Source: Halogeometricum sp. S1BR25-6
GTDB lineage: Archaea > Halobacteriota > Halobacteria > Halobacteriales > Haloferacaceae
Assembly (NCBI RefSeq): GCF_031624495.1
Contig: NZ_JAMQOP010000003.1
Location: 248,001 to 312,000 of the forward strand
Direction of reading: 5' to 3'
Length of the DNA: 64,000 nucleotides
Both the position numbers and the translations under genes were made by a program. The notes under the pieces are model-generated. The model did not search any database and was not told the DNA's origin. It saw only the letters and a program-made list of their open reading frames with translations. Positions 1 to 64,000 of this stretch are shown here, piece by piece (positions within the stretch are counted from its first letter, which is position 1; the number at the start of each line of letters is the position of its first letter).

Positions 1-682
1 CCCCCGTGTCACGCGTTTCTCGACACGTAATTTCGGTACCATCGAGTAAAGATTGCTGTTACGGTTCTCACAGACGTGTCGATACTCTCAGCCGGTGAGG
101 TTTCCGTGCGAAATCAGGGCCTCACAGCGGAAACACGGCGGGGGAAACGGAGTGCCGATTCGATTGAATCGATGATCGATTTGGAAGTATCAGATATGGG
201 GCGTGTATCGATATCCCCTGCATCCTGCAGAGAGGCCCGAGGCGAAAACGCAACCCGCGCTTCCTCGGCAATCGGTACTCCATCGATTCTTCGGCGAATA
301 CGCCAATTCAAGAGTTGTCTTCGCCGAGGTGCGCGTATGCATGGAGCCCACTCGGGTAGTTGTGCCACACTTACCGTTCGGTGATGGCAGACTGGATGTT
401 TAACGGGTTAGCAAGATTTTATCGAACAGATTCTGCTGCCAAAGTAGTCAATAACATTCCAGGTTGAATCGACCGCGTCGTACGTCCGCGAACTGAGCGG
501 GTCGAGTGAACAACAACCGTCGAACTTTGGTTCGCTCAGCGGGGGTTCGGTACACAGATCATATCGAGGATATCGGTTACGTGGGAGTATCGTCGCCGCA
601 GACGACGAAGGTTCCCGTAACGTCGACGCGACCCGTGACGGAGAGGAAGAACAACAGACGATGGACCGAGATACCGGCCGGT
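1..682. other. Gene-free left edge
   Basis: No reading frame here has the acidic composition of the neighbouring proteins, and the short frames present are Arg/Ser-rich, as expected for non-coding GC-rich DNA. The composition is patchy and more AT-rich than the flanking genes. I see no tRNA that could serve as the target of the adjacent recombinase. It may hold decayed sequence. Confidence 0.4.
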
Positions 683-1849
683 CTATGGATCCTCGCTCAG
701 TACGTCTCCCACTCGCTCACCTAACTCCTCGGCCTCGATGTACGAGTACGCTTCCCGAGTAGTGCTCAGCGACTTGTGCCGAAGTACGTCCTGCGCCAAC
801 CCGCGGTCCGTCCGATAGAGTTCGTCGCCGAGTCCGCGACGGGCGCCGTGCGGAAGCGGCGGTTTTCCGTCCACATCCACGCCGGTCGCCTGCGCGACGC
901 GTTCGAGGATGCGGCGCACGCCCTCGGTGGTGACGGCGGGCGGGGCGATACCGCGGTCTCGGAGAACGTCGTCGACGTCGGCGTCTTCGAGGAGAGCGTT
1001 CGCTCGCTCCTCACCCAACGTCTCACGCGCGGCGGCGTACTTCGACGGCGCGTGACTCGTCGGGAAGACGGGCCACGTCCCAGAGGGAGGGTTCTGGACC
1101 GTTCGCCACCGCTGTAGTGCCTCGCGGGCCTGCTTCGGTACGGAGACGTCCTCCCACTCTTGGGCCTTGCCCCAGACGCGGAACGTCCACGCGTCGGTAT
1201 CGACGCGGTCCCACGTGAGCCCCTGCCTTCCCTCGCGGTCGTCGCCGCTCACGCGAAACACCTCCGCGCCGCGCACGCCCGTGTACGCGATGACGTGAAC
1301 GAGGGCGCGATCTCGGACTTCCCCGTGCGCGTCCATCCCGTCGGCCTCGATGGCCTTGTACGCGCGGTCGTTCGTGTACTGAACGAGCCGTCGGCGGACG
1401 TCGGGCGACCAGAACTGTCGGTCGGGCTCTCGGTCGTCGCGGGGAAGCGGTTCGCGGGCGCGATTCGAGAGCGCGGGATTCCGCAGGAGGTCGCCGTCGC
1501 GAACGCAGAAGCTGAGAAATCCCGAGATGACGTTGAAGTACGTCCCCGCCGAGGAGGCGGAGATACCGCCAGCCTCGACTCGCTGGGCGAGTCGGTCCGC
1601 GTACCGTCGGAGCAGTTGCTCGCCCTCGTCCTCGAACGCCGCGAAGGAGTCTTTGCCGCGCCGACGGAGCCACGTCTCGAACTGCGAGAGCACGGACTCG
1701 GCGGTCGAAGAGTACTGCGCACTCTCGCCGCTGGCGCGGAGGTAGCGGCCGATCGCGGCGTCGATCTCGGACGTGTCGGCGGCGCGCTCGTCACCCTCCG
1801 TGGACACCGCTTCGTCGGGGTTCGACCCCTGGGGTTCCGGCTCGGACAT
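683..1849 (-). CDS. Tyrosine recombinase/integrase
   Basis: A 388-residue phage-integrase (XerC/D-like) recombinase that would cut and rejoin DNA through a tyrosine-phosphodiester intermediate. The acidic N-terminus is followed by a SAM-like core-binding domain (about residues 28-125) and a catalytic domain (about 145-380). The catalytic set is visible: Arg193 in YTGVRGAE, the His334-x-x-Arg337 box in LPHGARRG, His358 in LRHKS and the nucleophile Tyr368. An A/T-rich TATA-like element lies 30-40 bp before the start, next to a 15-bp motif that recurs at 2985. It could be the integrase of an integrated element or a stand-alone haloarchaeal recombinase. No partner excisionase is visible. The family call is firm; the target site is unknown. 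Confidence 0.9.
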   Translation of the reverse strand: MSEPEPQGSNPDEAVSTEGDERAADTSEIDAAIGRYLRASGESAQYSSTAESVLSQFETWLRRRGKDSFAAFEDEGEQLLRRYADRLAQRVEAGGISASSAGTYFNVISGFLSFCVRDGDLLRNPALSNRAREPLPRDDREPDRQFWSPDVRRRLVQYTNDRAYKAIEADGMDAHGEVRDRALVHVIAYTGVRGAEVFRVSGDDREGRQGLTWDRVDTDAWTFRVWGKAQEWEDVSVPKQAREALQRWRTVQNPPSGTWPVFPTSHAPSKYAAARETLGEERANALLEDADVDDVLRDRGIAPPAVTTEGVRRILERVAQATGVDVDGKPPLPHGARRGLGDELYRTDRGLAQDVLRHKSLSTTREAYSYIEAEELGERVGDVLSEDP

Positions 1850-2213
1850 CGGGTTGCTCGGTGTTTCGGCGTCGACGTTCTTAAATCTAAAACAAAGTGA
1901 ACCGCCTCGGGGTCAAGCTCCGAGGCACTCGTCTTGTCACTTCTGTAGAACGTCCACCCCGACGAGTCGCAATTGCCGTACAACCGACGCCACCTTCTGA
2001 GCGGTCCCGTTCGCGGCGTCGGTGTTCTCGCGACCTACTGGGCCGGATGGTCTCGCACTTTTCTCACCGCAGCGTGGCGCGCCGACCCCTGCGGTTCTCG
2101 CGGACTCCGACGGTTCCGCGGGTCGAAACCGGAGCGAGTGGTAGTCTGAAACCGAGACTCGGAAACCGAGTCCTGAGAGCCGAGGCGTCTCGCGCGGCGA
2201 AGCGCGTACCCGT
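1850..2213. other. Intergenic, integrase promoter side
   Basis: Holds the probable integrase promoter (TATA-like run around 1880-1890 on the minus strand) and one copy of the 15-bp motif CTAAAACAAAGTRAA at 1887-1901. The rest (1905-2213) shows no convincing gene. Confidence 0.4.
1887..1901. repeat. 15-bp direct repeat copy 1
   Basis: CTAAAACAAAGTGAA; a second copy (CTAAAACAAAGTAAA) is at 2985-2999 in the same orientation. Copy 1 is just upstream of the recombinase start, and the pair brackets the MocA-like gene. It could be a shared promoter element or a recombinase-associated site. Confidence 0.4.
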
Positions 2214-2822
2214 TCACTCCTCAGCAACGTACGTTCGGAGGTCCGCCTCCGAATCGATATCCCGGAGCACGCCCGCGTCGTCGACGTCCACAAACCGCGT
2301 TCCGTCGTGTTCCATCACGAGTTCGCGCCCTCCTCTGTCGCCGTCTACGTTGCCCAGCGCATCGAAGTGCCGCGCGTCGAACAGTACCGGATTCCCCCGT
2401 TTACCCTCGTACCGCGGTGCGACGATATCTCCCTCGCCGGCGCGATAGGCGTCGAGGAGGCGGTCGAGCGTCCTCGTTTCGACGAACGGCATGTCGCCGA
2501 GAAGGAAGACGGCGGCGTCCCAGTCCGCCTCGCGGGCGAACTCCACACCCGCGCGCACGGAGGTGCTCTGTCCGTCGGCGTAGTCGTCGTTGTACCGCGC
2601 CGGGAGGTCGAACGCCGAGAGCGCGTCGGCGACTGCGTCCGAGTCGTACCCGAGAACGACCGCGACCTCGTCCAGCGAGGACTGGACTGCGGTCCGCGCC
2701 GCACGGGTGACGAGCGGCGTCCCGTCTATCGCTTCGAGAAGCTTGTTCGACTCGCCGAACCGCGTGCTCCGACCGGCCGCGAGTACGACGCCACCGATGA
2801 GTGAATCGCCGGTCTCGTCCAT
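2214..2822 (-). CDS. MocA/MobA-type nucleotidyltransferase
   Basis: A 202-residue NTP-transferase of the molybdenum cofactor cytidylyltransferase (MocA) type, which transfers CMP or GMP to molybdopterin; some relatives act on other substrates. The N-terminal nucleotide-binding signature is clear: VVLAAGRSTRFGESNKLL (about residues 12-29), with the Gly-rich loop and Lys. FLLGDMPFV (about 105-113) supplies the metal-binding Asp, and RGNPVLF is the family's substrate-loop motif. Length is normal. It stands alone between the recombinase and transposase debris, and no molybdoenzyme gene is visible nearby, so its partner enzyme is presumably elsewhere. Confidence 0.85.
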   Translation of the reverse strand: MDETGDSLIGGVVLAAGRSTRFGESNKLLEAIDGTPLVTRAARTAVQSSLDEVAVVLGYDSDAVADALSAFDLPARYNDDYADGQSTSVRAGVEFAREADWDAAVFLLGDMPFVETRTLDRLLDAYRAGEGDIVAPRYEGKRGNPVLFDARHFDALGNVDGDRGGRELVMEHDGTRFVDVDDAGVLRDIDSEADLRTYVAEE

Positions 2823-2984
2823 GCCCGCGCGTTCGCTCCGCGCGCTACTGGCTCTTGTGCCGCGGCTAGCGTGTTCTCTCCGTCATTCCGCCGATTTCAG
2901 CCTCACAACCTCGGTCTCCGGCCAAGTACGGATACCGACGAGGGGACAGCGCCGACCCCGGTAGATTCACTTGTCTTTAGTGAC

Positions 2985-2999
2985 CTAAAACAAAGTAAA
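2985..2999. repeat. 15-bp direct repeat copy 2
   Basis: CTAAAACAAAGTAAA, the partner of the copy at 1887-1901, with one mismatch. Confidence 0.4.
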
Positions 3000-3104
3000 T
3001 TGGCGGACCTGCGAAACGTTCGTTTTCGGTGGGTAGCAGCCTGTACACAGTCGTTAGACGCACTTATGTATCTTATATCGCTATATCAAATCTCGTCGGT
3101 GGGG

Positions 3105-3129
3105 TGAGACTACGGAGGCTATAGAACGG
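3105..3129. repeat. 25-bp dispersed repeat, copy 1
   Basis: The 25 bases beginning TGAGACTACGG and ending ATAGAACGG are identical to 21499-21523, same orientation. Both copies sit in gene-poor, decayed DNA; copy 1 is about 160 bp from a transposase remnant. Probably residue of a shared mobile element. Confidence 0.6.
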
Positions 3130-3286
3130 TGGTAATGCGTAGATTTGGCTGAATCTGAGATGGAGAGCGACTTCGTTCTCGTTCCAGTCAGGGATAATAT
3201 AACAATCCCAACTAGTCATGGCGAAAAGCCGCCAGCTAGACTGCACCGTCGTTCGTGAACCGACGGACACTCATCTCGAAGTCAAC

Positions 3287-3597
3287 CTACTCGACTCCAG
3301 TCAGCTTCTTCAACAGCGTGAGAACCGTATTCGCGGTCACGACCGGTGACCGCTCGTACTCACCCGTTAGATCGGCTTGTACAAGGAGGTCGACCACTCT
3401 CCAATCGAATACAGCAGAGATGCGAACGCGAAGTGGAAGAACCGCAGCACGAAATTCTTCGACGTGGTGGCCGTCATGAACCGCTTGATGAACTTGTACC
3501 CACTCTCGATTTTCCACCGATAGTTGTACTCTCGAATCGCTCCCGCTGGCCCGAGGCCCCGAGCAGGCAAGCGGTAGTAGACGTCCCCCGAGTAGGC
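3287..3597 (-). pseudogene. Transposase C-terminal remnant, frameshifted
   Basis: Minus-strand translation begins without a start in VYYRLPARGLGPAG and continues REYNYRWKIESGYKFIKRFMTATTSKN, then FVLRFFHFAFASLLYSI. The frame then shifts near 3398 and resumes as WRVVDLLVQADLTGEYE to the stop at 3287. The YRWKIESGYKFIKRF block, with its Glu, resembles the C-terminal catalytic part of DDE (IS4-like) transposases. The N-terminal two thirds are absent: the upstream side is cut by the stop of the aldehyde dehydrogenase gene. Non-functional; the exact IS family is not determined. Confidence 0.7.
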
Positions 3598-5052
3598 TCA
3601 CTTCGAGATGTTGAGACAGACGTTCTTTAGTTGGGTGTAGTTGTGGACGGCTTGCGTTCCGTTCTCTCGACCGATGCCGCTGTCTTTGAAGCCGCCGAAG
3701 GGAGTCTCGTTGCCACCAGCGAACCACTCGTTGACGTAGATCTGGCCGGCGTCGACGTCGCGCGCGAAGCGGTGGGCTCTGCCCATGTCGGTTGTGATGA
3801 CGCCGGCGACGAGCCCGTAGTCCACGTCGTTGGACCGCCGGATGGCCTCGGCTTCGTCATCGAAGGTGCTCACGGTCAGCACCGGCCCGAAGACCTCTTC
3901 CTGGAGGAGCCGTGCGTCCTGCGGGACGTCCGCAAACACCGTCGGTTCGACGTAATACCCCTCGCGGTCGAGCACTGCCCCACCGGTGAGCGGTTCGCCC
4001 ACCTCCTCACGACCGACCTCGAGGTATTCCGCAACCGTATCGAGGTGGGTCGCCGAGACGAGCGGGCCGACATCGTGGTCGTCGATGCCCGGACCGATGG
4101 AGAGACCCTCGACAGCGCTGACGAGTTTGTCGAGATAGGCGTCACGTATCTCGTTTTGAACGATGACGCGGGAGGACGCCGAGCAGACTTGGCCGGAATT
4201 CGTCGCGAAGATGCCTTTGATCGTCTCGTCGACGGCGACGTCGAGGTCGGCGTCGTCGTAGACGACCAGCGGACTCTTGCCACCGAGTTCGAGGTGGGGT
4301 TCGGTGAGGTTCTCGATGGCGGCCTTCCCAACCTCGCGGCCGGTCGCGCTCGACCCGGTGAACGTCACACTCCCAATGTCGGGGTGCCCCGAGAGCGCCG
4401 CCCCCGCGGAAACGCCCTCGCCGGGAACGACGTTGACCGCGGCCGGTGGAACGCCGTTCTCGTGGAGAAGTTTCGTGAGTTCGAGCGCTCCGATCGGCGT
4501 CTCCTCGGCCGGCTTGACCACCGCCGCGTTCCCGGCTGCGAGCGCCGGAGCGACGCTCCTTGCGAAGAGGTAGGCCGGGACGTTCCACGGGACGATGTGG
4601 CCGGTGACACCGAGGGGTTCCCGAACCGTGTAGTCGACGTGACCGTCGTCCAGCGGGATGCTCTCACCCTCGATTTTGTCGGCCAGGCCACCGTAGTACT
4701 CGAAGTGGCGCGCGCAGCGCTCCACCTGCCCGACGGCCTCGGAGAGCGGTTTTCCGTTCTCGAGGGTTTCGATGCGGGCGAGTCGGTCCTTCTCGTCCCG
4801 GATGGCTCGGGCAACGTCGTTCAGTATCTCACACCGGCGGGCGGGAGTGTACCCGTGCCAGGTCTCGAAGCCGTCTTGGGCGACGTCGACGGCCTCGTTA
4901 ACGTCGGCCTCGGTCCCAGAGGCGACCGTCGTCAACGGTTTACCTGTCGCCGGGTCGTGGACGGTGAGCACCTCGCCGGACGACGCCGCACGCTCGGTGC
5001 CGTCGATCAACACCCCGTACTCATCAGCAATTGCTGGTAGATCTGTCTGCAT
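3598..5052 (-). CDS. NAD(P)-dependent aldehyde dehydrogenase
   Basis: A 484-residue cytosolic aldehyde dehydrogenase that oxidises an aldehyde to the acid with NAD(P)+. Visible motifs: PWN (155-157), VVKPAEETP with the coenzyme-binding Lys180, FTGS, the general base Glu255 in LELGGKSP and catalytic Cys290 in SGQVCSASS, plus the C-terminal EEVFGPV and PFGGFKDSGIG blocks. Length is complete. A TATA-like ACTATTATG lies 30-40 bp upstream (about 5083-5092). The gene sits between a transposase remnant whose truncation point coincides with its stop codon and a BKACE fragment just upstream, so its original operon has been broken by recombination. Substrate unknown; amino-aldehydes or sugar aldehydes are possible. 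Confidence 0.92.
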   Translation of the reverse strand: MQTDLPAIADEYGVLIDGTERAASSGEVLTVHDPATGKPLTTVASGTEADVNEAVDVAQDGFETWHGYTPARRCEILNDVARAIRDEKDRLARIETLENGKPLSEAVGQVERCARHFEYYGGLADKIEGESIPLDDGHVDYTVREPLGVTGHIVPWNVPAYLFARSVAPALAAGNAAVVKPAEETPIGALELTKLLHENGVPPAAVNVVPGEGVSAGAALSGHPDIGSVTFTGSSATGREVGKAAIENLTEPHLELGGKSPLVVYDDADLDVAVDETIKGIFATNSGQVCSASSRVIVQNEIRDAYLDKLVSAVEGLSIGPGIDDHDVGPLVSATHLDTVAEYLEVGREEVGEPLTGGAVLDREGYYVEPTVFADVPQDARLLQEEVFGPVLTVSTFDDEAEAIRRSNDVDYGLVAGVITTDMGRAHRFARDVDAGQIYVNEWFAGGNETPFGGFKDSGIGRENGTQAVHNYTQLKNVCLNISK

Positions 5053-5097
5053 CGTACATCAACAATGCACGCAGACGCTCATAATAGTTCTTGTCAA

Positions 5098-5230
5098 TAT
5101 CGGAATGGAGGACAACATCCACTACCGGGAGACGAACTCGTTGGGGGCAACGCGCAGTTCGTCGAACGCACGGCCCGGATCGTCGACGAACTGACCTGCC
5201 CTGTGGCAAGCACCGAGTCGACTCAAAGTG
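5098..5230 (+). pseudogene. BKACE (DUF849) C-terminal fragment
   Basis: Translation gives IGMEDNIHYRETN, then after a small frameshift ELVGGNAQFVERTARIVDELTCPVAS. This matches, residue by residue, the C-terminus of the intact cleavage enzyme at 18282-19136 ([38 protein letters not shown]). The nucleotide sequences are also clearly alignable. Only the last 40 or so codons survive and they are out of frame, so this is a relic. It suggests the aldehyde dehydrogenase once neighboured a second beta-keto acid cleavage gene. Confidence 0.8.
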
Positions 5231-5353
5231 TTCGTTCGGCCCCTGTTGTCAGCTCGTAACCGTCACGATGAGCTCCGACGGCAGACTGTTGAGATCGCTC
5301 GCTACAGAGAGAACCGACGCCGGGTGTGCCAAGTCACCGATTTATCGGTGGGT

Positions 5354-5758
5354 TCACTTCGCTCCGACGATAGTCACCGGAACTGGTGAATCAAGCGCCA
5401 CCGACTGGGTGACGCTCCCGAAGAGCGCTTTGCCGGTGGGTGAGCGGTTTCGTCCGCACACCACGATCTCGTCCGCGCCTATCTCGTTCGCCAGATTCAC
5501 GATCGACTCCGCGACTGGAACATACAGTTCGGTCTGTTCGATCGTGATGCCAGCAGCAGAGAGGACATCCACTGCTTCAATGACGCCCGGACTTTCCTCG
5601 TCGAAGCTGTCACCACCGGCATCGCTTGGCTCATCGCGATAGGCGTGAGCAACTGTCACGGTGACCTCATCTGTCTCACCGGGGAGCCCTAAGACGTACT
5701 GAGCTTGAGCAGCCGCCCGATCGATTTCGTCGTCTACCGGGAGGAGTATCTGATACAT
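5354..5758 (-). CDS. Universal stress protein (UspA family)
   Basis: A 134-residue single-domain UspA protein, a small alpha/beta fold that often binds ATP. The N-terminus MYQILLPVDDEIDRA is the usual beta1 strand; the C-terminal GRNRSPTGKALFGSVTQSVA carries the glycine-rich nucleotide loop in a variant form also seen in the protein at 60949. A TATA-like GTATTTATC lies about 27-37 bp before the start (5785-5795). Its physiological role cannot be told from sequence. Confidence 0.85.
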   Translation of the reverse strand: MYQILLPVDDEIDRAAAQAQYVLGLPGETDEVTVTVAHAYRDEPSDAGGDSFDEESPGVIEAVDVLSAAGITIEQTELYVPVAESIVNLANEIGADEIVVCGRNRSPTGKALFGSVTQSVALDSPVPVTIVGAK

Positions 5759-5978
5759 AGCATGGAATACGATACCTCGTGTCGATAAATACGTTCCCCC
5801 GGACTGCGGTCAGAAATGTCGACCCACCGCAGCCAGCGGGAGGTTCTCCACGTCGTGTGGGGTAGCCGGTCGTAGTGAGTGGATACCGAAGGAGCACCGG
5901 AAACGACACCGAAAGAACCCATAATTCGGTGTCCAGAGACCGCAACACCTACAATCGGGACGGGAATAATCGTAACGT

Positions 5979-7145
5979 ATGCATGCAGTTCGCATAGCCG
6001 GTGCTGGCTCAACAGCGTTCGGTGCGTCTCCCGAACGGACCGGGCGCGACCTCTTCGGAGAGGCGGCCCGTATCGCCATCGAAGACTCGGGCGTCCCGAG
6101 GGCGGATATCGACCGCCTCTGTTACGGGAACTTCGCCGGAACGGTCACCGAACGGCAGGGACACCAAGGACCGCTGATGGCAGAGGCCGCGGGCGTGACC
6201 GCACCAGCGACACGGTACGAGAGTGCGTGTGCGTCGGGCGGCGTCGCACTCAGGAGTGGGGTCGAGGCGGTCCGGTCGGGAGCGGTCGACGTCGTCCTTG
6301 TCGGCGGGATGGAGCGGATGCACAACGTTACGACGGAGCGAGCGACCGAGGGACTGGCGATGGCGGCGGACGACCTCTACGAGAGTCGCGCCGGCGTGAC
6401 GTTCCCCGGTGCGTACGCGCTCATGGCACGCGCGTACTTCGAGGAGTTCGGCGGGACGCGAGCGGACCTCGCCGCGGTCGCGGTGAAGAACCACCGCAAC
6501 GCACTCGGAAACGAGAACGCCCAGTTCCAGCGGGAGATATCCACGACCGACGTTCTCGAAGCGCCCACCGTCGCCGACCCGCTCGGACTGTACGACGCCT
6601 GTCCGATCACCGACGGGGCAAGTGCGTGCGTCCTGGTCAGCGAGGAGTACGCGGAGAATCACGACCTGAACGCTTCAGTCTCGATTACGGGGTCCGGACA
6701 GGGCACCGACTCGCTCGCCTTGCAGAACCGAGAGTCGCTCACGCGGACCCCTGCGACGGAGCGAGCGGCGATGGTCGCCTACGACGACGCCGGGGTTGCC
6801 CCAGCGGACGTCGACCTGCTCGAAGTCCACGACTGCTTCACTATCGCCGAGGTATTGGCGCTCGAAGGGTTGGGGCTGTACGACCCCGGTGGTGCTATCG
6901 ACGCCGCGACGTGCGGTGAGACGACACGAGACGGCGACCTCCCGGTCAATCTCTCGGGTGGGCTGAAGGCGAAAGGTCACCCGGTCGGGGCGACCGGCGT
7001 GAGCCAGGTCGTCGAGCTGACGAAGCTCCTCCGCGGCGACCACGTCAACAGTAGCGCGGTCCCCGACGCCTCCGTCGCCGTCGCCCACAACGCCGGTGGA
7101 ACCGTCGCGAGTGCGACTGTCCACGTCCTCGAGGTGCGTTCCTGA
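5979..7145 (+). CDS. Thiolase-superfamily acyltransferase
   Basis: A 388-residue thiolase of the archaeal/SCP2-type subgroup, which makes or breaks a carbon-carbon bond between acyl-CoA units. The nucleophile is Cys84 in YESACASGG. The His-containing NLSGGLKAKGHPVGATG block and EVHDCF complete the active site. Its stop overlaps the start of the DUF35 partner by one base (TGATG), so the two are translationally coupled. In archaea such thiolases are known to form a complex with a DUF35 protein. The neighbouring acyl-CoA synthetase suggests acyl-CoA degradation, or ketoacyl-CoA cleavage feeding acetyl-CoA, rather than mevalonate synthesis; that direction is inferred. Confidence 0.9.
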   Translation: MHAVRIAGAGSTAFGASPERTGRDLFGEAARIAIEDSGVPRADIDRLCYGNFAGTVTERQGHQGPLMAEAAGVTAPATRYESACASGGVALRSGVEAVRSGAVDVVLVGGMERMHNVTTERATEGLAMAADDLYESRAGVTFPGAYALMARAYFEEFGGTRADLAAVAVKNHRNALGNENAQFQREISTTDVLEAPTVADPLGLYDACPITDGASACVLVSEEYAENHDLNASVSITGSGQGTDSLALQNRESLTRTPATERAAMVAYDDAGVAPADVDLLEVHDCFTIAEVLALEGLGLYDPGGAIDAATCGETTRDGDLPVNLSGGLKAKGHPVGATGVSQVVELTKLLRGDHVNSSAVPDASVAVAHNAGGTVASATVHVLEVRS

Positions 7146-7528
7146 TGCGAGAACCGAGAGAAGAAGGCTACGACGACCTGCTCGACGCGCTTGAATCCGA
7201 CACCGGCTACTACCTCTCCTGTCCGGCGGGCCACGGGTCGCTTCCCCCTCGACGGGTGTGTCCGCGCTGTGGCGACGACGAGCTATCGGAAGAGACACTG
7301 CCTGCAAGGGGAACGGTCGTCACGTTCACCGAGGTAGCTGTACCGGCCCCGGCGTTCGCTGGCCAGACACCCGTCGTACTCATCGCCGACTTCGGACCCG
7401 TCCGACTCACCGGAGAACTCCAGGACTGCTCGGACGTACTCGAAGTAGGGAGTGAAGTAATACCGACCGTCGTGTCGTCGTCGGGCGGTAACCGTCACGT
7501 CGGCTTTCGGCTCGCGTCCGAAGGCTGA
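7145..7528 (+). CDS. DUF35 Zn-ribbon/OB-fold protein
   Basis: A 127-residue member of the DUF35 (OB_aCoA_assoc) family. The N-terminal rubredoxin-like zinc ribbon has a C-x2-C pair in RRVCPRCGDDEL, with CPAGH upstream as the possible second, non-standard half, since the usual first C-x2-C is not intact. It is followed by an OB-fold (about 50-125: GTVVTFTEVAV, LIADFGPVRLTGEL). Family members bind acyl-CoA and dock on thiolases as a channel subunit. The one-base overlap with the thiolase makes the pairing near certain. Confidence 0.88.
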   Translation: MREPREEGYDDLLDALESDTGYYLSCPAGHGSLPPRRVCPRCGDDELSEETLPARGTVVTFTEVAVPAPAFAGQTPVVLIADFGPVRLTGELQDCSDVLEVGSEVIPTVVSSSGGNRHVGFRLASEG

Positions 7529-7628
7529 CCTCGGCGTCGTTCACTGTCCCGTTACGCTCCGTGCCGTCCCGTCTCAGTTCTTGAACGGTCCCGGTAGCAC
7601 TATAGTGTCCTATCCTCGCATTGCGGGT

Positions 7629-8129
7629 ATGCAGCGCACTTTCGACGAGGCGACACCGACCGTCGCGGAGTCGGCCTTCGTCTCGGAGCAGTCGTACCTG
7701 ATCGGCGACGTCGTAGTGGGTGACCGTGCGAGCCTCTGGCCGTTCACGTGTCTTCGGGGAGACGGTGGCTCCACGGTCGTCGGCAGGGAGACGAACGTCC
7801 AGGAGTTCACCATGCTCCACGGCGCGATCCTCGGCGACGAGGTCACCGTCGGTCACAACGCCGTCGTCGATTACGCGACCGTCGAGGACCACTCCCTCGT
7901 CGGTATGGGGAGCCGTATTCTCCGGGATGCGACGGTCGAATCCGACTGCATCGTCGCCGCCGGTGCGGTGGTTCTACAGGGTCAGACGATTCCCGAAGGG
8001 CACCTCGCCTACGGCGCGCCGGCCGAGACGAAACCGATCACGGACGACCAGCGTGAGGAGATTGACCGCGTCCACCAGCACTACGTCGACCTCGGACGTC
8101 AGTACGGAGCGGCCGGTCAGTTCGAGTGA
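7629..8129 (+). CDS. Hexapeptide-repeat protein, gamma-carbonic anhydrase-like
   Basis: A 166-residue left-handed beta-helix protein. The start chosen is the ATG at 7629 (MQRTFDEATP), matching the start of the paralogue at 54995; an upstream in-frame start at 7581 would add 16 non-conserved residues. It shows the NVQEFTMLHGA, VGHNAVVDYA and LVGMGSRI blocks of the gamma-class carbonic anhydrase/PaaY/CaiE group. Two zinc-ligand histidines are present, but the third position (usually GHGAVLHG) is Asp. Relatives are often encoded with CoA-ester metabolism genes, as here between a thiolase and an acyl-CoA synthetase. Carbonic anhydrase activity is doubtful. Confidence 0.82.
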   Translation: MQRTFDEATPTVAESAFVSEQSYLIGDVVVGDRASLWPFTCLRGDGGSTVVGRETNVQEFTMLHGAILGDEVTVGHNAVVDYATVEDHSLVGMGSRILRDATVESDCIVAAGAVVLQGQTIPEGHLAYGAPAETKPITDDQREEIDRVHQHYVDLGRQYGAAGQFE

Positions 8130-8200
8130 CTGGAGAGTCCGGTTGATCGACTGCGGCGTTCGACCGGGACGTCTCGACGAATCCGCCACGTTAACCCCGA

Positions 8201-8210
8201 TATTTTATAT
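8201..8210 (+). promoter_or_regulatory. TATA element of acyl-CoA synthetase gene
   Basis: TATTTTATAT about 33-42 bp before the ATG at 8243, in an otherwise GC-rich intergenic region. The spacing predicts a leader of roughly 8-12 nucleotides. Confidence 0.6.
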
Positions 8211-8242
8211 CTATTGCTGTGGCAACCTAGAGACGCGCAACC

Positions 8243-10243
8243 ATGACAGACGGCACCCACGAAGAGCCATCCATCGTCCACGAACCGACCCGGGAGTTCG
8301 TCGAGTCGACGAACGTCTACGAGTTCATGCAGACGTACGACATCGACGACTACGACGAACTCATCCGCCGAACCACCGAGGAGGTCGACGGCGTCGAGGC
8401 GTCGGGCGTCGAGTGGTTCTGGGACACCATGCCGGAGTACCTCGGCATCGATTTCTACGAGCCGTACGAGACGATCCGTGACGACACCGACGGCCCCCAG
8501 TTCACCGAGTGGTATCCGGGTGGTGAACTCAACCTCGCACACAACGTGGTGGACCGCCACGCTGCCGCCGACGCTGAGACGAGAAACTCCGTCGCGTGTC
8601 TCTTCGAGGGCGAACCCGGCGACATCAGAGAGGTGACGTATCACGAACTCTCTCGACAGTCGAACAAGGTTGCGAACTATCTCGAATCGGTCGGCGTCGA
8701 GACCGGTGACACCGTGGGGATGTACATGCCGATGGTCCCCGAGGTCATCGCGATTCTGTACGGCTGTTTCAAAGTCGGCGCCATCGCGGTTCCGATATTC
8801 TCCGGATTCGGTGTCGAGGCGACGGCCACGCGGATCGAAGACTCGGAGTGCTCGGTGCTCTTCACGGGTGACGGTTTCTACCGGCGCGGCAAGTCACTCA
8901 CGCTCAAAGAAGCGGCCGACGACGCCATCGACGAAGCGGGCCACGTCGAGCACACGGTCGTCTACGACCGCCTCGGCGACGACGCCGAGGTTCCGATGGG
9001 AGAACGCGACGAGTGGTGGGACGACGCGATCAAGGGCCACGACGACGAGTACGACACCAAATCGCTGCCCTCCTCACAGGAGTCGATGCTGCTGTACTCC
9101 TCGGGGACCACCGGCAAACCGAAAGGCATCGTCCACACCCACGCCGGCGTACAGCTACAGTGCGCCAAGGAGATCTACTTCGGATTCGACCACAAACCCT
9201 CGGACCGCTTCTTCTGGGTCTCGGACATCGGCTGGATGATGGGTCCGTGGACGATTATCGGCAATCACACCTTCGGTGGGACCGTGTTCATGTACGAGGG
9301 GGCGCCCGACCATCCCCAGCCGGATCGGTTCTGGGAGATGATCGACCGGCACTCGCTCTCGACGTTCGGTATCTCCCCCACGGCCATCAGAGCACTGCGC
9401 AAACACGGCGACGAGTGGGTCGAGGAACACGACCTCTCCTCGCTACGCCTGCTCGGGTCGACCGGCGAACCGTGGGACCCCGAATCGTGGCAGTGGTTTT
9501 ACGAGCACGTCGGGGGGAGCGAGGCACCGATCATCAACATCTCCGGCGGCACCGAGATATGCGGCTGTTTCCTCATGCCGATGCCGACCCAGCCACTGAA
9601 GCCGTGTTCGCTCGGCGGGCCGGGGCTCGGGATGGACATCGACATCGTCGACGACTCCGGGAACTCCATCGCCGACACACACGAACGCGGCTTCCTCGTC
9701 GCGCGCGACTCCTGCCCGTCGATGACCAAGAGCCTCTGGAGCGGCGACGAGCGCTACCTGGAGGAGTACTGGTCGACGTTCACCGACCCGCCGTTGTGGA
9801 ACCACGGCGACTGGGCGCAGAAGGACGAGGACGGCTTCTGGTTCCTCCACGGCCGCGCGGACGACGCGCTCAACGTCGCCGGGCGGAAGGTCGGCCCCGC
9901 GGAGATAGAGGGCGTCCTCACCGAACACGAGAGGGTAAATCAGGCTGCGGCCGTCGGCGTCCCCGACGAGACGACCGGCACGGCAGTCGTGACGTACGTC
10001 GTGCTCGAAGACGGCTTCGAAGGAAGCGATGAGCTCCGGGCCGAACTGTCGACGCTCGTCGGCGAGGAGTACGGCAAACCGTTCCGCCCGCGTGAGATCC
10101 TTTTCGTCCCCGAGTTCCCGAAGACCCAGTCCGGCAAGGTGATTCGACGGGCCATCTCGTCGATCTATCAAGGCGAGGAGCTGGGCGATATGTCGAGCAT
10201 CGAGAACCCCGAGTCACTCGACGAGATCGAAGCGGCGTCGTAG
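8243..10243 (+). CDS. AMP-forming acyl-CoA synthetase
   Basis: A 666-residue acetyl-CoA synthetase-like ANL-family ligase that activates a carboxylic acid with ATP and CoA, releasing AMP and PPi. Motifs in order: P-loop-like LLYSSGTTGKPKG (about 281-293), FWVSDIGWMMGPW, ISGGTEICG, the HGDWAQKDEDGFWFLHGRADDALNVAGRKVGPAEIE hinge region (about 525-555), and KTQSGKVIRR with the catalytic Lys near 634. Length matches acetyl/propionyl-CoA synthetases; a medium or branched acid is equally possible. It has its own TATA element and lies downstream of the thiolase/DUF35 pair, in line with a fatty or aromatic acid degradation role. Confidence 0.92.
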   Translation: MTDGTHEEPSIVHEPTREFVESTNVYEFMQTYDIDDYDELIRRTTEEVDGVEASGVEWFWDTMPEYLGIDFYEPYETIRDDTDGPQFTEWYPGGELNLAHNVVDRHAAADAETRNSVACLFEGEPGDIREVTYHELSRQSNKVANYLESVGVETGDTVGMYMPMVPEVIAILYGCFKVGAIAVPIFSGFGVEATATRIEDSECSVLFTGDGFYRRGKSLTLKEAADDAIDEAGHVEHTVVYDRLGDDAEVPMGERDEWWDDAIKGHDDEYDTKSLPSSQESMLLYSSGTTGKPKGIVHTHAGVQLQCAKEIYFGFDHKPSDRFFWVSDIGWMMGPWTIIGNHTFGGTVFMYEGAPDHPQPDRFWEMIDRHSLSTFGISPTAIRALRKHGDEWVEEHDLSSLRLLGSTGEPWDPESWQWFYEHVGGSEAPIINISGGTEICGCFLMPMPTQPLKPCSLGGPGLGMDIDIVDDSGNSIADTHERGFLVARDSCPSMTKSLWSGDERYLEEYWSTFTDPPLWNHGDWAQKDEDGFWFLHGRADDALNVAGRKVGPAEIEGVLTEHERVNQAAAVGVPDETTGTAVVTYVVLEDGFEGSDELRAELSTLVGEEYGKPFRPREILFVPEFPKTQSGKVIRRAISSIYQGEELGDMSSIENPESLDEIEAAS

Positions 10244-10381
10244 CGGGCAGTGTGAACCGCGTGCGTTGGTGTTTTTGTGTTTTCGCGGGGCGGTTCGACC
10301 CTATCCAACTGGGTGTGAAATCGTAAAGAACGCAATGTCGACGAGTCGAACGAATCGAATCAGTCGACTTCGTTCCGGCGG

Positions 10382-10825
10382 TCAGTCCGAGCGTTCGGCG
10401 TAGGGGGTAACGCCAGCGGCGTCCATCTGGTCGTGGAACCGCTGCCGTCGAGCCTCCCGTTCCTCGGTCGACATCCGGTCGTTGGTCCAGATCTGACCGC
10501 TGGTGTCCTGGTGGACCTCGCAGCCGTCGACCTCGTCGAGCGACTCGACGCGCTCGCGCACCTCGTCGTTGATGTCGAGGAAGTACGTACATCGCTGTGA
10601 GGTCAGGAGGAGCGTCACCTCCACGTCGCGGCCGTCGACCGCGATGGACTCGACGAGACCGAGGTCGAGGATGCTGATCGGGTGATCGCTCATACAGCTA
10701 CAGGGGTCGAGCACCTCGTCCAGTTGCGCCTTGACCTTCGTCTTGCGCTCGTCGTCGAACTCCGTGCTCGGCGTGACGTGCGTGGCCTCTTCCGTCCGCG
10801 CGTAGGGGTCGGTGTGTGCGGACAT
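10382..10825 (-). CDS. DUF59/MIP18-family protein
   Basis: A 147-residue protein of the MIP18 (DUF59, PaaD/SufT-like) group involved in Fe-S cluster assembly or metalloenzyme maturation. The conserved core is visible: LDEVLDPCSCMSDHPISILDLGLVESIAVDGRDVEVTLLLTSQRC, with the DP and DLGLV motifs. Here the region near the usual conserved Cys is Cys-rich (PCSC...QRC). The start at MSAHTDPY is preferred because an upstream extension would overlap the next gene. It lies 2 bp after the stop of the amidohydrolase gene on the same strand, so the two are co-transcribed; it may mature that enzyme's metal centre. Confidence 0.82.
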   Translation of the reverse strand: MSAHTDPYARTEEATHVTPSTEFDDERKTKVKAQLDEVLDPCSCMSDHPISILDLGLVESIAVDGRDVEVTLLLTSQRCTYFLDINDEVRERVESLDEVDGCEVHQDTSGQIWTNDRMSTEEREARRQRFHDQMDAAGVTPYAERSD

Positions 10826-10827
10826 GG

Positions 10828-11958
10828 TTAGTCGTCGGACGCGAGAGCCGAGTCGGCTTCGTACGTCGACCACGGCTCGGCGGGGAAGTCGCCGCTCTCT
10901 TCGCGTTCCGTGCGGAGCTGGTCCCACTTGTCCCCCTGGATGTCCTTCTTGATCTGCTCGGGGTCCTTGTCGAGGAGCCGAAGCGCGTTCTTGCCGAGGA
11001 TCTTTTCTTTCATCTCCTGTGTGACTTCGGGGTAGTCGTAGTCTTCGATCAGGTCTTCGGGCATCTCGAAGTTCCGGATGCCGTCGATGGGTGGCTGAGG
11101 GTGCAGCGCCGTCGCACCCCCGGCGTAGACGATGCGGTCCGGGCCGGCCCAGTAGAGCAGTTCACCGAGCGCTTTCGCGAACTTCCGCGGTCGGGTGTTG
11201 ACGAGACAGGCGGTGTTCTCGAGGTTGGCGTAGACGTTGTCGTGGCTCGCCATCGCGAGCACCGTCTCCTCTACGAACGAGAAGCCCGCGTGGATGATCT
11301 CGAAGTTGACGTCGGGGAACGAGTTGGCCGCGTCCTCGACGTCGTCGGGCTTGAAGTAGCGAACGGGCGCCGTCGCGAACGGGATGAACTTGTGGATAGC
11401 CAGCGTGTCGACCTCGGAGTCGGCGACTCGCTGGAGAAGGGGCCAGACGGCCTCTTCGGTCAACTGGAGCGAGAGGTCGTTGCCGTTCTGGTAGCGCGCG
11501 GGATAGAACTTGATGCCCTCGACTCCGTCTTTCGCGGCGAACTCCTCTATCTGGTCGCCCGCGTCGTCTTCGAGCGGGTTGATGTCGACGTACATCGACA
11601 CGCGCTCGGGGTTCTGCTCCATGAACTCGAAACCCTTCTCGCGGGAGACGTAGCCGTCGTGGAAGTAGTCGTCGAGCGGCAGGGAGTGGTAGACCGAGTA
11701 GTCGATCTGACTCTCTAAGAAGAGGAGCCGAGCGAGCTCTTCGGGCTGGTGGTCGCGGTAGAACACCTCTTCGGACGGTACGTAGCCGTCGGGGAGGAGC
11801 TTCGCACCGAGCTCGTACGTCTCGTCGTCCCAGATCTGTGCGTGTGGGTGTTTGTGATTCTCTGGCGTGTGGTTGAAGCAGTGTGACACGGAGTCCACTA
11901 CGAGTGAGCCACTGTCTAACATCTCGTGGTGTACGTCAAGTGAGCCATTATTAAACAT
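10828..11958 (-). CDS. Amidohydrolase-superfamily (ACMSD-like) protein
   Basis: About 376 residues, TIM-barrel amidohydrolase 2 family, whose members hydrolyse or decarboxylate cyclic and aromatic acids with a metal in the barrel. Visible: VVDSVSHCFNH near the N-terminus (in place of the usual D-x-H-x-H), FYPARY, LAIHKFIPF and IIHAGFSF with barrel histidines. The late strand that normally supplies the catalytic Asp (GSD) reads YAGGATALHPQP, so this Asp appears replaced. The start at 11958 is chosen because TTTAATAATG-type sequence surrounds it; 11922 and 12009 are alternatives. It is first in an operon with a DUF59 gene and divergent from a dehydrogenase. Substrate unknown. Confidence 0.78.
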   Translation of the reverse strand: MFNNGSLDVHHEMLDSGSLVVDSVSHCFNHTPENHKHPHAQIWDDETYELGAKLLPDGYVPSEEVFYRDHQPEELARLLFLESQIDYSVYHSLPLDDYFHDGYVSREKGFEFMEQNPERVSMYVDINPLEDDAGDQIEEFAAKDGVEGIKFYPARYQNGNDLSLQLTEEAVWPLLQRVADSEVDTLAIHKFIPFATAPVRYFKPDDVEDAANSFPDVNFEIIHAGFSFVEETVLAMASHDNVYANLENTACLVNTRPRKFAKALGELLYWAGPDRIVYAGGATALHPQPPIDGIRNFEMPEDLIEDYDYPEVTQEMKEKILGKNALRLLDKDPEQIKKDIQGDKWDQLRTEREESGDFPAEPWSTYEADSALASDD

Positions 11959-12137
11959 TTGGGTAAGCGGCGGCAGTTCGTGTGTCGACAGTGATCGTTT
12001 GACCCGCACAGAGTCATCACCCGGAGTCAGTCAGTACACGACACCTGCGCCAGCGCGCGGAGTTGAGCCGGAGAGTGGAAACCTGGGCCTGAGCGCGAGA
12101 AACACTTAATTGAGCGGCAGTAGCACCCTAGCCTGTC

Positions 12138-12893
12138 ATGTCCGAGCGACTGCAAGGGAAGACAGCACTGGTCACCGGTGGTTCCTCCGGCAACGGACGG
12201 GCCATCGCTCGGCGGTTCGCCGAGGAGGGTGCGCGCATCACCGTCGCCGACGTCCGCGAAGACCCGCGGATGGGCGGTGAACCGACACACGAACTCATCG
12301 AGAGCGAGGGTGGAGAGGCACAGTTCGTTCACTGCGACGTCAGTTCGGTCGAGGACCTCCACGCGGCGGTCGACGCCACCGTCGAGGCGTTCGGTTCGCT
12401 GGACGTAATGGTCAACAACGCCGGGGTCGAGCGTCAAAAGCCGCTGGGAGACGTCACGGAGGAGGACTACGAGTGGCTCATGGATATCAACCTCAAGGGC
12501 GTGTTCTTCGGGAGTCAGGCGGCCATCGGAGTGATGCGCGACCAAGACGACGGTGGCAGCATCATCAACATGTCCTCGATTGGCGGCATCCGCGGCTTGG
12601 AGAACTCCTCCCTCTACTGTACCTCGAAAGGCGGGGTGACGAACCTGACCCGAGAGTTGGCCGTCGAACACGGCGAGTACGACGTCCGCGTCAACGCCCT
12701 CAACCCGGGGTTCATCGAGACGGCGATGACGATGGAGGACGGCGACACGGCCGGCGGCATCCTCGATCAGACGCCGCTGGGGCGCGCAGGCCAACCCGAG
12801 GAGGTTGCGGACGCGGCGCTGTTTCTCGCGAGCGACGAGTCGTCTTTCGTCACGGGGCACAATCTCGTCATGGACGGCGGCTTCACTGCCTGA
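12138..12893 (+). CDS. Short-chain dehydrogenase/reductase
   Basis: A 251-residue classical SDR with the NAD(P)-binding TGGSSGNGRAIA, NNAGVE and the Ser plus Tyr-x3-Lys catalytic set (MSSIGG, LYCTSKGG), then the C-terminal GFIETAM and VTGHNLVMDGGFTA. Asp in the beta2 position (ITVADVRED) favours NAD(H). It is divergent from the amidohydrolase gene and may share its regulatory region (11959-12137). Likely oxidises a hydroxyacyl or alicyclic alcohol intermediate; the substrate is not predictable. Confidence 0.88.
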   Translation: MSERLQGKTALVTGGSSGNGRAIARRFAEEGARITVADVREDPRMGGEPTHELIESEGGEAQFVHCDVSSVEDLHAAVDATVEAFGSLDVMVNNAGVERQKPLGDVTEEDYEWLMDINLKGVFFGSQAAIGVMRDQDDGGSIINMSSIGGIRGLENSSLYCTSKGGVTNLTRELAVEHGEYDVRVNALNPGFIETAMTMEDGDTAGGILDQTPLGRAGQPEEVADAALFLASDESSFVTGHNLVMDGGFTA

Positions 12894-12943
12894 ACCGGGC
12901 GGGGTGAGCACCTCTTAGTACTCCGTGCCCGCGGCGACTGTCG

Positions 12944-13189
12944 TCACGAGACGCCGTGTTCGTCCAGCGCTCCCGTGCCCTCTGACAATAGTTCCTCAGC
13001 GTCCTCGGTTGCCTTCTGGTACCAGCCTTCCAGTCGCCCTCGGCCGCCACGGTTGGGGTCGGTGATGGATTCGCTGTAATCGATGACGTGGACGAGCACG
13101 AACGCGTCGTCGTTGTAGGTCGAAAGGGCGTACTCGAACGCGCGCAGTCCCTGTAGTGAATCGTTTAGCGCGACTAGCGTGCGTCTCAT
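12944..13189 (-). CDS. Truncated universal stress protein
   Basis: 81 residues starting MRRTLVALNDSLQGLRAFEYAL and running through FVLVHVIDYSES. It matches only the N-terminal half (beta1-alpha1-beta2) of UspA proteins and stops before the G-x2-G nucleotide loop found in the other three copies in this window. It could be a decayed gene or a short stand-alone half-domain. An in-frame start 9 codons upstream (13216) gives poor alignment. Confidence 0.6.
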   Translation of the reverse strand: MRRTLVALNDSLQGLRAFEYALSTYNDDAFVLVHVIDYSESITDPNRGGRGRLEGWYQKATEDAEELLSEGTGALDEHGVS

Positions 13190-13278
13190 ACCGAACGGTA
13201 CGCTACCGGGGAGCATGACGTCGCAAATCCAACAGGTGGGTGTAGAAGCAGAAGAAAAGAAACCCGGAAAGAGTCGCT

Positions 13279-14271
13279 CTACTTCACCACGTCGATCTTC
13301 TCGCGGTCGATCGACAGGGCGACCGCCGCGACGACCACGAGCCCCAGGATTATCTCTTGGACGAACGAGTCGATGCCGAGCAGGTTCATGCCGTTGTTGA
13401 GGACTGCGATGACGAGCACGCCCAAAATCGTTCGGTGAGGCCCACCGACGCCGCCGGTCAGCGCCGTCCCGCCCATGACGATGGCGGCGATGCTGGGCAG
13501 CAAGAGCCCGCTCCCGATGTTCGGAGAGGCCGACGAGATGCGCAGTGTCAGCAGGACGCCAGCAGTACCACAGAGCAGTCCCGACAGCACGAAGGGGTAG
13601 ATCTTGTAGCGGTCGACCTTCGCGCCAGCCAACTCGACGACGCGCTCGTTCTCACCCAGCGCGAAGCAGTACCGGCCGAACTTCGTTCGGAAGGCCAAGA
13701 CGATGGTGACCAGGTAGATGAGCAGCCCCCAGAGCACGAGGTTGGGGATGCCCAAGACGTCCCCGGTCGAGATGGTGCGAATGGCGGGGTTCCGGAAGGT
13801 GATGGTCGAACCACCGGTGATGATTTTCCCGACTCCGGCCATCACCGAGAGCGTTCCGAGTGTGACCAGGAACGAGGGCACTTTGAGCTTCGTGAAGACG
13901 ATGCCGTTGAACAGGCCGGCGAGCATCCCGACGCCGATGGCGAGCGGGATGGCCAGCAGGCCCAGACCGAACTGTGAGATCAGGACGACGGTTACGACGC
14001 CCGTCAGCAGCACGACCGATTCGACCGAGAGGTCGATACTCTGTTGGAGGATGGGAAAGGTCCCCGCCAGCGCCACTAGCAGCAGCGTAACCGCGTTCTT
14101 CGCCACGTTGTCGAGCAGGTTACCCTCGGTGAAGAAGCGCTCCGTCGTAAACGTGAATGTGATCATCAGCCCGAACAGCATGACGAACGGGCCGAGATCC
14201 TGTATCCAGTCGTGGAGGGTGCGTTGCTCTCGTTGGGCGGTTATCCATTCGCTCAAATTACTTGTACTCAT
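13279..14271 (-). CDS. Ribose-type ABC transporter permease
   Basis: A 330-residue RbsC/BPD_transp_2-family inner subunit with eight to ten hydrophobic segments. Typical blocks are VALAGTFPILQQSIDLSVESVV near residue 70 and GTALTGGVGGPHRTILGVLVIAVLNNGMNLLG near the C-terminus. It is the last gene of a three-gene operon, 2 bp after the ATPase stop. This carbohydrate-uptake-2 class imports monosaccharides or similar polyols; the sugar is not predictable. Confidence 0.9.
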   Translation of the reverse strand: MSTSNLSEWITAQREQRTLHDWIQDLGPFVMLFGLMITFTFTTERFFTEGNLLDNVAKNAVTLLLVALAGTFPILQQSIDLSVESVVLLTGVVTVVLISQFGLGLLAIPLAIGVGMLAGLFNGIVFTKLKVPSFLVTLGTLSVMAGVGKIITGGSTITFRNPAIRTISTGDVLGIPNLVLWGLLIYLVTIVLAFRTKFGRYCFALGENERVVELAGAKVDRYKIYPFVLSGLLCGTAGVLLTLRISSASPNIGSGLLLPSIAAIVMGGTALTGGVGGPHRTILGVLVIAVLNNGMNLLGIDSFVQEIILGLVVVAAVALSIDREKIDVVK

Positions 14272-14273
14272 TG

Positions 14274-15848
14274 TCAGATCATCTCCTGTATCAGGTCTTC
14301 TTCGGTCGGTTTGTTGCCCGGCGAGGCGTCAAAGGGCTCGCCGACGAACTCGCCTTTCGCCATCACAGCGATACGGTTGGACATACCGATGACCTCGGGC
14401 AGTTCGTCGCCGATGAAGACGATCGAGACGCCTTGGTCGGTCAGTTCACGGCAGAGACGGTACACCTCCTCTTTGGCACCGACGTCGATGCCCCGAGTCA
14501 CGTTGTCCATCACGAGCACCGGGGTCTCTTGAGCCAGCCAGCGGGCGATGACGACCTTCTGCTGGTTCCCGCCGCTCAGGCCGTGCACCAGCGCGTTGGG
14601 TCCCGGCGTCTTGATCGACAACTCCTCGATGGCGTTGCGGGTCGCCTCCTCCTCGGCGTCTAGATCGAGCAGCGGCATGTTGCCGTTCATGTCCCGAACC
14701 ATCGCCAGGGAGGTGTTGACCAACACCGACTGGTAGAGCAGCAAGCCCTCGGACTTCCGGTCTTTCGGAATGTAGCCGACGCCCGCGTCGACCATGTCGG
14801 AGACCGTCGGACTCTGCAATGTGGTGCCGTCGACGGATATCGAACCGTGGACCGTGTCGAGGTCTCCGGCAAGTAGGCGGCCCAACCGCTGCTTGCCCGA
14901 GCCCTCGACACCGACGATGCCGAATATCTCCCCCTCGCGGACTGAGAAGGATACCGGACCGACTGTGTCTTCGTGGACCACTTCCTTGACGGTCATCGTC
15001 GTCTCGCCGAGGTCGGCCTCGCGCTGTTGGTCGGGGACTCGGTAGTACTCGTCGGCGGTCTCCCGGCCGACCATCGCCTGCTGCAGCGAATCCGTGGTTG
15101 CGTCGGCCGCGGTGGTGTCGTCGACGCGCTCCCCGTCCTTGAGGACGTAGATGCGGTCGGATATCTGCAACACCTCGTCGAGTTCGTGGGAGACGAAGAC
15201 GAACGTTGCCCGGTCTCGCAGGTCGTTCACGAGGTCGAAGAGGATCTTCCGGCCGCTTTCCTCCAGCCCGGCTGTCGGCTCGTCCAGTAGGATGACGGGA
15301 TTCTCGGACTTCTGGGAGACGTGGAACGCCTTCGCGATCTCGAGCATCTGGCGCTCGTTGAACGTGTAGTTGCGCACGCGCTCGTCCACGTCGATGTTGA
15401 TGCCCAGGTCGTCGACGAAGGCCTGGGCCTCCTCGCGCATCTGTTCTTTCTTGAGGACCCCAAACTGCTCCATCTCCCGCCCGAGGTAGAGGTTCTCGTA
15501 CCCCCGCATGGTCGTGATAACGTCCTGTTCTTGGTGGACGAGCGAGACGCCGTAGTTCGCCGCTTCACGCGGATTCGTGAACGTGACCGCTTCCCCGTCG
15601 ACGTACAGCTGGCCCTCGTCGGCCTCCAACACGCCGGTTAGGATGTTCAGCAGCGTGCTCTTGCCCGCACCGTTCTCTCCGACTAGACCGATGACCTCGC
15701 CGTGGTCGACTGCCAGCGACACGTCTTTGAGAGCCTGCACGTGGCGAAACGACTTCGAGATACCCTCGACACGGAAGCTGTGGTCGTTCCCGCCAGTCGG
15801 GCTGGCTCGGTCCGCGTTTATCTCCTCTGTGTATGTCTCTGATGCCAT
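14274..15848 (-). CDS. Ribose-type ABC transporter double ATPase
   Basis: 524 residues with two ABC domains in tandem, as in RbsA/MglA. Domain 1 (about 25-250) has Walker A GENGAGKST, Walker B VILLDEPTAG and a degenerate signature (NERQMLEIAKA). Domain 2 (about 270-510) has the altered Walker A GVEGSGKQRL, signature LSGGNQQKV and Walker B VLVMDNVTRG, a degenerate arrangement like that known for this family. Energises the permease encoded downstream. Confidence 0.92.
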   Translation of the reverse strand: MASETYTEEINADRASPTGGNDHSFRVEGISKSFRHVQALKDVSLAVDHGEVIGLVGENGAGKSTLLNILTGVLEADEGQLYVDGEAVTFTNPREAANYGVSLVHQEQDVITTMRGYENLYLGREMEQFGVLKKEQMREEAQAFVDDLGINIDVDERVRNYTFNERQMLEIAKAFHVSQKSENPVILLDEPTAGLEESGRKILFDLVNDLRDRATFVFVSHELDEVLQISDRIYVLKDGERVDDTTAADATTDSLQQAMVGRETADEYYRVPDQQREADLGETTMTVKEVVHEDTVGPVSFSVREGEIFGIVGVEGSGKQRLGRLLAGDLDTVHGSISVDGTTLQSPTVSDMVDAGVGYIPKDRKSEGLLLYQSVLVNTSLAMVRDMNGNMPLLDLDAEEEATRNAIEELSIKTPGPNALVHGLSGGNQQKVVIARWLAQETPVLVMDNVTRGIDVGAKEEVYRLCRELTDQGVSIVFIGDELPEVIGMSNRIAVMAKGEFVGEPFDASPGNKPTEEDLIQEMI

Positions 15849-15866
15849 GGGGGTGTGTGATGAAAG

Positions 15867-17201
15867 TTACTTGAGCGGGTTCGATTGGAATTGATCGCTG
15901 TACAGTTGGGTCGTTTCCTCTTGGGTGGCCTCGTCGGTGTAGACGCCCGGCAGGCTGTAATCGTTTGGCTTGTCCGCCTCCTTCCAGTCGAGGACCTCCT
16001 TCATGTCCGCGAGATTCATCGGCTGCATATCGATCTGGGGGTCCCAGGCGTCCTCACCGGCCTCGACGACGGACATCTTCGTCCAGTCGTAGGGTGTCTC
16101 ACCCGAGAAGATCGCGTCGTTGTAGTCGGCCGCGTCGACGACCGGGAGTCGGTCGATCGTGTCGATCCACTCGTCGGGATTTTTGACACAGACCGGCGCG
16201 TTGAACGACATCATCTTCTCTGTGGGGCTGAGCGTGTGCCCGTTGATGTAGTCGTGGCACTTCGCGACCGACCAGCCGGCCTGCCACGGCCCCATGCCCG
16301 AGACGGTGCCGGTCATCCGGTCCTCGGCGATGGCCGCAAGTCCGGGCTCGCTGGCGTCGATGCCGACGACGGGCACGTCGATGTCGTTCTCCTCAAGGAT
16401 AGTGAGTCCACCCAGCGCGACGGCGTCGTTCTGGCCGAAGTAGCCGCCGATCTCGTCGCCGAACTGGGAGACCTTGTCGTTCATGACCGAGCGGGCGTCC
16501 GAGCGGATCCAGTTGCCCGGTTGGCGTGGCCCCGCCATCTCGATATCGGGATACTCCTCCATCGCCAAGTCGACACCCTTGTTCCGGCCGATGTTCGGGG
16601 CCGTCCCTCGGTTTCCCTCGATGTGGACGAACGTCCCGCTGCCGCCCATCGACTCGAACAGCATCTTCGCGGCGCTGTACGCGTGGTTGACGAAGTGGGG
16701 TGTAAAGAACGTCACGTACTCCTTGCCGGCGTCCTGCGGGACGTACCAGTCGGCGATGGTGACCGCAAGCACGCCCGGAGTGCCCGATTCCACCAGCGTC
16801 TCCGCGAGCGTGATTGCGGCGGCGTTAGTGTAGGTCTGCCCGGCGATGAAGTCCGCGTTGTTCGACACCGCCGTGTCGAACTGCTGTTGCTGTGTCTGGA
16901 CTTCGCCGTTGTTGGTCTGGACGTTCGTCTCGTAGCCGAAGGCCTCGCAAGCCTCGAGGTACCCCTTCTCCCAACTGAGCCAGTAGGAGTTCTGTCGGTT
17001 GGCGATGGATCCCATCGAAGTCAACGAGCCGCCAGACCCGCCTGAACTGCCCGAGGACGTCGATGACCCATCACCACTCGAGCCACCGTCGCCCGAGCCA
17101 CCTACACATCCCGCTAGACCACCCAGTGCGATCGTGGCCCCACCAACGGCGGTTTTCTCGATGAACCGGCGCCTTGACTGGTTACTGCTATCTCGTGGCA
17201 T
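15867..17201 (-). CDS. Sugar-binding lipoprotein of ABC transporter
   Basis: A 444-residue periplasmic-binding-protein-like (RbsB/PBP type I) solute receptor, exported by the Tat pathway (SRRRFIEKTAVGG) and anchored through the lipobox Cys in LAGC (about residue 32). A Gly/Ser-rich linker follows. Recognisable elements include TYTNAAAITLAE, FFGQNDAVALGGLTILEENDIDVPVVGIDASEPGLAAI, typical of the ligand-binding cleft. It is the first gene of the operon. The minus-strand TATA (AACTATATATC, about 17233-17243) is 32-42 bp upstream. Confidence 0.9.
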   Translation of the reverse strand: MPRDSSNQSRRRFIEKTAVGGATIALGGLAGCVGGSGDGGSSGDGSSTSSGSSGGSGGSLTSMGSIANRQNSYWLSWEKGYLEACEAFGYETNVQTNNGEVQTQQQQFDTAVSNNADFIAGQTYTNAAAITLAETLVESGTPGVLAVTIADWYVPQDAGKEYVTFFTPHFVNHAYSAAKMLFESMGGSGTFVHIEGNRGTAPNIGRNKGVDLAMEEYPDIEMAGPRQPGNWIRSDARSVMNDKVSQFGDEIGGYFGQNDAVALGGLTILEENDIDVPVVGIDASEPGLAAIAEDRMTGTVSGMGPWQAGWSVAKCHDYINGHTLSPTEKMMSFNAPVCVKNPDEWIDTIDRLPVVDAADYNDAIFSGETPYDWTKMSVVEAGEDAWDPQIDMQPMNLADMKEVLDWKEADKPNDYSLPGVYTDEATQEETTQLYSDQFQSNPLK

Positions 17202-17325
17202 GTTTGCGTCACTGTGATTTCGTGAGTCCTCCGATATATAGTTTATGATTGATAATGCGATACACTTCCTCAGTCGTCACTCTCGCCGAGCGGTTTCATT
17301 CAGGCGGCTCGCACGTCGGGTTTTG

Positions 17326-18102
17326 TCAGTACATCACTTTGCCCGCCGAGACGTTGAGGTCTTGCCCAGTCATCTGGTCGGCGTCGGAGGAGCAGAGGAA
17401 CGCGACCGTGTTCGCGACGTTCTCTCTGTTGACTAGTTCGTTCCGAGGGCTCTGACTCTCGGCGTCCGATCGGACCGCCTCGTAGGACCGGCCCGCCGCC
17501 TGTGCCTTCTCCTCGAAGACTCGCTGGATGCGGGGACCGTCGACCGACCCCGGACAGATCGCATTGACGTTGATGTCGTGGTCGCCGACCTCGGCCGCGA
17601 GCGTCCTCGTGAATCCGATGAGCCCCATCTTCGAGGCCGCGTACGGTGTCCGCTGTGTGAGCGGCCGCTTCCCTGTCACCGAGGCGATGTTGACAATGCG
17701 ACCGTATGACTGGGTTTTCATCGATGGAAGCAGCGTCCGGCAGGTGTAGAACGCCCCCCGAAGGTTCACGTCGAGGGTATCGTCCCACTCTTTCGAGTCG
17801 ATGGACTCGCACGGCGCGGTCGGTCCCGCGATGCCGGCGTTGTTGACGAGGCACTCCACGCTGCCGAACTCTTCGAGTGCGGTGTCGACAGCCGATTCGA
17901 CGGATTCGAGGTCGGTAACGTTGGTCTCTATCGCGCAAGCACGCTGATTCTGGGCGTCAACGAGGTCGACGGTCTCCTGCATCTCGTCGGGGTCAAGGTC
18001 GGCGACGACGATGTCGGCCCCCCGTCGTGCCAGTTCGACGCAGATGGCTTGGCCGATACCACGGCCGCCACCGGTGACTAGGGCTGTGCTGTCTTTCTGC
18101 AT
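17326..18102 (-). CDS. Short-chain dehydrogenase/reductase
   Basis: 258 residues from the ATG at 18102 (MQKDSTALVTGGG). Motifs: TGGGRGIGQAI, VVADLD (NAD preference), NNAGIAGP, NIASVTGKR with the catalytic Ser, Tyr-x3-Lys in TPYAASKMG and CPGSVDGP. TATA-like GTTTATCAA sits about 22-32 bp upstream (18124-18134), giving an almost leaderless mRNA. It lies directly upstream of the sugar ABC operon and divergent from BKACE. A sugar or hydroxy-acid dehydrogenase acting on the imported substrate is plausible. Confidence 0.88.
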   Translation of the reverse strand: MQKDSTALVTGGGRGIGQAICVELARRGADIVVADLDPDEMQETVDLVDAQNQRACAIETNVTDLESVESAVDTALEEFGSVECLVNNAGIAGPTAPCESIDSKEWDDTLDVNLRGAFYTCRTLLPSMKTQSYGRIVNIASVTGKRPLTQRTPYAASKMGLIGFTRTLAAEVGDHDINVNAICPGSVDGPRIQRVFEEKAQAAGRSYEAVRSDAESQSPRNELVNRENVANTVAFLCSSDADQMTGQDLNVSAGKVMY

Positions 18103-18281
18103 ACCCTCACATCCCGAACGATGATTGATAAACATTAGGGTTCCATACCGGGGCTCAGCCCCTCACACACGCATCAACGTACTACTGATCAGAAGCAGAG
18201 TAGAATCGAGTCGCACCACGGAACGGCCGTCCCAGACGCGCTCCCGGAAGAATTAACACGATGAAATGGGTGGTTTGGGGT

Positions 18282-19136
18282 ATGCCGTACAGTGGCTACG
18301 AAGATTACTTCGACCGAAAGCTCATCATCTCCGTCGCGACGACCGGTGGACACCACGGAAAGGAGGCAAACCCGAACCTCCCGACCCAACCCGTCGAAGT
18401 GGCACAGGACGTTGCCGCCTGCGAGGAGGCAGGGGCGTCTATCGTCCACCTCCACGCCCGTGACGAACACGGTGAGAAGACGAAGTCGGTTGCTAGGTAC
18501 CAAGAGCTCACGGACGCGATCGACGAGTACTGCGATGACATCATCGTCAACTTCACCACAGGCGGTGGTGGTATCTACCCGCGGGAAGAGCGCATCGCTC
18601 CGGTGCTCGAGACGGATCCACGCCCGGAGGTGGCAACCGTCGACTTGGGTCCCATCAACTTCGGCCAGACGCGGACAGCCGAGAACACGCGCGAACAGAA
18701 CGAGGAGTACGCCGAGCGGATGCGTGAGGCCGGCGTCAAACCCGAACTCGAACTGTTCAACCCGGGCCACATCCCGGAAGCGGAACACCTCATCGACGAG
18801 GGCCTACTGGAGGAACCCTACTGGGCGACGGTCATCTTCGGGATGCAAAACGGGATGCCGCCCGGCCCCCGGAACTTGGAGGCGTTCGTCGACAACTTGC
18901 CCGACCCCGTCGAGTGGCAGTGCCTCGCGGTCGGCAAACACCAACTCCCGATGACGACCGCGGCCATCACGATGGGGGGTCACGTCCGCGTCGGGATGGA
19001 AGACAACGTCTACTACCGGAAAGGTGAACTCGCCGAGAGCAACGCACAACTCGTCCGCCGAACCGCTCGCATCGCGGACGAACTCGAACGGCCTGTCGCG
19101 TCCCCTGCGGAGACCCGAGAGATGCTCGGGCTCTGA
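18282..19136 (+). CDS. Beta-keto acid cleavage enzyme (BKACE, DUF849)
   Basis: 284 residues of the family first described as 3-keto-5-aminohexanoate cleavage enzyme (Kce): a zinc TIM barrel that converts a beta-keto acid plus acetyl-CoA to acetoacetate plus a new CoA ester. Visible are the zinc His-x-His in IVHLHARDEHGE, NFTTGGGG, the substrate loop GKHQLPM and the C-terminal HVRVGMEDNVYY. The start at 18282 (MPYSGYEDYF) is preferred over 18261 because an AT-rich TATA-like run at 18250-18257 lies 25-32 bp before it. It is divergent from the SDR and precedes an IclR regulator. A decayed copy is at 5098-5230. Confidence 0.88.
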   Translation: MPYSGYEDYFDRKLIISVATTGGHHGKEANPNLPTQPVEVAQDVAACEEAGASIVHLHARDEHGEKTKSVARYQELTDAIDEYCDDIIVNFTTGGGGIYPREERIAPVLETDPRPEVATVDLGPINFGQTRTAENTREQNEEYAERMREAGVKPELELFNPGHIPEAEHLIDEGLLEEPYWATVIFGMQNGMPPGPRNLEAFVDNLPDPVEWQCLAVGKHQLPMTTAAITMGGHVRVGMEDNVYYRKGELAESNAQLVRRTARIADELERPVASPAETREMLGL

Positions 19137-19372
19137 ATCCTGGGAGCTCCGCGAAACCCCGGAGAAGCGGTCGATTTTCCACGATATTCGGGAGGCACGA
19201 ATCGTATCTCAACCGCCAACTCGTACCGAACCCTCTCTGTTCTCTGCCCAGTTCAGCTGACTTATCCTCTAAATTGAGAGGAATCCCAACCTCAGGCGGT
19301 CCAGTTCGGTGGTTTCTGGCAACCGTCGGAACTCTAACACTCGCTCGTCGCCCGAAATCGTTTGTGCAGAGG

Positions 19373-19404
19373 CGAATTTTATATACTCTGTGAGTATGTA
19401 TCAC
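19373..19404 (+). repeat. Promoter-like direct repeat, copy 1
   Basis: CGAATTTTATATA, 9 bp, TATGTATCAC. Copy 2 starts 92 bp downstream at 19465 with a spacer one base longer. Confidence 0.6.
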
Positions 19405-19464
19405 ACCCGCACGGTCTTCATTTCACGGACTGTACTTGGGGATTATCTGGCAATTCGCGACACA

Positions 19465-19497
19465 CGAATTTTATATAGTAGCTACGGTATGTGTAAC
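19465..19497 (+). promoter_or_regulatory. Promoter-like direct repeat, copy 2 (TATA of IclR gene)
   Basis: CGAATTTTATATA, 10 bp, TATGTGTAAC, ending 2 bp before the ATG at 19500. The TATA core 19469-19477 has leaderless spacing. Confidence 0.65.
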
Positions 19498-19499
19498 GT

Positions 19500-20267
19500 A
19501 TGAACACCGATAATGGCGGTCGGCGGTTGCAGACCACGACGACCTCACTCGAGGTCATAGAGAAGTTACGCGAGTTGGACGGCGCTCGAGTGACGGAGCT
19601 CGCGGAGGTACTCGATCTCTCACCGAGCACTGTTCACGCACACCTCTCGACCCTCGTCGGCGCAGATTACGTCGTCAAGTCGGGGGACATCTACCACCTC
19701 AGCCTCCAGTTCCTCGGACTGGCAGACTACGTTCGCAACAGGAGAAACGCCTACAGGACCGCCGAATCGTACACCGACCAGCTCGCACAGAAAACGGAGT
19801 GTCGGGCTGTCTTCGCCGTCGAAGAGAACGGACGGGGTGTCTATATGTACACCTACTCCGGAAAACACGCCGTCTGGAAGTACTCCACCGTTGGCAAGCG
19901 GTTTTATCTTCATCAGACCGCCGCCGGAAAGGCCATCCTCTCCCGTCTCCCCGAGGAACGAGTCGTCGCCATCATCGAGGAGTGGGGACTCCCGGCGAGC
20001 ACGGAGAACACCGTTACCGACCGGTCGGACCTGCTCGAGGAACTGGAAGTCGTCAAAGACCGGGGAGTCTCATTCAATAACGAGGAACAACTAGAGGGCG
20101 TGAAGGCTGTTGGCGTCCCCGTGGATGGCTCTGATGGTCGTGTCGCCGGGGCCTTCAGCGTCGCCAGTCCCGCGAATCGAATGACCGAAGATCGGTTTGA
20201 AGAGGAGATTCCGAAGATCCTCCTCGGCGTCGCCAACGAGTTCGAACTCGAGAACTCGATGTCCTGA
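19500..20267 (+). CDS. IclR-family transcriptional regulator
   Basis: 255 residues: an N-terminal winged helix-turn-helix (about 15-75: TTSLEVIEKLRELDGARVTELAEVLDLSPSTVHAHLSTL) and a C-terminal effector-binding domain (about 80-250: YLHQTAAGKAILSRLPEERV, VPVDGSDGRVAGAFSVASPA). Haloarchaeal IclR proteins are known to control sugar catabolism genes next to them. It follows BKACE and the ribose-type transporter, which are its likely targets. Its mRNA appears leaderless. Two palindromes start 27 bp after its stop. Confidence 0.9.
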   Translation: MNTDNGGRRLQTTTTSLEVIEKLRELDGARVTELAEVLDLSPSTVHAHLSTLVGADYVVKSGDIYHLSLQFLGLADYVRNRRNAYRTAESYTDQLAQKTECRAVFAVEENGRGVYMYTYSGKHAVWKYSTVGKRFYLHQTAAGKAILSRLPEERVVAIIEEWGLPASTENTVTDRSDLLEELEVVKDRGVSFNNEEQLEGVKAVGVPVDGSDGRVAGAFSVASPANRMTEDRFEEEIPKILLGVANEFELENSMS

Positions 20268-20293
20268 TATCGACATTACGCATCTAATACTAT

Positions 20294-20317
20294 CATTACA
20301 ACACTAATATTGTAATG
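20294..20317. promoter_or_regulatory. Palindrome CATTACAA-N8-TTGTAATG
   Basis: Perfect 8-bp arms with the 8-bp AT-rich spacer CACTAATA. It is the best copy of a motif that recurs at 20355, 21943, 40189, 50961 and, weakly, 38358. Operator-like. Confidence 0.7.
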
Positions 20318-20354
20318 AGTATCGCGTCCGAGTTATACATCCGTCTTTGCTGGT

Positions 20355-20376
20355 GTTACGATTTTAGTATTGTAAG
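20355..20376. promoter_or_regulatory. Palindrome GTTACGA-N8-TTGTAAG
   Basis: A second copy whose centre is about 60 bp from the first; the left arm is imperfect and the spacer is TTTTAGTA. Confidence 0.5.
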
Positions 20377-21498
20377 TTTCAATCCACTTACGGACGGTCA
20401 AGTCTCTGGGGCGACTTCAACGACTGTACTGATCTGTATTATCTGTCTCTTGCCGGTCAACGACCAACTCACGGCGCGTCAGCTCTCAATCCAGACTTTA
20501 TCAAACATATTAGATTAGACAACACCTGTCTCTGGGTGATCGATATAAACGGATGCTCATCGCTGGGACCGAGAGCGGTCACCGACAGCACCGCCAGCTG
20601 GAGTTGACACTATCCGAAGAATATACTCTGAAGTATTGATGGGAACCCGAATGGATACAAGATTGCCAGAGAGCACAATTTCATACTGGTCGATGGTAAA
20701 ATCCCGGTGCGCTGTCCAGTACAACACTCAGATCCTCTTGGAAATTTTCGTTGAGCGAGGAAAACGAAGTGTTTCGCGTATTCGACGAATATATTTGTGG
20801 CACTATGTGTAGACCAACCACGACTTTTGAATACGTGATGAGAGAAACGTCTCATATCTCACGTCTTTACTCATCTGGTCTCTTGTCTTTCCGAATCTGA
20901 GTCTGCGACAATCTGTCATTGTCAATATCGGCTCGGTCCCTTCTTTCATCGACTGGTAACCGCTTTAGAGGGTAGGGGCACGTCGTGACGGCCTTCAAGG
21001 GGTTAATCGAGAAATCACCTATCCACGCAGGAGCATCGCACCAGCCATCAGTCGATGACGAACACATTCTATCTAATCTACTTTGTCTACTCTAGAGTAT
21101 GAGTATCCAGTCGTCTATGAGCGTAACCGTCAGTTATAGCTCGTTCAAACGATCAGTGTTGGGCCAATGAGCGGTTGTAGACGGAGTTTGGGCATACCGT
21201 GCCACTCGACTGGTTCGGGTTGATGACCCCATCTTTCGGTGAGGGATAGCCTGTGTGCCGGAGAATCGACTCTGTTGAAACCCTTTGAGAGTTACAGGTT
21301 CGGCCGTCGTGTGATCGAATGCAGGCTCTCCCGAAGTCGTGGGTGCTCCAGTTCGTCGAACAAGCAGTTTTCCCGATGGTTCGACGATGTGCAATTTGGA
21401 GGTGAGAACTCCTGCACTGCTTTGTTGAACGCGCCGTTGCTACAGGGCGACCGTATGCATCGAGATACCCAGTCTTAGCTATTGTTCGTCGGGAGAAT

Positions 21499-21523
21499 TG
21501 AGACTACGGAGGCTATAGAACGG
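21499..21523. repeat. 25-bp dispersed repeat, copy 2
   Basis: Identical over 25 bases to 3105-3129, same orientation, again in debris-like DNA. Confidence 0.6.
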
Positions 21524-21942
21524 CTGTGATACGCGGTTTCAATCGAATTAGGCAGCCGAAACCCCGATTTGCGGAACAGTCCGCTATGCTATCCAGTACT
21601 CTAACCCGATTCACATTTCTACGTGGGAAGCCGCGCCCTCGTTCTCCGACCCGGGGAGATTCATCTCGACCAGTACCGCAACGGCGCAGACCATCTACGC
21701 TGAGGGTTACAGTTGCAACTACCCGCCTCAGCGTGTTGCCCAGTTCAGGAAGGAGTTGGAAAGAGATATCTTAGATATAGATGGAAGACGAACAGGCCCA
21801 AGACATTCTAATCAAACCACGTGACGCAGAGTCTATACGCTTCTAAAGGGACTGGGTGGTGGTGTACGCTAATCAATTCAGGTGGACGTCATCGTCCGTC
21901 ATCGATAGTGTAAGATGCTCCAGTAATAGTGGACCAATTTCC

Positions 21943-21964
21943 CTTACAACTATATTTTTGTAAT
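21943..21964. promoter_or_regulatory. Palindrome CTTACAA-N8-TTGTAAT
   Basis: The spacer CTATATTT resembles a TATA box. The left half is the same as the copy at 40189. No open gene starts at the expected distance on either strand. Confidence 0.6.
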
Positions 21965-22098
21965 GGAAAGTGGACGGGGCCACTGAGGGATGGTTCGGCG
22001 AAGTTCTCCGCGTCGCAACGAGAAGTTGGAGAGCAGGATTCCCAGTATAAGTATAAAACCAAATCTATTCCAGGAACTACTTCCACTCAAAAAGGAGC

Positions 22099-22119
22099 AG
22101 TTCCAGTATCACTGGAAAC
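22099..22119. promoter_or_regulatory. Palindrome AGTTCCAG-TATCA-CTGGAAAC
   Basis: The inner arms TTCCAGT/ACTGGAA are a perfect 7-bp inverted repeat. It aligns at 17 of 21 positions with the palindrome at 38456-38476. It lies about 225 bp before the oxidoreductase gene at 22344. Confidence 0.6.
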
Positions 22120-22343
22120 GAGCCGTGGATGGATGAACGACCTGTGAAGATAGCGACTACGCATCAGAGCGATTATACCAACCAGCCCTTGCCACCGACA
22201 CCCATAGACTTATGTTGGCAGATGTGGTCAGCCTCGTTGATGGGTTCGACTTCGGATGAGATTCCAGAAGATTCTCTTGGGATACGAGAGCTCCGCTCCT
22301 GAAGGGAATACCCCAGTTTAGTCGACACAAGACTCTGATAACC

Positions 22344-23441
22344 ATGTCATACAAAGCAGGTATAATCGGAACAGGCGGAATCGCCGGAATGGGAATCCTC
22401 GGGATGCACGACGAGGAGGCCATCGGGACAGAGAAAATCGACGCGAGTCACGCGGGGGGGTACGACAGCACGTCCGGTATCGAGTTGGTCGCGGTGGCGG
22501 ATGTCGACGAAGAAAGTCTCGCCACGTTCGGTGAAGCGTGGGAAATTCCCCCCAGCAGACAGTACGTCGGCCACGAAGCGTTGCTCGCCAGCGAGGACCT
22601 CGACGTCGTCTCTATCTGTTCTCCCTCGTTTCTCCACGACCGACACACAATCGATGTGGCCCGTTCTGCGGCCGACCCGGATGTGATCTGGTGCGAAAAA
22701 CCGATCGCTTCGCGGGTATCGGCGGCCGAGGAGATGGTGGACGTCTGCGAGGAGACCGACACGGAACTCGTAGTCAACCACTCGTTCCGGTTCACGAACA
22801 AACTACAGCGGTTGCAGTATCTGATACAGAACGAGAACCTGCTGGGCGAGATCAAATCCGTCAGCACGCAGTATCGGATGGAGCTGATGCGAAACTCGAC
22901 GCACGTGTTGGACACGCTCGTGTACCTCCTCGACGCGCGCGCGGAGACGGTGAGTGGGTACATCACGGGCGACAATGAGGCGGTGGACACGTTGGACGCC
23001 AGCGAACCGGTCGACGACGCAGGTGGAGGCGGCCACATCGTGATGGACGACGACACGTTCGTATCGGTAGACTGTACGATACCGAGAGAGATGTCCTCGA
23101 TGACGCTGAACTTTATCGGAAGCGAAGGGAAACTCTACCTCAACAACGACGACGGAGAGTGGCGCTACTGGTCGCTCGAAGACGGGGAGCACGTCAGGCA
23201 GGAACTTCCGGGAATCGACGGCGCCTGGACGTGGGAGGACGACTACAAGGGGTCGTTCATGAACGCGGCACACCACATCCAGGACCTCCTGAACGGGGAG
23301 TGCGAGAACTACTCGCCGGGTGCGGAGGCCGCCCGGTCGCTGGAAATCATCGTCGGGTTCTACCTCTCGCACTACACTGGGTCGCGGGTGGACATCCCGC
23401 TCGAACGGCCGTTGCGCGAAATCACGATTAGTTCGTGGTGA
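22344..23441 (+). CDS. Gfo/Idh/MocA-family oxidoreductase
   Basis: 365 residues. The Rossmann motif GIIGTGGIAGMGILG opens the protein, followed by VAVADVDEESL, WCEKPIAS with the family EKP Lys (about residue 120), and an alpha/beta C-terminal substrate domain (about 130-350). NAD(P)-dependent oxidation or epimerisation of a sugar, inositol or uronic acid is the family role. A weak TATA (AGTTTAGTC, 22315-22323) precedes it. It is the first gene of the probable oligosaccharide locus; a second Gfo/Idh protein is at 34917. Confidence 0.87.
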   Translation: MSYKAGIIGTGGIAGMGILGMHDEEAIGTEKIDASHAGGYDSTSGIELVAVADVDEESLATFGEAWEIPPSRQYVGHEALLASEDLDVVSICSPSFLHDRHTIDVARSAADPDVIWCEKPIASRVSAAEEMVDVCEETDTELVVNHSFRFTNKLQRLQYLIQNENLLGEIKSVSTQYRMELMRNSTHVLDTLVYLLDARAETVSGYITGDNEAVDTLDASEPVDDAGGGGHIVMDDDTFVSVDCTIPREMSSMTLNFIGSEGKLYLNNDDGEWRYWSLEDGEHVRQELPGIDGAWTWEDDYKGSFMNAAHHIQDLLNGECENYSPGAEAARSLEIIVGFYLSHYTGSRVDIPLERPLREITISSW

Positions 23442-23705
23442 CTGGTCGGCCGCGCGAAGGAGCCGCATCAGGTTGATCCTATGAGTTCTCAAGCGCGTCG
23501 GTCAGCTCTCTTCGGGAGAGACAGGACGCCCCTACGAGCCGCGTTGACCGAGGTGGAGGCTGTCAGCGGGACGGATCGCGGAAGTCAGGACCCTCGAGAG
23601 GTGTCGAGTCCCCGAAAACGACAACGTGTCTCGGGCCGCAATCAGTTCGTCACTCGGAGAAAAAGAGAGGACCGTCGAGCAGTAATGGAGCGTGATGCGG
23701 CGGAC

Positions 23706-24533
23706 CTACTTCGCTTCGAGCCACGGCGAATCGTCGCGCTCCACGTAGCGCTCCTGACGGTCGATGTCGTCGATGCGCTCGATGTCCTCCTCGTCAAGGG
23801 CGAGGTCGACCGCGTGCAGGTTGTCACGGAGGTGCGCTTCGCTGCTGGCTTTCGGAATTACGCGGACGTTGTCCTTCGAGAGCAGCCAAGCGATCGAGAC
23901 CTGTGCTTCGCTCACCTCGTGTTTCTCCGCAATCGATTCGAGCACGTCGTTCTCGAACACGTTGCCGCGTGCCAGAGGTGAGTACGCGATCAGCCAGATA
24001 TCGTGTTCCTGCGCGTACTCGAGGATGTCGTCCTGATGGAGGAAGGGGTGCATCTCCATCTGAAGCGCCAGCGGCGTCTCGTCGAGCACCTCTAAGGCTT
24101 CGTCGAGCAGATTTATCGAGTAGTTGCTGAGTCCGACGTGGTCGATAACCCCGTCCTGTTTGAGTTGCTCGAAGGCAGAAAGCGTCTCTTCCGCGTCGTA
24201 GTGGAGAACCGGCCAGTGGACGTAGAGTAAGTCGAGACGCTCGACATCCATTCGTTCACAGCTCTTTTTCGCCCCCTCGATCACGCCGTCGTAGTCCAAC
24301 CCGAACTTCTCCGCGTGGACTTTCGAAGCGACGACGACATCGTCGCGTTCGACGTCCGCCCGGTGGAGACCGCGACCCACGCTTTCTTCGTTTCCGTAGT
24401 AGTGGGCGGTGTCGATGTGCCGATACCCCAGTTCGAGTGCCGTCTGGACGCTGTTCGCGCACTCGTCCGGGTCGGTGTTCTGCCACGTACCGAGGCCTAT
24501 CGCCGGAAAATTGCTTTCTGGTGGCTGCATCAT
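23706..24533 (-). CDS. Aldo/keto reductase
   Basis: A 275-residue AKR TIM barrel that reduces aldehydes or ketoses with NADPH. The catalytic tetrad is visible: Asp in RHIDTAHYYGNE, Tyr in the same block, Lys in VVASKVH and His in YVHWPV. The cofactor-binding VIPKASSEAHLRDN is near the C-terminus. TATA-like AAAATCTAATAC sits about 24-33 bp before the start. It is convergent with the oxidoreductase at 22344 and divergent from the IclR gene. May process a sugar released by the locus. Confidence 0.9.
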   Translation of the reverse strand: MMQPPESNFPAIGLGTWQNTDPDECANSVQTALELGYRHIDTAHYYGNEESVGRGLHRADVERDDVVVASKVHAEKFGLDYDGVIEGAKKSCERMDVERLDLLYVHWPVLHYDAEETLSAFEQLKQDGVIDHVGLSNYSINLLDEALEVLDETPLALQMEMHPFLHQDDILEYAQEHDIWLIAYSPLARGNVFENDVLESIAEKHEVSEAQVSIAWLLSKDNVRVIPKASSEAHLRDNLHAVDLALDEEDIERIDDIDRQERYVERDDSPWLEAK

Positions 24534-24709
24534 CCCATAGGACGACGACGGGGTGTATTAGATTTTCGGACGTCGGCGTCATACGCGATGTGATGCTTTA
24601 GGAGAGACGCAACAGAGGGTTACCGCTGCCGCCGCGTGAGGAGGGATACTGCCGAGTTATCGCTATTGTGGAGAATAATTTATCATGTGTGAAGATATGT
24701 ACCGTACGT

Positions 24710-25477
24710 ATGAGCACCACACGAAACAACGGCACCGTGAAAACGGCCCGAACAACGTTCCAAATACTCGAAGAACTGAAGCGGAAGAACGGGGCGACAG
24801 TGACGGAACTCACCGAGGAGTTCGACCTCTCGAACAGCAGTATCCACAACTACCTGAGCACGCTCGAAGAGGACGGATACGTCATCAAGAACGGCACGGA
24901 GTACAAGGTCGGGCTTCGACTTCTCGACCTCGGTGGGTTCGCTCGTCGGAACCGGCACATCTACGACATCGCGAAATCGGAAGTGACGGCGCTGGCGGAG
25001 TCCACCGGCGAGATGGCGAATCTCGTCGTCGAGGAGAAGGGAAAGGGAGTGTATCTTCACCGCGCCCACGGTAACAAGGCCGTGCGGACCGACTCGTACG
25101 TCGGACAGCGGGTCCACCTCCATAACACGGCGCTGGGGAAGACAATTCTCGCGCATTTACCCGAAGAACGTGTCGATGAAATCATCGAGCACCACGGGCT
25201 TCCGCGCACGACGCCGAACACCATAACGACGCGCGATGCGTTGCTCGAAGAACTCGAGACGGTTCGCGAAGCGGGCGTCTCGTTCGATGACGAAGCCCGT
25301 GTCCAAGGGCTCCGATGCGTCGCGGTTCCGATCATCAATAACAACGACAGAGTCGAGGGCGCAATCAGCGTCTCCGGCCCTACGAGCCGGCTCCAAAACG
25401 AATACTTCACTCGGGAACTCCCCGAGGAACTGAAGAGCGCTGCCAACGTCATCGAACTGAACATTACGTACATGTGA
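24710..25477 (+). CDS. IclR-family transcriptional regulator
   Basis: 255 residues starting MSTTRNNGTVKTARTTFQIL. Winged HTH at about 15-75 (NGATVTELTEEFDLSNSSIHNYLSTLEEDGYV), effector domain at about 80-250 (HLHNTALGKTILAHLPEERVDEII, VAVPIINNNDRVEGAISVSGP). The ATG at 24710 is chosen over 24668 because a TATA-like ATAATTTATC (24675-24684) lies 26-35 bp upstream. The bases before the start (GTACGTATG) resemble those before the regulator at 19500. It precedes the peptide-type ABC operon, its probable target. Confidence 0.9.
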   Translation: MSTTRNNGTVKTARTTFQILEELKRKNGATVTELTEEFDLSNSSIHNYLSTLEEDGYVIKNGTEYKVGLRLLDLGGFARRNRHIYDIAKSEVTALAESTGEMANLVVEEKGKGVYLHRAHGNKAVRTDSYVGQRVHLHNTALGKTILAHLPEERVDEIIEHHGLPRTTPNTITTRDALLEELETVREAGVSFDDEARVQGLRCVAVPIINNNDRVEGAISVSGPTSRLQNEYFTRELPEELKSAANVIELNITYM

Positions 25478-25797
25478 CGGGGACGTAATCCCGTATCACT
25501 CCGACGTTCGTTCGCTCTTTCGAGTGATTCGTTCGCCGGTTATTCGCGGTTCCGGGCGCTGTTCTCGCCGCGGGAACGCCCGCAGTCTCCGGCCGGTTCA
25601 AAGGCGGCCATCAGCGACGCGACCCGGGTAGAGCCGACGGACAGCCGGTGTACCCCAGCAATCTATAAGTATGAGTATCTTCAACACGGCTGTGATGCCC
25701 GTTCAGAGTAGTTTATTCGGTCGCTGCGCGACCCTCGGGTGTGCTATTAAGAGACACACACCGAGCGCGTGTACGCGCCACTGGAAGGTGATCGTCG
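25478..25797. promoter_or_regulatory. Upstream region of the ABC transporter operon
   Basis: 320 bp with no gene. TATA candidates are ATCTATAAG near 25664 and CTATTAAGAG at 25742-25750; the latter is flanked by imperfect complementary arms (CTCGGGTGTG / CACACACCGAG). A Shine-Dalgarno-like GGAAGGTGATC (25785-25795) stands immediately before the ATG at 25798, so unlike most genes here this one seems to have a true leader. Confidence 0.55.
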
Positions 25798-27933
25798 ATG
25801 TCTGAGCGCCCGGCCTCGGTCAACGACCCGATTTTCGAGTTACGCGACACGAACGTGACGTTCTCGATGAACCGGGGCACCTCGCGGGTGCTCAACGATG
25901 TCACGTTCGACGTTCGGCGCGAGGAGATCCTGGGCGTCGTCGGCGAGAGCGGCTCCGGGAAGTCGATGTTCGCCTCCTCGCTGCTCGACGCCGTCGTCGA
26001 GCCCGGAACGCTCAGCGGCGAGGTTCGCTACCGAAGCGACACCGGCGACCAAGTCAACTTACTCAACCTGAGCAAGGAGGAACTGCGCCGGCTTCGCTGG
26101 GAGGAGATTTCGATGGTGTTCCAGGGCGCCCAGAGCTCGTTCAACCCGACGATGCGGATCCGAGAGCACTTCGAACTCGTGCTTGAGGCACACGATAAGC
26201 CCGTCGACGAGGGGATCAGCCACGCCCGGGACCTCATCTCCGACCTGTACATGGACCCCGACCGAGTACTCGATTCGTATCCGCATGAACTCTCGGGCGG
26301 GATGCAACAGCGCGCGCTGATCGCGTACAGCCTCATTCTCAAGCCGAACGTACTCGTAATGGACGAGCCGACGGCGGCACTGGACCTGCTGATGCAGCAG
26401 TCGATCCTCAGCCTCCTCGAGGACCTACAGGAGACCTACGACCTGACGGTTATCTTCATCACCCACGACCTACCGCTGGTCGCGGGACTGGCCGACCGCC
26501 TGGCGGTGATGTACGCCTTCGAGTTCATCGAGTTCGGGCCCGCCGATGAGGTCCTCGAAAACCCCACCCACCCGTATACACGGGCGCTGTTGCGGTCGGT
26601 GCCCAATCTCGATGCGCCGCTGGGTGAGATGTCGCCGATCGAGGGGAGCGCACCGGACCCGGTGAACATTCCCGACGGCTGCACGTACCACCCCCGGTGT
26701 CCGCTGGCCGACGAACAGTGCGTCCGAGAGGATCCGGACTTCCACGAGGTCGGCGACGAACACGGGACCGCCTGTTTCCACTGGGAGGAGGCGGAGGAGG
26801 CGATTCCGTTCGCGAACGCGGACGAGTACGGCCGACAGGAGTTAACCGAGGGGTCCCAATCCGAAGAGCCGGTCGTCTCCATGAACGACGTCGAGGTTCA
26901 CTTCGAGGACGGCGGCGGCATCCTCAACATCTTCAGCGAGTCCGATACCGTCTACGCGGTCGACGGAATCGACCTCGATATCTACGAGAACGACGTCGTG
27001 GCGCTGGTTGGGGAGTCCGGGTGTGGCAAGACGACGCTGGGAAAGACCTCCATCGGCGTCCAGCGTCCCACGGGCGGATCCGTCGAGTACCGCGACCAGA
27101 ACGTGTGGGACGCCCGGGACGGGACCGGACAGGTCGAGATCCCATTCGAGGAGATTCGGCGGTCACTCCAGATCGTCCACCAAGACCCCGGGAGTTCGCT
27201 CAACCCCAATCGGAAGGTCCTCACCACCCTCGAATCCCCACTCAAACGGTGGAATCAGAAGATGGGGACGGACGAACGCCACCAGCGAATCCACGCGCTG
27301 CTCGATATCGTCGGGATGACCCCGCCCGAGGACTACGCCCAGCGGTATCCTCACCAGCTCTCGGGCGGGGAGAAACAGCGGGTCGCGCTCATCCGCGCGC
27401 TGTTGATGAACCCGGACCTGATTCTCGCCGACGAGGCCGTCTCCGCGCTGGACGTCTCGCTCAGGGTCGAGATGATGGATTTGATGCTCGAACTCCAGAA
27501 TCTGTTCGACACCTCGTACCTGTTCATCAGCCACGACCTCGCGAACGCCCGGTACCTCGCCGGTAACGCTGGCGGGCGGATCGGCGTCATGTACCTCGGG
27601 CAGATCATCGAGATCGGGACCGTCGAGGAGATCCTCCGGAACCCCCAGCACCCGTATACGAAGGTGCTCATGTGGGCGACTGCGGACCTCGATTCCGGCG
27701 GCGAGAACGAGGAGCCGCCGATCCGGGGTATCGACATCCCCGACGCCAAGAACCCGCCCTCTGGCTGCCGGTTCCACACGCGGTGTCCCGAGGCCCGAGA
27801 GGTCTGCACGGAGCGGGAGCCGGAGCAGTTCGACTCCGCGGAGGGACACAGCACGGCGTGTTTCCGCGTCTGTGACGACGACCACCCCTACTGGGAGAGC
27901 GACCCGCTCCCCGGCGTGCAGGAAGACCAATGA
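25798..27933 (+). CDS. Fused oligopeptide-type ABC ATPases (OppD-OppF)
   Basis: 711 residues containing two complete peptide/nickel-type ABC ATPases that are usually separate proteins. The first (about 10-335) has Walker A GESGSGKS, signature LSGGMQQR (near 167), Walker B VLVMDEP and the Cys-rich CTYHPRCPLADEQC tail. The second (about 360-700) has Walker A GESGCGKT (near 405), signature LSGGEKQR (near 521), ADEAVSALD and GCRFHTRCPEAREVC. The Cys-rich tails are the oligo_HPY domain. It powers the permeases encoded downstream. Its stop overlaps the HEAT-repeat gene start (ATGA). Confidence 0.93.
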   Translation: MSERPASVNDPIFELRDTNVTFSMNRGTSRVLNDVTFDVRREEILGVVGESGSGKSMFASSLLDAVVEPGTLSGEVRYRSDTGDQVNLLNLSKEELRRLRWEEISMVFQGAQSSFNPTMRIREHFELVLEAHDKPVDEGISHARDLISDLYMDPDRVLDSYPHELSGGMQQRALIAYSLILKPNVLVMDEPTAALDLLMQQSILSLLEDLQETYDLTVIFITHDLPLVAGLADRLAVMYAFEFIEFGPADEVLENPTHPYTRALLRSVPNLDAPLGEMSPIEGSAPDPVNIPDGCTYHPRCPLADEQCVREDPDFHEVGDEHGTACFHWEEAEEAIPFANADEYGRQELTEGSQSEEPVVSMNDVEVHFEDGGGILNIFSESDTVYAVDGIDLDIYENDVVALVGESGCGKTTLGKTSIGVQRPTGGSVEYRDQNVWDARDGTGQVEIPFEEIRRSLQIVHQDPGSSLNPNRKVLTTLESPLKRWNQKMGTDERHQRIHALLDIVGMTPPEDYAQRYPHQLSGGEKQRVALIRALLMNPDLILADEAVSALDVSLRVEMMDLMLELQNLFDTSYLFISHDLANARYLAGNAGGRIGVMYLGQIIEIGTVEEILRNPQHPYTKVLMWATADLDSGGENEEPPIRGIDIPDAKNPPSGCRFHTRCPEAREVCTEREPEQFDSAEGHSTACFRVCDDDHPYWESDPLPGVQEDQ

Positions 27934-28934
27934 TCGCCATCGCCGACAAGGACCCGATCGACGTGTCGACGCTCCGAGAGGCGATCGACGACCTCGACCC
28001 GTCGGTCGCCGACTCAGTCCCGTCCCTCTCGACAGTCCGAGACCTCGCGACCCAGGCCAAGCAGGGGAAGTTCGACCAGGAGACAGTCGAGGCAACCCTC
28101 GACGCGATCCCGGAGTTGCTCCGTCACGAGCGGATGTCGGTCCACCGGATCGCCGCTATTTCGGGGGTCGTCCTGGCGGACGCCGGCCCCGAGACCATAG
28201 ACCGGCTCCTGGCTCGGCTGCTGCCGATGCTCGAGGAGACGGTCACGGAACGGCGGACGATGGAGACCATCGAGTACCTCTCGACCGTCGCACCCGATGC
28301 CGTCGCCGAGCACGACGCGGTCGCGATGGAACGGCTCGACCACTCCAGAGACGGGGTCGCGCGGCACGCCGCGGGGATACTCCTCGCGGTCGGGACGGAG
28401 GCCCCCGAACGGCTCGTGGACGCGGTTCCGGACCTGCTCGCGGCGCTGACCGAGGACTTCGAGTCGGCCACCAACAAGCCGCTCGAGGTACAGGGCGGGG
28501 ACCTGATGACACTCGAACGCCACAGCCGGATCGAACACGAGAGCAGCCGACTGATCGTCGGCCGGACGGTCGCGGCGGCCACCGAATCTCACCCCGAGGC
28601 CGTTACCGACGTCGTCCTCGATTCGGGCGCCAGCGAGCTGCTGATCGCACTCTTCGAGGACCAGCACCCGCGTGTCCGGGCCGCCGCCACTGGCGTTGCC
28701 TCCCACGTCGCCGAGCGGGACCCCACGGCGTTCGAGCCCGCGATCCCGCGACTGATCGAGTTGCTCGACGACGAGAAACCGGTCGTCCGCGGCAACGTGA
28801 TCTGGACCCTGGCGGCCCTCGATCACCCCGAGGCCAGAGAGGGGCTTCGTACCGCCCGCGAGAACGATCCGTCTGACGAACTCCGGGAACTGGCCGCGAG
28901 CGTCGGTCCCAGCAACGAATCGAAACCAGCGTAG
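27930..28934 (+). CDS. HEAT-repeat protein in transporter operon
   Basis: 334 residues, no signal peptide or membrane segment, built of alpha-helical repeats of about 35-45 residues. The clearest are at the C-terminus, with LLIALFEDQHPRVRAAATGVASHVAERDP followed by IPRLIELLDDEKPVVRGNVIWTLAALDHPEAREGL. This is the HEAT/PBS-lyase repeat pattern of cytosolic scaffold proteins. It overlaps the ATPase stop by 4 bases and precedes the permease by 35 bp, so it is a member of the transport operon. It may bind the ATPase or a regulator; no enzymatic motif is visible. An unusual companion for an Opp-type importer. Confidence 0.82.
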   Translation: MIAIADKDPIDVSTLREAIDDLDPSVADSVPSLSTVRDLATQAKQGKFDQETVEATLDAIPELLRHERMSVHRIAAISGVVLADAGPETIDRLLARLLPMLEETVTERRTMETIEYLSTVAPDAVAEHDAVAMERLDHSRDGVARHAAGILLAVGTEAPERLVDAVPDLLAALTEDFESATNKPLEVQGGDLMTLERHSRIEHESSRLIVGRTVAAATESHPEAVTDVVLDSGASELLIALFEDQHPRVRAAATGVASHVAERDPTAFEPAIPRLIELLDDEKPVVRGNVIWTLAALDHPEAREGLRTARENDPSDELRELAASVGPSNESKPA

Positions 28935-28969
28935 ACGATGTCAAACCACACCACACACAACCTCAGCGC

Positions 28970-29977
28970 ATGATTCAGAACTACTACGCCAGACGACTCG
29001 GGATGTCCGTGTTCACGGTGTTCGCCGTGATCACGTTCTCGTTTTTCCTCATCCGGTACATGCCGGGTGGGCCGATGGATTACATGATAGCCAACCTTCA
29101 ACAACAGGGCCTCTCGACCGCCCGTGCTAGGGAACTTGCGGCGACGTACACCCAGGTCAACCCCGACCAACCGGTCCATATCGCGTACGTCGAATACCTG
29201 GGTGAGATCCTCACCGGTAGCTTGGGGACCTCGATGTGGTACGACAAGCCGGTCGCCGACATCCTCATCGCCGCGCTCCCCTGGACCCTGTTTGTCATGA
29301 GTGTCTCGCTGATCCTGTCGTTTACCATGGGGATCCTCACAGGTGCAGTCATGGCGTATCGCGAGAGCACTCGACTCGACAGCGGCGGGACGCTCGTCTC
29401 GACGTTCCTGACCTCAATCCCGTACTACCTCGTGGCCATCGTGCTGTTGATGGCCTTCGCGTACCAGCTCGGGTGGTTCCCCACCGGCGGGCGGTTCCAG
29501 TCTAACCTCTCCGTGGGATGGAACGCCGAGTTCCTCTTGAGCGTGCTCCGTCACGGCGCGTTACCGATCATGTCGATCACGCTGACCGCGTTCGGCGGCT
29601 GGGCGCTCGGGATGCGCGGTAATAGTATCAGCGTCCTCGGGAAGGATTACCTGCGGGTCGCGCGGCTGGCAGGGATCCCCGAGCGCGATATCGTCGTCAA
29701 GTACGTGACGCCCAACGCCATCCTCCCGCTGTACACGAACCTGATGATCGCCATCGGGGGCATCTTCGGCGGGTCGATCATTCTCGAACAGATCTTCAAC
29801 TACCCCGGACTGGGCTACTACATCTACGAGTCGATCAACGCGCGGGACTACCCGCTCATGATGGGCGGGTTCATTCTGATCACGGTCGCGGTCGTTACGA
29901 CTATCTTCGTCGCTGACGTGACGTACAGCTACATCGATCCGCGCGCAGAAACGGGTGATTCACGTGAGACCTACTGA
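28970..29977 (+). CDS. Oligopeptide-type ABC permease (OppB-like)
   Basis: A 335-residue BPD_transp_1 permease with six membrane segments. The N-terminal YYARRLGMSVFTVFAVITFSFFLIRYMPGGPMDY is the family hallmark, and the EAA-like loop VARLAGIPERDIVVKYVTPNAILP (about 225-248) contacts the ATPase. The next permease gene starts 23 bp before its stop, indicating translational coupling. Confidence 0.92.
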   Translation: MIQNYYARRLGMSVFTVFAVITFSFFLIRYMPGGPMDYMIANLQQQGLSTARARELAATYTQVNPDQPVHIAYVEYLGEILTGSLGTSMWYDKPVADILIAALPWTLFVMSVSLILSFTMGILTGAVMAYRESTRLDSGGTLVSTFLTSIPYYLVAIVLLMAFAYQLGWFPTGGRFQSNLSVGWNAEFLLSVLRHGALPIMSITLTAFGGWALGMRGNSISVLGKDYLRVARLAGIPERDIVVKYVTPNAILPLYTNLMIAIGGIFGGSIILEQIFNYPGLGYYIYESINARDYPLMMGGFILITVAVVTTIFVADVTYSYIDPRAETGDSRETY

Positions 29978-31007
29978 GCAACTACAAGCCGATGGGAACG
30001 CACGGCTCGAGGACCTCGACCTAACCGAGGCGGCTGAGAGCAACGAGACGCGCTGGGACCGGTACCGTCGACACTACGACGAGTTCGTTCGAGCGCCGTT
30101 TCTGATCCTGTGGAACGACTGGCGTTCACGGGTCGGGATGCTCATCCTGCTTCTGTATCTCCTGATGGGCACTGTCGGAGTACTGCTTATCGAGGTCCCG
30201 TACACGAACCAGGCGGAGCGGTGGATCCTGCCGTTCCAGAACATGCAGTACCCACTGGGAACGACCGACACCGGGCAGGACCTGCTCGGCCTCATCGTCC
30301 ACTCTACGCCCGCAATGTTGATCATGATCGGTGCCGGCTCCGTCTTCTCGACGGTCATCGCCACGATTGTCGGGACCGCCGCCGGTTACAAGGGCGGGAC
30401 CCTCGACAGGACCCTCATGATTGCGGCCGACACCATGATCGCCATTCCGGGCCTCGCGCTGATCATCGTGATCGCGGCGGTTATCGAGCCGCGTAATCCG
30501 GCTGTCGTCGGGATCATCCTCTCGAGCCACGTCTGGGCCGGCCTGGCGCGGTCGCTGCGCTCACAGGTGTTGACGCTCCGAGACGACTCCTACGTAGAGG
30601 CATCGCGGATCATGGGCATCTCGACGCCCGCCATCCTCGCCAAGGAGATCATTCCGAACCTGATGCCGTACATCCTGATCAACTTCGTCAACTCTGCGCG
30701 GAACGTGATCTTCAGTTCCGTGGGGCTGTACTTCCTGGGCGTGCTCCCGTACACGAACCTCAACTGGGGCGTCACCCTCAACAGCGCGTACAACTCCGCG
30801 GCTCTGTACCGGCTGGACCTGGTGTACTACATCATCGCCCCCCTCGTCGCGATCGTGCTCATCTCGTTCGGCCTGATCCTCCTCTCGCAGGGCTTCGACC
30901 GGATTTTCAACCCGCAGATTCGGGCGAAGCACGCCGAGAGCGCTAGCGAAGCCGCCGTCGATGAGGGCGACGACTCCAGCAGTCGCAACGTGACGGTCGG
31001 CCAGTAG
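29955..31007 (+). CDS. Oligopeptide-type ABC permease (OppC-like)
   Basis: 350 residues, GTG start at 29955 (a second GTG three codons later is possible). A cytosolic N-terminal extension is followed by a first membrane segment (ILLLYLLMGTVGVLL), the PLGTTDTGQDLLGLIVH motif typical of DppC/OppC, and the EAA loop SRIMGISTPAILAKEIIPNLMP (about 215-236). Pairs with the OppB-like subunit. Confidence 0.92.
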   Translation: MIHVRPTEQLQADGNARLEDLDLTEAAESNETRWDRYRRHYDEFVRAPFLILWNDWRSRVGMLILLLYLLMGTVGVLLIEVPYTNQAERWILPFQNMQYPLGTTDTGQDLLGLIVHSTPAMLIMIGAGSVFSTVIATIVGTAAGYKGGTLDRTLMIAADTMIAIPGLALIIVIAAVIEPRNPAVVGIILSSHVWAGLARSLRSQVLTLRDDSYVEASRIMGISTPAILAKEIIPNLMPYILINFVNSARNVIFSSVGLYFLGVLPYTNLNWGVTLNSAYNSAALYRLDLVYYIIAPLVAIVLISFGLILLSQGFDRIFNPQIRAKHAESASEAAVDEGDDSSSRNVTVGQ

Positions 31008-31091
31008 CGCCGCGGTCTCCCGCTCGCCCGTCGAGCGGTCACCACGCACCGTTACCCAATTCTTTTTTCACCCGCGGTTGTTACGGAGCGC

Positions 31092-31319
31092 ATGGCTCGT
31101 ACGAACCGCCAGCGCTTCTGGGACCTCCTGTGTGCGTTCGAGAACGCGGTGATGGCGCTGTTCGCCGTTGCGCTCCTGATTCTTCTGCTGACGCTGCTCA
31201 CGCTGGCGAACCTCAACCGACTCTCGCCGGCGGCCACTATCATCACGCAGGTCAACCTCGTTCTGGCGACGGTTTTGCTACTCTCGACGGGGTACGTTCT
31301 GTACCGGTGCCGGGACTGA
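31092..31319 (+). CDS. Small two-helix membrane protein
   Basis: 75 residues with two strongly hydrophobic segments, AVMALFAVALLILLLTLLTLAN (about 19-40) and TQVNLVLATVLLLSTGYVLY (about 52-71), and a basic N-terminus and C-terminus. Not recognised as a family. It starts 85 bp after the OppC-like gene, same strand, and could be an accessory subunit of that transporter or an unrelated protein. A CACCCGCGGTTGTTACGG leader lacks a clear TATA box. Confidence 0.5.
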   Translation: MARTNRQRFWDLLCAFENAVMALFAVALLILLLTLLTLANLNRLSPAATIITQVNLVLATVLLLSTGYVLYRCRD

Positions 31320-31534
31320 ATACGACTCGCCGCCGATTCGCTCCGGCCCCGACTCACTCCTCGTCGTCCACGGGACCGTGCCCGCCGTCTCGCCTGCGAG
31401 TTTGCGGTAGCGGAGCCACCGCTGGCCGTTGGCACCGGTTCAGCGGACGGAGCGCGATTCAACGTCGTCGTCTCTAACTATCGGCAGAAAAGGATATCTT
31501 GTGGTCGGTCCAAGTAGCGGGTCGGGTCGATTCG

Positions 31535-33385
31535 TTACTCGGGGGCCTGGAGCAGGCCGGCGCGGGGCCACCATTCGCCGATGGTCATGATGTACGCGAG
31601 GGGGTTGTCGGACTCGAGGGGACGGGTCTCGGGGTCCTGATCCTCCGGCGTTTCCCATTCACCCGTGTTCACGTAGGGTGTCGTCCAGCGCTCGGTCAGC
31701 GGAAGCTTCGGGAGCTGCTGGTTCCAGGTCCACGCCAGTTGCAGCGCCAGTTCGTCCGACCGATCGGCGTCGGTAGTCGATCCGAGTTCGGCGACCGCGT
31801 CCTCCACGTTGTACTCCACGGTCTCGTCCTGGGAGTCCGGTGGCCACGCGATCTCGGTCGTCTTGGGGAACGCCAACTCTTCGCGCTGGTGGGTCTGGGT
31901 AAACGGGATGCGCAGGGAGAACCAGGGGGAGGTCTGCTCGGCGCCGCCGCCCCACCAGGCGATACGCATGTCGTACTCCTGGTTCTCGAACCGCTCGAAG
32001 AACGTCCCTGGCTCGATGATCTGCAGCTCCGAGGCGATGCCCGCCCGCGTGAGTTGTGTATTGACCGTCTCCGCTATCGTCGATATGGTCCCCCAGGACG
32101 CGGAGAGGACATCGGCGCGGAGCTGGTTGCCGTCCTCGTCGACCCACTTGTCGCCGTCCTTCTCGTAGCCCGCGGCCCGGAGCTCCTCCGCGGCGGCCTC
32201 CTCGTTCTTGGACTTCGGACCGTACTGGTTGAACGAGTCCTTGTAGTCGCCGGCGACCTCCTCGACCATCCCCAGGTCGCTGGCGAGGCCGGAGGGATAC
32301 GGCGTCACGAAATTGGCCGTGATGTTATCGACGATGGCTTGCCGGTCGATCAGGTGGGCGATCGCTCGGCGCACCCGTGCATCACCGAGGTGCTCCGACT
32401 CTTGGTTGTAGTCCATCGCGTATCCGCCGTTGTCCGGCACCTTCACGTACTTGACCTCATCGGGGAGCGTCTGCCGGGTCTCGTCCGTGAAGTACGTGAA
32501 GTGATGACCGGACAGGTCGCCCGAGTTGAGCGACTGGACGACCCCACTCTTTTCGAGGATCGTCCGGTACGTCTGGTGGGCGAAGTTGACGTTCTCGGCC
32601 CACGGGTACTGGTCCCAGCGGTCGTACCGGACCCGCTCGGGGGTCACGTCACCGATCATGAACGGACCGTTCCCGACGGCCTCGTCGCTGGTGGGTGAGA
32701 TGCTGTAGTCGAGTAGCTCCGCGACGATCTCGTCTTCCTCCTCGGTGCCTCCGGCGTTCTGGAGGTCTTCGAGCCACGACTTGAATACGGAGTGTTTGGC
32801 GTACAGGCGTTGCTCGGCGATGACGTCCTCCAGGATCGGCGGCGAGACCTCACCGACGTCGAGCACAAGCGTCGCGTCGTCCTCGACCGTGAGCCCGTTG
32901 ATGAAGTCCCAGATCACGTGGCGGTTGTACTTCTCGATGCGCAACTGCGTCGCGACGTCCTGTGCGGTCACCGGGTCGCCGTCGTGCCACACGTGACCGT
33001 TGTCGACCTTCAGCACGAGCGACCCGTTGTCGTCCTGCCATTCCATGCTGGAGACGATTCGCCACTCGTAGTACGGTTCGTCGGTCTCGTGAATCGCCTT
33101 CCGCATGAACCGGTCGTACATCGGATTCCCACCCCAGTCGGTCGCGGCGTTATTCGTGGGATTCCAGTAGTTCAGGTTCCACTGTTCGGGTTCGATGTTC
33201 GTCACGTCCTTCCAGGTCTTGTCGACGACGCCGTCGCCCCCGCCGCTGCTGCCGCCGCTACTGTTACTCCCGCCGCCCCCGCCACTGTCACTGGAACATC
33301 CGGCGGTGAGTGCCGCACCCGCAGCGGTCGCTGCGAGGAGGCTACGCCTGGTTACGCGAGTCTGGCCGTCAGTCTGCTTCGACAT
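31535..33385 (-). CDS. Extracellular solute-binding lipoprotein (SBP_bac_5)
   Basis: About 616 residues of the peptide/oligosaccharide-binding family 5. The start at 33385 (MSKQTDGQT) places the Tat signal TRRSLLAATAAGAALTAGC correctly at the N-terminus, with lipobox Cys, then a Gly/Ser linker. The EDVATQLRIEKYNR-type region, KYVKVPDNGGYAMDYNQESEHLGDARVRRAIAHLIDRQAIVDNI and FFERFENQEYDMRIAWWGGG are typical. TATA-like CTTATG lies 26-33 bp before the ATG. It is convergent with the permeases and divergent from GH88. With a glycoside hydrolase next door, an oligosaccharide is a likely ligand. Confidence 0.9.
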   Translation of the reverse strand: MSKQTDGQTRVTRRSLLAATAAGAALTAGCSSDSGGGGGSNSSGGSSGGGDGVVDKTWKDVTNIEPEQWNLNYWNPTNNAATDWGGNPMYDRFMRKAIHETDEPYYEWRIVSSMEWQDDNGSLVLKVDNGHVWHDGDPVTAQDVATQLRIEKYNRHVIWDFINGLTVEDDATLVLDVGEVSPPILEDVIAEQRLYAKHSVFKSWLEDLQNAGGTEEEDEIVAELLDYSISPTSDEAVGNGPFMIGDVTPERVRYDRWDQYPWAENVNFAHQTYRTILEKSGVVQSLNSGDLSGHHFTYFTDETRQTLPDEVKYVKVPDNGGYAMDYNQESEHLGDARVRRAIAHLIDRQAIVDNITANFVTPYPSGLASDLGMVEEVAGDYKDSFNQYGPKSKNEEAAAEELRAAGYEKDGDKWVDEDGNQLRADVLSASWGTISTIAETVNTQLTRAGIASELQIIEPGTFFERFENQEYDMRIAWWGGGAEQTSPWFSLRIPFTQTHQREELAFPKTTEIAWPPDSQDETVEYNVEDAVAELGSTTDADRSDELALQLAWTWNQQLPKLPLTERWTTPYVNTGEWETPEDQDPETRPLESDNPLAYIMTIGEWWPRAGLLQAPE

Positions 33386-33583
33386 AGTGAATGCGTGGGA
33401 AGTAGTAACGCATAAGTGTTGGGGACATGGGCCACAGACAGGGCGGTGCACACCGCCAGAGAGGGGCACTTCGACGCGGAAGCGCGTCCGTCGTGAAGCA
33501 CGTCGACCGTCGTCTCGGGTCGCATAGGCGGCCAGTCCGGCCTCTCGACGGGTTTATGATTGGGGGGATACATCAGTGAGACA

Positions 33584-34795
33584 ATGCCACGAGCGCCATC
33601 GAGACTCGCAGCGACAGTGACCGACGAGGGCGTCCCCGAGCGGTACGCGACGCCCTCGGGGGTCGGTCGATACGACCTGCAGACGAGACTATCCGACGCT
33701 GTCGACCGAATCGACGACAACGTCGCCCAGTTCTACGACCGGTTTCCGGGGCCGTCCAGCGAGGACCTCGTCTACCAACCCACGGACAACATGGGTGGGT
33801 GGACCACCTCGTTCTGGACCGGCCAGTGTTGGCTCGCCCACGAAGTCACGGGTCGAGAGCGGTTCCGCGACGCGGCCGAGACCCAACTCCGGACGTTCGA
33901 CCGACGCCTCGCGGAGGGCGACGTGCTGACGCACGACCTCGGATTCCTCTACACCCTCTCGGCCGTCGCCGGATACGAGGTCACGGGGACAGAGCGGTAC
34001 CGGGAGATGGCCGTCACCGCCGCGGACCATCTGACCGACCGGTTCTGGGACGCTCCCGGACTGCTCCAAGCGTGGGGCGACCCCGACAGCCCTGAGGCGG
34101 ACGAGTGGGTTCACGGTCGGATGATCGTCGACACGATGATGAACCTCCCGCTGCTGTTTTGGGCCAGCGAGGCGACGGGCGAGGACGCCTACGCCGCCAT
34201 CGCCGAGACGCACGCCCGGACGAACGCGGAGCATATCGTCAGACCGGACGGCTCGACGTTCCACACGTTCAAGTGCGATGCAACCTCGGGGGAACCGCTG
34301 GGTGGGGAGACCGCCCAGGGGTACGACGACGACTCGTGCTGGGCGCGCGGTCAGGCCTGGGCCATCTACGGCTACGCGCTCGCGGCCGAGTACGCGGACG
34401 AGATGGCGTACGCCGACCTCGCTGCGAAACTCGCGAACTACTACCTGCACCGCGTGGAACCCGACCACGTCCCCCGGTGGGATTTCGATGCGCCGGCCGA
34501 CGACGAGGTGCGCGACACGTCGGCCGCCGCTATCGCGGCCTGTGGTCTCGTTCAACTCGCCGCCGTGCTCCCGGTCGCGGACGACAGAGCGGACCGGTAC
34601 CGAAACGCCGCCCTGACGACGCTGGACTCGCTAGGCGAGCACTACGCGTCCGACCCCGAGCGGTCGAACGGTCTGCTCACCGACGCCGCGTACAACCGCG
34701 GCGAAGGCGACTACGATGAGTGCTGTCTCTGGGGCGATTACTTCTACGTCGAGGGACTGGTCCGCGCGGCGGAGGGATGGCGGCGGTATTGGTAG
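33584..34795 (+). CDS. GH88 unsaturated glucuronyl hydrolase
   Basis: 403 residues from the ATG at 33584, which has a TATA-like GGTTTATGATT at 33551-33561. (alpha/alpha)6-barrel of family GH88, which hydrates the 4,5-double bond left by polysaccharide lyases and so releases an unsaturated uronate. Visible motifs: MGGWTTSFWTGQCWLAHE, HDLGFLYTL with Asp118, VDTMMNLPLLFWAS with Asp183 (the two family acid residues), WARGQAWAIYGYA and CCLWGDYFYVEGLVRA. It has no signal peptide, so it acts in the cytoplasm on imported oligosaccharides. This gives the strongest hint to the substrate class of the locus. Confidence 0.9.
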   Translation: MPRAPSRLAATVTDEGVPERYATPSGVGRYDLQTRLSDAVDRIDDNVAQFYDRFPGPSSEDLVYQPTDNMGGWTTSFWTGQCWLAHEVTGRERFRDAAETQLRTFDRRLAEGDVLTHDLGFLYTLSAVAGYEVTGTERYREMAVTAADHLTDRFWDAPGLLQAWGDPDSPEADEWVHGRMIVDTMMNLPLLFWASEATGEDAYAAIAETHARTNAEHIVRPDGSTFHTFKCDATSGEPLGGETAQGYDDDSCWARGQAWAIYGYALAAEYADEMAYADLAAKLANYYLHRVEPDHVPRWDFDAPADDEVRDTSAAAIAACGLVQLAAVLPVADDRADRYRNAALTTLDSLGEHYASDPERSNGLLTDAAYNRGEGDYDECCLWGDYFYVEGLVRAAEGWRRYW

Positions 34796-34916
34796 CACCG
34801 CGAACGAGAGGACGGCGCGCCGGGGCGTACTGACGGAGGTTCGACCGGTTCGACGCGTCGAATCGGCTGGGGATGAGCCAACAGCGGTTCTGCCCGCCGC
34901 GCCGAACGGACCGCCG

Positions 34917-35993
34917 TCAGAGCAGGCGCACGGGCTCGCTTCTCTCCGCGGACTCGTAGATTGCTTCGATGATATCGACGGCCTTGCGCGCCTCTACGGC
35001 GTCCAGCGGGTACGGCTCCTCGTCGTCGAGTCCGTCTATGAATCGCTTGATATTCCGGCGGTGGTTCGCGTAGTTCATGGCCACGTCCGCCTCCCCGTCG
35101 CCGGTGTCGCGGTCGGAGCCGAACTCCCGGCGAATCCGCTCGTCGTCCTCGCGTTCCTCGCGGAACTCCCAGGTGACCAGTTCGTCCGCCAGCATCTCCG
35201 CGGTCCCCTCGCGGCCGCCGAGTTGGATGCGCTGTGAGGACCCGGGATACATCGACGTCGCCCCCAGAATCTGTCCGACCGAGCCGTCTCGATAGCGAAC
35301 GGAGGCGACGGCGGTGTCCTCGATTGCGATGCTGTCCTCGGCGTGAGCCAAGCGGTCGGTGTAGGCGAACACTTCCGCGATGGGGTTCTCGTCGCGGTCG
35401 AGGTCCATCGTCGCGCCGGCGAGCCACTGCACGAGGTCGATTCCGTGGATCGCCTGGTTCAGCAGTTCGCCGCCGTCGAGGTCCCGGGTACCCTGCCAGC
35501 CGCCGTCGTAGTAGTCGTCGTCGCGCCACCAGGGTACGTACGCGTTAGCGGCCGAGAGCTGTCCGAATCGGCCCGCGTCGGCCGCCTCGCGGACCCGCCG
35601 AAAGAGGGGGTCGAATCGCTGCTGGAACACGCCGCCGAGCGTGATTCCGGCGTCCTCTGCGGCGGCGACCATGCGGTCGATTCGGTCGGCCGTGATTTCG
35701 AGGGGCTTCTCGCAGAGGACATCCACGTTCCGCGCCGCGGCCGCGAGTGTCGGCTCCGAGTGTGCCCCGCTGGGCGTACAGACGATCAGGACGCCCGGGT
35801 CGGCTTCGTCGAGCATTCGGCCGGTATCGCCGTACCACTCGCAGTCGAACTCCGCGGCGAACTCGCGGCCCCGAGACTCGGTTCGGCACGACCCCGCGAC
35901 GAGCGTGGCCCGGTTGAGGTCACGAATCGACAGCGCGTGCACCTCGGCCACGGTACCGATTCCGGCGATTGCTATCCGATGGTGGTCGGTCAT
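34917..35993 (-). CDS. Gfo/Idh/MocA-family oxidoreductase
   Basis: 358 residues starting MTDHHRIAIAGIGTVAEVHALSI. Rossmann motif, then VDVLCEKPLEITADR with the EKP Lys, and the C-terminal substrate domain with GGELLNQAIHGIDLVQWLAGA. NAD(P)-linked sugar dehydrogenase. It converges with GH88 and diverges from DUF2264; probably oxidises a sugar liberated from the oligosaccharide. Confidence 0.87.
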   Translation of the reverse strand: MTDHHRIAIAGIGTVAEVHALSIRDLNRATLVAGSCRTESRGREFAAEFDCEWYGDTGRMLDEADPGVLIVCTPSGAHSEPTLAAAARNVDVLCEKPLEITADRIDRMVAAAEDAGITLGGVFQQRFDPLFRRVREAADAGRFGQLSAANAYVPWWRDDDYYDGGWQGTRDLDGGELLNQAIHGIDLVQWLAGATMDLDRDENPIAEVFAYTDRLAHAEDSIAIEDTAVASVRYRDGSVGQILGATSMYPGSSQRIQLGGREGTAEMLADELVTWEFREEREDDERIRREFGSDRDTGDGEADVAMNYANHRRNIKRFIDGLDDEEPYPLDAVEARKAVDIIEAIYESAERSEPVRLL

Positions 35994-36217
35994 GCTATCG
36001 GGTGTCGTGTCACGCAGTCGCAAAAAGACACCGGCGTCGCGCCGCGAGCGACGGTGAATTTCGGCGTTTCCGATCCGTCAAAGGGAGAATCGTGCTGTCG
36101 CACCGGCCTTCAAGCCGGGTCGCCCGCCTCCTCACCACGACCGCGTCGTCTCCGGGAAATCGGTGTTCGGGGGAGTCCCCCACGGCTTTTTGAGCCCGTC
36201 GGACGAACCACGGGACG

Positions 36218-38176
36218 ATGAACCCACTCGATGGTAACCCGCTAGCAACCCGTAGAGACCTGCAGAACGCGGCCCGGTCGTTGCTCGTACCGCTGGAACA
36301 ACACGCTAGCCCGGGCGGCGCCAGAGTCAGACCGGGCGTCACGGGGGCGCATTTTCCGACCCTCGCGGCGGAACTAGAGGGGTTCGCGAGGCCGTTGTGG
36401 GGCGCGGCCCCGCTCGCGGCGGGCGGCGGCGACTTCGATTACTGGGAACGCTACCGGACGGGACTGGCCAACGGGACCAACCCCGAACACGAGGAGTACT
36501 GGGGCGCGGTGACCGACTACTCGCAGACGGCCGTGGAGATGGCACCCATCGGCGTCGCTCTCGCATTGGCGACTGACGACCTCTGGCGACCGCTCACGGA
36601 CGACACGCAGGCGGCCGTCGCCGACTGGCTTCGGAGAATCAACGACGTGGACGTGCCGGACTCAAACTGGCTGTTCTTCCGCGTGCTCGCGAACGAGGGG
36701 CTCCGAGCGGTCGGTTCGGAGCCGGACGAGGAGCGGGTGCGTCAGGACCTCGACCGTCTCGAATCGTTCGCCCTGTCGGACGGCTGGTACGGCGACGGTC
36801 CCGACGGACACTGCGACTACTACACCGCGTGGGAACTGCACACCGACGGGCTGTTGTACGCGACGTTGGCCGACGACCGCGACCCGGAACGGGCCGACCG
36901 AATCCGCGACCGCGCCCGAGCGTTCGCTGGCGAGTTCGACCGGTGGTTCGCCGCCGACGGCGGCGCGCTCCCGTACGGTCGAAGCCTCACCTACCGGTTC
37001 GCACAGGGCGCGTTCTGGGGTGCACTGGCCTTCGCGGGCGTGGAGGCGTTTCCATGGGGAGAGCTGAAAGCACGGTGGCTCCGGCACCTCCGTTGGTGGG
37101 CCGGGCGGCCCGTCTTCACCGCCGACGGCGTGCTCTCGCTCGGCTACGCGTACCCGACGCTGAAGATGACCGAGTCGTACAACTCCCCCTCTTCGCCCTA
37201 CTGGGCGATGAAGTTCTTCCTCCCGCTGGCGCTGTCCGCCGACCACCCGTTCTGGCAGGCCGAGGAACGGACGCCCGACCGGCCGAGCGACGTCGTCAGC
37301 CAAGAACCACCGGGGATGGTACTCCAACCCGACGACGGGCAGGTGTGCGCGCTCTGCGCCGGGACGGCCTCGGGCGACGCGGAGAAGTACAACAAGTTCG
37401 CCTACTCCACCCGCTTCGGGATGAACGTAGCCGACGGAAACGGCCGGACCGGTGCCGCTCCCGACGGGACGCTCCTCCTGAGCGACGACGACGAGCGATT
37501 CCGGCGGCGGCAGCAGATTGTCGACCGAGACGTCCGCGATAACGTCGTCTACTCCCGCTGGGAACCGTGGGACGACGTCACCGTCGATAGCTGGCTCGCT
37601 CCGGCGCCGCCGTGGCACGTCCGTCTCCACCGTATCAAGACGGACCGCACGCTGACGAGCGTCGAGGGGGGATTTCCGGTTCCGGCGGACGGGCACGCGA
37701 GCGCCGCAACCGATGGAACTGCGGCCGCCGCGGCCGCCGCTGGCGACAGCCTCCTTCGGACGCTCGACGGGACCCGAGAGGGCGCAGTCGAATCCCTGCC
37801 ACCGAACACGAACCTGCTTTGTCCTCGAACAGTGGTGCCGACCCTATGCGGCGAGCACGAACCCGGGACGACGTGGCTCGCGACGGGCGTCCTCGGCGGC
37901 CCGATGGGAATCGTTGCCGAGTATCCTGACTCCGTTACTAATCCGTCCGCTCCCGCGGACTTCACCGCGAATCAGCGCAGGGAGAGTGGCGACGACACGG
38001 CCGCACTCACGCGCCAGTGGGCCGCGCCTCCCGCGTCGGCGTCGAACGACCGCGACCTCGCGGTGGCTACCGACGTCGCCGGTCCCGAATACGATCGGAT
38101 TGAGGACGGACACGTCATCACCGCAGGAGATGGGCGGACGCTGCTACGGGTCGACCCGTCCCCTCCTCGCCGGTGA
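36218..38176 (+). CDS. DUF2264-domain protein
   Basis: 652 residues of the DUF2264 family, whose N-terminal half (about 5-340) is an alpha/alpha-toroid like that of polysaccharide lyases. Diagnostic blocks: NPLATRRDLQNAARSLLVPL, NGTNPEHEEYWG, DSNWLFFRVLANEGLR, YGDGPDGHCDYYTAWELHTDGLLYA, RSLTYRFAQGAFWGAL and YNSPSSPYWAMKFFLPLAL. There is no secretion signal, so it is probably cytosolic. Activity in this family is not generally established; association with GH88 supports a role on uronate-containing oligosaccharides. TATA-like CTTTTT at 36183-36190. Confidence 0.85.
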   Translation: MNPLDGNPLATRRDLQNAARSLLVPLEQHASPGGARVRPGVTGAHFPTLAAELEGFARPLWGAAPLAAGGGDFDYWERYRTGLANGTNPEHEEYWGAVTDYSQTAVEMAPIGVALALATDDLWRPLTDDTQAAVADWLRRINDVDVPDSNWLFFRVLANEGLRAVGSEPDEERVRQDLDRLESFALSDGWYGDGPDGHCDYYTAWELHTDGLLYATLADDRDPERADRIRDRARAFAGEFDRWFAADGGALPYGRSLTYRFAQGAFWGALAFAGVEAFPWGELKARWLRHLRWWAGRPVFTADGVLSLGYAYPTLKMTESYNSPSSPYWAMKFFLPLALSADHPFWQAEERTPDRPSDVVSQEPPGMVLQPDDGQVCALCAGTASGDAEKYNKFAYSTRFGMNVADGNGRTGAAPDGTLLLSDDDERFRRRQQIVDRDVRDNVVYSRWEPWDDVTVDSWLAPAPPWHVRLHRIKTDRTLTSVEGGFPVPADGHASAATDGTAAAAAAAGDSLLRTLDGTREGAVESLPPNTNLLCPRTVVPTLCGEHEPGTTWLATGVLGGPMGIVAEYPDSVTNPSAPADFTANQRRESGDDTAALTRQWAAPPASASNDRDLAVATDVAGPEYDRIEDGHVITAGDGRTLLRVDPSPPRR

Positions 38177-38357
38177 CGCCGACGGCCGTGGTGTTTCTGT
38201 GCGGATACGGCTACCATCTCGGGAGAAGTGCACGCGCGGACGCGACTGCCGACCCTCGGCCGAATCGAACGGCGACGAGACGACGCGTCTCGGGAGGCGA
38301 ACGGCCGGGCGAGTCCACTAATACTATCGTGCTCGCCAGCAGTGCTCGGCCATCATT

Positions 38358-38381
38358 GCTCACACTACTATTATTGTAATG
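38358..38381. promoter_or_regulatory. Weak TTACAA/TTGTAAT palindrome
   Basis: CTCACAC-TACTATTA-TTGTAAT: the right arm is perfect and the left arm keeps 4 of 7 positions. Confidence 0.35.
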
Positions 38382-38455
38382 GGTTCCGCGAATCGACGTA
38401 GAACGACCCGTACACCGAGAAAACACACGTGACGCTGAGAGGGAGAGGCGCCCCC

Positions 38456-38476
38456 GTTTCCAGTATATCTGGAAAC
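38456..38476. promoter_or_regulatory. Palindrome GTTTCCAG-TATAT-CTGGAAAC
   Basis: Perfect 8-bp arms, 5-bp A/T spacer, 117 bp before the ATG at 38593. A relative is at 22099-22119. Operator-like for the regulator of the oligosaccharide locus. Confidence 0.68.
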
Positions 38477-38592
38477 TCTCTTCCGGGATTGGGTTCCCAC
38501 TCTTGGCGGGAGAGGAGTAGTACGGGTGGGACTCCGTCTCCATCCGTCCGGTACCCGAATTCTTTTCGCGAAGACCGGTGATAGCACTACCT

Positions 38593-39564
38593 ATGCGAGT
38601 CACCGTCATCGGAGCGACCGGACACATCGGCACCTACCTGGTACCGCGACTGGTGCGAGCCGGCCACGAAGTCGTCGCGGTCAGTCGAGGAGAGCGGGAC
38701 CCCTATCAGGACGATGGTGCATGGACCGACGTCGAGTCGGTCGAACTCGACCGCGAAGCCGCCGAGGAACGCGGCGAGTTCGGCAAGGCGATCGCGGCCA
38801 CCGACCCGGACGCCGTCGTCGACCTGATCTGCTTCGAACCGGAGAGCGCCGAATCGCTCGTCGCGTCGCTACGCGGGGAGGTCCAACACCTGCTGCACTG
38901 CGGGACTGTCTGGGTTCACGGTCCGAGCGACGTCGTCCCCACGACCGAGGACGCCCCTCGCACGCGCCGGCCGCTCGGCGAGTACGGGCAGAAGAAGGCC
39001 GAAATCGAGGCGTACCTACTCGACGAGGCGCGACGGAACGGCTTCCCGGCGACCGTCCTCCATCCCGGCCACATCGTGGGTCCCGGCTGGGAGCCCCTCA
39101 ATCCGGCCGGCAACTTCGACACCGAGGTGTTCTCGCGACTCGCGCGGGGCGAGGAGGTCGCACTCCCCAACTTCGGGCTCGAAACCGTCCACCACGTCCA
39201 CGCTGACGACGTGGCGCAGGGCTTCCAGCGTGCGCTCGAACGCTGGTCGGCGTCCGTCGGCGAGAGCTTCCACGTCGTCTCACCGCGGGCGCTCACCCTC
39301 CGCGGCTACGCCGAGGCCGTCGCCGGGTGGTTCGGGCGGGACGCCAACCTCACGTACCTCCCGTTCGGCGAGTGGGCCGACCGGCCCGAATACGACGAGA
39401 CGGACGTCGAGGCGACCGAGGAACACATCCGCTACAGCCCGAACGCGAGCATCGAGAAGGCCCGCGAGCGACTCGGATACGAACCGCGGTACACCTCGCT
39501 CGAAGCGGTCCGCGAGGCGGTCGAAGCCCTGACCGAAGCCGGCGAAATCGATTCGGACGAGTAG
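38593..39564 (+). CDS. NAD-dependent epimerase/dehydratase-like protein
   Basis: 323 residues from the ATG at 38593; an upstream GTG adds five residues. Atypical SDR with VTVIGATGHIGTYLVPRL at the N-terminus and the relaxed active-site stretch LHCGTVWVHG...GEYGQKKAEIEAYL, where the Tyr-x3-Lys is YGQKK. HPGHIVGPGW and HHVHADDVAQGFQRAL follow, as in nucleotide-sugar and uronate epimerases. Two palindromes lie upstream. Could convert a uronate or sugar acid released by the locus. Confidence 0.82.
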   Translation: MRVTVIGATGHIGTYLVPRLVRAGHEVVAVSRGERDPYQDDGAWTDVESVELDREAAEERGEFGKAIAATDPDAVVDLICFEPESAESLVASLRGEVQHLLHCGTVWVHGPSDVVPTTEDAPRTRRPLGEYGQKKAEIEAYLLDEARRNGFPATVLHPGHIVGPGWEPLNPAGNFDTEVFSRLARGEEVALPNFGLETVHHVHADDVAQGFQRALERWSASVGESFHVVSPRALTLRGYAEAVAGWFGRDANLTYLPFGEWADRPEYDETDVEATEEHIRYSPNASIEKARERLGYEPRYTSLEAVREAVEALTEAGEIDSDE

Positions 39565-40188
39565 CGCGTCCGCGTCGGAGAATTCCCGAGACTCGCAGAC
39601 ACGCCAGCGATTCGAGATGTAGGAGCATCATATTGATGGTGTTTGTCTCGCGTACGCCGTTGAATCTATCGCGGGACTCTGCAGCTCCGTGTGGAGATAT
39701 TTCAGAAGTATTTCTCCGTAGAAGACTCACCGATTCGACTTCAAGAGCTGCTTCGAGCGGTTCACGATGGAAAGCAGAAACAGAAGGTACCGAGACGAAC
39801 GTCGATTCGCGTCTGGGCGTTGTGCGAGGCCAGGTTCTCACAGCGTGCAGGTCGAACGTGGAATTCGGTCGGAAGTAGTAGAACTTCGCCCTGTGCTCGT
39901 CGCGGATGCGCATCTCGTCCTTGACGTCCGCGTCGTATTTGAAGTGAAAAATCCGATGGTAGTCGTCGATCTCGAGTACGCCGAAACGGGTGCATATCGT
40001 TCGACGTTCCGGACGGACGCCCGGAGACGGCGGCGGGGAGGCCGTCGTTTCTCGAAGGCACCCGTCCGGTTCAATTTCTTTGCGGAGGCGGTCGTATCCC
40101 ACCGGTACAGTTGAGATTGGATTCTATAGGGCGGGTTTCGAAGACGCCATTCGGGAGAACAGCAATCGCTCTCGATAGCTGCTCGCTC

Positions 40189-40210
40189 CTTACAACTATA
40201 TACCTGTAAT
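40189..40210. promoter_or_regulatory. Palindrome CTTACAA-N8-CTGTAAT
   Basis: The spacer CTATATAC resembles a TATA box; the first 13 bases match the copy at 21943. One mismatch in the right arm. Confidence 0.55.
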
Positions 40211-40231
40211 TTGGAGACGTTCGGTATGCCC

Positions 40232-40275
40232 CGAGTACCGGTAGTCGGATGCGGACAGTAAAAATCCGGTACTCG
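40232..40275. repeat. 10-bp inverted repeat
   Basis: CGAGTACCGG at 40232-40241 and CCGGTACTCG at 40266-40275, perfect complement with a 24-nt loop. It could be a hairpin terminator for the convergent minus-strand gene or an operator. Confidence 0.4.
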
Positions 40276-40374
40276 AAACGGTAAGTCGCCGAATCGGACG
40301 CGTTGTGGAAGACTGCGTCGACTATCGCGCAACAGCGGGTGAGGTAGGAGGGGAGTAAGCCGGCCGTCCGGCCG

Positions 40375-41517
40375 TCACTCGAAGCGGTCGAGACCGAACA
40401 TATCGATCTGATGGTCGCTCTCCCCGTCCATCGCGAGGTCGGCCAGGGTTTCGCCGATGGCGCTCGCGAACTTGAACCCGTGACCCGAGAACCCCGCTCC
40501 GACGGCGACTTGGGGGTGCTCGGGGAGCGTATCGAGGATGAAGTGTTCGTCCGGCGAGTTCGTGAACAGGCAGGTCGAGAGCCGCATCGTCGGGCCCGCG
40601 GCCTGCGGGAAGTACTTCTCGGTGACGTCGCGGAGCAGCGCCTCGTCGGCCCGGTCCGGTTCCCGCTGGAAGTCGTCCGGGTCAACCTGCTCGTCGCGGT
40701 GGTGGTACTTCCCGAGTTTGAACCCGGGCACGTCGTGGACCGGGAAACCGTAGAAGCGCCCTTCGGGAACGCTAAGGTTCCAGACCGGGTGGTTACCGGG
40801 CTGGAAGTTCGACGGCGCCTCGGGCTGGAACCACGCCAGCGCCTGTCGCTCGGGGACCGCCAGCCCCTCCAACGCGTCGGCGAGTTTGTGGTTCCATGCG
40901 CCCGCGGCGAGCACGAGGCGGTCGGCGACGTACACCCCCTGGTCGGTTCGGACCCGGACGCCGCCGTCGTTCGTCTCGTTCCAGTCGTGGACCTGCTCGC
41001 GGGCGCGCACTTCGGCGCCGTTGGCCTGCGCGAGCACCGTGTGGCCGATGATGGCCTGTTCGGGGATGACGAATCCGCCGTCCTCCTGGTAGACGGCGCG
41101 GTACTCCTCGGGCAGTTCGTAGCCGGGGAACCGCTCGTTCACCTCGGCGCCCGTGAGTTCCTCGTAGGGGATGTCGTGCTCTTCACAGGAGCGCTTCGAC
41201 CCGGCGAACACGGGATTGTCCGCGGGTCCCGCGTCGATGGACCCGGTCCGCTGGATCAGGTCGCGCCCCGTCTTCTCTGCAAGGTCGTCCCAGAGGTCGT
41301 AGGCCCGCTCGATAAGCGGCACGTACGAGGGGTGTTCGTAGTACGCGCGCCGGATGATGCGCGTGACACCGTGCGAAGACCCCTTCGTGTGAGGAATGTC
41401 GTACCGTTCTAATCCAAGGACGTCCAGACCGCGCTCGGCGAGGTGGTAGGTGGTCGCGCTCCCCATTCCACCCACGCCGACCACGATAGCGTCGTACCGA
41501 TCGTGACTCGTGTTCAC
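40375..41517 (-). CDS. Sarcosine oxidase/N-methyl amino acid oxidase-like flavoenzyme
   Basis: 380 residues, GTG start. DAO-family oxidase of the monomeric sarcosine oxidase/SolA branch, which oxidises N-methyl or secondary amines to imines with O2. It shows the FAD Rossmann motif AIVVGVGGMGSATTYHLAERG, GSSHGVTRIIRRAYYEHPSYVPL, and the covalent-flavin Cys316 in MRLSTCLFTNSPDEHFILD, close to the position known in MSOX (Cys315). GAGFSGHGFKFA is C-terminal. A TATA-like AACAATAAAG is about 30 bp upstream. No glycine-cleavage or folate genes are adjacent; it might instead deaminate an amino sugar or glycated amino acid. Confidence 0.88.
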   Translation of the reverse strand: MNTSHDRYDAIVVGVGGMGSATTYHLAERGLDVLGLERYDIPHTKGSSHGVTRIIRRAYYEHPSYVPLIERAYDLWDDLAEKTGRDLIQRTGSIDAGPADNPVFAGSKRSCEEHDIPYEELTGAEVNERFPGYELPEEYRAVYQEDGGFVIPEQAIIGHTVLAQANGAEVRAREQVHDWNETNDGGVRVRTDQGVYVADRLVLAAGAWNHKLADALEGLAVPERQALAWFQPEAPSNFQPGNHPVWNLSVPEGRFYGFPVHDVPGFKLGKYHHRDEQVDPDDFQREPDRADEALLRDVTEKYFPQAAGPTMRLSTCLFTNSPDEHFILDTLPEHPQVAVGAGFSGHGFKFASAIGETLADLAMDGESDHQIDMFGLDRFE

Positions 41518-41986
41518 AGTAGTGTCGTTCGGTAGTCTCGCTCTTTATTGTTTAGGTTCGTCGGTCGAGTCGTCGTTTCGTTCGTCCGCGACGCGGGGCC
41601 TCCGACGCGGGTTCGCGTCCCGAACGAGTGGCCGACGGGACGCGCCGAAATTCGTGGGGCGGGAATATTGTGACACCGACAGTCGTCACTCGCAGACGGG
41701 GAACTCGCCGCAGAGACGTTCGAGCGTCGATGCGACCCGGTCGCGGACGGCGGCGGCGAACTTCTCCCCGCACGCGACGCTGCTCGAACGGTGTGATTCG
41801 TGACACGAGTTGTCTCACTGCGGCGCCATCCACAACGTATCCGCTTGCTGTTACGTCGAGGTTCGAAGCTTCGACGAAACTCGTAAAGTGGACATCGGCG
41901 GCGCATTGTGACGGGATGCCGCGTCCCCGCCGGCGAGCGACGCGCGGCGAGGACGACGACGGGCGCCCGGAGCGAGCGACTCCGGA
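41518..41986. other. Intergenic without recognisable gene
   Basis: 469 bp. All frames give Arg-rich, non-haloarchaeal translations. It includes the promoter of the sarcosine oxidase-like gene near 41549-41556; otherwise I see nothing. Confidence 0.4.
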
Positions 41987-42724
41987 CTACTTCCGAGGCG
42001 GCCGTTCGGTGTCGTGTTCGGCGACCGTTTCGAGCAGGTCCACCAACGCCTCGCTCGCGGCGTCGAGGAGGTCCTCGCCCAGGTCGGCGCTCGCCTCGCG
42101 CGGGTCGCCGACGACGCCGTTCTCGGTGAACTCGGCCGAGTCGAACGCGAGGTTGACTTTCCCCTTCCAGTTCCCCCAGCGCCGGGTCCCCTCCGCCGCC
42201 GCGTCGTCGAGGCGGTCCTCGCGCACCGCGTCGGGGTTCGCGTGTTGGAGCAGCGACGTCTCCAGCGCACCGCCGTGCCCCATGGGCGGAGCGTCCTCGC
42301 CGACCGCCTCGAACCACGTGAACGGGACCGCGTACGCGTCGTCGTGGCGGGTGATCGTTCCGGCGACCTCCCGAAGGGCAGCCACGTTTCCGCCGTGGCC
42401 GTTCACGAGCACCACGCGGTCGAAGCCGTGGAACGCCAGACTCTCGACGATGTCGCGGACGTACGACCGGAACGTCGACTCGGACGTCCAGAGCGTCCCC
42501 GAGAACTGTCGGTGTTCCTCGGCGACGCCGACGGAGACGGCCGGGGACACGGCGACCGGGTCGTCGAGTCGGTCGGCGGCGGTTTCGGCGACCGTCTCGG
42601 CGTTGAGCGTGTCGGTGCCGAGCGCGGCGTGCGGTCCGTGCTGCTCCGTGCTTCCGATCGGTACCATCGCCAGATTCGTCTCCGCGTCGCGAACTTCGGT
42701 CCACGTCGCACTTTGGATGTCCAT
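41987..42724 (-). CDS. Creatininase-family amidohydrolase
   Basis: A 245-residue member of the creatininase superfamily, metal-dependent amide or lactam hydrolases. The metal and catalytic residues are visible: Glu27, His29 and Asp38 in IGSTEQHGPHAALGTD, His110 in VNGHGGN and Glu155 in MGHGGALETS. Length is standard. The start is supported by a TATA-like CTTATGTA about 24-32 bp upstream. In a sugar-acid cluster it could open a lactone or lactam; real creatinine use is not suggested by neighbours, although a sarcosine oxidase-like gene lies next on the same strand. Confidence 0.87.
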   Translation of the reverse strand: MDIQSATWTEVRDAETNLAMVPIGSTEQHGPHAALGTDTLNAETVAETAADRLDDPVAVSPAVSVGVAEEHRQFSGTLWTSESTFRSYVRDIVESLAFHGFDRVVLVNGHGGNVAALREVAGTITRHDDAYAVPFTWFEAVGEDAPPMGHGGALETSLLQHANPDAVREDRLDDAAAEGTRRWGNWKGKVNLAFDSAEFTENGVVGDPREASADLGEDLLDAASEALVDLLETVAEHDTERPPRK

Positions 42725-42931
42725 ACGTTGCTGCTCTGTTCGAGCTACATAAGACTCCGCCCCGCCCGCGGGTCGGCGAACGCCGCAGTCGAGAACGCGT
42801 CCGCCGGTCGCCCCCCTCGGCGACCACGCACAGCGAACGCGTTGTGCACGCAGTCGCCGCGGCCGGCCGCATCGGGCACCCGTTCGACCGCCGTCGAGAC
42901 GGCACCGCCGCGCGCGAACCGTCGGTAGTCG

Positions 42932-44107
42932 TTACTCGTAGACGTGGACGCTCCCCGTCGCGTTCTCTTCGATGTAGTCCCAGTCGTACTCGACGCCGAG
43001 GCCGGGGCCGTCCGGAACGGGAACGGTTCCGTCCGAGGAGACGGTCTCCAGTTCGTCCGAGTAGTCTCCGAGGTACACCGGCGGGACGGTGTTCCCGCAG
43101 TCCGGATGGACCAAGGAGACCTCGTAGTAGTTCGTGTTCCGCGTCGCGGCCATGCAGTGTCTGGACGCCGGTCCGGGGGCGTGGAACTCGACGTCGAGGC
43201 CGAACCCCTCGGCGACCTTCGCGATTTTCATCGCGCCCGTGATGCCGCCGTCGTACTCGGGGTCCGCGCGGACGAGGTCGGTCGCGCCGTTGGCGATGAA
43301 GTCGCTGTGGAGTTCGAGTCCGCGGACGTGTTCGGTCTGCAACACCGGCGTGTCGAGTTCCTCGCAGAGACGCTCGTGGGCGTGCATCGAGATGCCGCCG
43401 TCTCGATAGGGGTCTTCGTACCAGAGATAGTCCTCCTTGTCGAGGGCTCGTCCGACTTTCAGCGCGTCGAGGTACGTCTCGTACTCGCAGGCCGGGTCGA
43501 GCATGAGGTCCATCTCGTCGCCGACCCGTTCGCCGACGGCGTGCACCATCGCTATCTCTCGGTCGATGTCGCGGTCGGCGTCCGAGCCGCCCCAACTGTG
43601 TATCTTGTACGCCGGGTAGCCGATGTCCCGACACGTCTCGGCGAAGTCGGCGAACGCCTCCGGGGAATCGAGGCCGCCGTTCGTGTCGCCGAAGTACGTC
43701 GACGCGTACGCCGGCAACTCGGTCCGATAGGTGCCGAGCAGTTCGTGGATGGGGGCGTCGTAGTACTTCCCGGCGAGGTCCCAGAGGGCGATGTCGATGG
43801 GACCGATGCCCATACGGTCGTACTTCCGGAGGGCGCGTTTGATCTCGCTCCAGTGTCGTTCGCGGTCGAGCGGATTCTTGCCGACGAGGTAGTCGCCGAA
43901 TAGGTTGATCTGCGCCGCACCCGGCGAACTCCCGCCGACGTACGTGCCCGTCACTCCTTCGTTCGTGTGCACTTTTATCGCGAACAGCTTTCGGTCGAGG
44001 ACGCTGCCGGGGTCGTACACCGGGTTGAACCCGTGGCCGTCCGTGCCCACGTCTTCGAGCGGATAGCTGAACTCTGTCGACTCTATCCGCGTTATTTCGA
44101 GCGACAT
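42932..44107 (-). CDS. Enolase-superfamily sugar-acid dehydratase
   Basis: 391 residues of the mandelate racemase/muconate lactonising group; most members in such clusters dehydrate aldonic or aldaric acids. The barrel residues are visible: Lys-x-His in YKIHSWGG (about 170), the Mg ligands Asp in MLDPACEY, Glu in YEDPY and Glu in LQTEHVRG, then RADPEYDGGITGAMKIAK and a late His in EFHAPGPASRH. Own TATA (CATATATG, 44131-44139) about 25-32 bp upstream. The product would be a 2-keto-3-deoxy acid or analogous intermediate. Confidence 0.88.
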   Translation of the reverse strand: MSLEITRIESTEFSYPLEDVGTDGHGFNPVYDPGSVLDRKLFAIKVHTNEGVTGTYVGGSSPGAAQINLFGDYLVGKNPLDRERHWSEIKRALRKYDRMGIGPIDIALWDLAGKYYDAPIHELLGTYRTELPAYASTYFGDTNGGLDSPEAFADFAETCRDIGYPAYKIHSWGGSDADRDIDREIAMVHAVGERVGDEMDLMLDPACEYETYLDALKVGRALDKEDYLWYEDPYRDGGISMHAHERLCEELDTPVLQTEHVRGLELHSDFIANGATDLVRADPEYDGGITGAMKIAKVAEGFGLDVEFHAPGPASRHCMAATRNTNYYEVSLVHPDCGNTVPPVYLGDYSDELETVSSDGTVPVPDGPGLGVEYDWDYIEENATGSVHVYE

Positions 44108-44238
44108 GAGTCGGCTATCGAAACGGCGGCATATATGTCTTTTCGAACGTCGAGTTCCTCTCGCGTCCGAGGGCGGACGTCAGCTTCGTCGCCCGGAACG
44201 CGTCTCCGACGGCTCCCGCTCGGAACTGCGAGCGTCCG

Positions 44239-45267
44239 CTATCGGACGACGTGCGCCGGCGTCTCGTCGTCGAGGTACGCGTCGAGTTGCGAGGCGATGA
44301 TGCGGGGGCCGCCGAGGACCGCGTCGCGGGTCGACCCGGCGACGTGCGGGGTCAGGACGACGCCGTCGAGGTCGAACAGCGGGTGGCCCTCCGGAATCGG
44401 TTCCTCCTCGAAGACGTCCAGCGCCGCGCCGGCGATTTCCCCCTCGGAGACGGCGTCCACGAGGGCGTCGGTGTCGACGAGGCCGCCGCGCGCGGTGTTG
44501 ACGAGGTAGCCGTCCTCGTTCATCTGCTCGAACTCCTCGCGTCCGATCATCCCCTCGGTGTCCTCCGAAAGGCGGACGTGGAGGGTGACGGCGTCGGACT
44601 CGCCGAGCAGGGTTTCGAGGTCCGCCGGTTCGGGACCGACCTCGCGTATCTCCTCGTCGTCGACGAACGGGTCGTAGACGAGGAGTTCGGGGTCGAAGCC
44701 GGCGAGGCGACGGGCCACCCCGCGGCCGATGTGGCCGAACCCGACGATGCCGACGGTCGTCGTCCGCACGTCCGGCGGCAGCAGGTCGGGGTCGAACACC
44801 TGGTTCCACTCGCCGTTCGAGAGTTCGGCGTGATTGAACGGAATCTCCCGGAGTCGCGAGAGCAGCATCGAAACCGCGTAGTCCGCGACCGCATCGCGGT
44901 TCCGCCCCGGCGCGTGGAGGACGGTCACGTCGTTGTCCGCGGCCGCCTCGAGGTCGACGTTCTCCGTGCCGCCGCGGGCCGCGGCGACCACCGAAAGGTC
45001 GGCGCCCTCGATGAGTTCGCGGGACACCGGGGCCTTGTGGACGACGAGTACGTCGGCGCCGTCGAGGTTCGCGGCGATGGCGTCCGTATCGTAGCTTCCC
45101 GGGCCGCGCGACTCCATCTCCATCGTGACGTTGCGGAACTCGGCCGGCGAGGAGTCGCCCATCCAGTCCATGCGCTCGAAGCGCACCCCGCGACTCTCCA
45201 ACCCCCCGAGGGCTTCGTGCATGTACTCGCTCGGCTGCTGCGGGTCCCCGCAGAGTAACACCTTCAT
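44239..45267 (-). CDS. D-isomer 2-hydroxyacid dehydrogenase
   Basis: 342 residues, NAD-binding core VGIVGFGHIGRGVARRL (about 172-188) and the catalytic Arg/Glu/His set in VVAAARGGTENVD, ARGGLVDTDALVDA and VLTPHVAGST. Related to phosphoglycerate and erythronate dehydrogenases. It starts 4 bp after the kinase stop, so it is the third gene of the aldolase-kinase-dehydrogenase operon. Probably oxidises the incoming 2-hydroxy sugar acid before phosphorylation, as in known threonate/erythronate pathways; the substrate is inferred only. Confidence 0.88.
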   Translation of the reverse strand: MKVLLCGDPQQPSEYMHEALGGLESRGVRFERMDWMGDSSPAEFRNVTMEMESRGPGSYDTDAIAANLDGADVLVVHKAPVSRELIEGADLSVVAAARGGTENVDLEAAADNDVTVLHAPGRNRDAVADYAVSMLLSRLREIPFNHAELSNGEWNQVFDPDLLPPDVRTTTVGIVGFGHIGRGVARRLAGFDPELLVYDPFVDDEEIREVGPEPADLETLLGESDAVTLHVRLSEDTEGMIGREEFEQMNEDGYLVNTARGGLVDTDALVDAVSEGEIAGAALDVFEEEPIPEGHPLFDLDGVVLTPHVAGSTRDAVLGGPRIIASQLDAYLDDETPAHVVR

Positions 45268-45271
45268 CGAA

Positions 45272-46774
45272 TCAGCGTTCCTGAGCCAGCGACTTGAGCG
45301 TTTCCCACGGCGATTCCATCGCGTCGGCCACCTCCGCGAACGCGTCGGCGACCGTCCGGTAGCGTGCCTCGGTCTCGGGGTCCGGTTGGTAACGAACGGC
45401 GGTGCCGACCGCGCGGTCCACCGCCGCCTCGACGGTCGGATAGACGCCGGCGGCCACGCCGCCGCAGAGTGCTGCGCCGAGCGCCCCCGTCTCGCGCTCG
45501 GTCGGCACCGTCACCGGCAGCGTCGAGACGTCGGCGAACATCTGCGCCCACGCCTCGCTCTGCGCCCCGCCGCCGGTCAGCCGAATCGCGTCCACGTCCG
45601 CCGCGATGGACTCCAGCGCGCTCGTCTGGCTGATGGCGATGCCCTCGTAGACCGCACGGAGCATGTGCGCGTTCGTGTGTTCGAGGCGGAGGCCGTAGAA
45701 CCCGCCCGAACTGTTCGGGTCGTCCGTCGACCCCTTGAGGAACGGGTGGAACACCAGTCCGTCGGCGCCGGGGGAAACGCTCGACACCGCCTCCTCGTAG
45801 ACGACGTAGGGCGAGACGCCGCGCTCCTCGGCCTCGCGCCGCCAGTCGGCCCCGCAGTTCTCAACGAACCACTCGACGCAGGCCGCGCCGGACCGGAGAC
45901 CCTCGTACCGGAGCCACCGGTTCAGGTACCGCCGCGGCAGCCCCGACTCCCCGTCTTCGGGCGCGTCGAGGACGGCGACGCTCTGCCCCCAGGTGCCGAG
46001 GATGAGCAGTCCGTCGCCGGGTTCGACGACGCCCGCGCCGAGGGTGCAGGCGGCGACGTCGTGCAGTCCCGCGGCGACCGGGGTCCCCTCCGGGAGTCCG
46101 GTTCGCGCCGCGGCCGCGGCGGTCACCGTTCCGCAGGGTTCGGTGCTCGGGACGACGGGCGGAAGCGCGTCGAACGCATCTTCGATATCGAGTGCCGAGA
46201 ACACCGCCTCGTCGTACTCGGGCGTCGGCCCGTAGAACACGCTCGCCTCCGAGGGGTCCGTGGAGCGCTCGCCGGTGAGTCGGTGGGTGAGCACGTCCTT
46301 CGAGAACAACAGCGTCTCCAATCGGTCGTACGTATCCGGGTCGTGCTCGCGGAGCCACACGAGGAGGCTCAGCGGGTCGGCGCCGAACGGCTCCCAGCCG
46401 AGGCGGTCGACGACCGTCTCCAGAACGTCCGAGCGGGACGTCGAGAGCGTGTCGAGCGCGCGACTGTCGGTGGACTTGATGCCGCAGACCGGCGCGCCCT
46501 CGGCGTCAAGCCCGTAGAGTCCGTGGCCGTGGCCGGCGACGCCGACCCCGGCGACCGCGTCGGTCGGAACGCGCTCCGTGACCGCGGCGACCGCCTCGCA
46601 GACGACCTCCCACAGTCGGTCGTGGTCCTGTTCGTCGCGTCCGGACGCCGTCTCGACGGTCGGCGTCGACCGCGACGCGCTGGCGAGTTCGTCGCCGGCG
46701 CCGTCGAACGCCGTCACCGTGACGTTCGTGAGTCCGGCGTCGACGCCGACGAGGACGTCGTCGGGGTCGGTCAT
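45272..46774 (-). CDS. FGGY-family carbohydrate kinase
   Basis: 500 residues with the two actin-like domains of FGGY kinases (xylulokinase/L-xylulokinase branch). VGVDAGLTNVTVTAFD is the N-terminal phosphate-binding loop; the catalytic base Asp lies in AAGLHDVAACTLGAG (about 235); IRLTGGGAQSEAWAQMFADV and GALGAALCGG form the C-terminal ATP site. Its start overlaps the aldolase stop by 4 bases. It would phosphorylate a ketose or keto-acid to make the aldolase substrate. Confidence 0.9.
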   Translation of the reverse strand: MTDPDDVLVGVDAGLTNVTVTAFDGAGDELASASRSTPTVETASGRDEQDHDRLWEVVCEAVAAVTERVPTDAVAGVGVAGHGHGLYGLDAEGAPVCGIKSTDSRALDTLSTSRSDVLETVVDRLGWEPFGADPLSLLVWLREHDPDTYDRLETLLFSKDVLTHRLTGERSTDPSEASVFYGPTPEYDEAVFSALDIEDAFDALPPVVPSTEPCGTVTAAAAARTGLPEGTPVAAGLHDVAACTLGAGVVEPGDGLLILGTWGQSVAVLDAPEDGESGLPRRYLNRWLRYEGLRSGAACVEWFVENCGADWRREAEERGVSPYVVYEEAVSSVSPGADGLVFHPFLKGSTDDPNSSGGFYGLRLEHTNAHMLRAVYEGIAISQTSALESIAADVDAIRLTGGGAQSEAWAQMFADVSTLPVTVPTERETGALGAALCGGVAAGVYPTVEAAVDRAVGTAVRYQPDPETEARYRTVADAFAEVADAMESPWETLKSLAQER

Positions 46775-47775
46775 CGGTCCGAGCGCATCGTCTCGCCGGC
46801 GCTCCCGGTCAGTTCGCAGAGGTCGCTCATCACCGAGGCGATGCGGTCGCGGACCGTCCCCGACACGACGTGCGGGTGGAAGAACGTCTTGTCCGGTTCC
46901 CAGTCGCTGTCGGCGAAGAACCCGGCCCGGTCGTCCTCGACGTCGGCGGGCGGACGGACCGCGTCCGCGTGGTCGCGATAGAAGTCCGCGGTCGTGCGGG
47001 CGAATTCGTACTGGTACCGGGTGTTCTTGTTGAACTTGCAGACGCCGGCGTCGAGCAGTTCCGCGATTCGCTCGTCCGGAAGTCCCGAGGCGCCGTGGAC
47101 GACCAGCGGCGTCTCATGACCGGCCGCCCGGAGCGCGTCGTCGATGTCGGCCGCGAGGTCGGGGCGGACGTCGAGGTCGCGGCCGGACGCGACCCCGTGC
47201 TGCGTGCCGATGGAGACGGCGAGCAGGTCGCAGCCGGTCCGGTCGACGAACTCGACGGCGTCCGCCGGGTCGGTGTAGAACGCCTCGTCGTCGGGGGTCT
47301 CGGTGGTCCCCTCGACGCCCGCGATGCGCCCGAGTTCCGCCTCGACGAGGACGTCGTCGCCGACGCGGTCGACGGCCTCGGCCGTCAGTTCGACGTTCCG
47401 CTCGAACGGCTCCGCCGACGCGTCGACCATCACCGAGTCGGGGACGCCGGAGTCGACCGCGGCCTCCAAGAAACCGAAGCCCTCGGGGAGGTGGACGTGG
47501 TCGACATTGCAGAACGCCTCGACGCCGTGGCGTTGGGCGAGCGAATCGAGAGCGGCGCCGAAGACGTCGAGACCGACCGCGGGGTCGCCGTCGCCGAAGA
47601 AGGCCGCCTCCTCCCTGCCGAGTTGCACGACCAGGTCCGAGTCGACGCTCGCGCTCCCCCGCAGGAGTCCGACGAGGACGTCGAAGTGGGTCACGTTGCT
47701 CGCGAAGAAGCCGTAGCTCCCCTTCCTGGCCCGTTCGTAGCACTCGTCCAGCGCGGCGGTTGTGTTGCGCGGCAT
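46771..47775 (-). CDS. Class II (KbaY/FbaA-like) aldolase
   Basis: 334 residues from the ATG at 47775 (MPRNTTAALDECYERARKG). A minus-strand AACTATAA promoter (47801-47808) is 26-33 bp upstream. Zinc-dependent class II aldolase, splitting a phosphorylated sugar into DHAP and an aldehyde. The motifs are divergent but visible: FCNVDHVHLPEGF in the first zinc region, VEAELGRIAGVEG with Glu, LAVSIGTQHG, VHGASGLPDERI with zinc His and phosphate-binding CKFNKNT. First gene of the operon with the FGGY kinase and dehydrogenase. Confidence 0.87.
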   Translation of the reverse strand: MPRNTTAALDECYERARKGSYGFFASNVTHFDVLVGLLRGSASVDSDLVVQLGREEAAFFGDGDPAVGLDVFGAALDSLAQRHGVEAFCNVDHVHLPEGFGFLEAAVDSGVPDSVMVDASAEPFERNVELTAEAVDRVGDDVLVEAELGRIAGVEGTTETPDDEAFYTDPADAVEFVDRTGCDLLAVSIGTQHGVASGRDLDVRPDLAADIDDALRAAGHETPLVVHGASGLPDERIAELLDAGVCKFNKNTRYQYEFARTTADFYRDHADAVRPPADVEDDRAGFFADSDWEPDKTFFHPHVVSGTVRDRIASVMSDLCELTGSAGETMRSDR

Positions 47776-47800
47776 ACCGGGCGTACCACGCCGCCCCGGA

Positions 47801-47808
47801 TTATAGTT
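47801..47808 (-). promoter_or_regulatory. TATA element of aldolase operon
   Basis: AACTATAA on the minus strand, 26-33 bp before the aldolase ATG. The plus-strand stress-protein gene has its own GTTTATACC at about 47849-47857. Confidence 0.6.
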
Positions 47809-47884
47809 ACTACTCGCTCCGTCGGGTCGAACAGTGGTCGAAGCGTACCGAGTGTTTATACCCCGTACCGTGCCTAGGGAAGGT

Positions 47885-48346
47885 ATGTACGAGACCATAC
47901 TCGTGCCGGTGGACGAAAGCGAACTGTCCGAGCGGGTCGTCGAACAGGCCCTCGAGATCGCCGAGCGGTTCGACAGCACGGTGCGCGCGATGCACGTCGT
48001 GGACGACCGGGGGGCGAGTCACGCCTCGAAGTCGGTGAACGAACTCGCTCGGGACGCCGACGAACGGCGGGAGATAGACGAACGGCGACAGGAGGCGGGC
48101 AGCGAACTCACGGAACGCGTCGCGGCGCAGGGCGACGAACGCGGGGTACCGGTCGAACAGGTCGTCCTCGTCGGCGACCCGGCGGAGGTGATAACCGACT
48201 ACGCGGACGAGGAGGACGTCGACCTCATCGTCCTCGGCGCGAAGGGGCGGAGCGCCGTCGGGAAGTTCCTGCTCGGCGACGTCGCCGGGAAGGTCGCGCG
48301 GCACGCGCGCACGCAGGTGCTGTTGGTGCGGTCCGACGAGGACTGA
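47885..48346 (+). CDS. Universal stress protein (UspA family)
   Basis: 153 residues starting MYETILVPVDESELSERVVEQALEIAERF; an upstream extension to 47834 is not conserved. It contains the ATP loop LGAKGRSAVGKFLLGDVAGKVARHA and ends VLLVRSDED. TATA-like GTTTATACC lies about 28-36 bp upstream. Divergent from the aldolase operon and 52 bp before GntP. Confidence 0.88.
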   Translation: MYETILVPVDESELSERVVEQALEIAERFDSTVRAMHVVDDRGASHASKSVNELARDADERREIDERRQEAGSELTERVAAQGDERGVPVEQVVLVGDPAEVITDYADEEDVDLIVLGAKGRSAVGKFLLGDVAGKVARHARTQVLLVRSDED

Positions 48347-48398
48347 GAACAGACACAACAAATATTATAATGTTTTAGCTCATCGACCGACTGGAGAC

Positions 48399-49760
48399 AT
48401 GGTATTGGCGAATCCGCTCATCCCGCTGGCGATAGGGGTACTGCTGGTCGTGTTCCTGCTCGTGTATCTGAACCTCCCACCGTTCGTGGGGTTGATCATC
48501 GCCGCGTTGGGCGTCGCGGTCATCTCGTCCGGCGTTCCGATAAACGAGGTTCCGGCCCAGGTGGCGCAGGCGTTCGGCGAGACGCTCATCGGCGTCGGCA
48601 TCCCCATCCTGATGGCCGCCATCATCGGCAAAACGCTCATGGAGAGCGGGGCGGCGGCTCGCATCGTCCGCGCCGCGTTGTCGGTCACCGGGCAAGAGCG
48701 CTCCGAGTACGCCATTCTCACCAGCAGCTATCTGCTGTCGGTCCCGGTGTTCTTCGACAACGTGTTCTACCTGCTCGCCCCGCTCGGTCGGGCGATGAAG
48801 AAACGGACCGGCGTGAAGTTCTCCCTCTACATGACGGCCCTCTGTGCGGGCGCCCTCGCGACGCACACGCTGGTGCCGCCGACCCCCGGTCCGCTCGCCG
48901 TTGCGAACTCCCTGAACGTGAACCTGGGGCTCGCCATCCTCGTCGGCGGAGCGGTCGCGCTCCCGACGTCGCTGCTCGGCGGAATCGTCTACGGAAAGGC
49001 GCTGCACAACCGCGAGGAGTTCCCGCTCCGCGAGTCGATGGGGGTCTCCTCCGAGGAGATCGACGAGGAGATGGCCGACTCGGGGACGGGTCCGGGGCTC
49101 GTCGAGTCGCTGACGCCCATCGTCCTCCCGCTTATCCTCATCGGGTCGAACACCATCGCCGCCGCGCTGTACGCGGAGGGGACGACGATTCGTACCGCCA
49201 CGGCGTTCGTGGGCGACGCGACGCTCGCGCTGACGGCCGCTGCGATGTTCTCGACGTACACCTACTATCGTCTGGAAGTCCGCGACCTCGACGTGCTCAA
49301 CGAGGAGTTGACGGGCGCGATCAAGAGCGGCGGGAACATCATCGCCATCACCGCCGCCGGCGGCGCGTTCGGTGCGATGCTCAACACGACCGGCGTCGGC
49401 GAGTACGTCGCCGGCATCGTCACCGGCCTCGGCTTCTCGCTGCTCGTGGCAGGGTGGCTCATCGCCGCCCTGATGCGCGTCGCGCAGGGCTCGGCTACCG
49501 TCGCGCTGCTGACCGGAGCCGAAATCATGGCGCCGCTCACCGGCGACCTCTCCGTCGGCGCCGTCTACCTGATGTTGGCCATCGGCGCCGGCGGCATGAT
49601 CGCCCCGTGGTTCAACGACAGCGGCTTCTGGATCGTCTCCGAGGTCGGCGGACTGACGCAGACCGAGACGTTCAAAACCTACTCCGCGAGCGCGACGATC
49701 ATGTCGATTGCGGGGCTCCTGCTGATTCTCCTCCTCTCGTCGGTCGTCCCCCTGGCGTAG
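48399..49760 (+). CDS. GntP-family gluconate/sugar-acid permease
   Basis: 453 residues, about twelve membrane segments, of the gluconate:H+ symporter family. Typical elements are NLPPFVGLIIAALGVAVISSG near the N-terminus, VPVFFDNVFYLLAPLGRAM, HTLVPPTPGPLAVA and the C-terminal MIAPWFNDSGFWIVSEVGGLTQTETFKTYSA. TATA-like ATATTATAATG is at 48361-48371. Expected to import an aldonic acid for the minus-strand sugar-acid enzymes or the downstream four-carbon acid route. Confidence 0.92.
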   Translation: MVLANPLIPLAIGVLLVVFLLVYLNLPPFVGLIIAALGVAVISSGVPINEVPAQVAQAFGETLIGVGIPILMAAIIGKTLMESGAAARIVRAALSVTGQERSEYAILTSSYLLSVPVFFDNVFYLLAPLGRAMKKRTGVKFSLYMTALCAGALATHTLVPPTPGPLAVANSLNVNLGLAILVGGAVALPTSLLGGIVYGKALHNREEFPLRESMGVSSEEIDEEMADSGTGPGLVESLTPIVLPLILIGSNTIAAALYAEGTTIRTATAFVGDATLALTAAAMFSTYTYYRLEVRDLDVLNEELTGAIKSGGNIIAITAAGGAFGAMLNTTGVGEYVAGIVTGLGFSLLVAGWLIAALMRVAQGSATVALLTGAEIMAPLTGDLSVGAVYLMLAIGAGGMIAPWFNDSGFWIVSEVGGLTQTETFKTYSASATIMSIAGLLLILLLSSVVPLA

Positions 49761-49963
49761 CCGTCCCGGCGGCGGACGCCGTCGCCTCCGCGCCGTTTTC
49801 GAGGGTCGGCTCCCGAGCGCTCCGCCGAGCGACCGACGAGCAAGTTGAGTCCGTAAGAGCGGAAACCGCCGAGCCACGTTTGGCAACCAATCTCACACCT
49901 TCGGCGGTGATTCGACGATAAGGCACCGTCGTCATCGAGGTGTACGGTCGGTTCGGGACCGTC

Positions 49964-49980
49964 GTTTAGCCCTGGTAAAC
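49964..49980. promoter_or_regulatory. Operator-like palindrome GTTTAG-CCCTG-GTAAAC
   Basis: It abuts the TATA element (CTTATAT, 49984-49990) of the IclR gene, a position expected to block promoter recognition. Copies at 50821 and 51009. Confidence 0.65.
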
Positions 49981-50014
49981 AGGCTTATATTCCCGAACCG
50001 ATAGTGCGAACGTG

Positions 50015-50812
50015 ATGGAGAAAGCGAGCAACCCGGTCAAAGCGGTGGAGACGACCGTTCGAGTGTTAGAGGCGCTCAAAGAACTGAACGGCGCGACGGT
50101 AACGGAACTCGCCGCGCACCTCGATCTGACGAAGGGTACCGTCCACAACCACGTGAGCACGCTCGAACAGCACCGGTTCGTCGTCAAGGAAGACGGGCGG
50201 TACGAACTGAGTCTCCGGTTTCTCATCTTCGGGGAGTACGTGCGAAACGACGATATCCTCTATCAGATCGGCGAACCCGAGATCAAAGAACTGGTCGAGG
50301 AGACGGGCGAAATCGTCCACCTCTCGACCGAACAGCACGGTCTGAGCATGAAGCTCTGCAAACTCCTCGGCGAGGACGCCGTCGGCGAGCGATTTCACGC
50401 CGTCAAGCTACAGCGCCCCGATTACCTCCACTACACGGCCACGGGCAAGGCCATTCTCGCCTTCCTCCCTCAATCCAGAGTAGAGCGCATCGTCGACGAG
50501 TACGGTCTCGCCGAACTGACCGGCAACACCATCACCGACCGCGACGCTCTGTTCGACGAACTCGAAGCGACGCGCGGGCGCGGATACTCGCTCAACGACC
50601 AAGAGGAAGTCGAAGGCATCCGCGCCGTCGGCGCGCCGGTGCGGGACCAAACCGGGCGCGTCCTCGGGGCTGTGAGCGTCTCCGGACCGGTCAGCCGTCT
50701 GCGAGAAGAACGGTTCCGGGAGGTGCTCCCGGAGAAGGTGACGAACACGACCAGCGTGATAGAGGCGAACATCAACCTGACCGAGAGCATCGGCCGGTCG
50801 GGCGTCGAGTGA
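50015..50812 (+). CDS. IclR-family transcriptional regulator
   Basis: 265 residues from the ATG at 50015; a GTG one codon earlier is possible. Winged HTH at about 12-70 (LNGATVTELAAHLDLTKGTVHNHVSTLEQHRF), effector domain at about 80-255 (YLHYTATGKAILAFLPQSRVERIVDEYGL, VGAPVRDQTGRVLGAVSVSGPVSRL). TATA 25-31 bp before the start implies a leaderless mRNA. Palindromes GTTTAG-N5-CTAAAC sit in front of this gene, 9 bp after its stop, and before the kinase gene, implying control of itself and of the four-carbon acid genes. Confidence 0.9.
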   Translation: MEKASNPVKAVETTVRVLEALKELNGATVTELAAHLDLTKGTVHNHVSTLEQHRFVVKEDGRYELSLRFLIFGEYVRNDDILYQIGEPEIKELVEETGEIVHLSTEQHGLSMKLCKLLGEDAVGERFHAVKLQRPDYLHYTATGKAILAFLPQSRVERIVDEYGLAELTGNTITDRDALFDELEATRGRGYSLNDQEEVEGIRAVGAPVRDQTGRVLGAVSVSGPVSRLREERFREVLPEKVTNTTSVIEANINLTESIGRSGVE

Positions 50813-50820
50813 GCCGTCTC

Positions 50821-50837
50821 GTTTAGCATCAGCAAAC
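50821..50837. promoter_or_regulatory. Operator-like palindrome GTTTAG-CATCA-GCAAAC
   Basis: One mismatch in the right arm; starts 9 bp after the IclR stop codon. Confidence 0.5.
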
Positions 50838-50960
50838 GGGCGGACCAACAATGAGAGCCAGGTATATCACGGACGATTCGGCAGTTTTGCGCCGGTGTAG
50901 GTAACGACTCCTTCTCCCGCCCAACGCGACAATCGAAAGAGCGAGCGAGGGGCGAACTAG

Positions 50961-50984
50961 CATTACAAGTCTATCAATGTAATT
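50961..50984. promoter_or_regulatory. Palindrome CATTACAA-N8-ATGTAATT
   Basis: Spacer GTCTATCA; two mismatches against the perfect copy at 20294. Confidence 0.5.
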
Positions 50985-51008
50985 CCAAGCCGACTATCCG
51001 TCAGCGGT

Positions 51009-51025
51009 TGTTTAGTATAGCTAAA
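51009..51025. promoter_or_regulatory. Operator-like palindrome GTTTAG-TATAG-CTAAAC
   Basis: Perfect 6-bp arms; about 50 bp upstream of the kinase TATA element, a location that would suit an activator. Confidence 0.65.
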
Positions 51026-51106
51026 CGTATCGAGCGACCCGGCAGTCGTCCGCCCCGGTCGGGGTCCTCACCAACGTTTATCACCGAGAGCGGCGAGTGA
51101 ACGACC

Positions 51107-52363
51107 ATGTACTCCGTCATAGTCGTCGCCGACGACCTCACCGGCGCGATGGACACGTCGCAGGGGTTCGCGGCCCGCGGTTACGAGGCGGCCGTCGTCG
51201 CCGACCCCGAAGCCGACAAAGGGGCCGTAGAGGAGGAGGGGGCCGTACTCGGAATCAACACCGACACCCGCTACGACGACGAGGGCGACGCCGCGAGGAG
51301 CGTCTCCGAAGCGGTCGAAGCGACGCCGGCGCGGACCGTCTACAAAAAGATCGACTCGACGCTGCGCGGGAACTTCGCCGCGGAGGTGGACGCCGCGCTT
51401 GACGCGGCGGGGTCGGAACTGGCACTCGTCGCGCCCGCCTTCCCCTCCATCGGCCGAACGACGGAGGACGGCGTCCACTACGTCGACGGGACACCGGTCT
51501 CCGAGACCGAGTACGGGGACGACGAAAAGGGGCCCGCCTCGTCGTCGATTCCCGAGTTGTTCGCGTCGGTCGACCGGCCGGTCGAGACGGTATCGCACGC
51601 GGCGGTCGTGTCGGGAGACGACGGAATCGCGGCCGCCGTCGAGCGATACGACCGGCCCCCGGTCGTCGTCTGCGACGCCGTCGAGGACGACCACCTGGCC
51701 GACATCGCGGCGGCGGCCGACGGTCTCGACGCGCTGTACGTCGGGAGCGGCGGTTTGGCCGCGCACGTGCCGGTGCGGGGTTCGGAGCCGGATTTCGAGT
51801 CCTCCCGGCGGTTCTCGGAGGGAGGAGCGCTCGGCGTGGTCGGGAGCGTCAGCGCGACGACGCTCGCACAACTCGAACGGGTGCCCGAGGAGGCGGTCGT
51901 CCCCGTCGACGGTACGGACCTCGTCGTCGGGGAGGAACCGGACGCCGCCGTCGAGCGAGCCGTCCGGCGGTTGCGCGAGGGCCGTCCGGCGGTCTTGACC
52001 GCGGCGACCGACGAGAGTACCATCGAGCGTACGCACGCCGCCGGTCGGGAGGCCGGTCTCGCGTCCGCGGCGGTCCGCGAGCGAGTGGCGAGCGGACTGG
52101 CGTCGGCCGCGGCGGACGTCCTCGACGAGGAACCCCCCTCGGGACTGCTCCTGACCGGCGGCGACATCGCGGTGGCGGTGATTCGGGAACTCGGCGCGAC
52201 GACCATCCGATTGACCGGCGAGGAGGTCGAAGCGGGCATTCCCCTCGGGACGTTCGCCGACGGGAGGGCCGCCGAGGTGCCGTTGGTCACGAAGGCCGGC
52301 GGATTCGGCTCTGAAGAGACAATCGTTAATTGTCTGGCCGTGTTCTCCGAGGACGATGCGTAG
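51107..52363 (+). CDS. Four-carbon acid sugar kinase (OtnK/DtnK type, DUF1537)
   Basis: 418 residues of the DUF1537 kinase family that phosphorylates threonate/erythronate-type acids. The N-terminal domain starts VIVVADDLTGAMDTSQGFAARG (substrate Asp motif DDLTGA), with VYKKIDSTLRGNFAAEVDAAL at about 82-102 and APAFPSIGRTT. The C-terminal nucleotide-binding domain has LGVVGSVSATTLAQL and GLLLTGGDIAVAVIRELGATTIRL with the Gly-rich ATP motif. It overlaps the PdxA2-like gene by 8 bp, the arrangement of characterised D-threonate kinase/PdxA2 pairs. Confidence 0.9.
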   Translation: MYSVIVVADDLTGAMDTSQGFAARGYEAAVVADPEADKGAVEEEGAVLGINTDTRYDDEGDAARSVSEAVEATPARTVYKKIDSTLRGNFAAEVDAALDAAGSELALVAPAFPSIGRTTEDGVHYVDGTPVSETEYGDDEKGPASSSIPELFASVDRPVETVSHAAVVSGDDGIAAAVERYDRPPVVVCDAVEDDHLADIAAAADGLDALYVGSGGLAAHVPVRGSEPDFESSRRFSEGGALGVVGSVSATTLAQLERVPEEAVVPVDGTDLVVGEEPDAAVERAVRRLREGRPAVLTAATDESTIERTHAAGREAGLASAAVRERVASGLASAAADVLDEEPPSGLLLTGGDIAVAVIRELGATTIRLTGEEVEAGIPLGTFADGRAAEVPLVTKAGGFGSEETIVNCLAVFSEDDA

Positions 52364-53357
52364 TCACGAGCCCTTAATCGGTATCACGATGGGTGACCCC
52401 GGCGGAATCGGTCCCGAGGTAATCGTCAAAGCGTACCCGAAGCTACGCGAGGTCGCTCGACCCCTCGTCATCGGCGATGCGGACGTTGTCGAGGCCGCAA
52501 TCGACGTGTGCGGCGCCGACCTCGCGGTCGAAGCCGTCGAATCCGTCGCGGACGCGAGCTTCGACCGCGACCGAATACCGGTGTTGGACTTGGATTTGGT
52601 CGACGAACTCGTTCGCGGCGAGGTCCGCGAGGCGTACGGGGCCGCGAGCCTCCGATACGTCGAGCGCGCCATCGAACTCGCCGTGGCGGGGGAGATAGAC
52701 GCCATCACGACCGCGCCAATCAACAAGCAGTCGACGGAACTCGCCGGCAGCGAGTACGCCGGCCACACGGGAATGCTCGCCGACTACACCGACACGGAGA
52801 ACTACTCGATGATGCTCGTCGAGGACGACCTCCGGGTGACGCACGTGAGTACGCACGTTCCGCTCCAGGAGGCCTGCGACCTGGTGACGACGGAGCGCGT
52901 CTTGGAGACGATTCGACTCACGGACGAGGCGCTTCGGGACCTCGGCGTCGACTCGCCGTCGGTCGGCGTCGCGGGGTTGAACCCGCACGCCAGCGACGGC
53001 GGACTGCTCGGCGACGAGGACGACGCGGAGATCAGGCCGGCGGTCGAACGCGCCCGCGAGGAAGGTATCGACGCGACGGGCCCCGAGTCACCGGACACCG
53101 TCTACGTCCGCGCCGCCCGCAGCGAGTTCGACTGCGTCGTTTCGATGTATCACGACCAGGGACATATCCCCATCAAGATGCTCGGATTCGCCGGCGGCGA
53201 CGCCGTCTCCGGGGTCAACGTCACCATCGGACTCCCCATCGTGAGGACGAGCGTCGACCACGGCACCGCCTTCGATATCGCCGGGGACGGAATCGCTTCC
53301 GAACGCAGCCTTATCGACGCCGTCGAAGTCGCCGTCGAGATGGTCGCCGACGAGTGA
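52356..53357 (+). CDS. PdxA2-like 4-phosphothreonate dehydrogenase
   Basis: 333 residues, PdxA family (NAD-dependent oxidative decarboxylase). GITMGDPGGIGPEVIVKAY opens the protein; the three metal histidines are in YAGHTGML, GLNPHASDGG and SMYHDQGHIPIKM; ITTAPINKQ is a substrate loop. Next to a DUF1537 kinase this belongs functionally to the PdxA2 branch, which oxidises 4-phospho-D-threonate or erythronate to DHAP and CO2, rather than to pyridoxal synthesis. Archaea generally make PLP by another route, which supports this reading. Confidence 0.9.
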   Translation: MRSHEPLIGITMGDPGGIGPEVIVKAYPKLREVARPLVIGDADVVEAAIDVCGADLAVEAVESVADASFDRDRIPVLDLDLVDELVRGEVREAYGAASLRYVERAIELAVAGEIDAITTAPINKQSTELAGSEYAGHTGMLADYTDTENYSMMLVEDDLRVTHVSTHVPLQEACDLVTTERVLETIRLTDEALRDLGVDSPSVGVAGLNPHASDGGLLGDEDDAEIRPAVERAREEGIDATGPESPDTVYVRAARSEFDCVVSMYHDQGHIPIKMLGFAGGDAVSGVNVTIGLPIVRTSVDHGTAFDIAGDGIASERSLIDAVEVAVEMVADE

Positions 53358-53624
53358 AGGGCGGACGGACGAACGCCGGTTGGGAGGCTCTCCGCCCGTC
53401 CATGATACCAAATCACCCGAGATCACTTTACGAGGTTCCGGGAGCGTCGTCTCTCTGACGTCCGGCGATACGCTTTCGTTCCCTTCCGTAACATACTTTA
53501 ATCAACATTCAGTACGAGCAATCAGAATGCTTGCCAAGACAGCCCACGGTCGGAGAGGCTGCCGTGACTCCGTCGCGACGGCCGCACAGACGCGAATCGG
53601 CGGACTCGACGGCGGTGGACGGCC
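53358..53624. other. Intergenic before KDG permease
   Basis: 267 bp. TATA-like ACTTTAATC near 53495 with CAACATTCAGTACG following suggests a separate promoter with a leader of about 100 nt. No gene seen. Confidence 0.4.
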
Positions 53625-54620
53625 ATGAAGATAAAGCAGACGATAGAGCGGATTCCGGGCGGGATGATGGTCGTCCCTCTGATACTGGGCGCGCTCACGA
53701 ACACGTTCTTCCCGCAGGCGCTGGAGATAGGCGGCTTCACCACGGCGCTCCTGAAAGACGGGGCGCTTCCCCTCATCGCCGCGTTCCTCGTGTGTATGGG
53801 CGCGGGCATCACGGTCGACGAGGCGCCGCAGGCGCTGAAGCAGGGGGCGGCTATCACGGCCTCGAAGTTCGTCGTCGGGATGGGCATCGGTCTCCTCGTG
53901 GCTACCTTCCTCGGAAACAGTCTGCTGGGACTCTCCTCTCTGGCCATCATCGCGGCGATGACCAACACGAACGGCGGTCTGTACGCCGCGCTCGTGGGAG
54001 AGATGGGCGACGAGACGGACGTCGGCGCGATATCCATCATCTCGGTCAACGACGGCCCGTTCCTCACGATGGTCGCGTTGGGGACGGCCGGCATCGCCTC
54101 GATTCCGCTGCTCGACCTGCTTGCGGTCGTCGTTCCCATCCTCATCGGCATGATACTGGGCAACCTCGACGACGACATGCAGGAGTATCTCACCAGCGCG
54201 GGCCCGGTGCTCATCCCCTTCTTCGCCTTCCCGCTCGGGGCGGGCATCGACTTCACCATGCTCGTCACCGCCGGCGCGGCGGGCATCCTGCTGGGCGTCG
54301 TCACGGTCCTCGTCGGCGGCGCGTTCAACATCCTCGCCGACCGCGTTTCGGGCGGGACGGGCGTGGCCGGCGCCTCCGCGTCGAGTACGGCCGGGAACGC
54401 GGTGGCGACGCCCGAAGCCGTCGCCGTCGCCGACCCGGCGCTGCGGCAGGCGGCCGCCGTGGCGACGCCACAGGTCGCTGCCTCGACTATCGTGACGGCG
54501 CTGCTCGCCCCCGTGTTGGCCAGTTTCGTCCACGACCGGGTGTACGACGACGAGGCGGGACCGGCCGACGACGCCGGTCCCGCCCAACCGAGTCAGACGT
54601 CGGCCGCCGGAAACGAGTGA
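53625..54620 (+). CDS. kdgT: 2-keto-3-deoxygluconate permease (KdgT family)
   Basis: 331 residues, about ten membrane segments. [31 protein letters not shown] is the family's N-terminal signature, followed by [59 protein letters not shown], and [13 protein letters not shown]. In known bacteria KdgT takes up KDG; relatives near DUF1537 kinases probably carry four-carbon or other sugar acids. It follows the kinase/PdxA2 pair on the same strand with its own possible promoter. The C-terminal tail is acidic. Confidence 0.9.
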
Positions 54621-54994
54621 CACGCCCGGATGCGCGAGACGTCGAGGCGTCGTAGCGAACGCGCTTCTTCGGGGATTGGATTTTTCTGGAGTTTCGAATC
54701 TTGAATCGGTAGACATCGCACTCTGTTTTCGGATATAGGTTCGAGGAGTCAATACAGGCTGCTCTGAACCGACTATCACAAACAAAAGTCGAAGGGTGCA
54801 GTTTGAATACAAATATCGTCTGTTTCGGCGTGTGAATTGTGATTGCGGAGCGAAACGAACGTAATCAGTCGTGTTTCGGTCTCAGTTCAAACGACGGCTG
54901 TATCGTGGTCTCTGGAGTTGATTAGTCGAAGAACGTTTCACCGTAGAACATTCGCGGGTAGAACTTTCGTTTCGAACTCGCTCTTGAACGGTCG
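54621..54994. other. AT-richer intergenic region
   Basis: 374 bp between convergent genes. AT-rich, no recognisable gene or strong repeat. Confidence 0.4.
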
Positions 54995-55510
54995 TTACTC
55001 CGTCGAACCGGTCCCCTCGACGTCGTCCGCTCGGAACCGTTGACCGAGTTCGACGTAATGGCGGTGCGTCTCGCCGATCTGTTTGAGTTGGTCGTCGGTC
55101 AGCGGGCGCGTCTCGGCGGGGACGCCGTAGGCCATGTGGCCCTCCGGAATCCGCTGGTCCTGCCGGACGACGGCGTTGGCGGCGACGATGCAGTTCGACT
55201 CTACGACGGCGCCGCCCATCACCGAACTCCCCATCCCGACGAGCGAGTGGTCGGCTACCTCGGCGAAGTCGACGACGGCGCCGTGGCCGACGGTCACCTC
55301 GTCGCCCAGCGTCGCGCCGTGAAGCATCGTGAACTCCTGAACGTTCGTCTCCCGGCCGACGTCGACGGGCCCCTCGTCGCCCCGCATGCAGACGAACGGC
55401 CAGACGCTCGCCTCCTCTTCGATAGCCACGTCGCCGACGAGGTACGCCATCTCCGAGACGAACGCGCCGTCTTCGACTACGGGCGCGGCGCCCGCGAACT
55501 CGTGTCGCAT
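54995..55510 (-). CDS. Hexapeptide-repeat protein, gamma-carbonic anhydrase-like
   Basis: 171 residues, paralogue of the protein at 7629 (shared NVQEFTMLHGA, GDEVTVGH, HSLVGMGS, ESNCIVAANAVV, IPEGHMAYGVPAETRPLTDDQ). Left-handed beta-helix. As in its paralogue, the third zinc-ligand histidine of true gamma-carbonic anhydrases is replaced by Asp (VGHGAVVDFA). It is encoded 30 bp after the CoA-ligase alpha gene, so again linked to CoA-ester metabolism. Confidence 0.84.
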   Translation of the reverse strand: MRHEFAGAAPVVEDGAFVSEMAYLVGDVAIEEEASVWPFVCMRGDEGPVDVGRETNVQEFTMLHGATLGDEVTVGHGAVVDFAEVADHSLVGMGSSVMGGAVVESNCIVAANAVVRQDQRIPEGHMAYGVPAETRPLTDDQLKQIGETHRHYVELGQRFRADDVEGTGSTE

Positions 55511-55540
55511 GGTGACGCCTCTCGCGCCGCGGACTAAAGC

Positions 55541-56878
55541 CTACTCCTCGTTCGGAATCGACTCGATGAGGGCGGCGACGGCCTGCGCGCCGCGTTCGGG
55601 CGTATCGAACGTCGGGATACCCGCCGCCTCCATCTGCCGCCGTTCCTCCGCGAAGGCGTGGGCGGGGCCGGCGACGGTGAACAGAACCGGCTTGTCCACC
55701 TCGTCTGCGAGCGTCGCCAGTTCCTCGACGGGGTAGCCCAAGGAATCCTCGTATATTTCGTAGACCGAGACGATGTCGACGTTGTCGTCGCGGGCGACGA
55801 TGTCGACCACCTCGCCGAACTCGGGCATCGGGCGGCCGGTGTCGACAGGATTCTCCTCGTAGGTGATGCCGAGGAGCACGTCGTCCAGTTGCTCTCGCGT
55901 CTCCGGGGTCAACTCGGGGAAGTTCGCGCCGACGCCGTCGAGGTGGTCGGCGACGATGATGCCCGGTCCCGCCTGCGCCGTCACGAGTCCGACGTTCGGA
56001 CCGTCCGGCGTCGGCGAGTCCGCGAGCACCCGACCGGCGTCGATGAGTTCCGTCGTCGAGTCGACGGACACCACGCCGGCGCGGTCGAACGCCTCCTCGT
56101 AGACGCCGTTCTCCTGTGCGGGGGCCGCCGTGTGCGCCCGCACGAACTCCGAGACGTCGTTCTCGCCGACTTTCAGCGCGGCGATGGGGGTGTCGGCCGC
56201 CTGGCAGGCCTCGAACAATCTCTCGGTGTCTTCGGTGCCCTCGACGTGCAGGAGTATCGCGTCGGTCTTCGGGTCGGCGTCGAGTTCCGGAATGAGGTCC
56301 GCGAATTCGGTGTTCACGCGGTTGCCGAGACCGAACATCGCCGAGATGCCGTACTCCTCGCGGGTGAGGTGGAACGACGCCGTGATGGCGACGCCGGCGC
56401 TCTGCGCTGCGATGGCGACGTTGCCGGCGTCCACGTCGCGGATGCGCGGGACGAACGACCCGTACAGGTTCTGATGGGGAAGCGCGTACCCCGCCGTGTT
56501 CGGTCCGAGGACGGAGATGTCGTACTCGGTGGCGACGTCCGCGACGGCGTCTTGCAGTTCCGCCCCCTCGCCCCCCATCTCCGCGAACCCGCCGGCGAAG
56601 ATGACGGCGGCGCCGATGCCCGCCTCGCCGCACTCTTCGAGCACGTCCGGTTGCAGGTGTCGAGGGACGCAGAGGAGGGCGACGTCCGCGTCCGCCTCGG
56701 CGACGGAGTCGACGAACTCGTAGCCGTAGACGGTCCCCGACCCCGACGGGTTTACGGGGTAGACGTCGGTGTCGGCGGCTTCGACGTTCGACATCGCGTC
56801 GTTCCCGAGTTTGCCGGGCGTCGACGACGCGCCGACGACGGCGATACCCTCCGGTTCGAAGAAGTCGGATAGACTCAT
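55541..56878 (-). CDS. ADP-forming CoA ligase, alpha subunit-like
   Basis: 445 residues from the ATG at 56878. CoA-binding domain at about 1-130 (SDFFEPEGIAVVGASSTPGKLGNDAM), then succinyl-CoA-ligase-like domains: VLGPNTAGYALP, VAIAAQSAGVAITASF, and a His in VRAHTAAPA where acetate-CoA ligase (NDP-forming) has its phospho-His. The ATP-grasp (beta) domain normally fused in many archaeal enzymes is absent and not encoded nearby, so a partner elsewhere is needed for ATP synthesis. TTTATTGT promoter element about 23-31 bp upstream. Confidence 0.85.
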   Translation of the reverse strand: MSLSDFFEPEGIAVVGASSTPGKLGNDAMSNVEAADTDVYPVNPSGSGTVYGYEFVDSVAEADADVALLCVPRHLQPDVLEECGEAGIGAAVIFAGGFAEMGGEGAELQDAVADVATEYDISVLGPNTAGYALPHQNLYGSFVPRIRDVDAGNVAIAAQSAGVAITASFHLTREEYGISAMFGLGNRVNTEFADLIPELDADPKTDAILLHVEGTEDTERLFEACQAADTPIAALKVGENDVSEFVRAHTAAPAQENGVYEEAFDRAGVVSVDSTTELIDAGRVLADSPTPDGPNVGLVTAQAGPGIIVADHLDGVGANFPELTPETREQLDDVLLGITYEENPVDTGRPMPEFGEVVDIVARDDNVDIVSVYEIYEDSLGYPVEELATLADEVDKPVLFTVAGPAHAFAEERRQMEAAGIPTFDTPERGAQAVAALIESIPNEE

Positions 56879-56895
56879 GCGAAGACGTATCCGGT

Positions 56896-56908
56896 CGTTC
56901 ACAATAAA
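56896..56908 (-). promoter_or_regulatory. TTTATTGT-N-AACG promoter element
   Basis: Read on the minus strand TTTATTGTGAACG, 18-30 bp before the CoA-ligase ATG. Same as 62885-62897 (TTTATTGTTAACG) before the YjiH-like gene but for one base. Confidence 0.5.
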
Positions 56909-56943
56909 CGCTCTTGTCTTTCGTCGCGCTCCCGATTAGGTCG

Positions 56944-57489
56944 TTACTCGCCGTGTTCGAGATACCGCCGCCCCTCCTCGGTTTCGGCGAGGATGTCGTC
57001 GAAGATGGCCGCTTCGGTCCGGAACTTGTGGACGCTGTGGAGCATCGTGTTGTGGAACTCGCTTATCAGGTCGCCGTGAGACTTGAAGAACTCGTGGACC
57101 CACCGCTCCATCCGGTCGTCGCTTCGGAACTGGATGACGACGTGCCAGTGGTAGTTGCTGTCGGCGGTGAAGAACATGAGGACGTGCGGGTCCTCGACCA
57201 ACGCTTCGTAGCAGTCGCGCCAGTGCTCCTCGAAGTTGGGGAAGTTGAACGCGATGCGGAACAGGTAGTGGCGGAACAGTTCCCGGTTCGGGAGGACGAT
57301 TTCGCGGAACACCTCCTCGTCGGCCATCGCGCGGAGAATCTCGTTGACGCGGTTGTGCGACAGCGAGATGCCGTACTCGATTTCGAGTATCCGGCTGAGT
57401 TCGCGCGTCGACGCCGTCGGGTAGTCCACCCGCGCCTTGAGAATCGCGATGTCGCGCGGGGAGACGTCGAACGAGTCGTCGTCGGTCAT
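56944..57489 (-). CDS. Winged-helix transcriptional regulator
   Basis: 181 residues. The N-terminal HTH (about 8-75: SPRDIAILKARVDYPTASTRELSRILEIEYGISLSHNRVNEILRAM) resembles Lrp/AsnC or MarR-like wings. The C-terminal part (about 76-175) is a mixed domain (RHYLFRIAFNFPNFEEHWRDCYEALVEDPHVLMFFTADSNYHWHVVIQFRSDD) that may bind a ligand. Not assigned to a characterised family. It lies between the CoA-ligase alpha and the FAD/Fe-S dehydrogenase genes on the same strand; a minus-strand CTTTTTGTG 26-33 bp upstream may be its TATA. Likely controls these neighbours. Confidence 0.78.
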   Translation of the reverse strand: MTDDDSFDVSPRDIAILKARVDYPTASTRELSRILEIEYGISLSHNRVNEILRAMADEEVFREIVLPNRELFRHYLFRIAFNFPNFEEHWRDCYEALVEDPHVLMFFTADSNYHWHVVIQFRSDDRMERWVHEFFKSHGDLISEFHNTMLHSVHKFRTEAAIFDDILAETEEGRRYLEHGE

Positions 57490-57560
57490 GCTCCCTCCTT
57501 CGCCGAGTCCTCACAAAAAGCCTCGGCAGCGGTGGCGGCGACGACGGCGTCTGTCCGCCG

Positions 57561-60500
57561 TCAGTCGGACCGGTCGGGGAGCGCCTGCGCCAGCAGTTCC
57601 ACCGGCGTCGGCGGTCCCTCGCGGTCCGCGTCGGTACCGGCGAGCGAACTGTCGGCGGGGACGGGGTCGACTCGGCTGTCGCCCAACTGCGTCCGACAGG
57701 ACGTCCCCGGCGCCGTGACGACGCGAGCGTCGCTCTCCTCGATTTGCTCGACGAGGATGTCCGCGATGGAGCGACTCAGCGAGTAGTGCTCGGCCTCGTA
57801 GCCGAACGTGCCCGCCATCCCGCAACAACCCGAGTCGAGGGGGTCCACCTCGTATCCTGCCCGTCGGAGGGCGCCGACGGCGTGGTGGTCCTTCTTCTCG
57901 GCCTTCTGGTGGCAGTGGCCGTGGTAGGCGACCGATTCCTCGGGCGTCGCCCACTTGACGTCGTCGACGAGACGGAACGTATCGAGGTACTCACAGAGAC
58001 CGTAGGCGTTCGCGGCCACCGTCTCGACCGCTTGCTCCGAGGAGAGGTCCAGCGCGTCCGACTGGAACATCACCGCGTCGGAGGGTTCGGCGAGGACGAC
58101 GTCCCAGCCCTCGCGGACGTAGGGCGAAAGCGCCGCCGCGTTCGCCTCGACCCGGTCGCGGGCGCGGTCGACGAACCCCTTCGACAGCGCCGGCCGGCCG
58201 CTGTCCGTCCTGTCGGCGACGTCGACGGCGACGCCCGCGGCTTCGAGGACGCGGACCGCCGCCTTCCCCACCTCGGGGTGCGCGTAGTTGGTGTACGTGT
58301 CCGCGAAGAGGACGGCCTTACGCTCGTCGTCTGAGCCGACGCCGCCCGCGCCGCGCGCCGTCCGCGCGTCGGCCGCGCGCTCCCGGGAGTCGAACGGACC
58401 GCCCCGCGCCTCGAACCAGTCTGCGAGGGTCTCCCGTCGGAACGCGGGGAGGTCCCGTTCGCGGGCGATGCCGACCAGTTCCTCCCCGAGGCGGTCCGCG
58501 CCGGGCAGCGACTGCGCGAGGTTCGAGACGGGAGCGAGTGCGCTCCCGACCGACGCCAGCGTGTCGAACTCGGCGAACAGCCTGTCTCGGAGGCTCGCAC
58601 CGTGTTTCTGATGTCGCTCGTGCATCACCTCGGTCTTCAGTTTCGCCACGTCGACGCCGCTGGGGCAGTCGTTCTTGCAGCCCTTACAGCCGATACAGAG
58701 GTCGAGCACCTCCTCGGCGAACTCGTCGTCGGTCGGGTCGTCGGGCAGGTCGCCGCTGACGGCCTGTCGGAGCAGGTTCGCGCGCCCGCGCGTGGACGTT
58801 ATCTCCTCGTCGGCAGCGCGGTAGGTGGGGCACATCACGCCGCCCGTCGTCTCCTGGGAGCCACGGCAGCCGCCGCAGCCGTGACAGAGTTCGACCATCC
58901 CTTGCATCCCGTTCTCGTTCTCCCAGTTCAGCGACGGGTCGAACCCGAGGTCGTAGTCGTACTCGTCGTCGTACCGGAGGTTCTCCAGCATGTCGTGGTC
59001 GCCGCAGACGTTCCCCGGATTCAGGAGCCAGTCGGGGTCGAACGCGGTCTTGAGGTCGCGGAAAGTGTTCCAGATATTTTCGCCGTACAGCTTCCGGTTC
59101 CACTGCGTCCGCGCCCGCCCGTCGCCGTGTTCGCCCGACACCGACCCGCCGAACTCGACGACCATGTCAGTCACCGCGTCGGCGATGACCTCCATGTCCT
59201 CTCTGTCCTTCGAACCCTTCGTGTTCACGAGGGGGCGGACGTGGAGGACGCCCGGCCCGGCGTGCGCGTAGAACGCCGCGTCCACGTCGCGGCCCAGTTC
59301 GGAGAGCAGCGACTGGAAGCGCTCGACGAACTCAGGGAGATGTTCGGGCGGGATGGCGCAGTCCTCGATGAAGCTGATGTGCTTCTCGTCGGAGGTTCGC
59401 GAGAGCAGAATCGGAAGCCCCGCCTTCCGGAGCGTCCAGAACATCCCTCGCTTCTCCTCGTCGTGGGCCTCCAGCCCCGCGAACGCGAGCGTCTCGTCCG
59501 TCGACGGTCGCTCGCCCGCAGTGGGTGCCGGAACCTCCGTCTCGGCCCCTGGCGCCCGGTCGGCGAGGAGTCCCGCGGTCAGTTCTCTCCCCTCCTCGGC
59601 GTCGTCGGCGTAGAACTCCACGAGCAGGCCGGCCTCCGCGCCGTCGGGGACGAGCGACGCCGCCTCCGCGAACTCCGCGCGGTCGCGGGCGAGTCCGAGG
59701 AGCACGTCGTCGACGAGTTCGACCGCCGCGGGGTCGTGTTCGAGGACGTGTTGGACGTCGGTGACGGCGTCGAGCACGCTCTCGTAGAACAGCAGCGAGA
59801 CGGCCTTCGTCTCCGGGACGGGTTCGAGCGATACCTCGGCCTCGGTGACCGTCGCGAGCGTTCCCTCGCTGCCCGCGAGCAGGCGGGCGAGGTTGACCGT
59901 CCCCGACTCGGCCTCCTCGACCAACACGTCGAGGTTGTAGCCCGAGACGTTCCGCTTCAGGTCGGGGAATCGCTCGGAGACTTCTTCGGCTTCCTCGTCC
60001 AGAATCCGGACGACCTCGTGATAAACGCGGTCGAGAAGCGACCCTTCGGGGTCGGCCGACGCGCGGAGGTCCTCGACGGACACCTCGCCGAACGTCTCGA
60101 CGGAGCCGTCGGCCAAGACGACCTCGCACTCCTCGACGTAGGCGTCGGTCTTGCCGTACTTTAACGAGTGCGCGCCGGTGGAGTTGTTGCCGATGGCGCC
60201 GCCGATGGCGCTTCGGTCGCCGGCGGCCGGGTCGGGCGCGAACTTCAGTCCGTGCGGCGCCAGTTCGGCGTTCAGGTCGCCGAGCACCGCCCCGGCCTCG
60301 ACGCGGGCGCGGCGGTCGTCGGCGTCTATCGACACGACGCCGTCCATGTAGCGCGTGAAGTCGAGGACGACGGCCTCGTTGACCGCCTGACCGGCGAGGC
60401 TGGTACCCCCGCCGCGCGGCAGGAGCGGAATCTCCCGCTCGGCGCAGTAGGCCGTTACGGCGGCCACGTCGTCGGTCGAGGCTGGGAAGACGACGCCGAC

Positions 60501-60725
60501 GGGCGTCACCTCGTAGGCGCTGGCGTCCGTCGCGTACATCTGTCGCGTGTACGTGTCGAAACGTACGTCGCCGTCGACGCGTCCCTCGATGTCCTCGACG
60601 AGGTCCGGCCGGGCCACCTCCCCGGACGTGAACTCGTACGTCGCCCGCGGGTCCTCCCGCCCGTCGACGGTGTCGGCCCTCGCGTCGGGCGCCTCGTCCG
60701 GCGCCGCGTTCGGATTCGTCGTCAT
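57561..60725 (-). CDS. FAD-linked/Fe-S 2-hydroxyacid dehydrogenase (GlcD-GlpC fusion)
   Basis: 1054 residues. The N-terminal PCMH FAD-binding domain (about 55-265: LPRGGGTSLAGQAVN, GGAIGNNSTGAHSLKYGKT) and FAD-oxidase C domain (about 290-560) equal GlcD or D-lactate dehydrogenase. A ferredoxin-like module follows with CHGCGGC...CP (about 635) and CIGCKGCKNDCP (about 690), then a GlpC-type CCG region (YHGHCHQKAEKK, DSGCCGMAGTFGYE, about 935-975). Oxidises glycolate, D-lactate or another 2-hydroxyacid and passes electrons to a quinone or carrier. Single-chain forms of this size exist in bacteria and haloarchaea. The product may feed the local acyl/keto-acid metabolism. Confidence 0.9.
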   Translation of the reverse strand: MTTNPNAAPDEAPDARADTVDGREDPRATYEFTSGEVARPDLVEDIEGRVDGDVRFDTYTRQMYATDASAYEVTPVGVVFPASTDDVAAVTAYCAEREIPLLPRGGGTSLAGQAVNEAVVLDFTRYMDGVVSIDADDRRARVEAGAVLGDLNAELAPHGLKFAPDPAAGDRSAIGGAIGNNSTGAHSLKYGKTDAYVEECEVVLADGSVETFGEVSVEDLRASADPEGSLLDRVYHEVVRILDEEAEEVSERFPDLKRNVSGYNLDVLVEEAESGTVNLARLLAGSEGTLATVTEAEVSLEPVPETKAVSLLFYESVLDAVTDVQHVLEHDPAAVELVDDVLLGLARDRAEFAEAASLVPDGAEAGLLVEFYADDAEEGRELTAGLLADRAPGAETEVPAPTAGERPSTDETLAFAGLEAHDEEKRGMFWTLRKAGLPILLSRTSDEKHISFIEDCAIPPEHLPEFVERFQSLLSELGRDVDAAFYAHAGPGVLHVRPLVNTKGSKDREDMEVIADAVTDMVVEFGGSVSGEHGDGRARTQWNRKLYGENIWNTFRDLKTAFDPDWLLNPGNVCGDHDMLENLRYDDEYDYDLGFDPSLNWENENGMQGMVELCHGCGGCRGSQETTGGVMCPTYRAADEEITSTRGRANLLRQAVSGDLPDDPTDDEFAEEVLDLCIGCKGCKNDCPSGVDVAKLKTEVMHERHQKHGASLRDRLFAEFDTLASVGSALAPVSNLAQSLPGADRLGEELVGIARERDLPAFRRETLADWFEARGGPFDSRERAADARTARGAGGVGSDDERKAVLFADTYTNYAHPEVGKAAVRVLEAAGVAVDVADRTDSGRPALSKGFVDRARDRVEANAAALSPYVREGWDVVLAEPSDAVMFQSDALDLSSEQAVETVAANAYGLCEYLDTFRLVDDVKWATPEESVAYHGHCHQKAEKKDHHAVGALRRAGYEVDPLDSGCCGMAGTFGYEAEHYSLSRSIADILVEQIEESDARVVTAPGTSCRTQLGDSRVDPVPADSSLAGTDADREGPPTPVELLAQALPDRSD

Positions 60726-60948
60726 CGGCGGCGGCGCACCTCTCGACCGGCACCGCCGTCGTTCCGGGCTCGACCGTCCGCCGCCGTCGTTTCGGGCTCG
60801 ACTCCACCGCCGCGCGTGCGAACCACGACCATGTCGTGTGCCGCTTCCGGTGCGCCGGGCATAAGTATTGCCTCACGCGGTGCCGGCAGGTGAGAGTCGG
60901 GGCGAACGACTATGCCCGTCGGAGCCGTCGTCGCCGATACTCCGAGCC

Positions 60949-61347
60949 ATGACGACGATACTGCTCTGCGCCGACACCGACGTCGAACGGGTCACGGACC
61001 AGGTCGAATCGCTCACGACGCTGCCGCTCGACCCCGACCGCGTCCGCGTCGTCGTCTACCACGTCTTCCGCGCGGACGGGGACGCGGCGGACGCGAGGAA
61101 GCTCAAATCGGTCGGCCGAGCGACCGAGGCGCTGGAGGCGGCGGGGTTCGAGGTGGCGGTCGAACAGTCGAGCGGCGACGCAATCGAAGAGATTCTCGAC
61201 GCGGCCGAGGCGTTCGGCGCGGACCTGCTCAGCCTCGCCGGGCGGCGGAAGTCCCCGACGGGGAAGGCGCTGTTCGGGAGCGTCGCACAGCGGGTGGCGC
61301 TGCGGTCGGACCGCCCGGTGCTGTTCTGTTCGGCCGCGTCCGACTGA
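60949..61347 (+). CDS. Universal stress protein-like protein
   Basis: 132 residues from the ATG at 60949 (MTTILLCADTDVERVTDQV). Resembles the protein at 5354 in its C-terminal SLAGRRKSPTGKALFGSVAQRVAL. Divergent from the large dehydrogenase gene. Role not predictable. Confidence 0.82.
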   Translation: MTTILLCADTDVERVTDQVESLTTLPLDPDRVRVVVYHVFRADGDAADARKLKSVGRATEALEAAGFEVAVEQSSGDAIEEILDAAEAFGADLLSLAGRRKSPTGKALFGSVAQRVALRSDRPVLFCSAASD

Positions 61348-61406
61348 ACGGGGGAACGGGCGGGAAGCCGTTCGGAGACGGTCGTCGACGCGGCGCCGCG
61401 AACCGC

Positions 61407-62867
61407 CTACAGCAGGCCGAGGAACACCGCACCGTGGATGAGCGCCGCCGTGATGGGGATGAGAAGCAGCGTCCGCATCACGAACAGCGCGAACAGGTCG
61501 CGAAAGCGGATAGGGATGTCGTCGAACATGTCGACCATCATCGGCGCCGAGGCGGCGAAGAAGATGGCCTGCGAACTCACCACGATGACGACGAACACGC
61601 GCGTGATGAAGTCGGCGCCGACGGCGAACGTCGCGCCGATGAACATCTCCGCGCCGCCGAGGATGACCGAGGTGGCCGCCATCTGCGCGTCGGGGATGCC
61701 GAGCGCCGAGAGGACGGGGACCAAGGGCGTCCCCAGAATCTCGAACACCGGCGTGTAGATGTTGAGCACCATCGCCACCATCGCGATGGCGAGGACCGTA
61801 CCGAGTATCATCCCGTTCAGCTTCAGCCCGTCGACCAGCCCCTCGAAGGAGGCGCGCGGAATCGAGGCGCCTTCATCGGCGGTCCGGACGGCCTCGTTGA
61901 ACGCGAAGCGGACGTACTCCGTGGGCGTCCCGCTGAACTCCGGTTCCGGGTCCGGTTCGGCGACGTACTCGGCCGGCACCGACGACAGCGGGGGCACCCG
62001 GACGAGGACGACGGCGACGGCGACGACGGCGATGAGATACAGGAGGACGACGACGGGGAAGACGTGCAGGATTTCGAGCACGGCGGCGATGGCGCCGACG
62101 GTGCCGAGGTTGCCGGTGGCGAAGCAAGTGCAGATGACGAACACCTCGCGCTTGTCGTAGCCGCCGCGGTCGAACACGTTCCGCGTGAGGTAGTAGCCGA
62201 TACTGAACGACCCGAGCCACGAGGCGGCGCCGTCGAGGGCCGACCGGCCCGGAAGGTCGAACAGCGGGTTCATCACCGGTTGGGCCAGCGTCCCGACGAA
62301 CTGGAGGCCGCCGAGTTCCGCGAGGAGGTTGACGAAGACGGCGCCGATGGGGATGACGAGCGCGACGGTCAGGAGGAGGCCACCCCAGACGATACCGGAG
62401 GTGTCGCCGTTGAACAGCCACTCCGGGCCGACGCCGAGCAGGATGGGAACCGCGAAGCAGACGCCCGCGACGCGGAAGAACCAAAACAGGTTCGACGTGC
62501 GCCAATAGTCGAGGTCGGTGCGAGCGACGAGTCCGCCCTCTCGGTCCAGATAGCCGTGGTGAGTCGCCATCGAAAGCGTCGTCAACACGGCGCCCGCGGC
62601 GATGAGCGCGAAGGTGAAGTACTCCAAGAGCGTCGGGAACGCCCCCTGTATGAGCCCGACGAGAACGTCGAGCGGAATCGTCGTCTGCCCGTTCCACTGG
62701 ACCGGAAACAGAAAGAAGAACGAGCCGGTGACGAACGCGAGGAGGAACTTCAACAGCGGACCCCGCTTTTCGGTTATCAACCCGACGTCGTCGATGGACT
62801 TCTGGGCGGGCTCGGCGTTCTCGCCCGGCGTGTGCTCGTCATTCTCCCACGCAGTGCTGCCGAACAT
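61407..62867 (-). CDS. YjiH-family membrane protein (nucleoside recognition domain)
   Basis: 486 residues with about ten to twelve membrane segments and a Gate-type domain, as in YjiH/SpoVM-related transport-like proteins of unknown substrate. LLKFLLAFVTGSFFFLFPVQWNGQTTIPLDVLVG is the family's N-terminal block; GVGPEWLFNGDTSG, SWLGSFSIGYYLTRNVFDRGGYDKREVFVICTCFATGNLGTVG and VILGGAEMFIGATFAVGADF follow. TTTATTGTTAACG promoter element upstream (62885-62897). Transport of a carboxylate or nucleoside-like molecule is possible but unproven. Confidence 0.83.
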   Translation of the reverse strand: MFGSTAWENDEHTPGENAEPAQKSIDDVGLITEKRGPLLKFLLAFVTGSFFFLFPVQWNGQTTIPLDVLVGLIQGAFPTLLEYFTFALIAAGAVLTTLSMATHHGYLDREGGLVARTDLDYWRTSNLFWFFRVAGVCFAVPILLGVGPEWLFNGDTSGIVWGGLLLTVALVIPIGAVFVNLLAELGGLQFVGTLAQPVMNPLFDLPGRSALDGAASWLGSFSIGYYLTRNVFDRGGYDKREVFVICTCFATGNLGTVGAIAAVLEILHVFPVVVLLYLIAVVAVAVVLVRVPPLSSVPAEYVAEPDPEPEFSGTPTEYVRFAFNEAVRTADEGASIPRASFEGLVDGLKLNGMILGTVLAIAMVAMVLNIYTPVFEILGTPLVPVLSALGIPDAQMAATSVILGGAEMFIGATFAVGADFITRVFVVIVVSSQAIFFAASAPMMVDMFDDIPIRFRDLFALFVMRTLLLIPITAALIHGAVFLGLL

Positions 62868-63181
62868 GGTCCACCAGTAACGACCGTTAACAATAAATCC
62901 GTCGGCTTGGAGCGGCCGCCTTCGGAGATTACATCTATCGAAGTAAGAGCGTGATACAGAACATTGTACCTCTCACCCACCCATTTTGAGTTCTTTGTAA
63001 TATATACCGTGGTTCGTTCCAGAGCGGCAGTCAAACCCGGCGAACGAGCAGATATCTAAACGTCACACCCATACGGCTGTAACATCGCGGCGTCGCCGCC
63101 GAAGGTTTTCCGACGGGAGTTCGAGAGCGGGACGATATTGTGACCACAACGATTATGGTAGTTTGTGCCTCAGTTCCCGTC
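62868..63181. promoter_or_regulatory. Divergent promoter region
   Basis: 314 bp between the YjiH-like and monooxygenase genes. AT-rich around 62930-63005, with a TTGTAAT half-site and ATATATA near 62995-63005, and GATTATGG near 63150 about 30 bp before the monooxygenase ATG. Confidence 0.5.
62885..62897 (-). promoter_or_regulatory. TTTATTGT-N-AACG promoter element
   Basis: Minus-strand TTTATTGTTAACG about 18-30 bp before the YjiH-like start; matches 56896-56908. Confidence 0.5.
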
Positions 63182-64000
63182 ATGAGCGGCGAAACGACAG
63201 ACGATTCCGTACTGATAGCCGGTGCCGGACCGGTCGGGATGACGACCGCGCTCGCGCTGCACGCGCGAGGAGTCGACGCCACCATCCTCGAAGCCGAATC
63301 GGCGGACCGCGACCGGTCGGGGAGTCGCGCCATCTACGTCCACGGCTCGACGCTCCGGACGCTCGAACGGGTGAGCCCCGGACTCGGAACGGACCTCGTC
63401 GAGGAGGGACTGGTGTGGCCGACGCGGCGCACCTGCTGGCGGGGCAAAGAAGTGTTCTCGCGGACGTACGACACGCCCGGCGGCCACGGCGACATCCCGC
63501 ACTTCACCAGCGTCCCGCAGGTGCGCACGGAGGAGTACATGCACGAGGCCCTCGACGAGGCCGGTATCGACATCCACTGGGACGCCGGGGTCGAGACGGT
63601 CGAGTCGTCCCCCGAGGGCGTCCGCGTCGAGACGGCCGACGGCCGCGAGTGGGAGGCGCCCTACCTCGTCGGCGCCGACGGCGGCGGGTCGACCGTCCGT
63701 TCGGAGATCGGTGCGAACTTCGAGGGCGACCAGTCGGAGAACTCCTTCATCGTCGCCGACGTCGAGGAGGTCGAAGAGGACCCCCGCCCCTTGGAGCGAC
63801 TGTTCCACTACGACGACCCCTCGGTCGGCGGGCGGAACGTCCTCCTCGTCCCCTTCACGGGCGGGTGGCGCCTCGACATCCAGTGTCTCGGCGACGACGA
63901 CGCAGAGGAACTGAGCGGCGACGGACAGATGCGCGAGTTCGTCCGCACGGTGATGGGCGAACGCTACGTCGACAACATCACCTGGGTGTCCACCTACAAG
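63182..64000 (+). CDS. FAD-dependent aromatic monooxygenase (partial)
   Basis: 273 residues, cut by the window end. Group A flavoprotein hydroxylase (PheA/TfdB/MhpA-like), which hydroxylates aromatic rings with NAD(P)H and O2. The FAD Rossmann motif is VLIAGAGPVGMTTALALHARGVDATILEAE; the DG motif YLVGADGGGSTVRSEIG is at about 160-176. GSRAIYVHGSTLRTLE is the family's substrate-side loop. The C-terminal GD motif and thioredoxin-like domain would lie beyond 64000. A phenolic or phenylpropionate-type substrate is likely. Confidence 0.88.
   Translation, partial: MSGETTDDSVLIAGAGPVGMTTALALHARGVDATILEAESADRDRSGSRAIYVHGSTLRTLERVSPGLGTDLVEEGLVWPTRRTCWRGKEVFSRTYDTPGGHGDIPHFTSVPQVRTEEYMHEALDEAGIDIHWDAGVETVESSPEGVRVETADGREWEAPYLVGADGGGSTVRSEIGANFEGDQSENSFIVADVEEVEEDPRPLERLFHYDDPSVGGRNVLLVPFTGGWRLDIQCLGDDDAEELSGDGQMREFVRTVMGERYVDNITWVSTYK

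Follow-up and report, generated by a model that had tools for sequence, protein, structure and literature searches.

The window, a 64,000-nucleotide stretch of a contig from Halogeometricum sp. S1BR25-6, contains five neighboring genes on the minus strand, as placed by ORF positions and Pfam assignment, and a set of plus-strand genes beyond them:

41987-42724, minus strand: creatininase-family hydrolase (Pfam)
42746-42752, minus strand: TATA-like box of the creatininase-like gene (sequence)
42932-44107, minus strand: enolase-superfamily protein, probably a sugar-acid dehydratase (Pfam, profiles)
44131-44136, minus strand: TATA-like box of the dehydratase gene (sequence)
44239-45267, minus strand: D-2-hydroxyacid dehydrogenase of a distinct subfamily with motifs RGGxxN, PGRN, LHxR, and PHxAG (Pfam, motifs)
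45272-46774, minus strand: FGGY-family carbohydrate kinase (Pfam, profile scores)
46771-46774, minus strand: ATGA overlap of the aldolase stop and kinase start (4 bp shared)
46771-47775, minus strand: class II aldolase (PF01116), a fructose-bisphosphate aldolase (FBA) paralogue with an altered aldehyde side (Pfam, NF041368, alignments)
47800-47805, minus strand: TATA-like box (TATAAT) located 25-30 bp upstream of the aldolase start, the likely promoter of the aldolase-kinase-dehydrogenase trio (sequence)
48399-49760, plus strand: GntP-family sugar-acid symporter, divergent neighbor and candidate importer (TIGR00791, 303.6 bits; cut-off 292.75)
50012-50812, plus strand: IclR-type regulator (Pfam)
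51107-52363, plus strand: four-carbon acid sugar kinase, D-threonate-kinase-like, in an associated module outside the trio (PF07005; NF047819, 262.6 bits; cut-off 450)
52356-53357, plus strand: PdxA2-like phosphate dehydrogenase, associated module (TIGR00557, 362.6 bits; cut-off 290.35)
53625-54620, plus strand: KdgT-like transporter, associated module (TIGR00793, 274.6 bits; cut-off 453.8)

Coordinates and an A/T scan confirm that all five genes are real, as are the 4-bp overlap, the gap of 4 bp between the kinase stop and the dehydrogenase start (45268-45271), and the TATA-like boxes. Between positions -33 and -20, the best 7-mer has 6/7 A/T upstream of the aldolase, dehydratase, and creatininase-like genes, a count attained at 3.2% of window positions on both strands, while it has 1/7 before the kinase and 4/7 before the dehydrogenase. 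This pattern fits transcription of the trio from one promoter, with the dehydratase and creatininase-like genes each having their own. The aldolase-kinase spacing in the trio is not a matter of chance, with the nearest kinase start at -4 relative to the aldolase in 18/20 other trio loci and at -8 in the remaining two.

Kinase orthologues (at least 44% identity) occur in 15 of 243 haloarchaeal genomes, each flanked by the aldolase and the dehydrogenase, and a query with the dehydrogenase matches the identical 15 genomes and none besides at E ≤ 1e-90, every match adjoining the kinase. The order aldolase-kinase-dehydrogenase is identical across all 21 loci compared (the window and 20 others), and the distance matrices of the three proteins are concordant (Spearman 0.95-0.96). 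As controls, we used 15 genomes from the kinase search that have only other, more distant FGGY kinases, a non-random choice, and within the 4.3-4.5 kb surrounding the best kinase, none of them (0/15; L024-L038) has a trio-type aldolase. The earlier suggestion that the three genes act together is thus upheld by co-presence in 15/15 genomes with two queries and by the matching distance matrices, and we regard the aldolase, FGGY kinase, and 2-hydroxyacid dehydrogenase as almost certainly one unit on these sequence comparisons. Among the loci compared, no neighboring gene that would fix the substrate is common to all. In line with the first-pass remark that the combination matches no nameable pathway, a literature search, with most subscription journals outside its coverage, found no published account of this gene set.

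By alignment, the trio aldolase is a paralogue of the haloarchaeal class II FBA with a pocket that is predicted to be altered. It passes the haloarchaeal class II FBA equivalog NF041368 (540.6 bits; cut-off 500) and is 48% identical to the canonical FBA of the same genome, which scores 561 bits and lies within a fructose PTS operon (L058:9193-10185). The two share their fold family and their catalytic and DHAP-side motifs: the window aldolase retains NVDH, HGASG, and NKNT, which we take to be the catalytic Asp-His and DHAP-binding motifs of class II FBA, and the trio aldolases keep the NxDH motif, the HGxSG loop, and the N-x-N/D-T loop in alignment. NxDH, whose Asp is presumably the aldehyde-side catalytic residue, is present in 21/21. 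Unlike haloarchaeal FBA, the trio aldolase is paired with kinase and dehydrogenase genes, has an insertion following DH (18/21 copies; DHVHLP in the window), and differs at the position aligned to the class IIA FBA DPR arginine, which we take to bind the C6 (second) phosphate (E. coli Arg331). This position reads HPH in 18/21 copies, including that of the window, NPQ in 2/21, and DPR in 1/21, leaving 20/21 without the second-phosphate arginine; the exception (L056) is the most divergent trio aldolase. A change from NKDT to NKNT was dropped as a sign of altered specificity because a class IIB FBA (4to8) has Asn there too.

The kinase has FGGY domains (PF00370/PF02782) and falls under the cut-offs of the FGGY equivalogs XylB/xylulokinase (241 bits; cut-off 380), gluconokinase (181; 649), AI-2 kinase (181; 528), and L-fuculokinase (106; 471). 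The dehydrogenase (PF02826 and PF00389) carries TARG, EEP, and PHVAG motifs, which presumably hold the Arg-Glu-His catalytic residues of D-2-hydroxyacid dehydrogenases, and it is likewise under the cut-offs for phosphoglycerate dehydrogenase (225 bits; cut-off 454) and glyoxylate reductase (199; 455).

Judged by family assignment, the kinase family and dehydrogenase subfamily recur in bacteria, usually with a different aldolase family. All 11 annotated bacterial records bearing the dehydrogenase signature (10 chosen by dehydrogenase similarity and the E. coli one by Klebsiella operon DNA, several being close kin) have an FGGY kinase adjoining or one gene off, and the third partner is FucA-type in eight and DhnA-type in three. 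In a Pseudomonadota sample not picked by neighbors, the subfamily occurs in 4/398 genomes, all four with an FGGY kinase, which adjoins the dehydrogenase in three loci and is separated from it by FucA in one; the aldolase is FucA in two, another class II aldolase in one, and none was detected within 11.5 kb in the last. Two unannotated bacterial records (L066, L067) have dehydrogenases that lack the signature and no FGGY match by tblastn, the trio is absent from the stretch examined in Halomonas (L042; FGGY 32%), and the matches of the dehydrogenase in phage records are all below 60% identity. Three alphaproteobacterial FGGY kinases compared are only 27-29% identical to the window kinase, and the FGGY kinase in that group may thus be an independent recruit. 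In a scan of four of these eight FucA-type partners, the best L-fuculose-phosphate aldolase model scores 183-267 bits, versus 92-109 bits for the 3-oxo-tetronate-4-phosphate decarboxylase model, which favors aldol cleavage over a decarboxylase role for these partners. Five bacterial loci (L065, L082, L090, L091, L093) contain a GlpD-like gene, whose product could generate a ketone from a phosphorylated alcohol. An operon of the E. coli SE11/Klebsiella type (class I aldolase, antiterminator, FGGY kinase, SDR, 2-hydroxyacid dehydrogenase, PTS IIC), found in 3/5426 E. coli genomes, has the kinase family and dehydrogenase subfamily of the trio but a different aldolase family; the annotation in its records names no pathway.

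We tentatively propose, at a little short of an even chance, that the trio would be a self-contained catabolic operon that phosphorylates, splits, and reduces. The FGGY kinase would act on a keto sugar acid, phosphorylating the CH2OH beside its ketone. The aldolase, which derives from an FBA, would cleave the phosphorylated keto acid into dihydroxyacetone phosphate (DHAP) and a small phosphate-free aldehyde acid, and the 2-hydroxyacid dehydrogenase would reduce this small acid. DHAP is quite probably the cleavage product, and we lean slightly toward the dehydrogenase acting on a product of that cleavage. That the small product is glyoxylate is more doubtful, though it would be the simplest choice as both an aldehyde, as the aldolase needs, and a 2-oxo acid, as the dehydrogenase needs. 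Our guess at the substrate is a pent-4-ulosonate such as 4-ketoarabonate, which would give DHAP and glyoxylate and then glycolate, and our next choice is a hex-5-ulosonate, which would give tartronate semialdehyde. The first-pass order of oxidation, phosphorylation, and splitting is disfavored, since the aldolase, whose DHAP side is conserved, would demand a ketone beside the phosphorylated carbon, and since a cleavage product would be the better match for a 2-hydroxyacid dehydrogenase.

Several other readings of the trio can be weighed against this proposal. In ordinary ketose catabolism, the kinase would act on a neutral ketose, the aldolase would serve as a spare glycolytic FBA isozyme, and the dehydrogenase would handle side products. 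The NF041368 score is in line with such a role, and a GlpR-type repressor adjoins the trio in 6/21 loci, the same protein cluster also having a member in the window genome's fructose PTS operon. The arginine kept in L056 speaks against our proposal. Furthermore, the trio aldolase is the sole PF01116 protein in 12/15 trio genomes, and DhnA-type class I homologues are found in all 30 trio and control genomes, yet none exceeds the class I FBA model cut-off, so that an FBA role may hold. We nonetheless consider this reading unlikely given the loss of the second-phosphate arginine in nearly all copies, the canonical FBA already present in the window's genome, the 12/15 control genomes that have no PF01116 protein at all, and the presence of the dehydrogenase in every trio genome.

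The known tetronate pathways (DtnK/PdxA2; OtnK/OtnC) likewise end in DHAP, as proposed for the trio, and their genes adjoin some trios, but they rely on a four-carbon acid kinase and decarboxylation rather than an FGGY kinase and the proposed aldol cleavage. In a four-carbon acid route with a DtnK-type kinase and PdxA2, the dehydrogenase would oxidize a tetronate, the kinase would phosphorylate it, and the aldolase-fold enzyme would decarboxylate 3-oxo-tetronate 4-phosphate to DHAP and CO2. Class II aldolase folds can decarboxylate four-carbon acids (OtnC), and in Halogeometricum pallidum (L039), DtnK and PdxA2 adjoin the trio, as does the GntP-family symporter. In the window, the four-carbon acid kinase is encoded apart from the trio, at a distance of 4.3 kb, and the PdxA2-like protein scores 301.9 bits against the D-threonate 4-phosphate dehydrogenase model (cut-off 583). 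Within 10 kb of the trio, 2/15 genomes have a four-carbon acid kinase, against 0.08 expected, and 4/15 have a nickel-pincer isomerase of group 22, against 0.21 expected; both counts are above Poisson expectations for random placement, whose significance is overstated if sugar-acid genes cluster on plasmids. As a discriminator, however, the four-carbon acid kinase is weak, being present genome-wide in 13/15 trio genomes versus 9/15 controls, and the trio's own kinase is outside that family. The universal retention of NxDH, which decarboxylation would not need, and the model scores of the FucA-type partners also argue against this route, which we judge improbable.

A hexuronate route via D-fructuronate or D-tagaturonate appears improbable as well. 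Here, the kinase would form a 1-phosphate, which the aldolase would split into DHAP and tartronate semialdehyde, the latter being converted to glycerate by the dehydrogenase or a GarR-like reductase. A GarR-like reductase adjoins the trio in 3/21 loci (L049, L050, L063), with scores just under the cut-off of 340.75 (336 bits in L049, 302 in L063), and close relatives occur in 11/15 trio genomes versus 6/15 controls, whereas the window's genome and three other trio genomes lack one. The surroundings of the trio in L054 include a gene resembling mannonate dehydratase (225 bits; cut-off 191) and others resembling galactarate dehydratase (72 and 195 bits; cut-off 731). The window's genome encodes the hexuronate isomerase UxaC on another contig, but UxaC is limited to 3/15 trio genomes, this one included, and 1/15 controls, and we rejected it as a constant feeder; the glycerate kinase family, present in 30/30 genomes, is uninformative. 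Moreover, since tartronate semialdehyde does not belong to the 2-oxo acids, an isomerase would have to convert it before the dehydrogenase could act.

The dehydratase and creatininase-like genes do not seem to be conserved partners of the trio. The dehydratase is under the cut-off of every NCBIfam dehydratase model matched (best 110 bits; cut-off 311) in a comparison covering galactonate, gluconate, arabinonate, rhamnonate, and talarate/galactarate dehydratases. Its best PDB match is the Agrobacterium "isomerase/lactonizing enzyme" (1rvk/4hcd/4mmw), which we take to be galactarate dehydratase III; the two have K-x-H-x-W in common. On the three plasmids examined, the gene after the dehydratase encodes a Gfo/Idh/MocA oxidoreductase. 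The creatininase-like protein meets the Pfam Creatininase family but not the creatininase (104.5 bits; cut-off 235), MftE (138; 172), or IolN (58.7; 245) equivalogs, and two relatives lie in unrelated gene contexts, with no sign of the lactonase role once suggested for it. The five-gene pathway of the first-pass annotation, in which the dehydratase and a creatininase-like lactonase would feed the trio, is therefore very improbable despite same-strand adjacency in the window, since a dehydratase orthologue is found near only 1/20 other trios (L054, G175; 75% identity, 3.5 kb away), with remote enolase-superfamily relatives (28-43% identity) in L041 and L052, the creatininase-like gene is near 0/20, the TATA-like boxes are separate, and a 3-deoxy dehydratase product would lack the hydroxyl needed by the trio aldolase.

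Returning to the phosphorylate-split-reduce proposal, the trio looks like an uncharacterized variant of kinase-aldolase sugar catabolism. In inositol catabolism, IolC/IolJ similarly pair a kinase with an FBA-family aldolase to produce DHAP and an acid semialdehyde; IolC, however, is a PfkB kinase, and the trio has an FGGY kinase plus a 2-hydroxyacid dehydrogenase. The non-carboxylating pentose bisphosphate pathway of halophilic archaea follows the same split-then-reduce logic, in that a ketose 1-phosphate is cleaved to DHAP and a C2 aldehyde, with reduction of the aldehyde as the next step (PMC9700705). As described in the available portion of that report, it uses a FucA-type aldolase, a phosphatase route from nucleosides, and a glycolaldehyde reductase, with neither an FGGY kinase nor a 2-hydroxyacid dehydrogenase among its enzymes (PMC9700705).

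Taken with the bacterial loci, the trio may conceivably represent a pathway common to archaea and bacteria, although we hold this view with some doubt: the FGGY kinase and dehydrogenase subfamily would be fixed, and three aldolase families (FBA-like in haloarchaea, FucA-like in alphaproteobacteria, and DhnA-like in enterobacteria and Rubrobacter) would split keto sugar acids, pent-4-ulosonates for instance, to yield DHAP and glyoxylate, the latter going to glycolate. If the chemistry is wrong, the trio is still an uncharacterized three-gene operon. If it is right, haloarchaeal proteins labeled "class II fructose-bisphosphate aldolase" would include a sugar-acid enzyme set, a neglected keto-acid route would connect archaea and bacteria, and the repeated exchange of aldolases beside an unchanging kinase family and dehydrogenase would offer a clear example of non-orthologous replacement, with the dehydrogenase signature making the pathway easy to locate and test.

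In the window, which belongs to a 4.5 Mb haloarchaeal genome, all five genes that the first-pass annotation had joined into one sugar-acid pathway lie on the minus strand, and the overlap (4 bp, aldolase and kinase) and gap (4 bp, before the dehydrogenase) that it had described are present in the sequence:

46771-47775, minus strand, class II aldolase
45272-46774, minus strand, FGGY kinase
44239-45267, minus strand, D-2-hydroxyacid dehydrogenase
42932-44107, minus strand, enolase-superfamily dehydratase
41987-42724, minus strand, creatininase-like protein
51107-54620, next to the first three genes (the trio), likely tetronate module (D-threonate-kinase-like, PdxA2-like and KdgT-like)

We observe TATA-like boxes upstream of the aldolase, dehydratase and creatininase-like genes, while the same scan of the window places none upstream of the kinase or dehydrogenase. 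This distribution points to a single transcription unit for the trio and to separate units for the remaining two genes. The starts of the window's USP and aldolase genes are 59 bp apart; in Halogeometricum pallidum (locus L039, 7416-8702), reading frames that we judged by eye to be transposase-like separate the GntP/USP genes from the trio.

When the kinase was used as a query against 243 genomes of the order (E ≤ 1e-60), 30 gave a match: 15 with a kinase at 44-100% identity and 15 in which the best kinase falls below 40%. Every genome of the first group (15/15) has the kinase flanked by the aldolase on one side and the dehydrogenase on the other, in constant order. In the second group (L024-L038, 4.3-4.5 kb examined at each), no trio-type aldolase is found beside the best kinase (0/15), and a dehydrogenase at 39-41% identity lies near it in three. 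A dehydrogenase query (E ≤ 1e-90) matched exactly the same 15 of the 243 genomes as had been defined by the kinase. With both queries returning one set of genomes and the gene order fixed, the proposal that these three enzymes belong together is supported. Including Halogeometricum pallidum, Halobium salinum and four plasmid records, we count 21 distinct trio loci, excluding duplicate record copies (L040, L070 and L071) and one further plasmid match (H4, Haladaptatus). In the 20 loci other than the window's, the overlap between the aldolase stop and the nearest kinase start measures 4 bp (18/20) or 8 bp (2/20). The three proteins also have well-correlated pairwise distances (0.95-0.96), as would be expected of co-inherited genes.

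The two other genes do not share this pattern, and their proposed membership in the pathway is not sustained: the creatininase-like gene adjoins the trio in none of the 20 other loci, and one of these (L054) has a dehydratase orthologue (75%) beside the trio, with distant enolase-superfamily relatives (28-43%) close by in L041 and L052. On each of the three other plasmids examined from haloarchaea, a Gfo/Idh/MocA oxidoreductase comes after the dehydratase, accompanied on two of them by an SDR named glucose 1-dehydrogenase, and a second dehydratase copy (72% protein identity) lies on another contig of the window's genome. The dehydratase scores under the NCBIfam cut-off for every family matched, the best being galactonate dehydratase (110 of 311 bits), and its nearest solved relatives are 1rvk, 4hcd and 4mmw, which we take to be galactarate dehydratase III. 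Nor does the creatininase-like protein reach the NCBIfam cut-off for creatininase, MftE or IolN; two close relatives are found in unrelated gene contexts. Elsewhere in the window, a Gfo/Idh/MocA protein (22344-23441), 20 kb from the dehydratase, shares its cluster with a trio-neighboring protein of L054; a 3-keto-acid cleavage (KCE) family protein (18261-19136) and a DkgB-like aldo-keto reductase (23706-24533) are both under their equivalog cut-offs; and a DUF2264 protein (36218-38176) contains both Pfam domains with no NCBIfam match at E ≤ 1e-15.

For the trio itself, we predict a route from its chemistry. DHAP-type aldolases require a ketone next to the phosphorylated carbon, the substrates of the dehydrogenase family are 2-oxo/2-hydroxy acids, and glyoxylate is the common small molecule that is aldehyde and 2-oxo acid at once; the shortest three-enzyme route would therefore pass through glyoxylate. 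A pent-4-ulosonate would be phosphorylated to its 5-phosphate, which would be cleaved to DHAP and glyoxylate, and glyoxylate would then be reduced to glycolate. By an oxidation equivalent to that performed by EryB for erythritol, a GlpD-like enzyme could form this ketone from a pentonate already phosphorylated. Alternatively, the substrate could be a hex-5-ulosonate, yielding tartronate semialdehyde, in favor of which GarR-like genes adjoin the trio in 3/21 loci.

The trio aldolase is named a haloarchaeal fructose-bisphosphate aldolase (FBA) by NCBIfam NF041368 (540.6 bits, cut-off 500). It shares 48% identity with the genome's canonical FBA, which is encoded at a separate site within a fructose PTS operon and scores 561 bits on this model. 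The two have catalytic and DHAP-side motifs in common, but the canonical enzyme carries PNK..DPR, aligning with class IIA entries in the PDB, where the DPR arginine is presumably Arg331 of E. coli FBA, which binds the second phosphate. At the DPR position, the trio aldolases have HPH (18/21), NPQ (2/21) or DPR (1/21), and 18/21 carry a common DHxHxP insertion that follows the catalytic DH. The natural reading of these residues is that the aldehyde product would have no phosphate. The trio aldolase is the sole PF01116 protein in 12/15 trio genomes, while PF01116 is absent from 12/15 control genomes, which were chosen for carrying only other, more distant FGGY kinases and are not random; the family is therefore dispensable to these haloarchaea. 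All 30 trio and control genomes have DhnA-type homologues, but none exceeds the class I FBA cut-off (0/30). On balance, an FBA role for the trio aldolase is unlikely. The NF041368 equivalog takes in both canonical haloarchaeal FBA and the trio paralogue, and trio aldolases are therefore probably over-annotated.

In the window, the trio is neighbored by a GntP symporter and an IclR regulator. Within 10 kb of the trio, we find a four-carbon acid kinase in 2/15 genomes and a nickel-pincer isomerase of group 22 in 4/15, versus 0.08 and 0.21 expected from random placement, respectively; a GlpR-type repressor adjoins it in 6/21 loci, and uronate isomerase occurs in 3/15 trio genomes, including the window's own. 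The trio is thus associated with sugar-acid genes but without a constant feeder. As its surroundings are very diverse, several loci having no evident sugar gene adjoining, the trio probably needs little beyond its own three genes. Separately, 22 cases across the 30 haloarchaeal genomes were compared: group 22 (NF052515, LarA-like) is found no more than 10 kb from a four-carbon acid sugar kinase in 16 and no more than 3 kb away in 13, and is a candidate C2-epimerase of threonate/erythronate. On a Natronococcus sp. CG52 plasmid (L063, 1509-12889), a trio of divergent subtype precedes a gene for an OiaX-like RuBisCO-like protein. Close by are genes for an OiaK-like kinase, a FucA-type aldolase and a GarR-like reductase, and each of these four proteins scores below its own cut-off.

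The dehydrogenase has a signature (R-G/A-G-x-x-N ... G-R-N, LHxR, PHxAG) that also occurs in bacteria. In all 11 annotated bacterial records opened that carry it (Rubrobacter, two Shinella, Paracoccus seriniphilus, Paracoccus denitrificans, Klebsiella, Gemmobacter, Sagittula, Cereibacter, Sinorhizobium and E. coli), an FGGY kinase is adjacent or one gene off; ten were picked by dehydrogenase similarity and the E. coli record via Klebsiella operon DNA, and several are closely related. Eight of the 11 have a FucA-type class II aldolase as third partner and the other three a DhnA-type class I aldolase (with Rubrobacter called by tblastn at 30% and E. coli by annotation). The four FucA partners scanned, out of eight, best match L-fuculose-phosphate aldolase (183-267 bits versus 92-109 for 3-oxo-tetronate-4-phosphate decarboxylase), and five bacterial loci include a GlpD-like flavoprotein within the same gene run. 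In a separate Pseudomonadota sample, the subfamily occurs in 4/398 genomes, each time with FGGY (three adjacent, one with FucA between); FucA is present at two of these loci and another class II aldolase at one, with no aldolase detected at the fourth. In Paracoccus, Sagittula and Cereibacter plasmids (L079-L081), the dehydrogenase-FucA-FGGY set sits inside a larger gene run that also holds three annotated CoA-transferase genes, one gene annotated as acetolactate synthase and one for a molybdopterin oxidoreductase (in L081 a partial protein with a BisC-family match); to our knowledge, this run matches no known pathway.

A kinase with a DHAP aldolase is an already known kind of system. Our literature search, of partial coverage, found no publication on the trio gene set, nor, judging by titles and the openings of abstracts, did any related paper listed describe it, and the variant with a 2-hydroxyacid dehydrogenase and interchangeable aldolases appears uncharacterized. 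Although the three alphaproteobacterial kinases compared are only 27-29% identical to that of the window, which counts against a common step, three aldolase families fill the same slot, and the step common to archaea and bacteria is therefore likely to be aldol cleavage of the kinase product.
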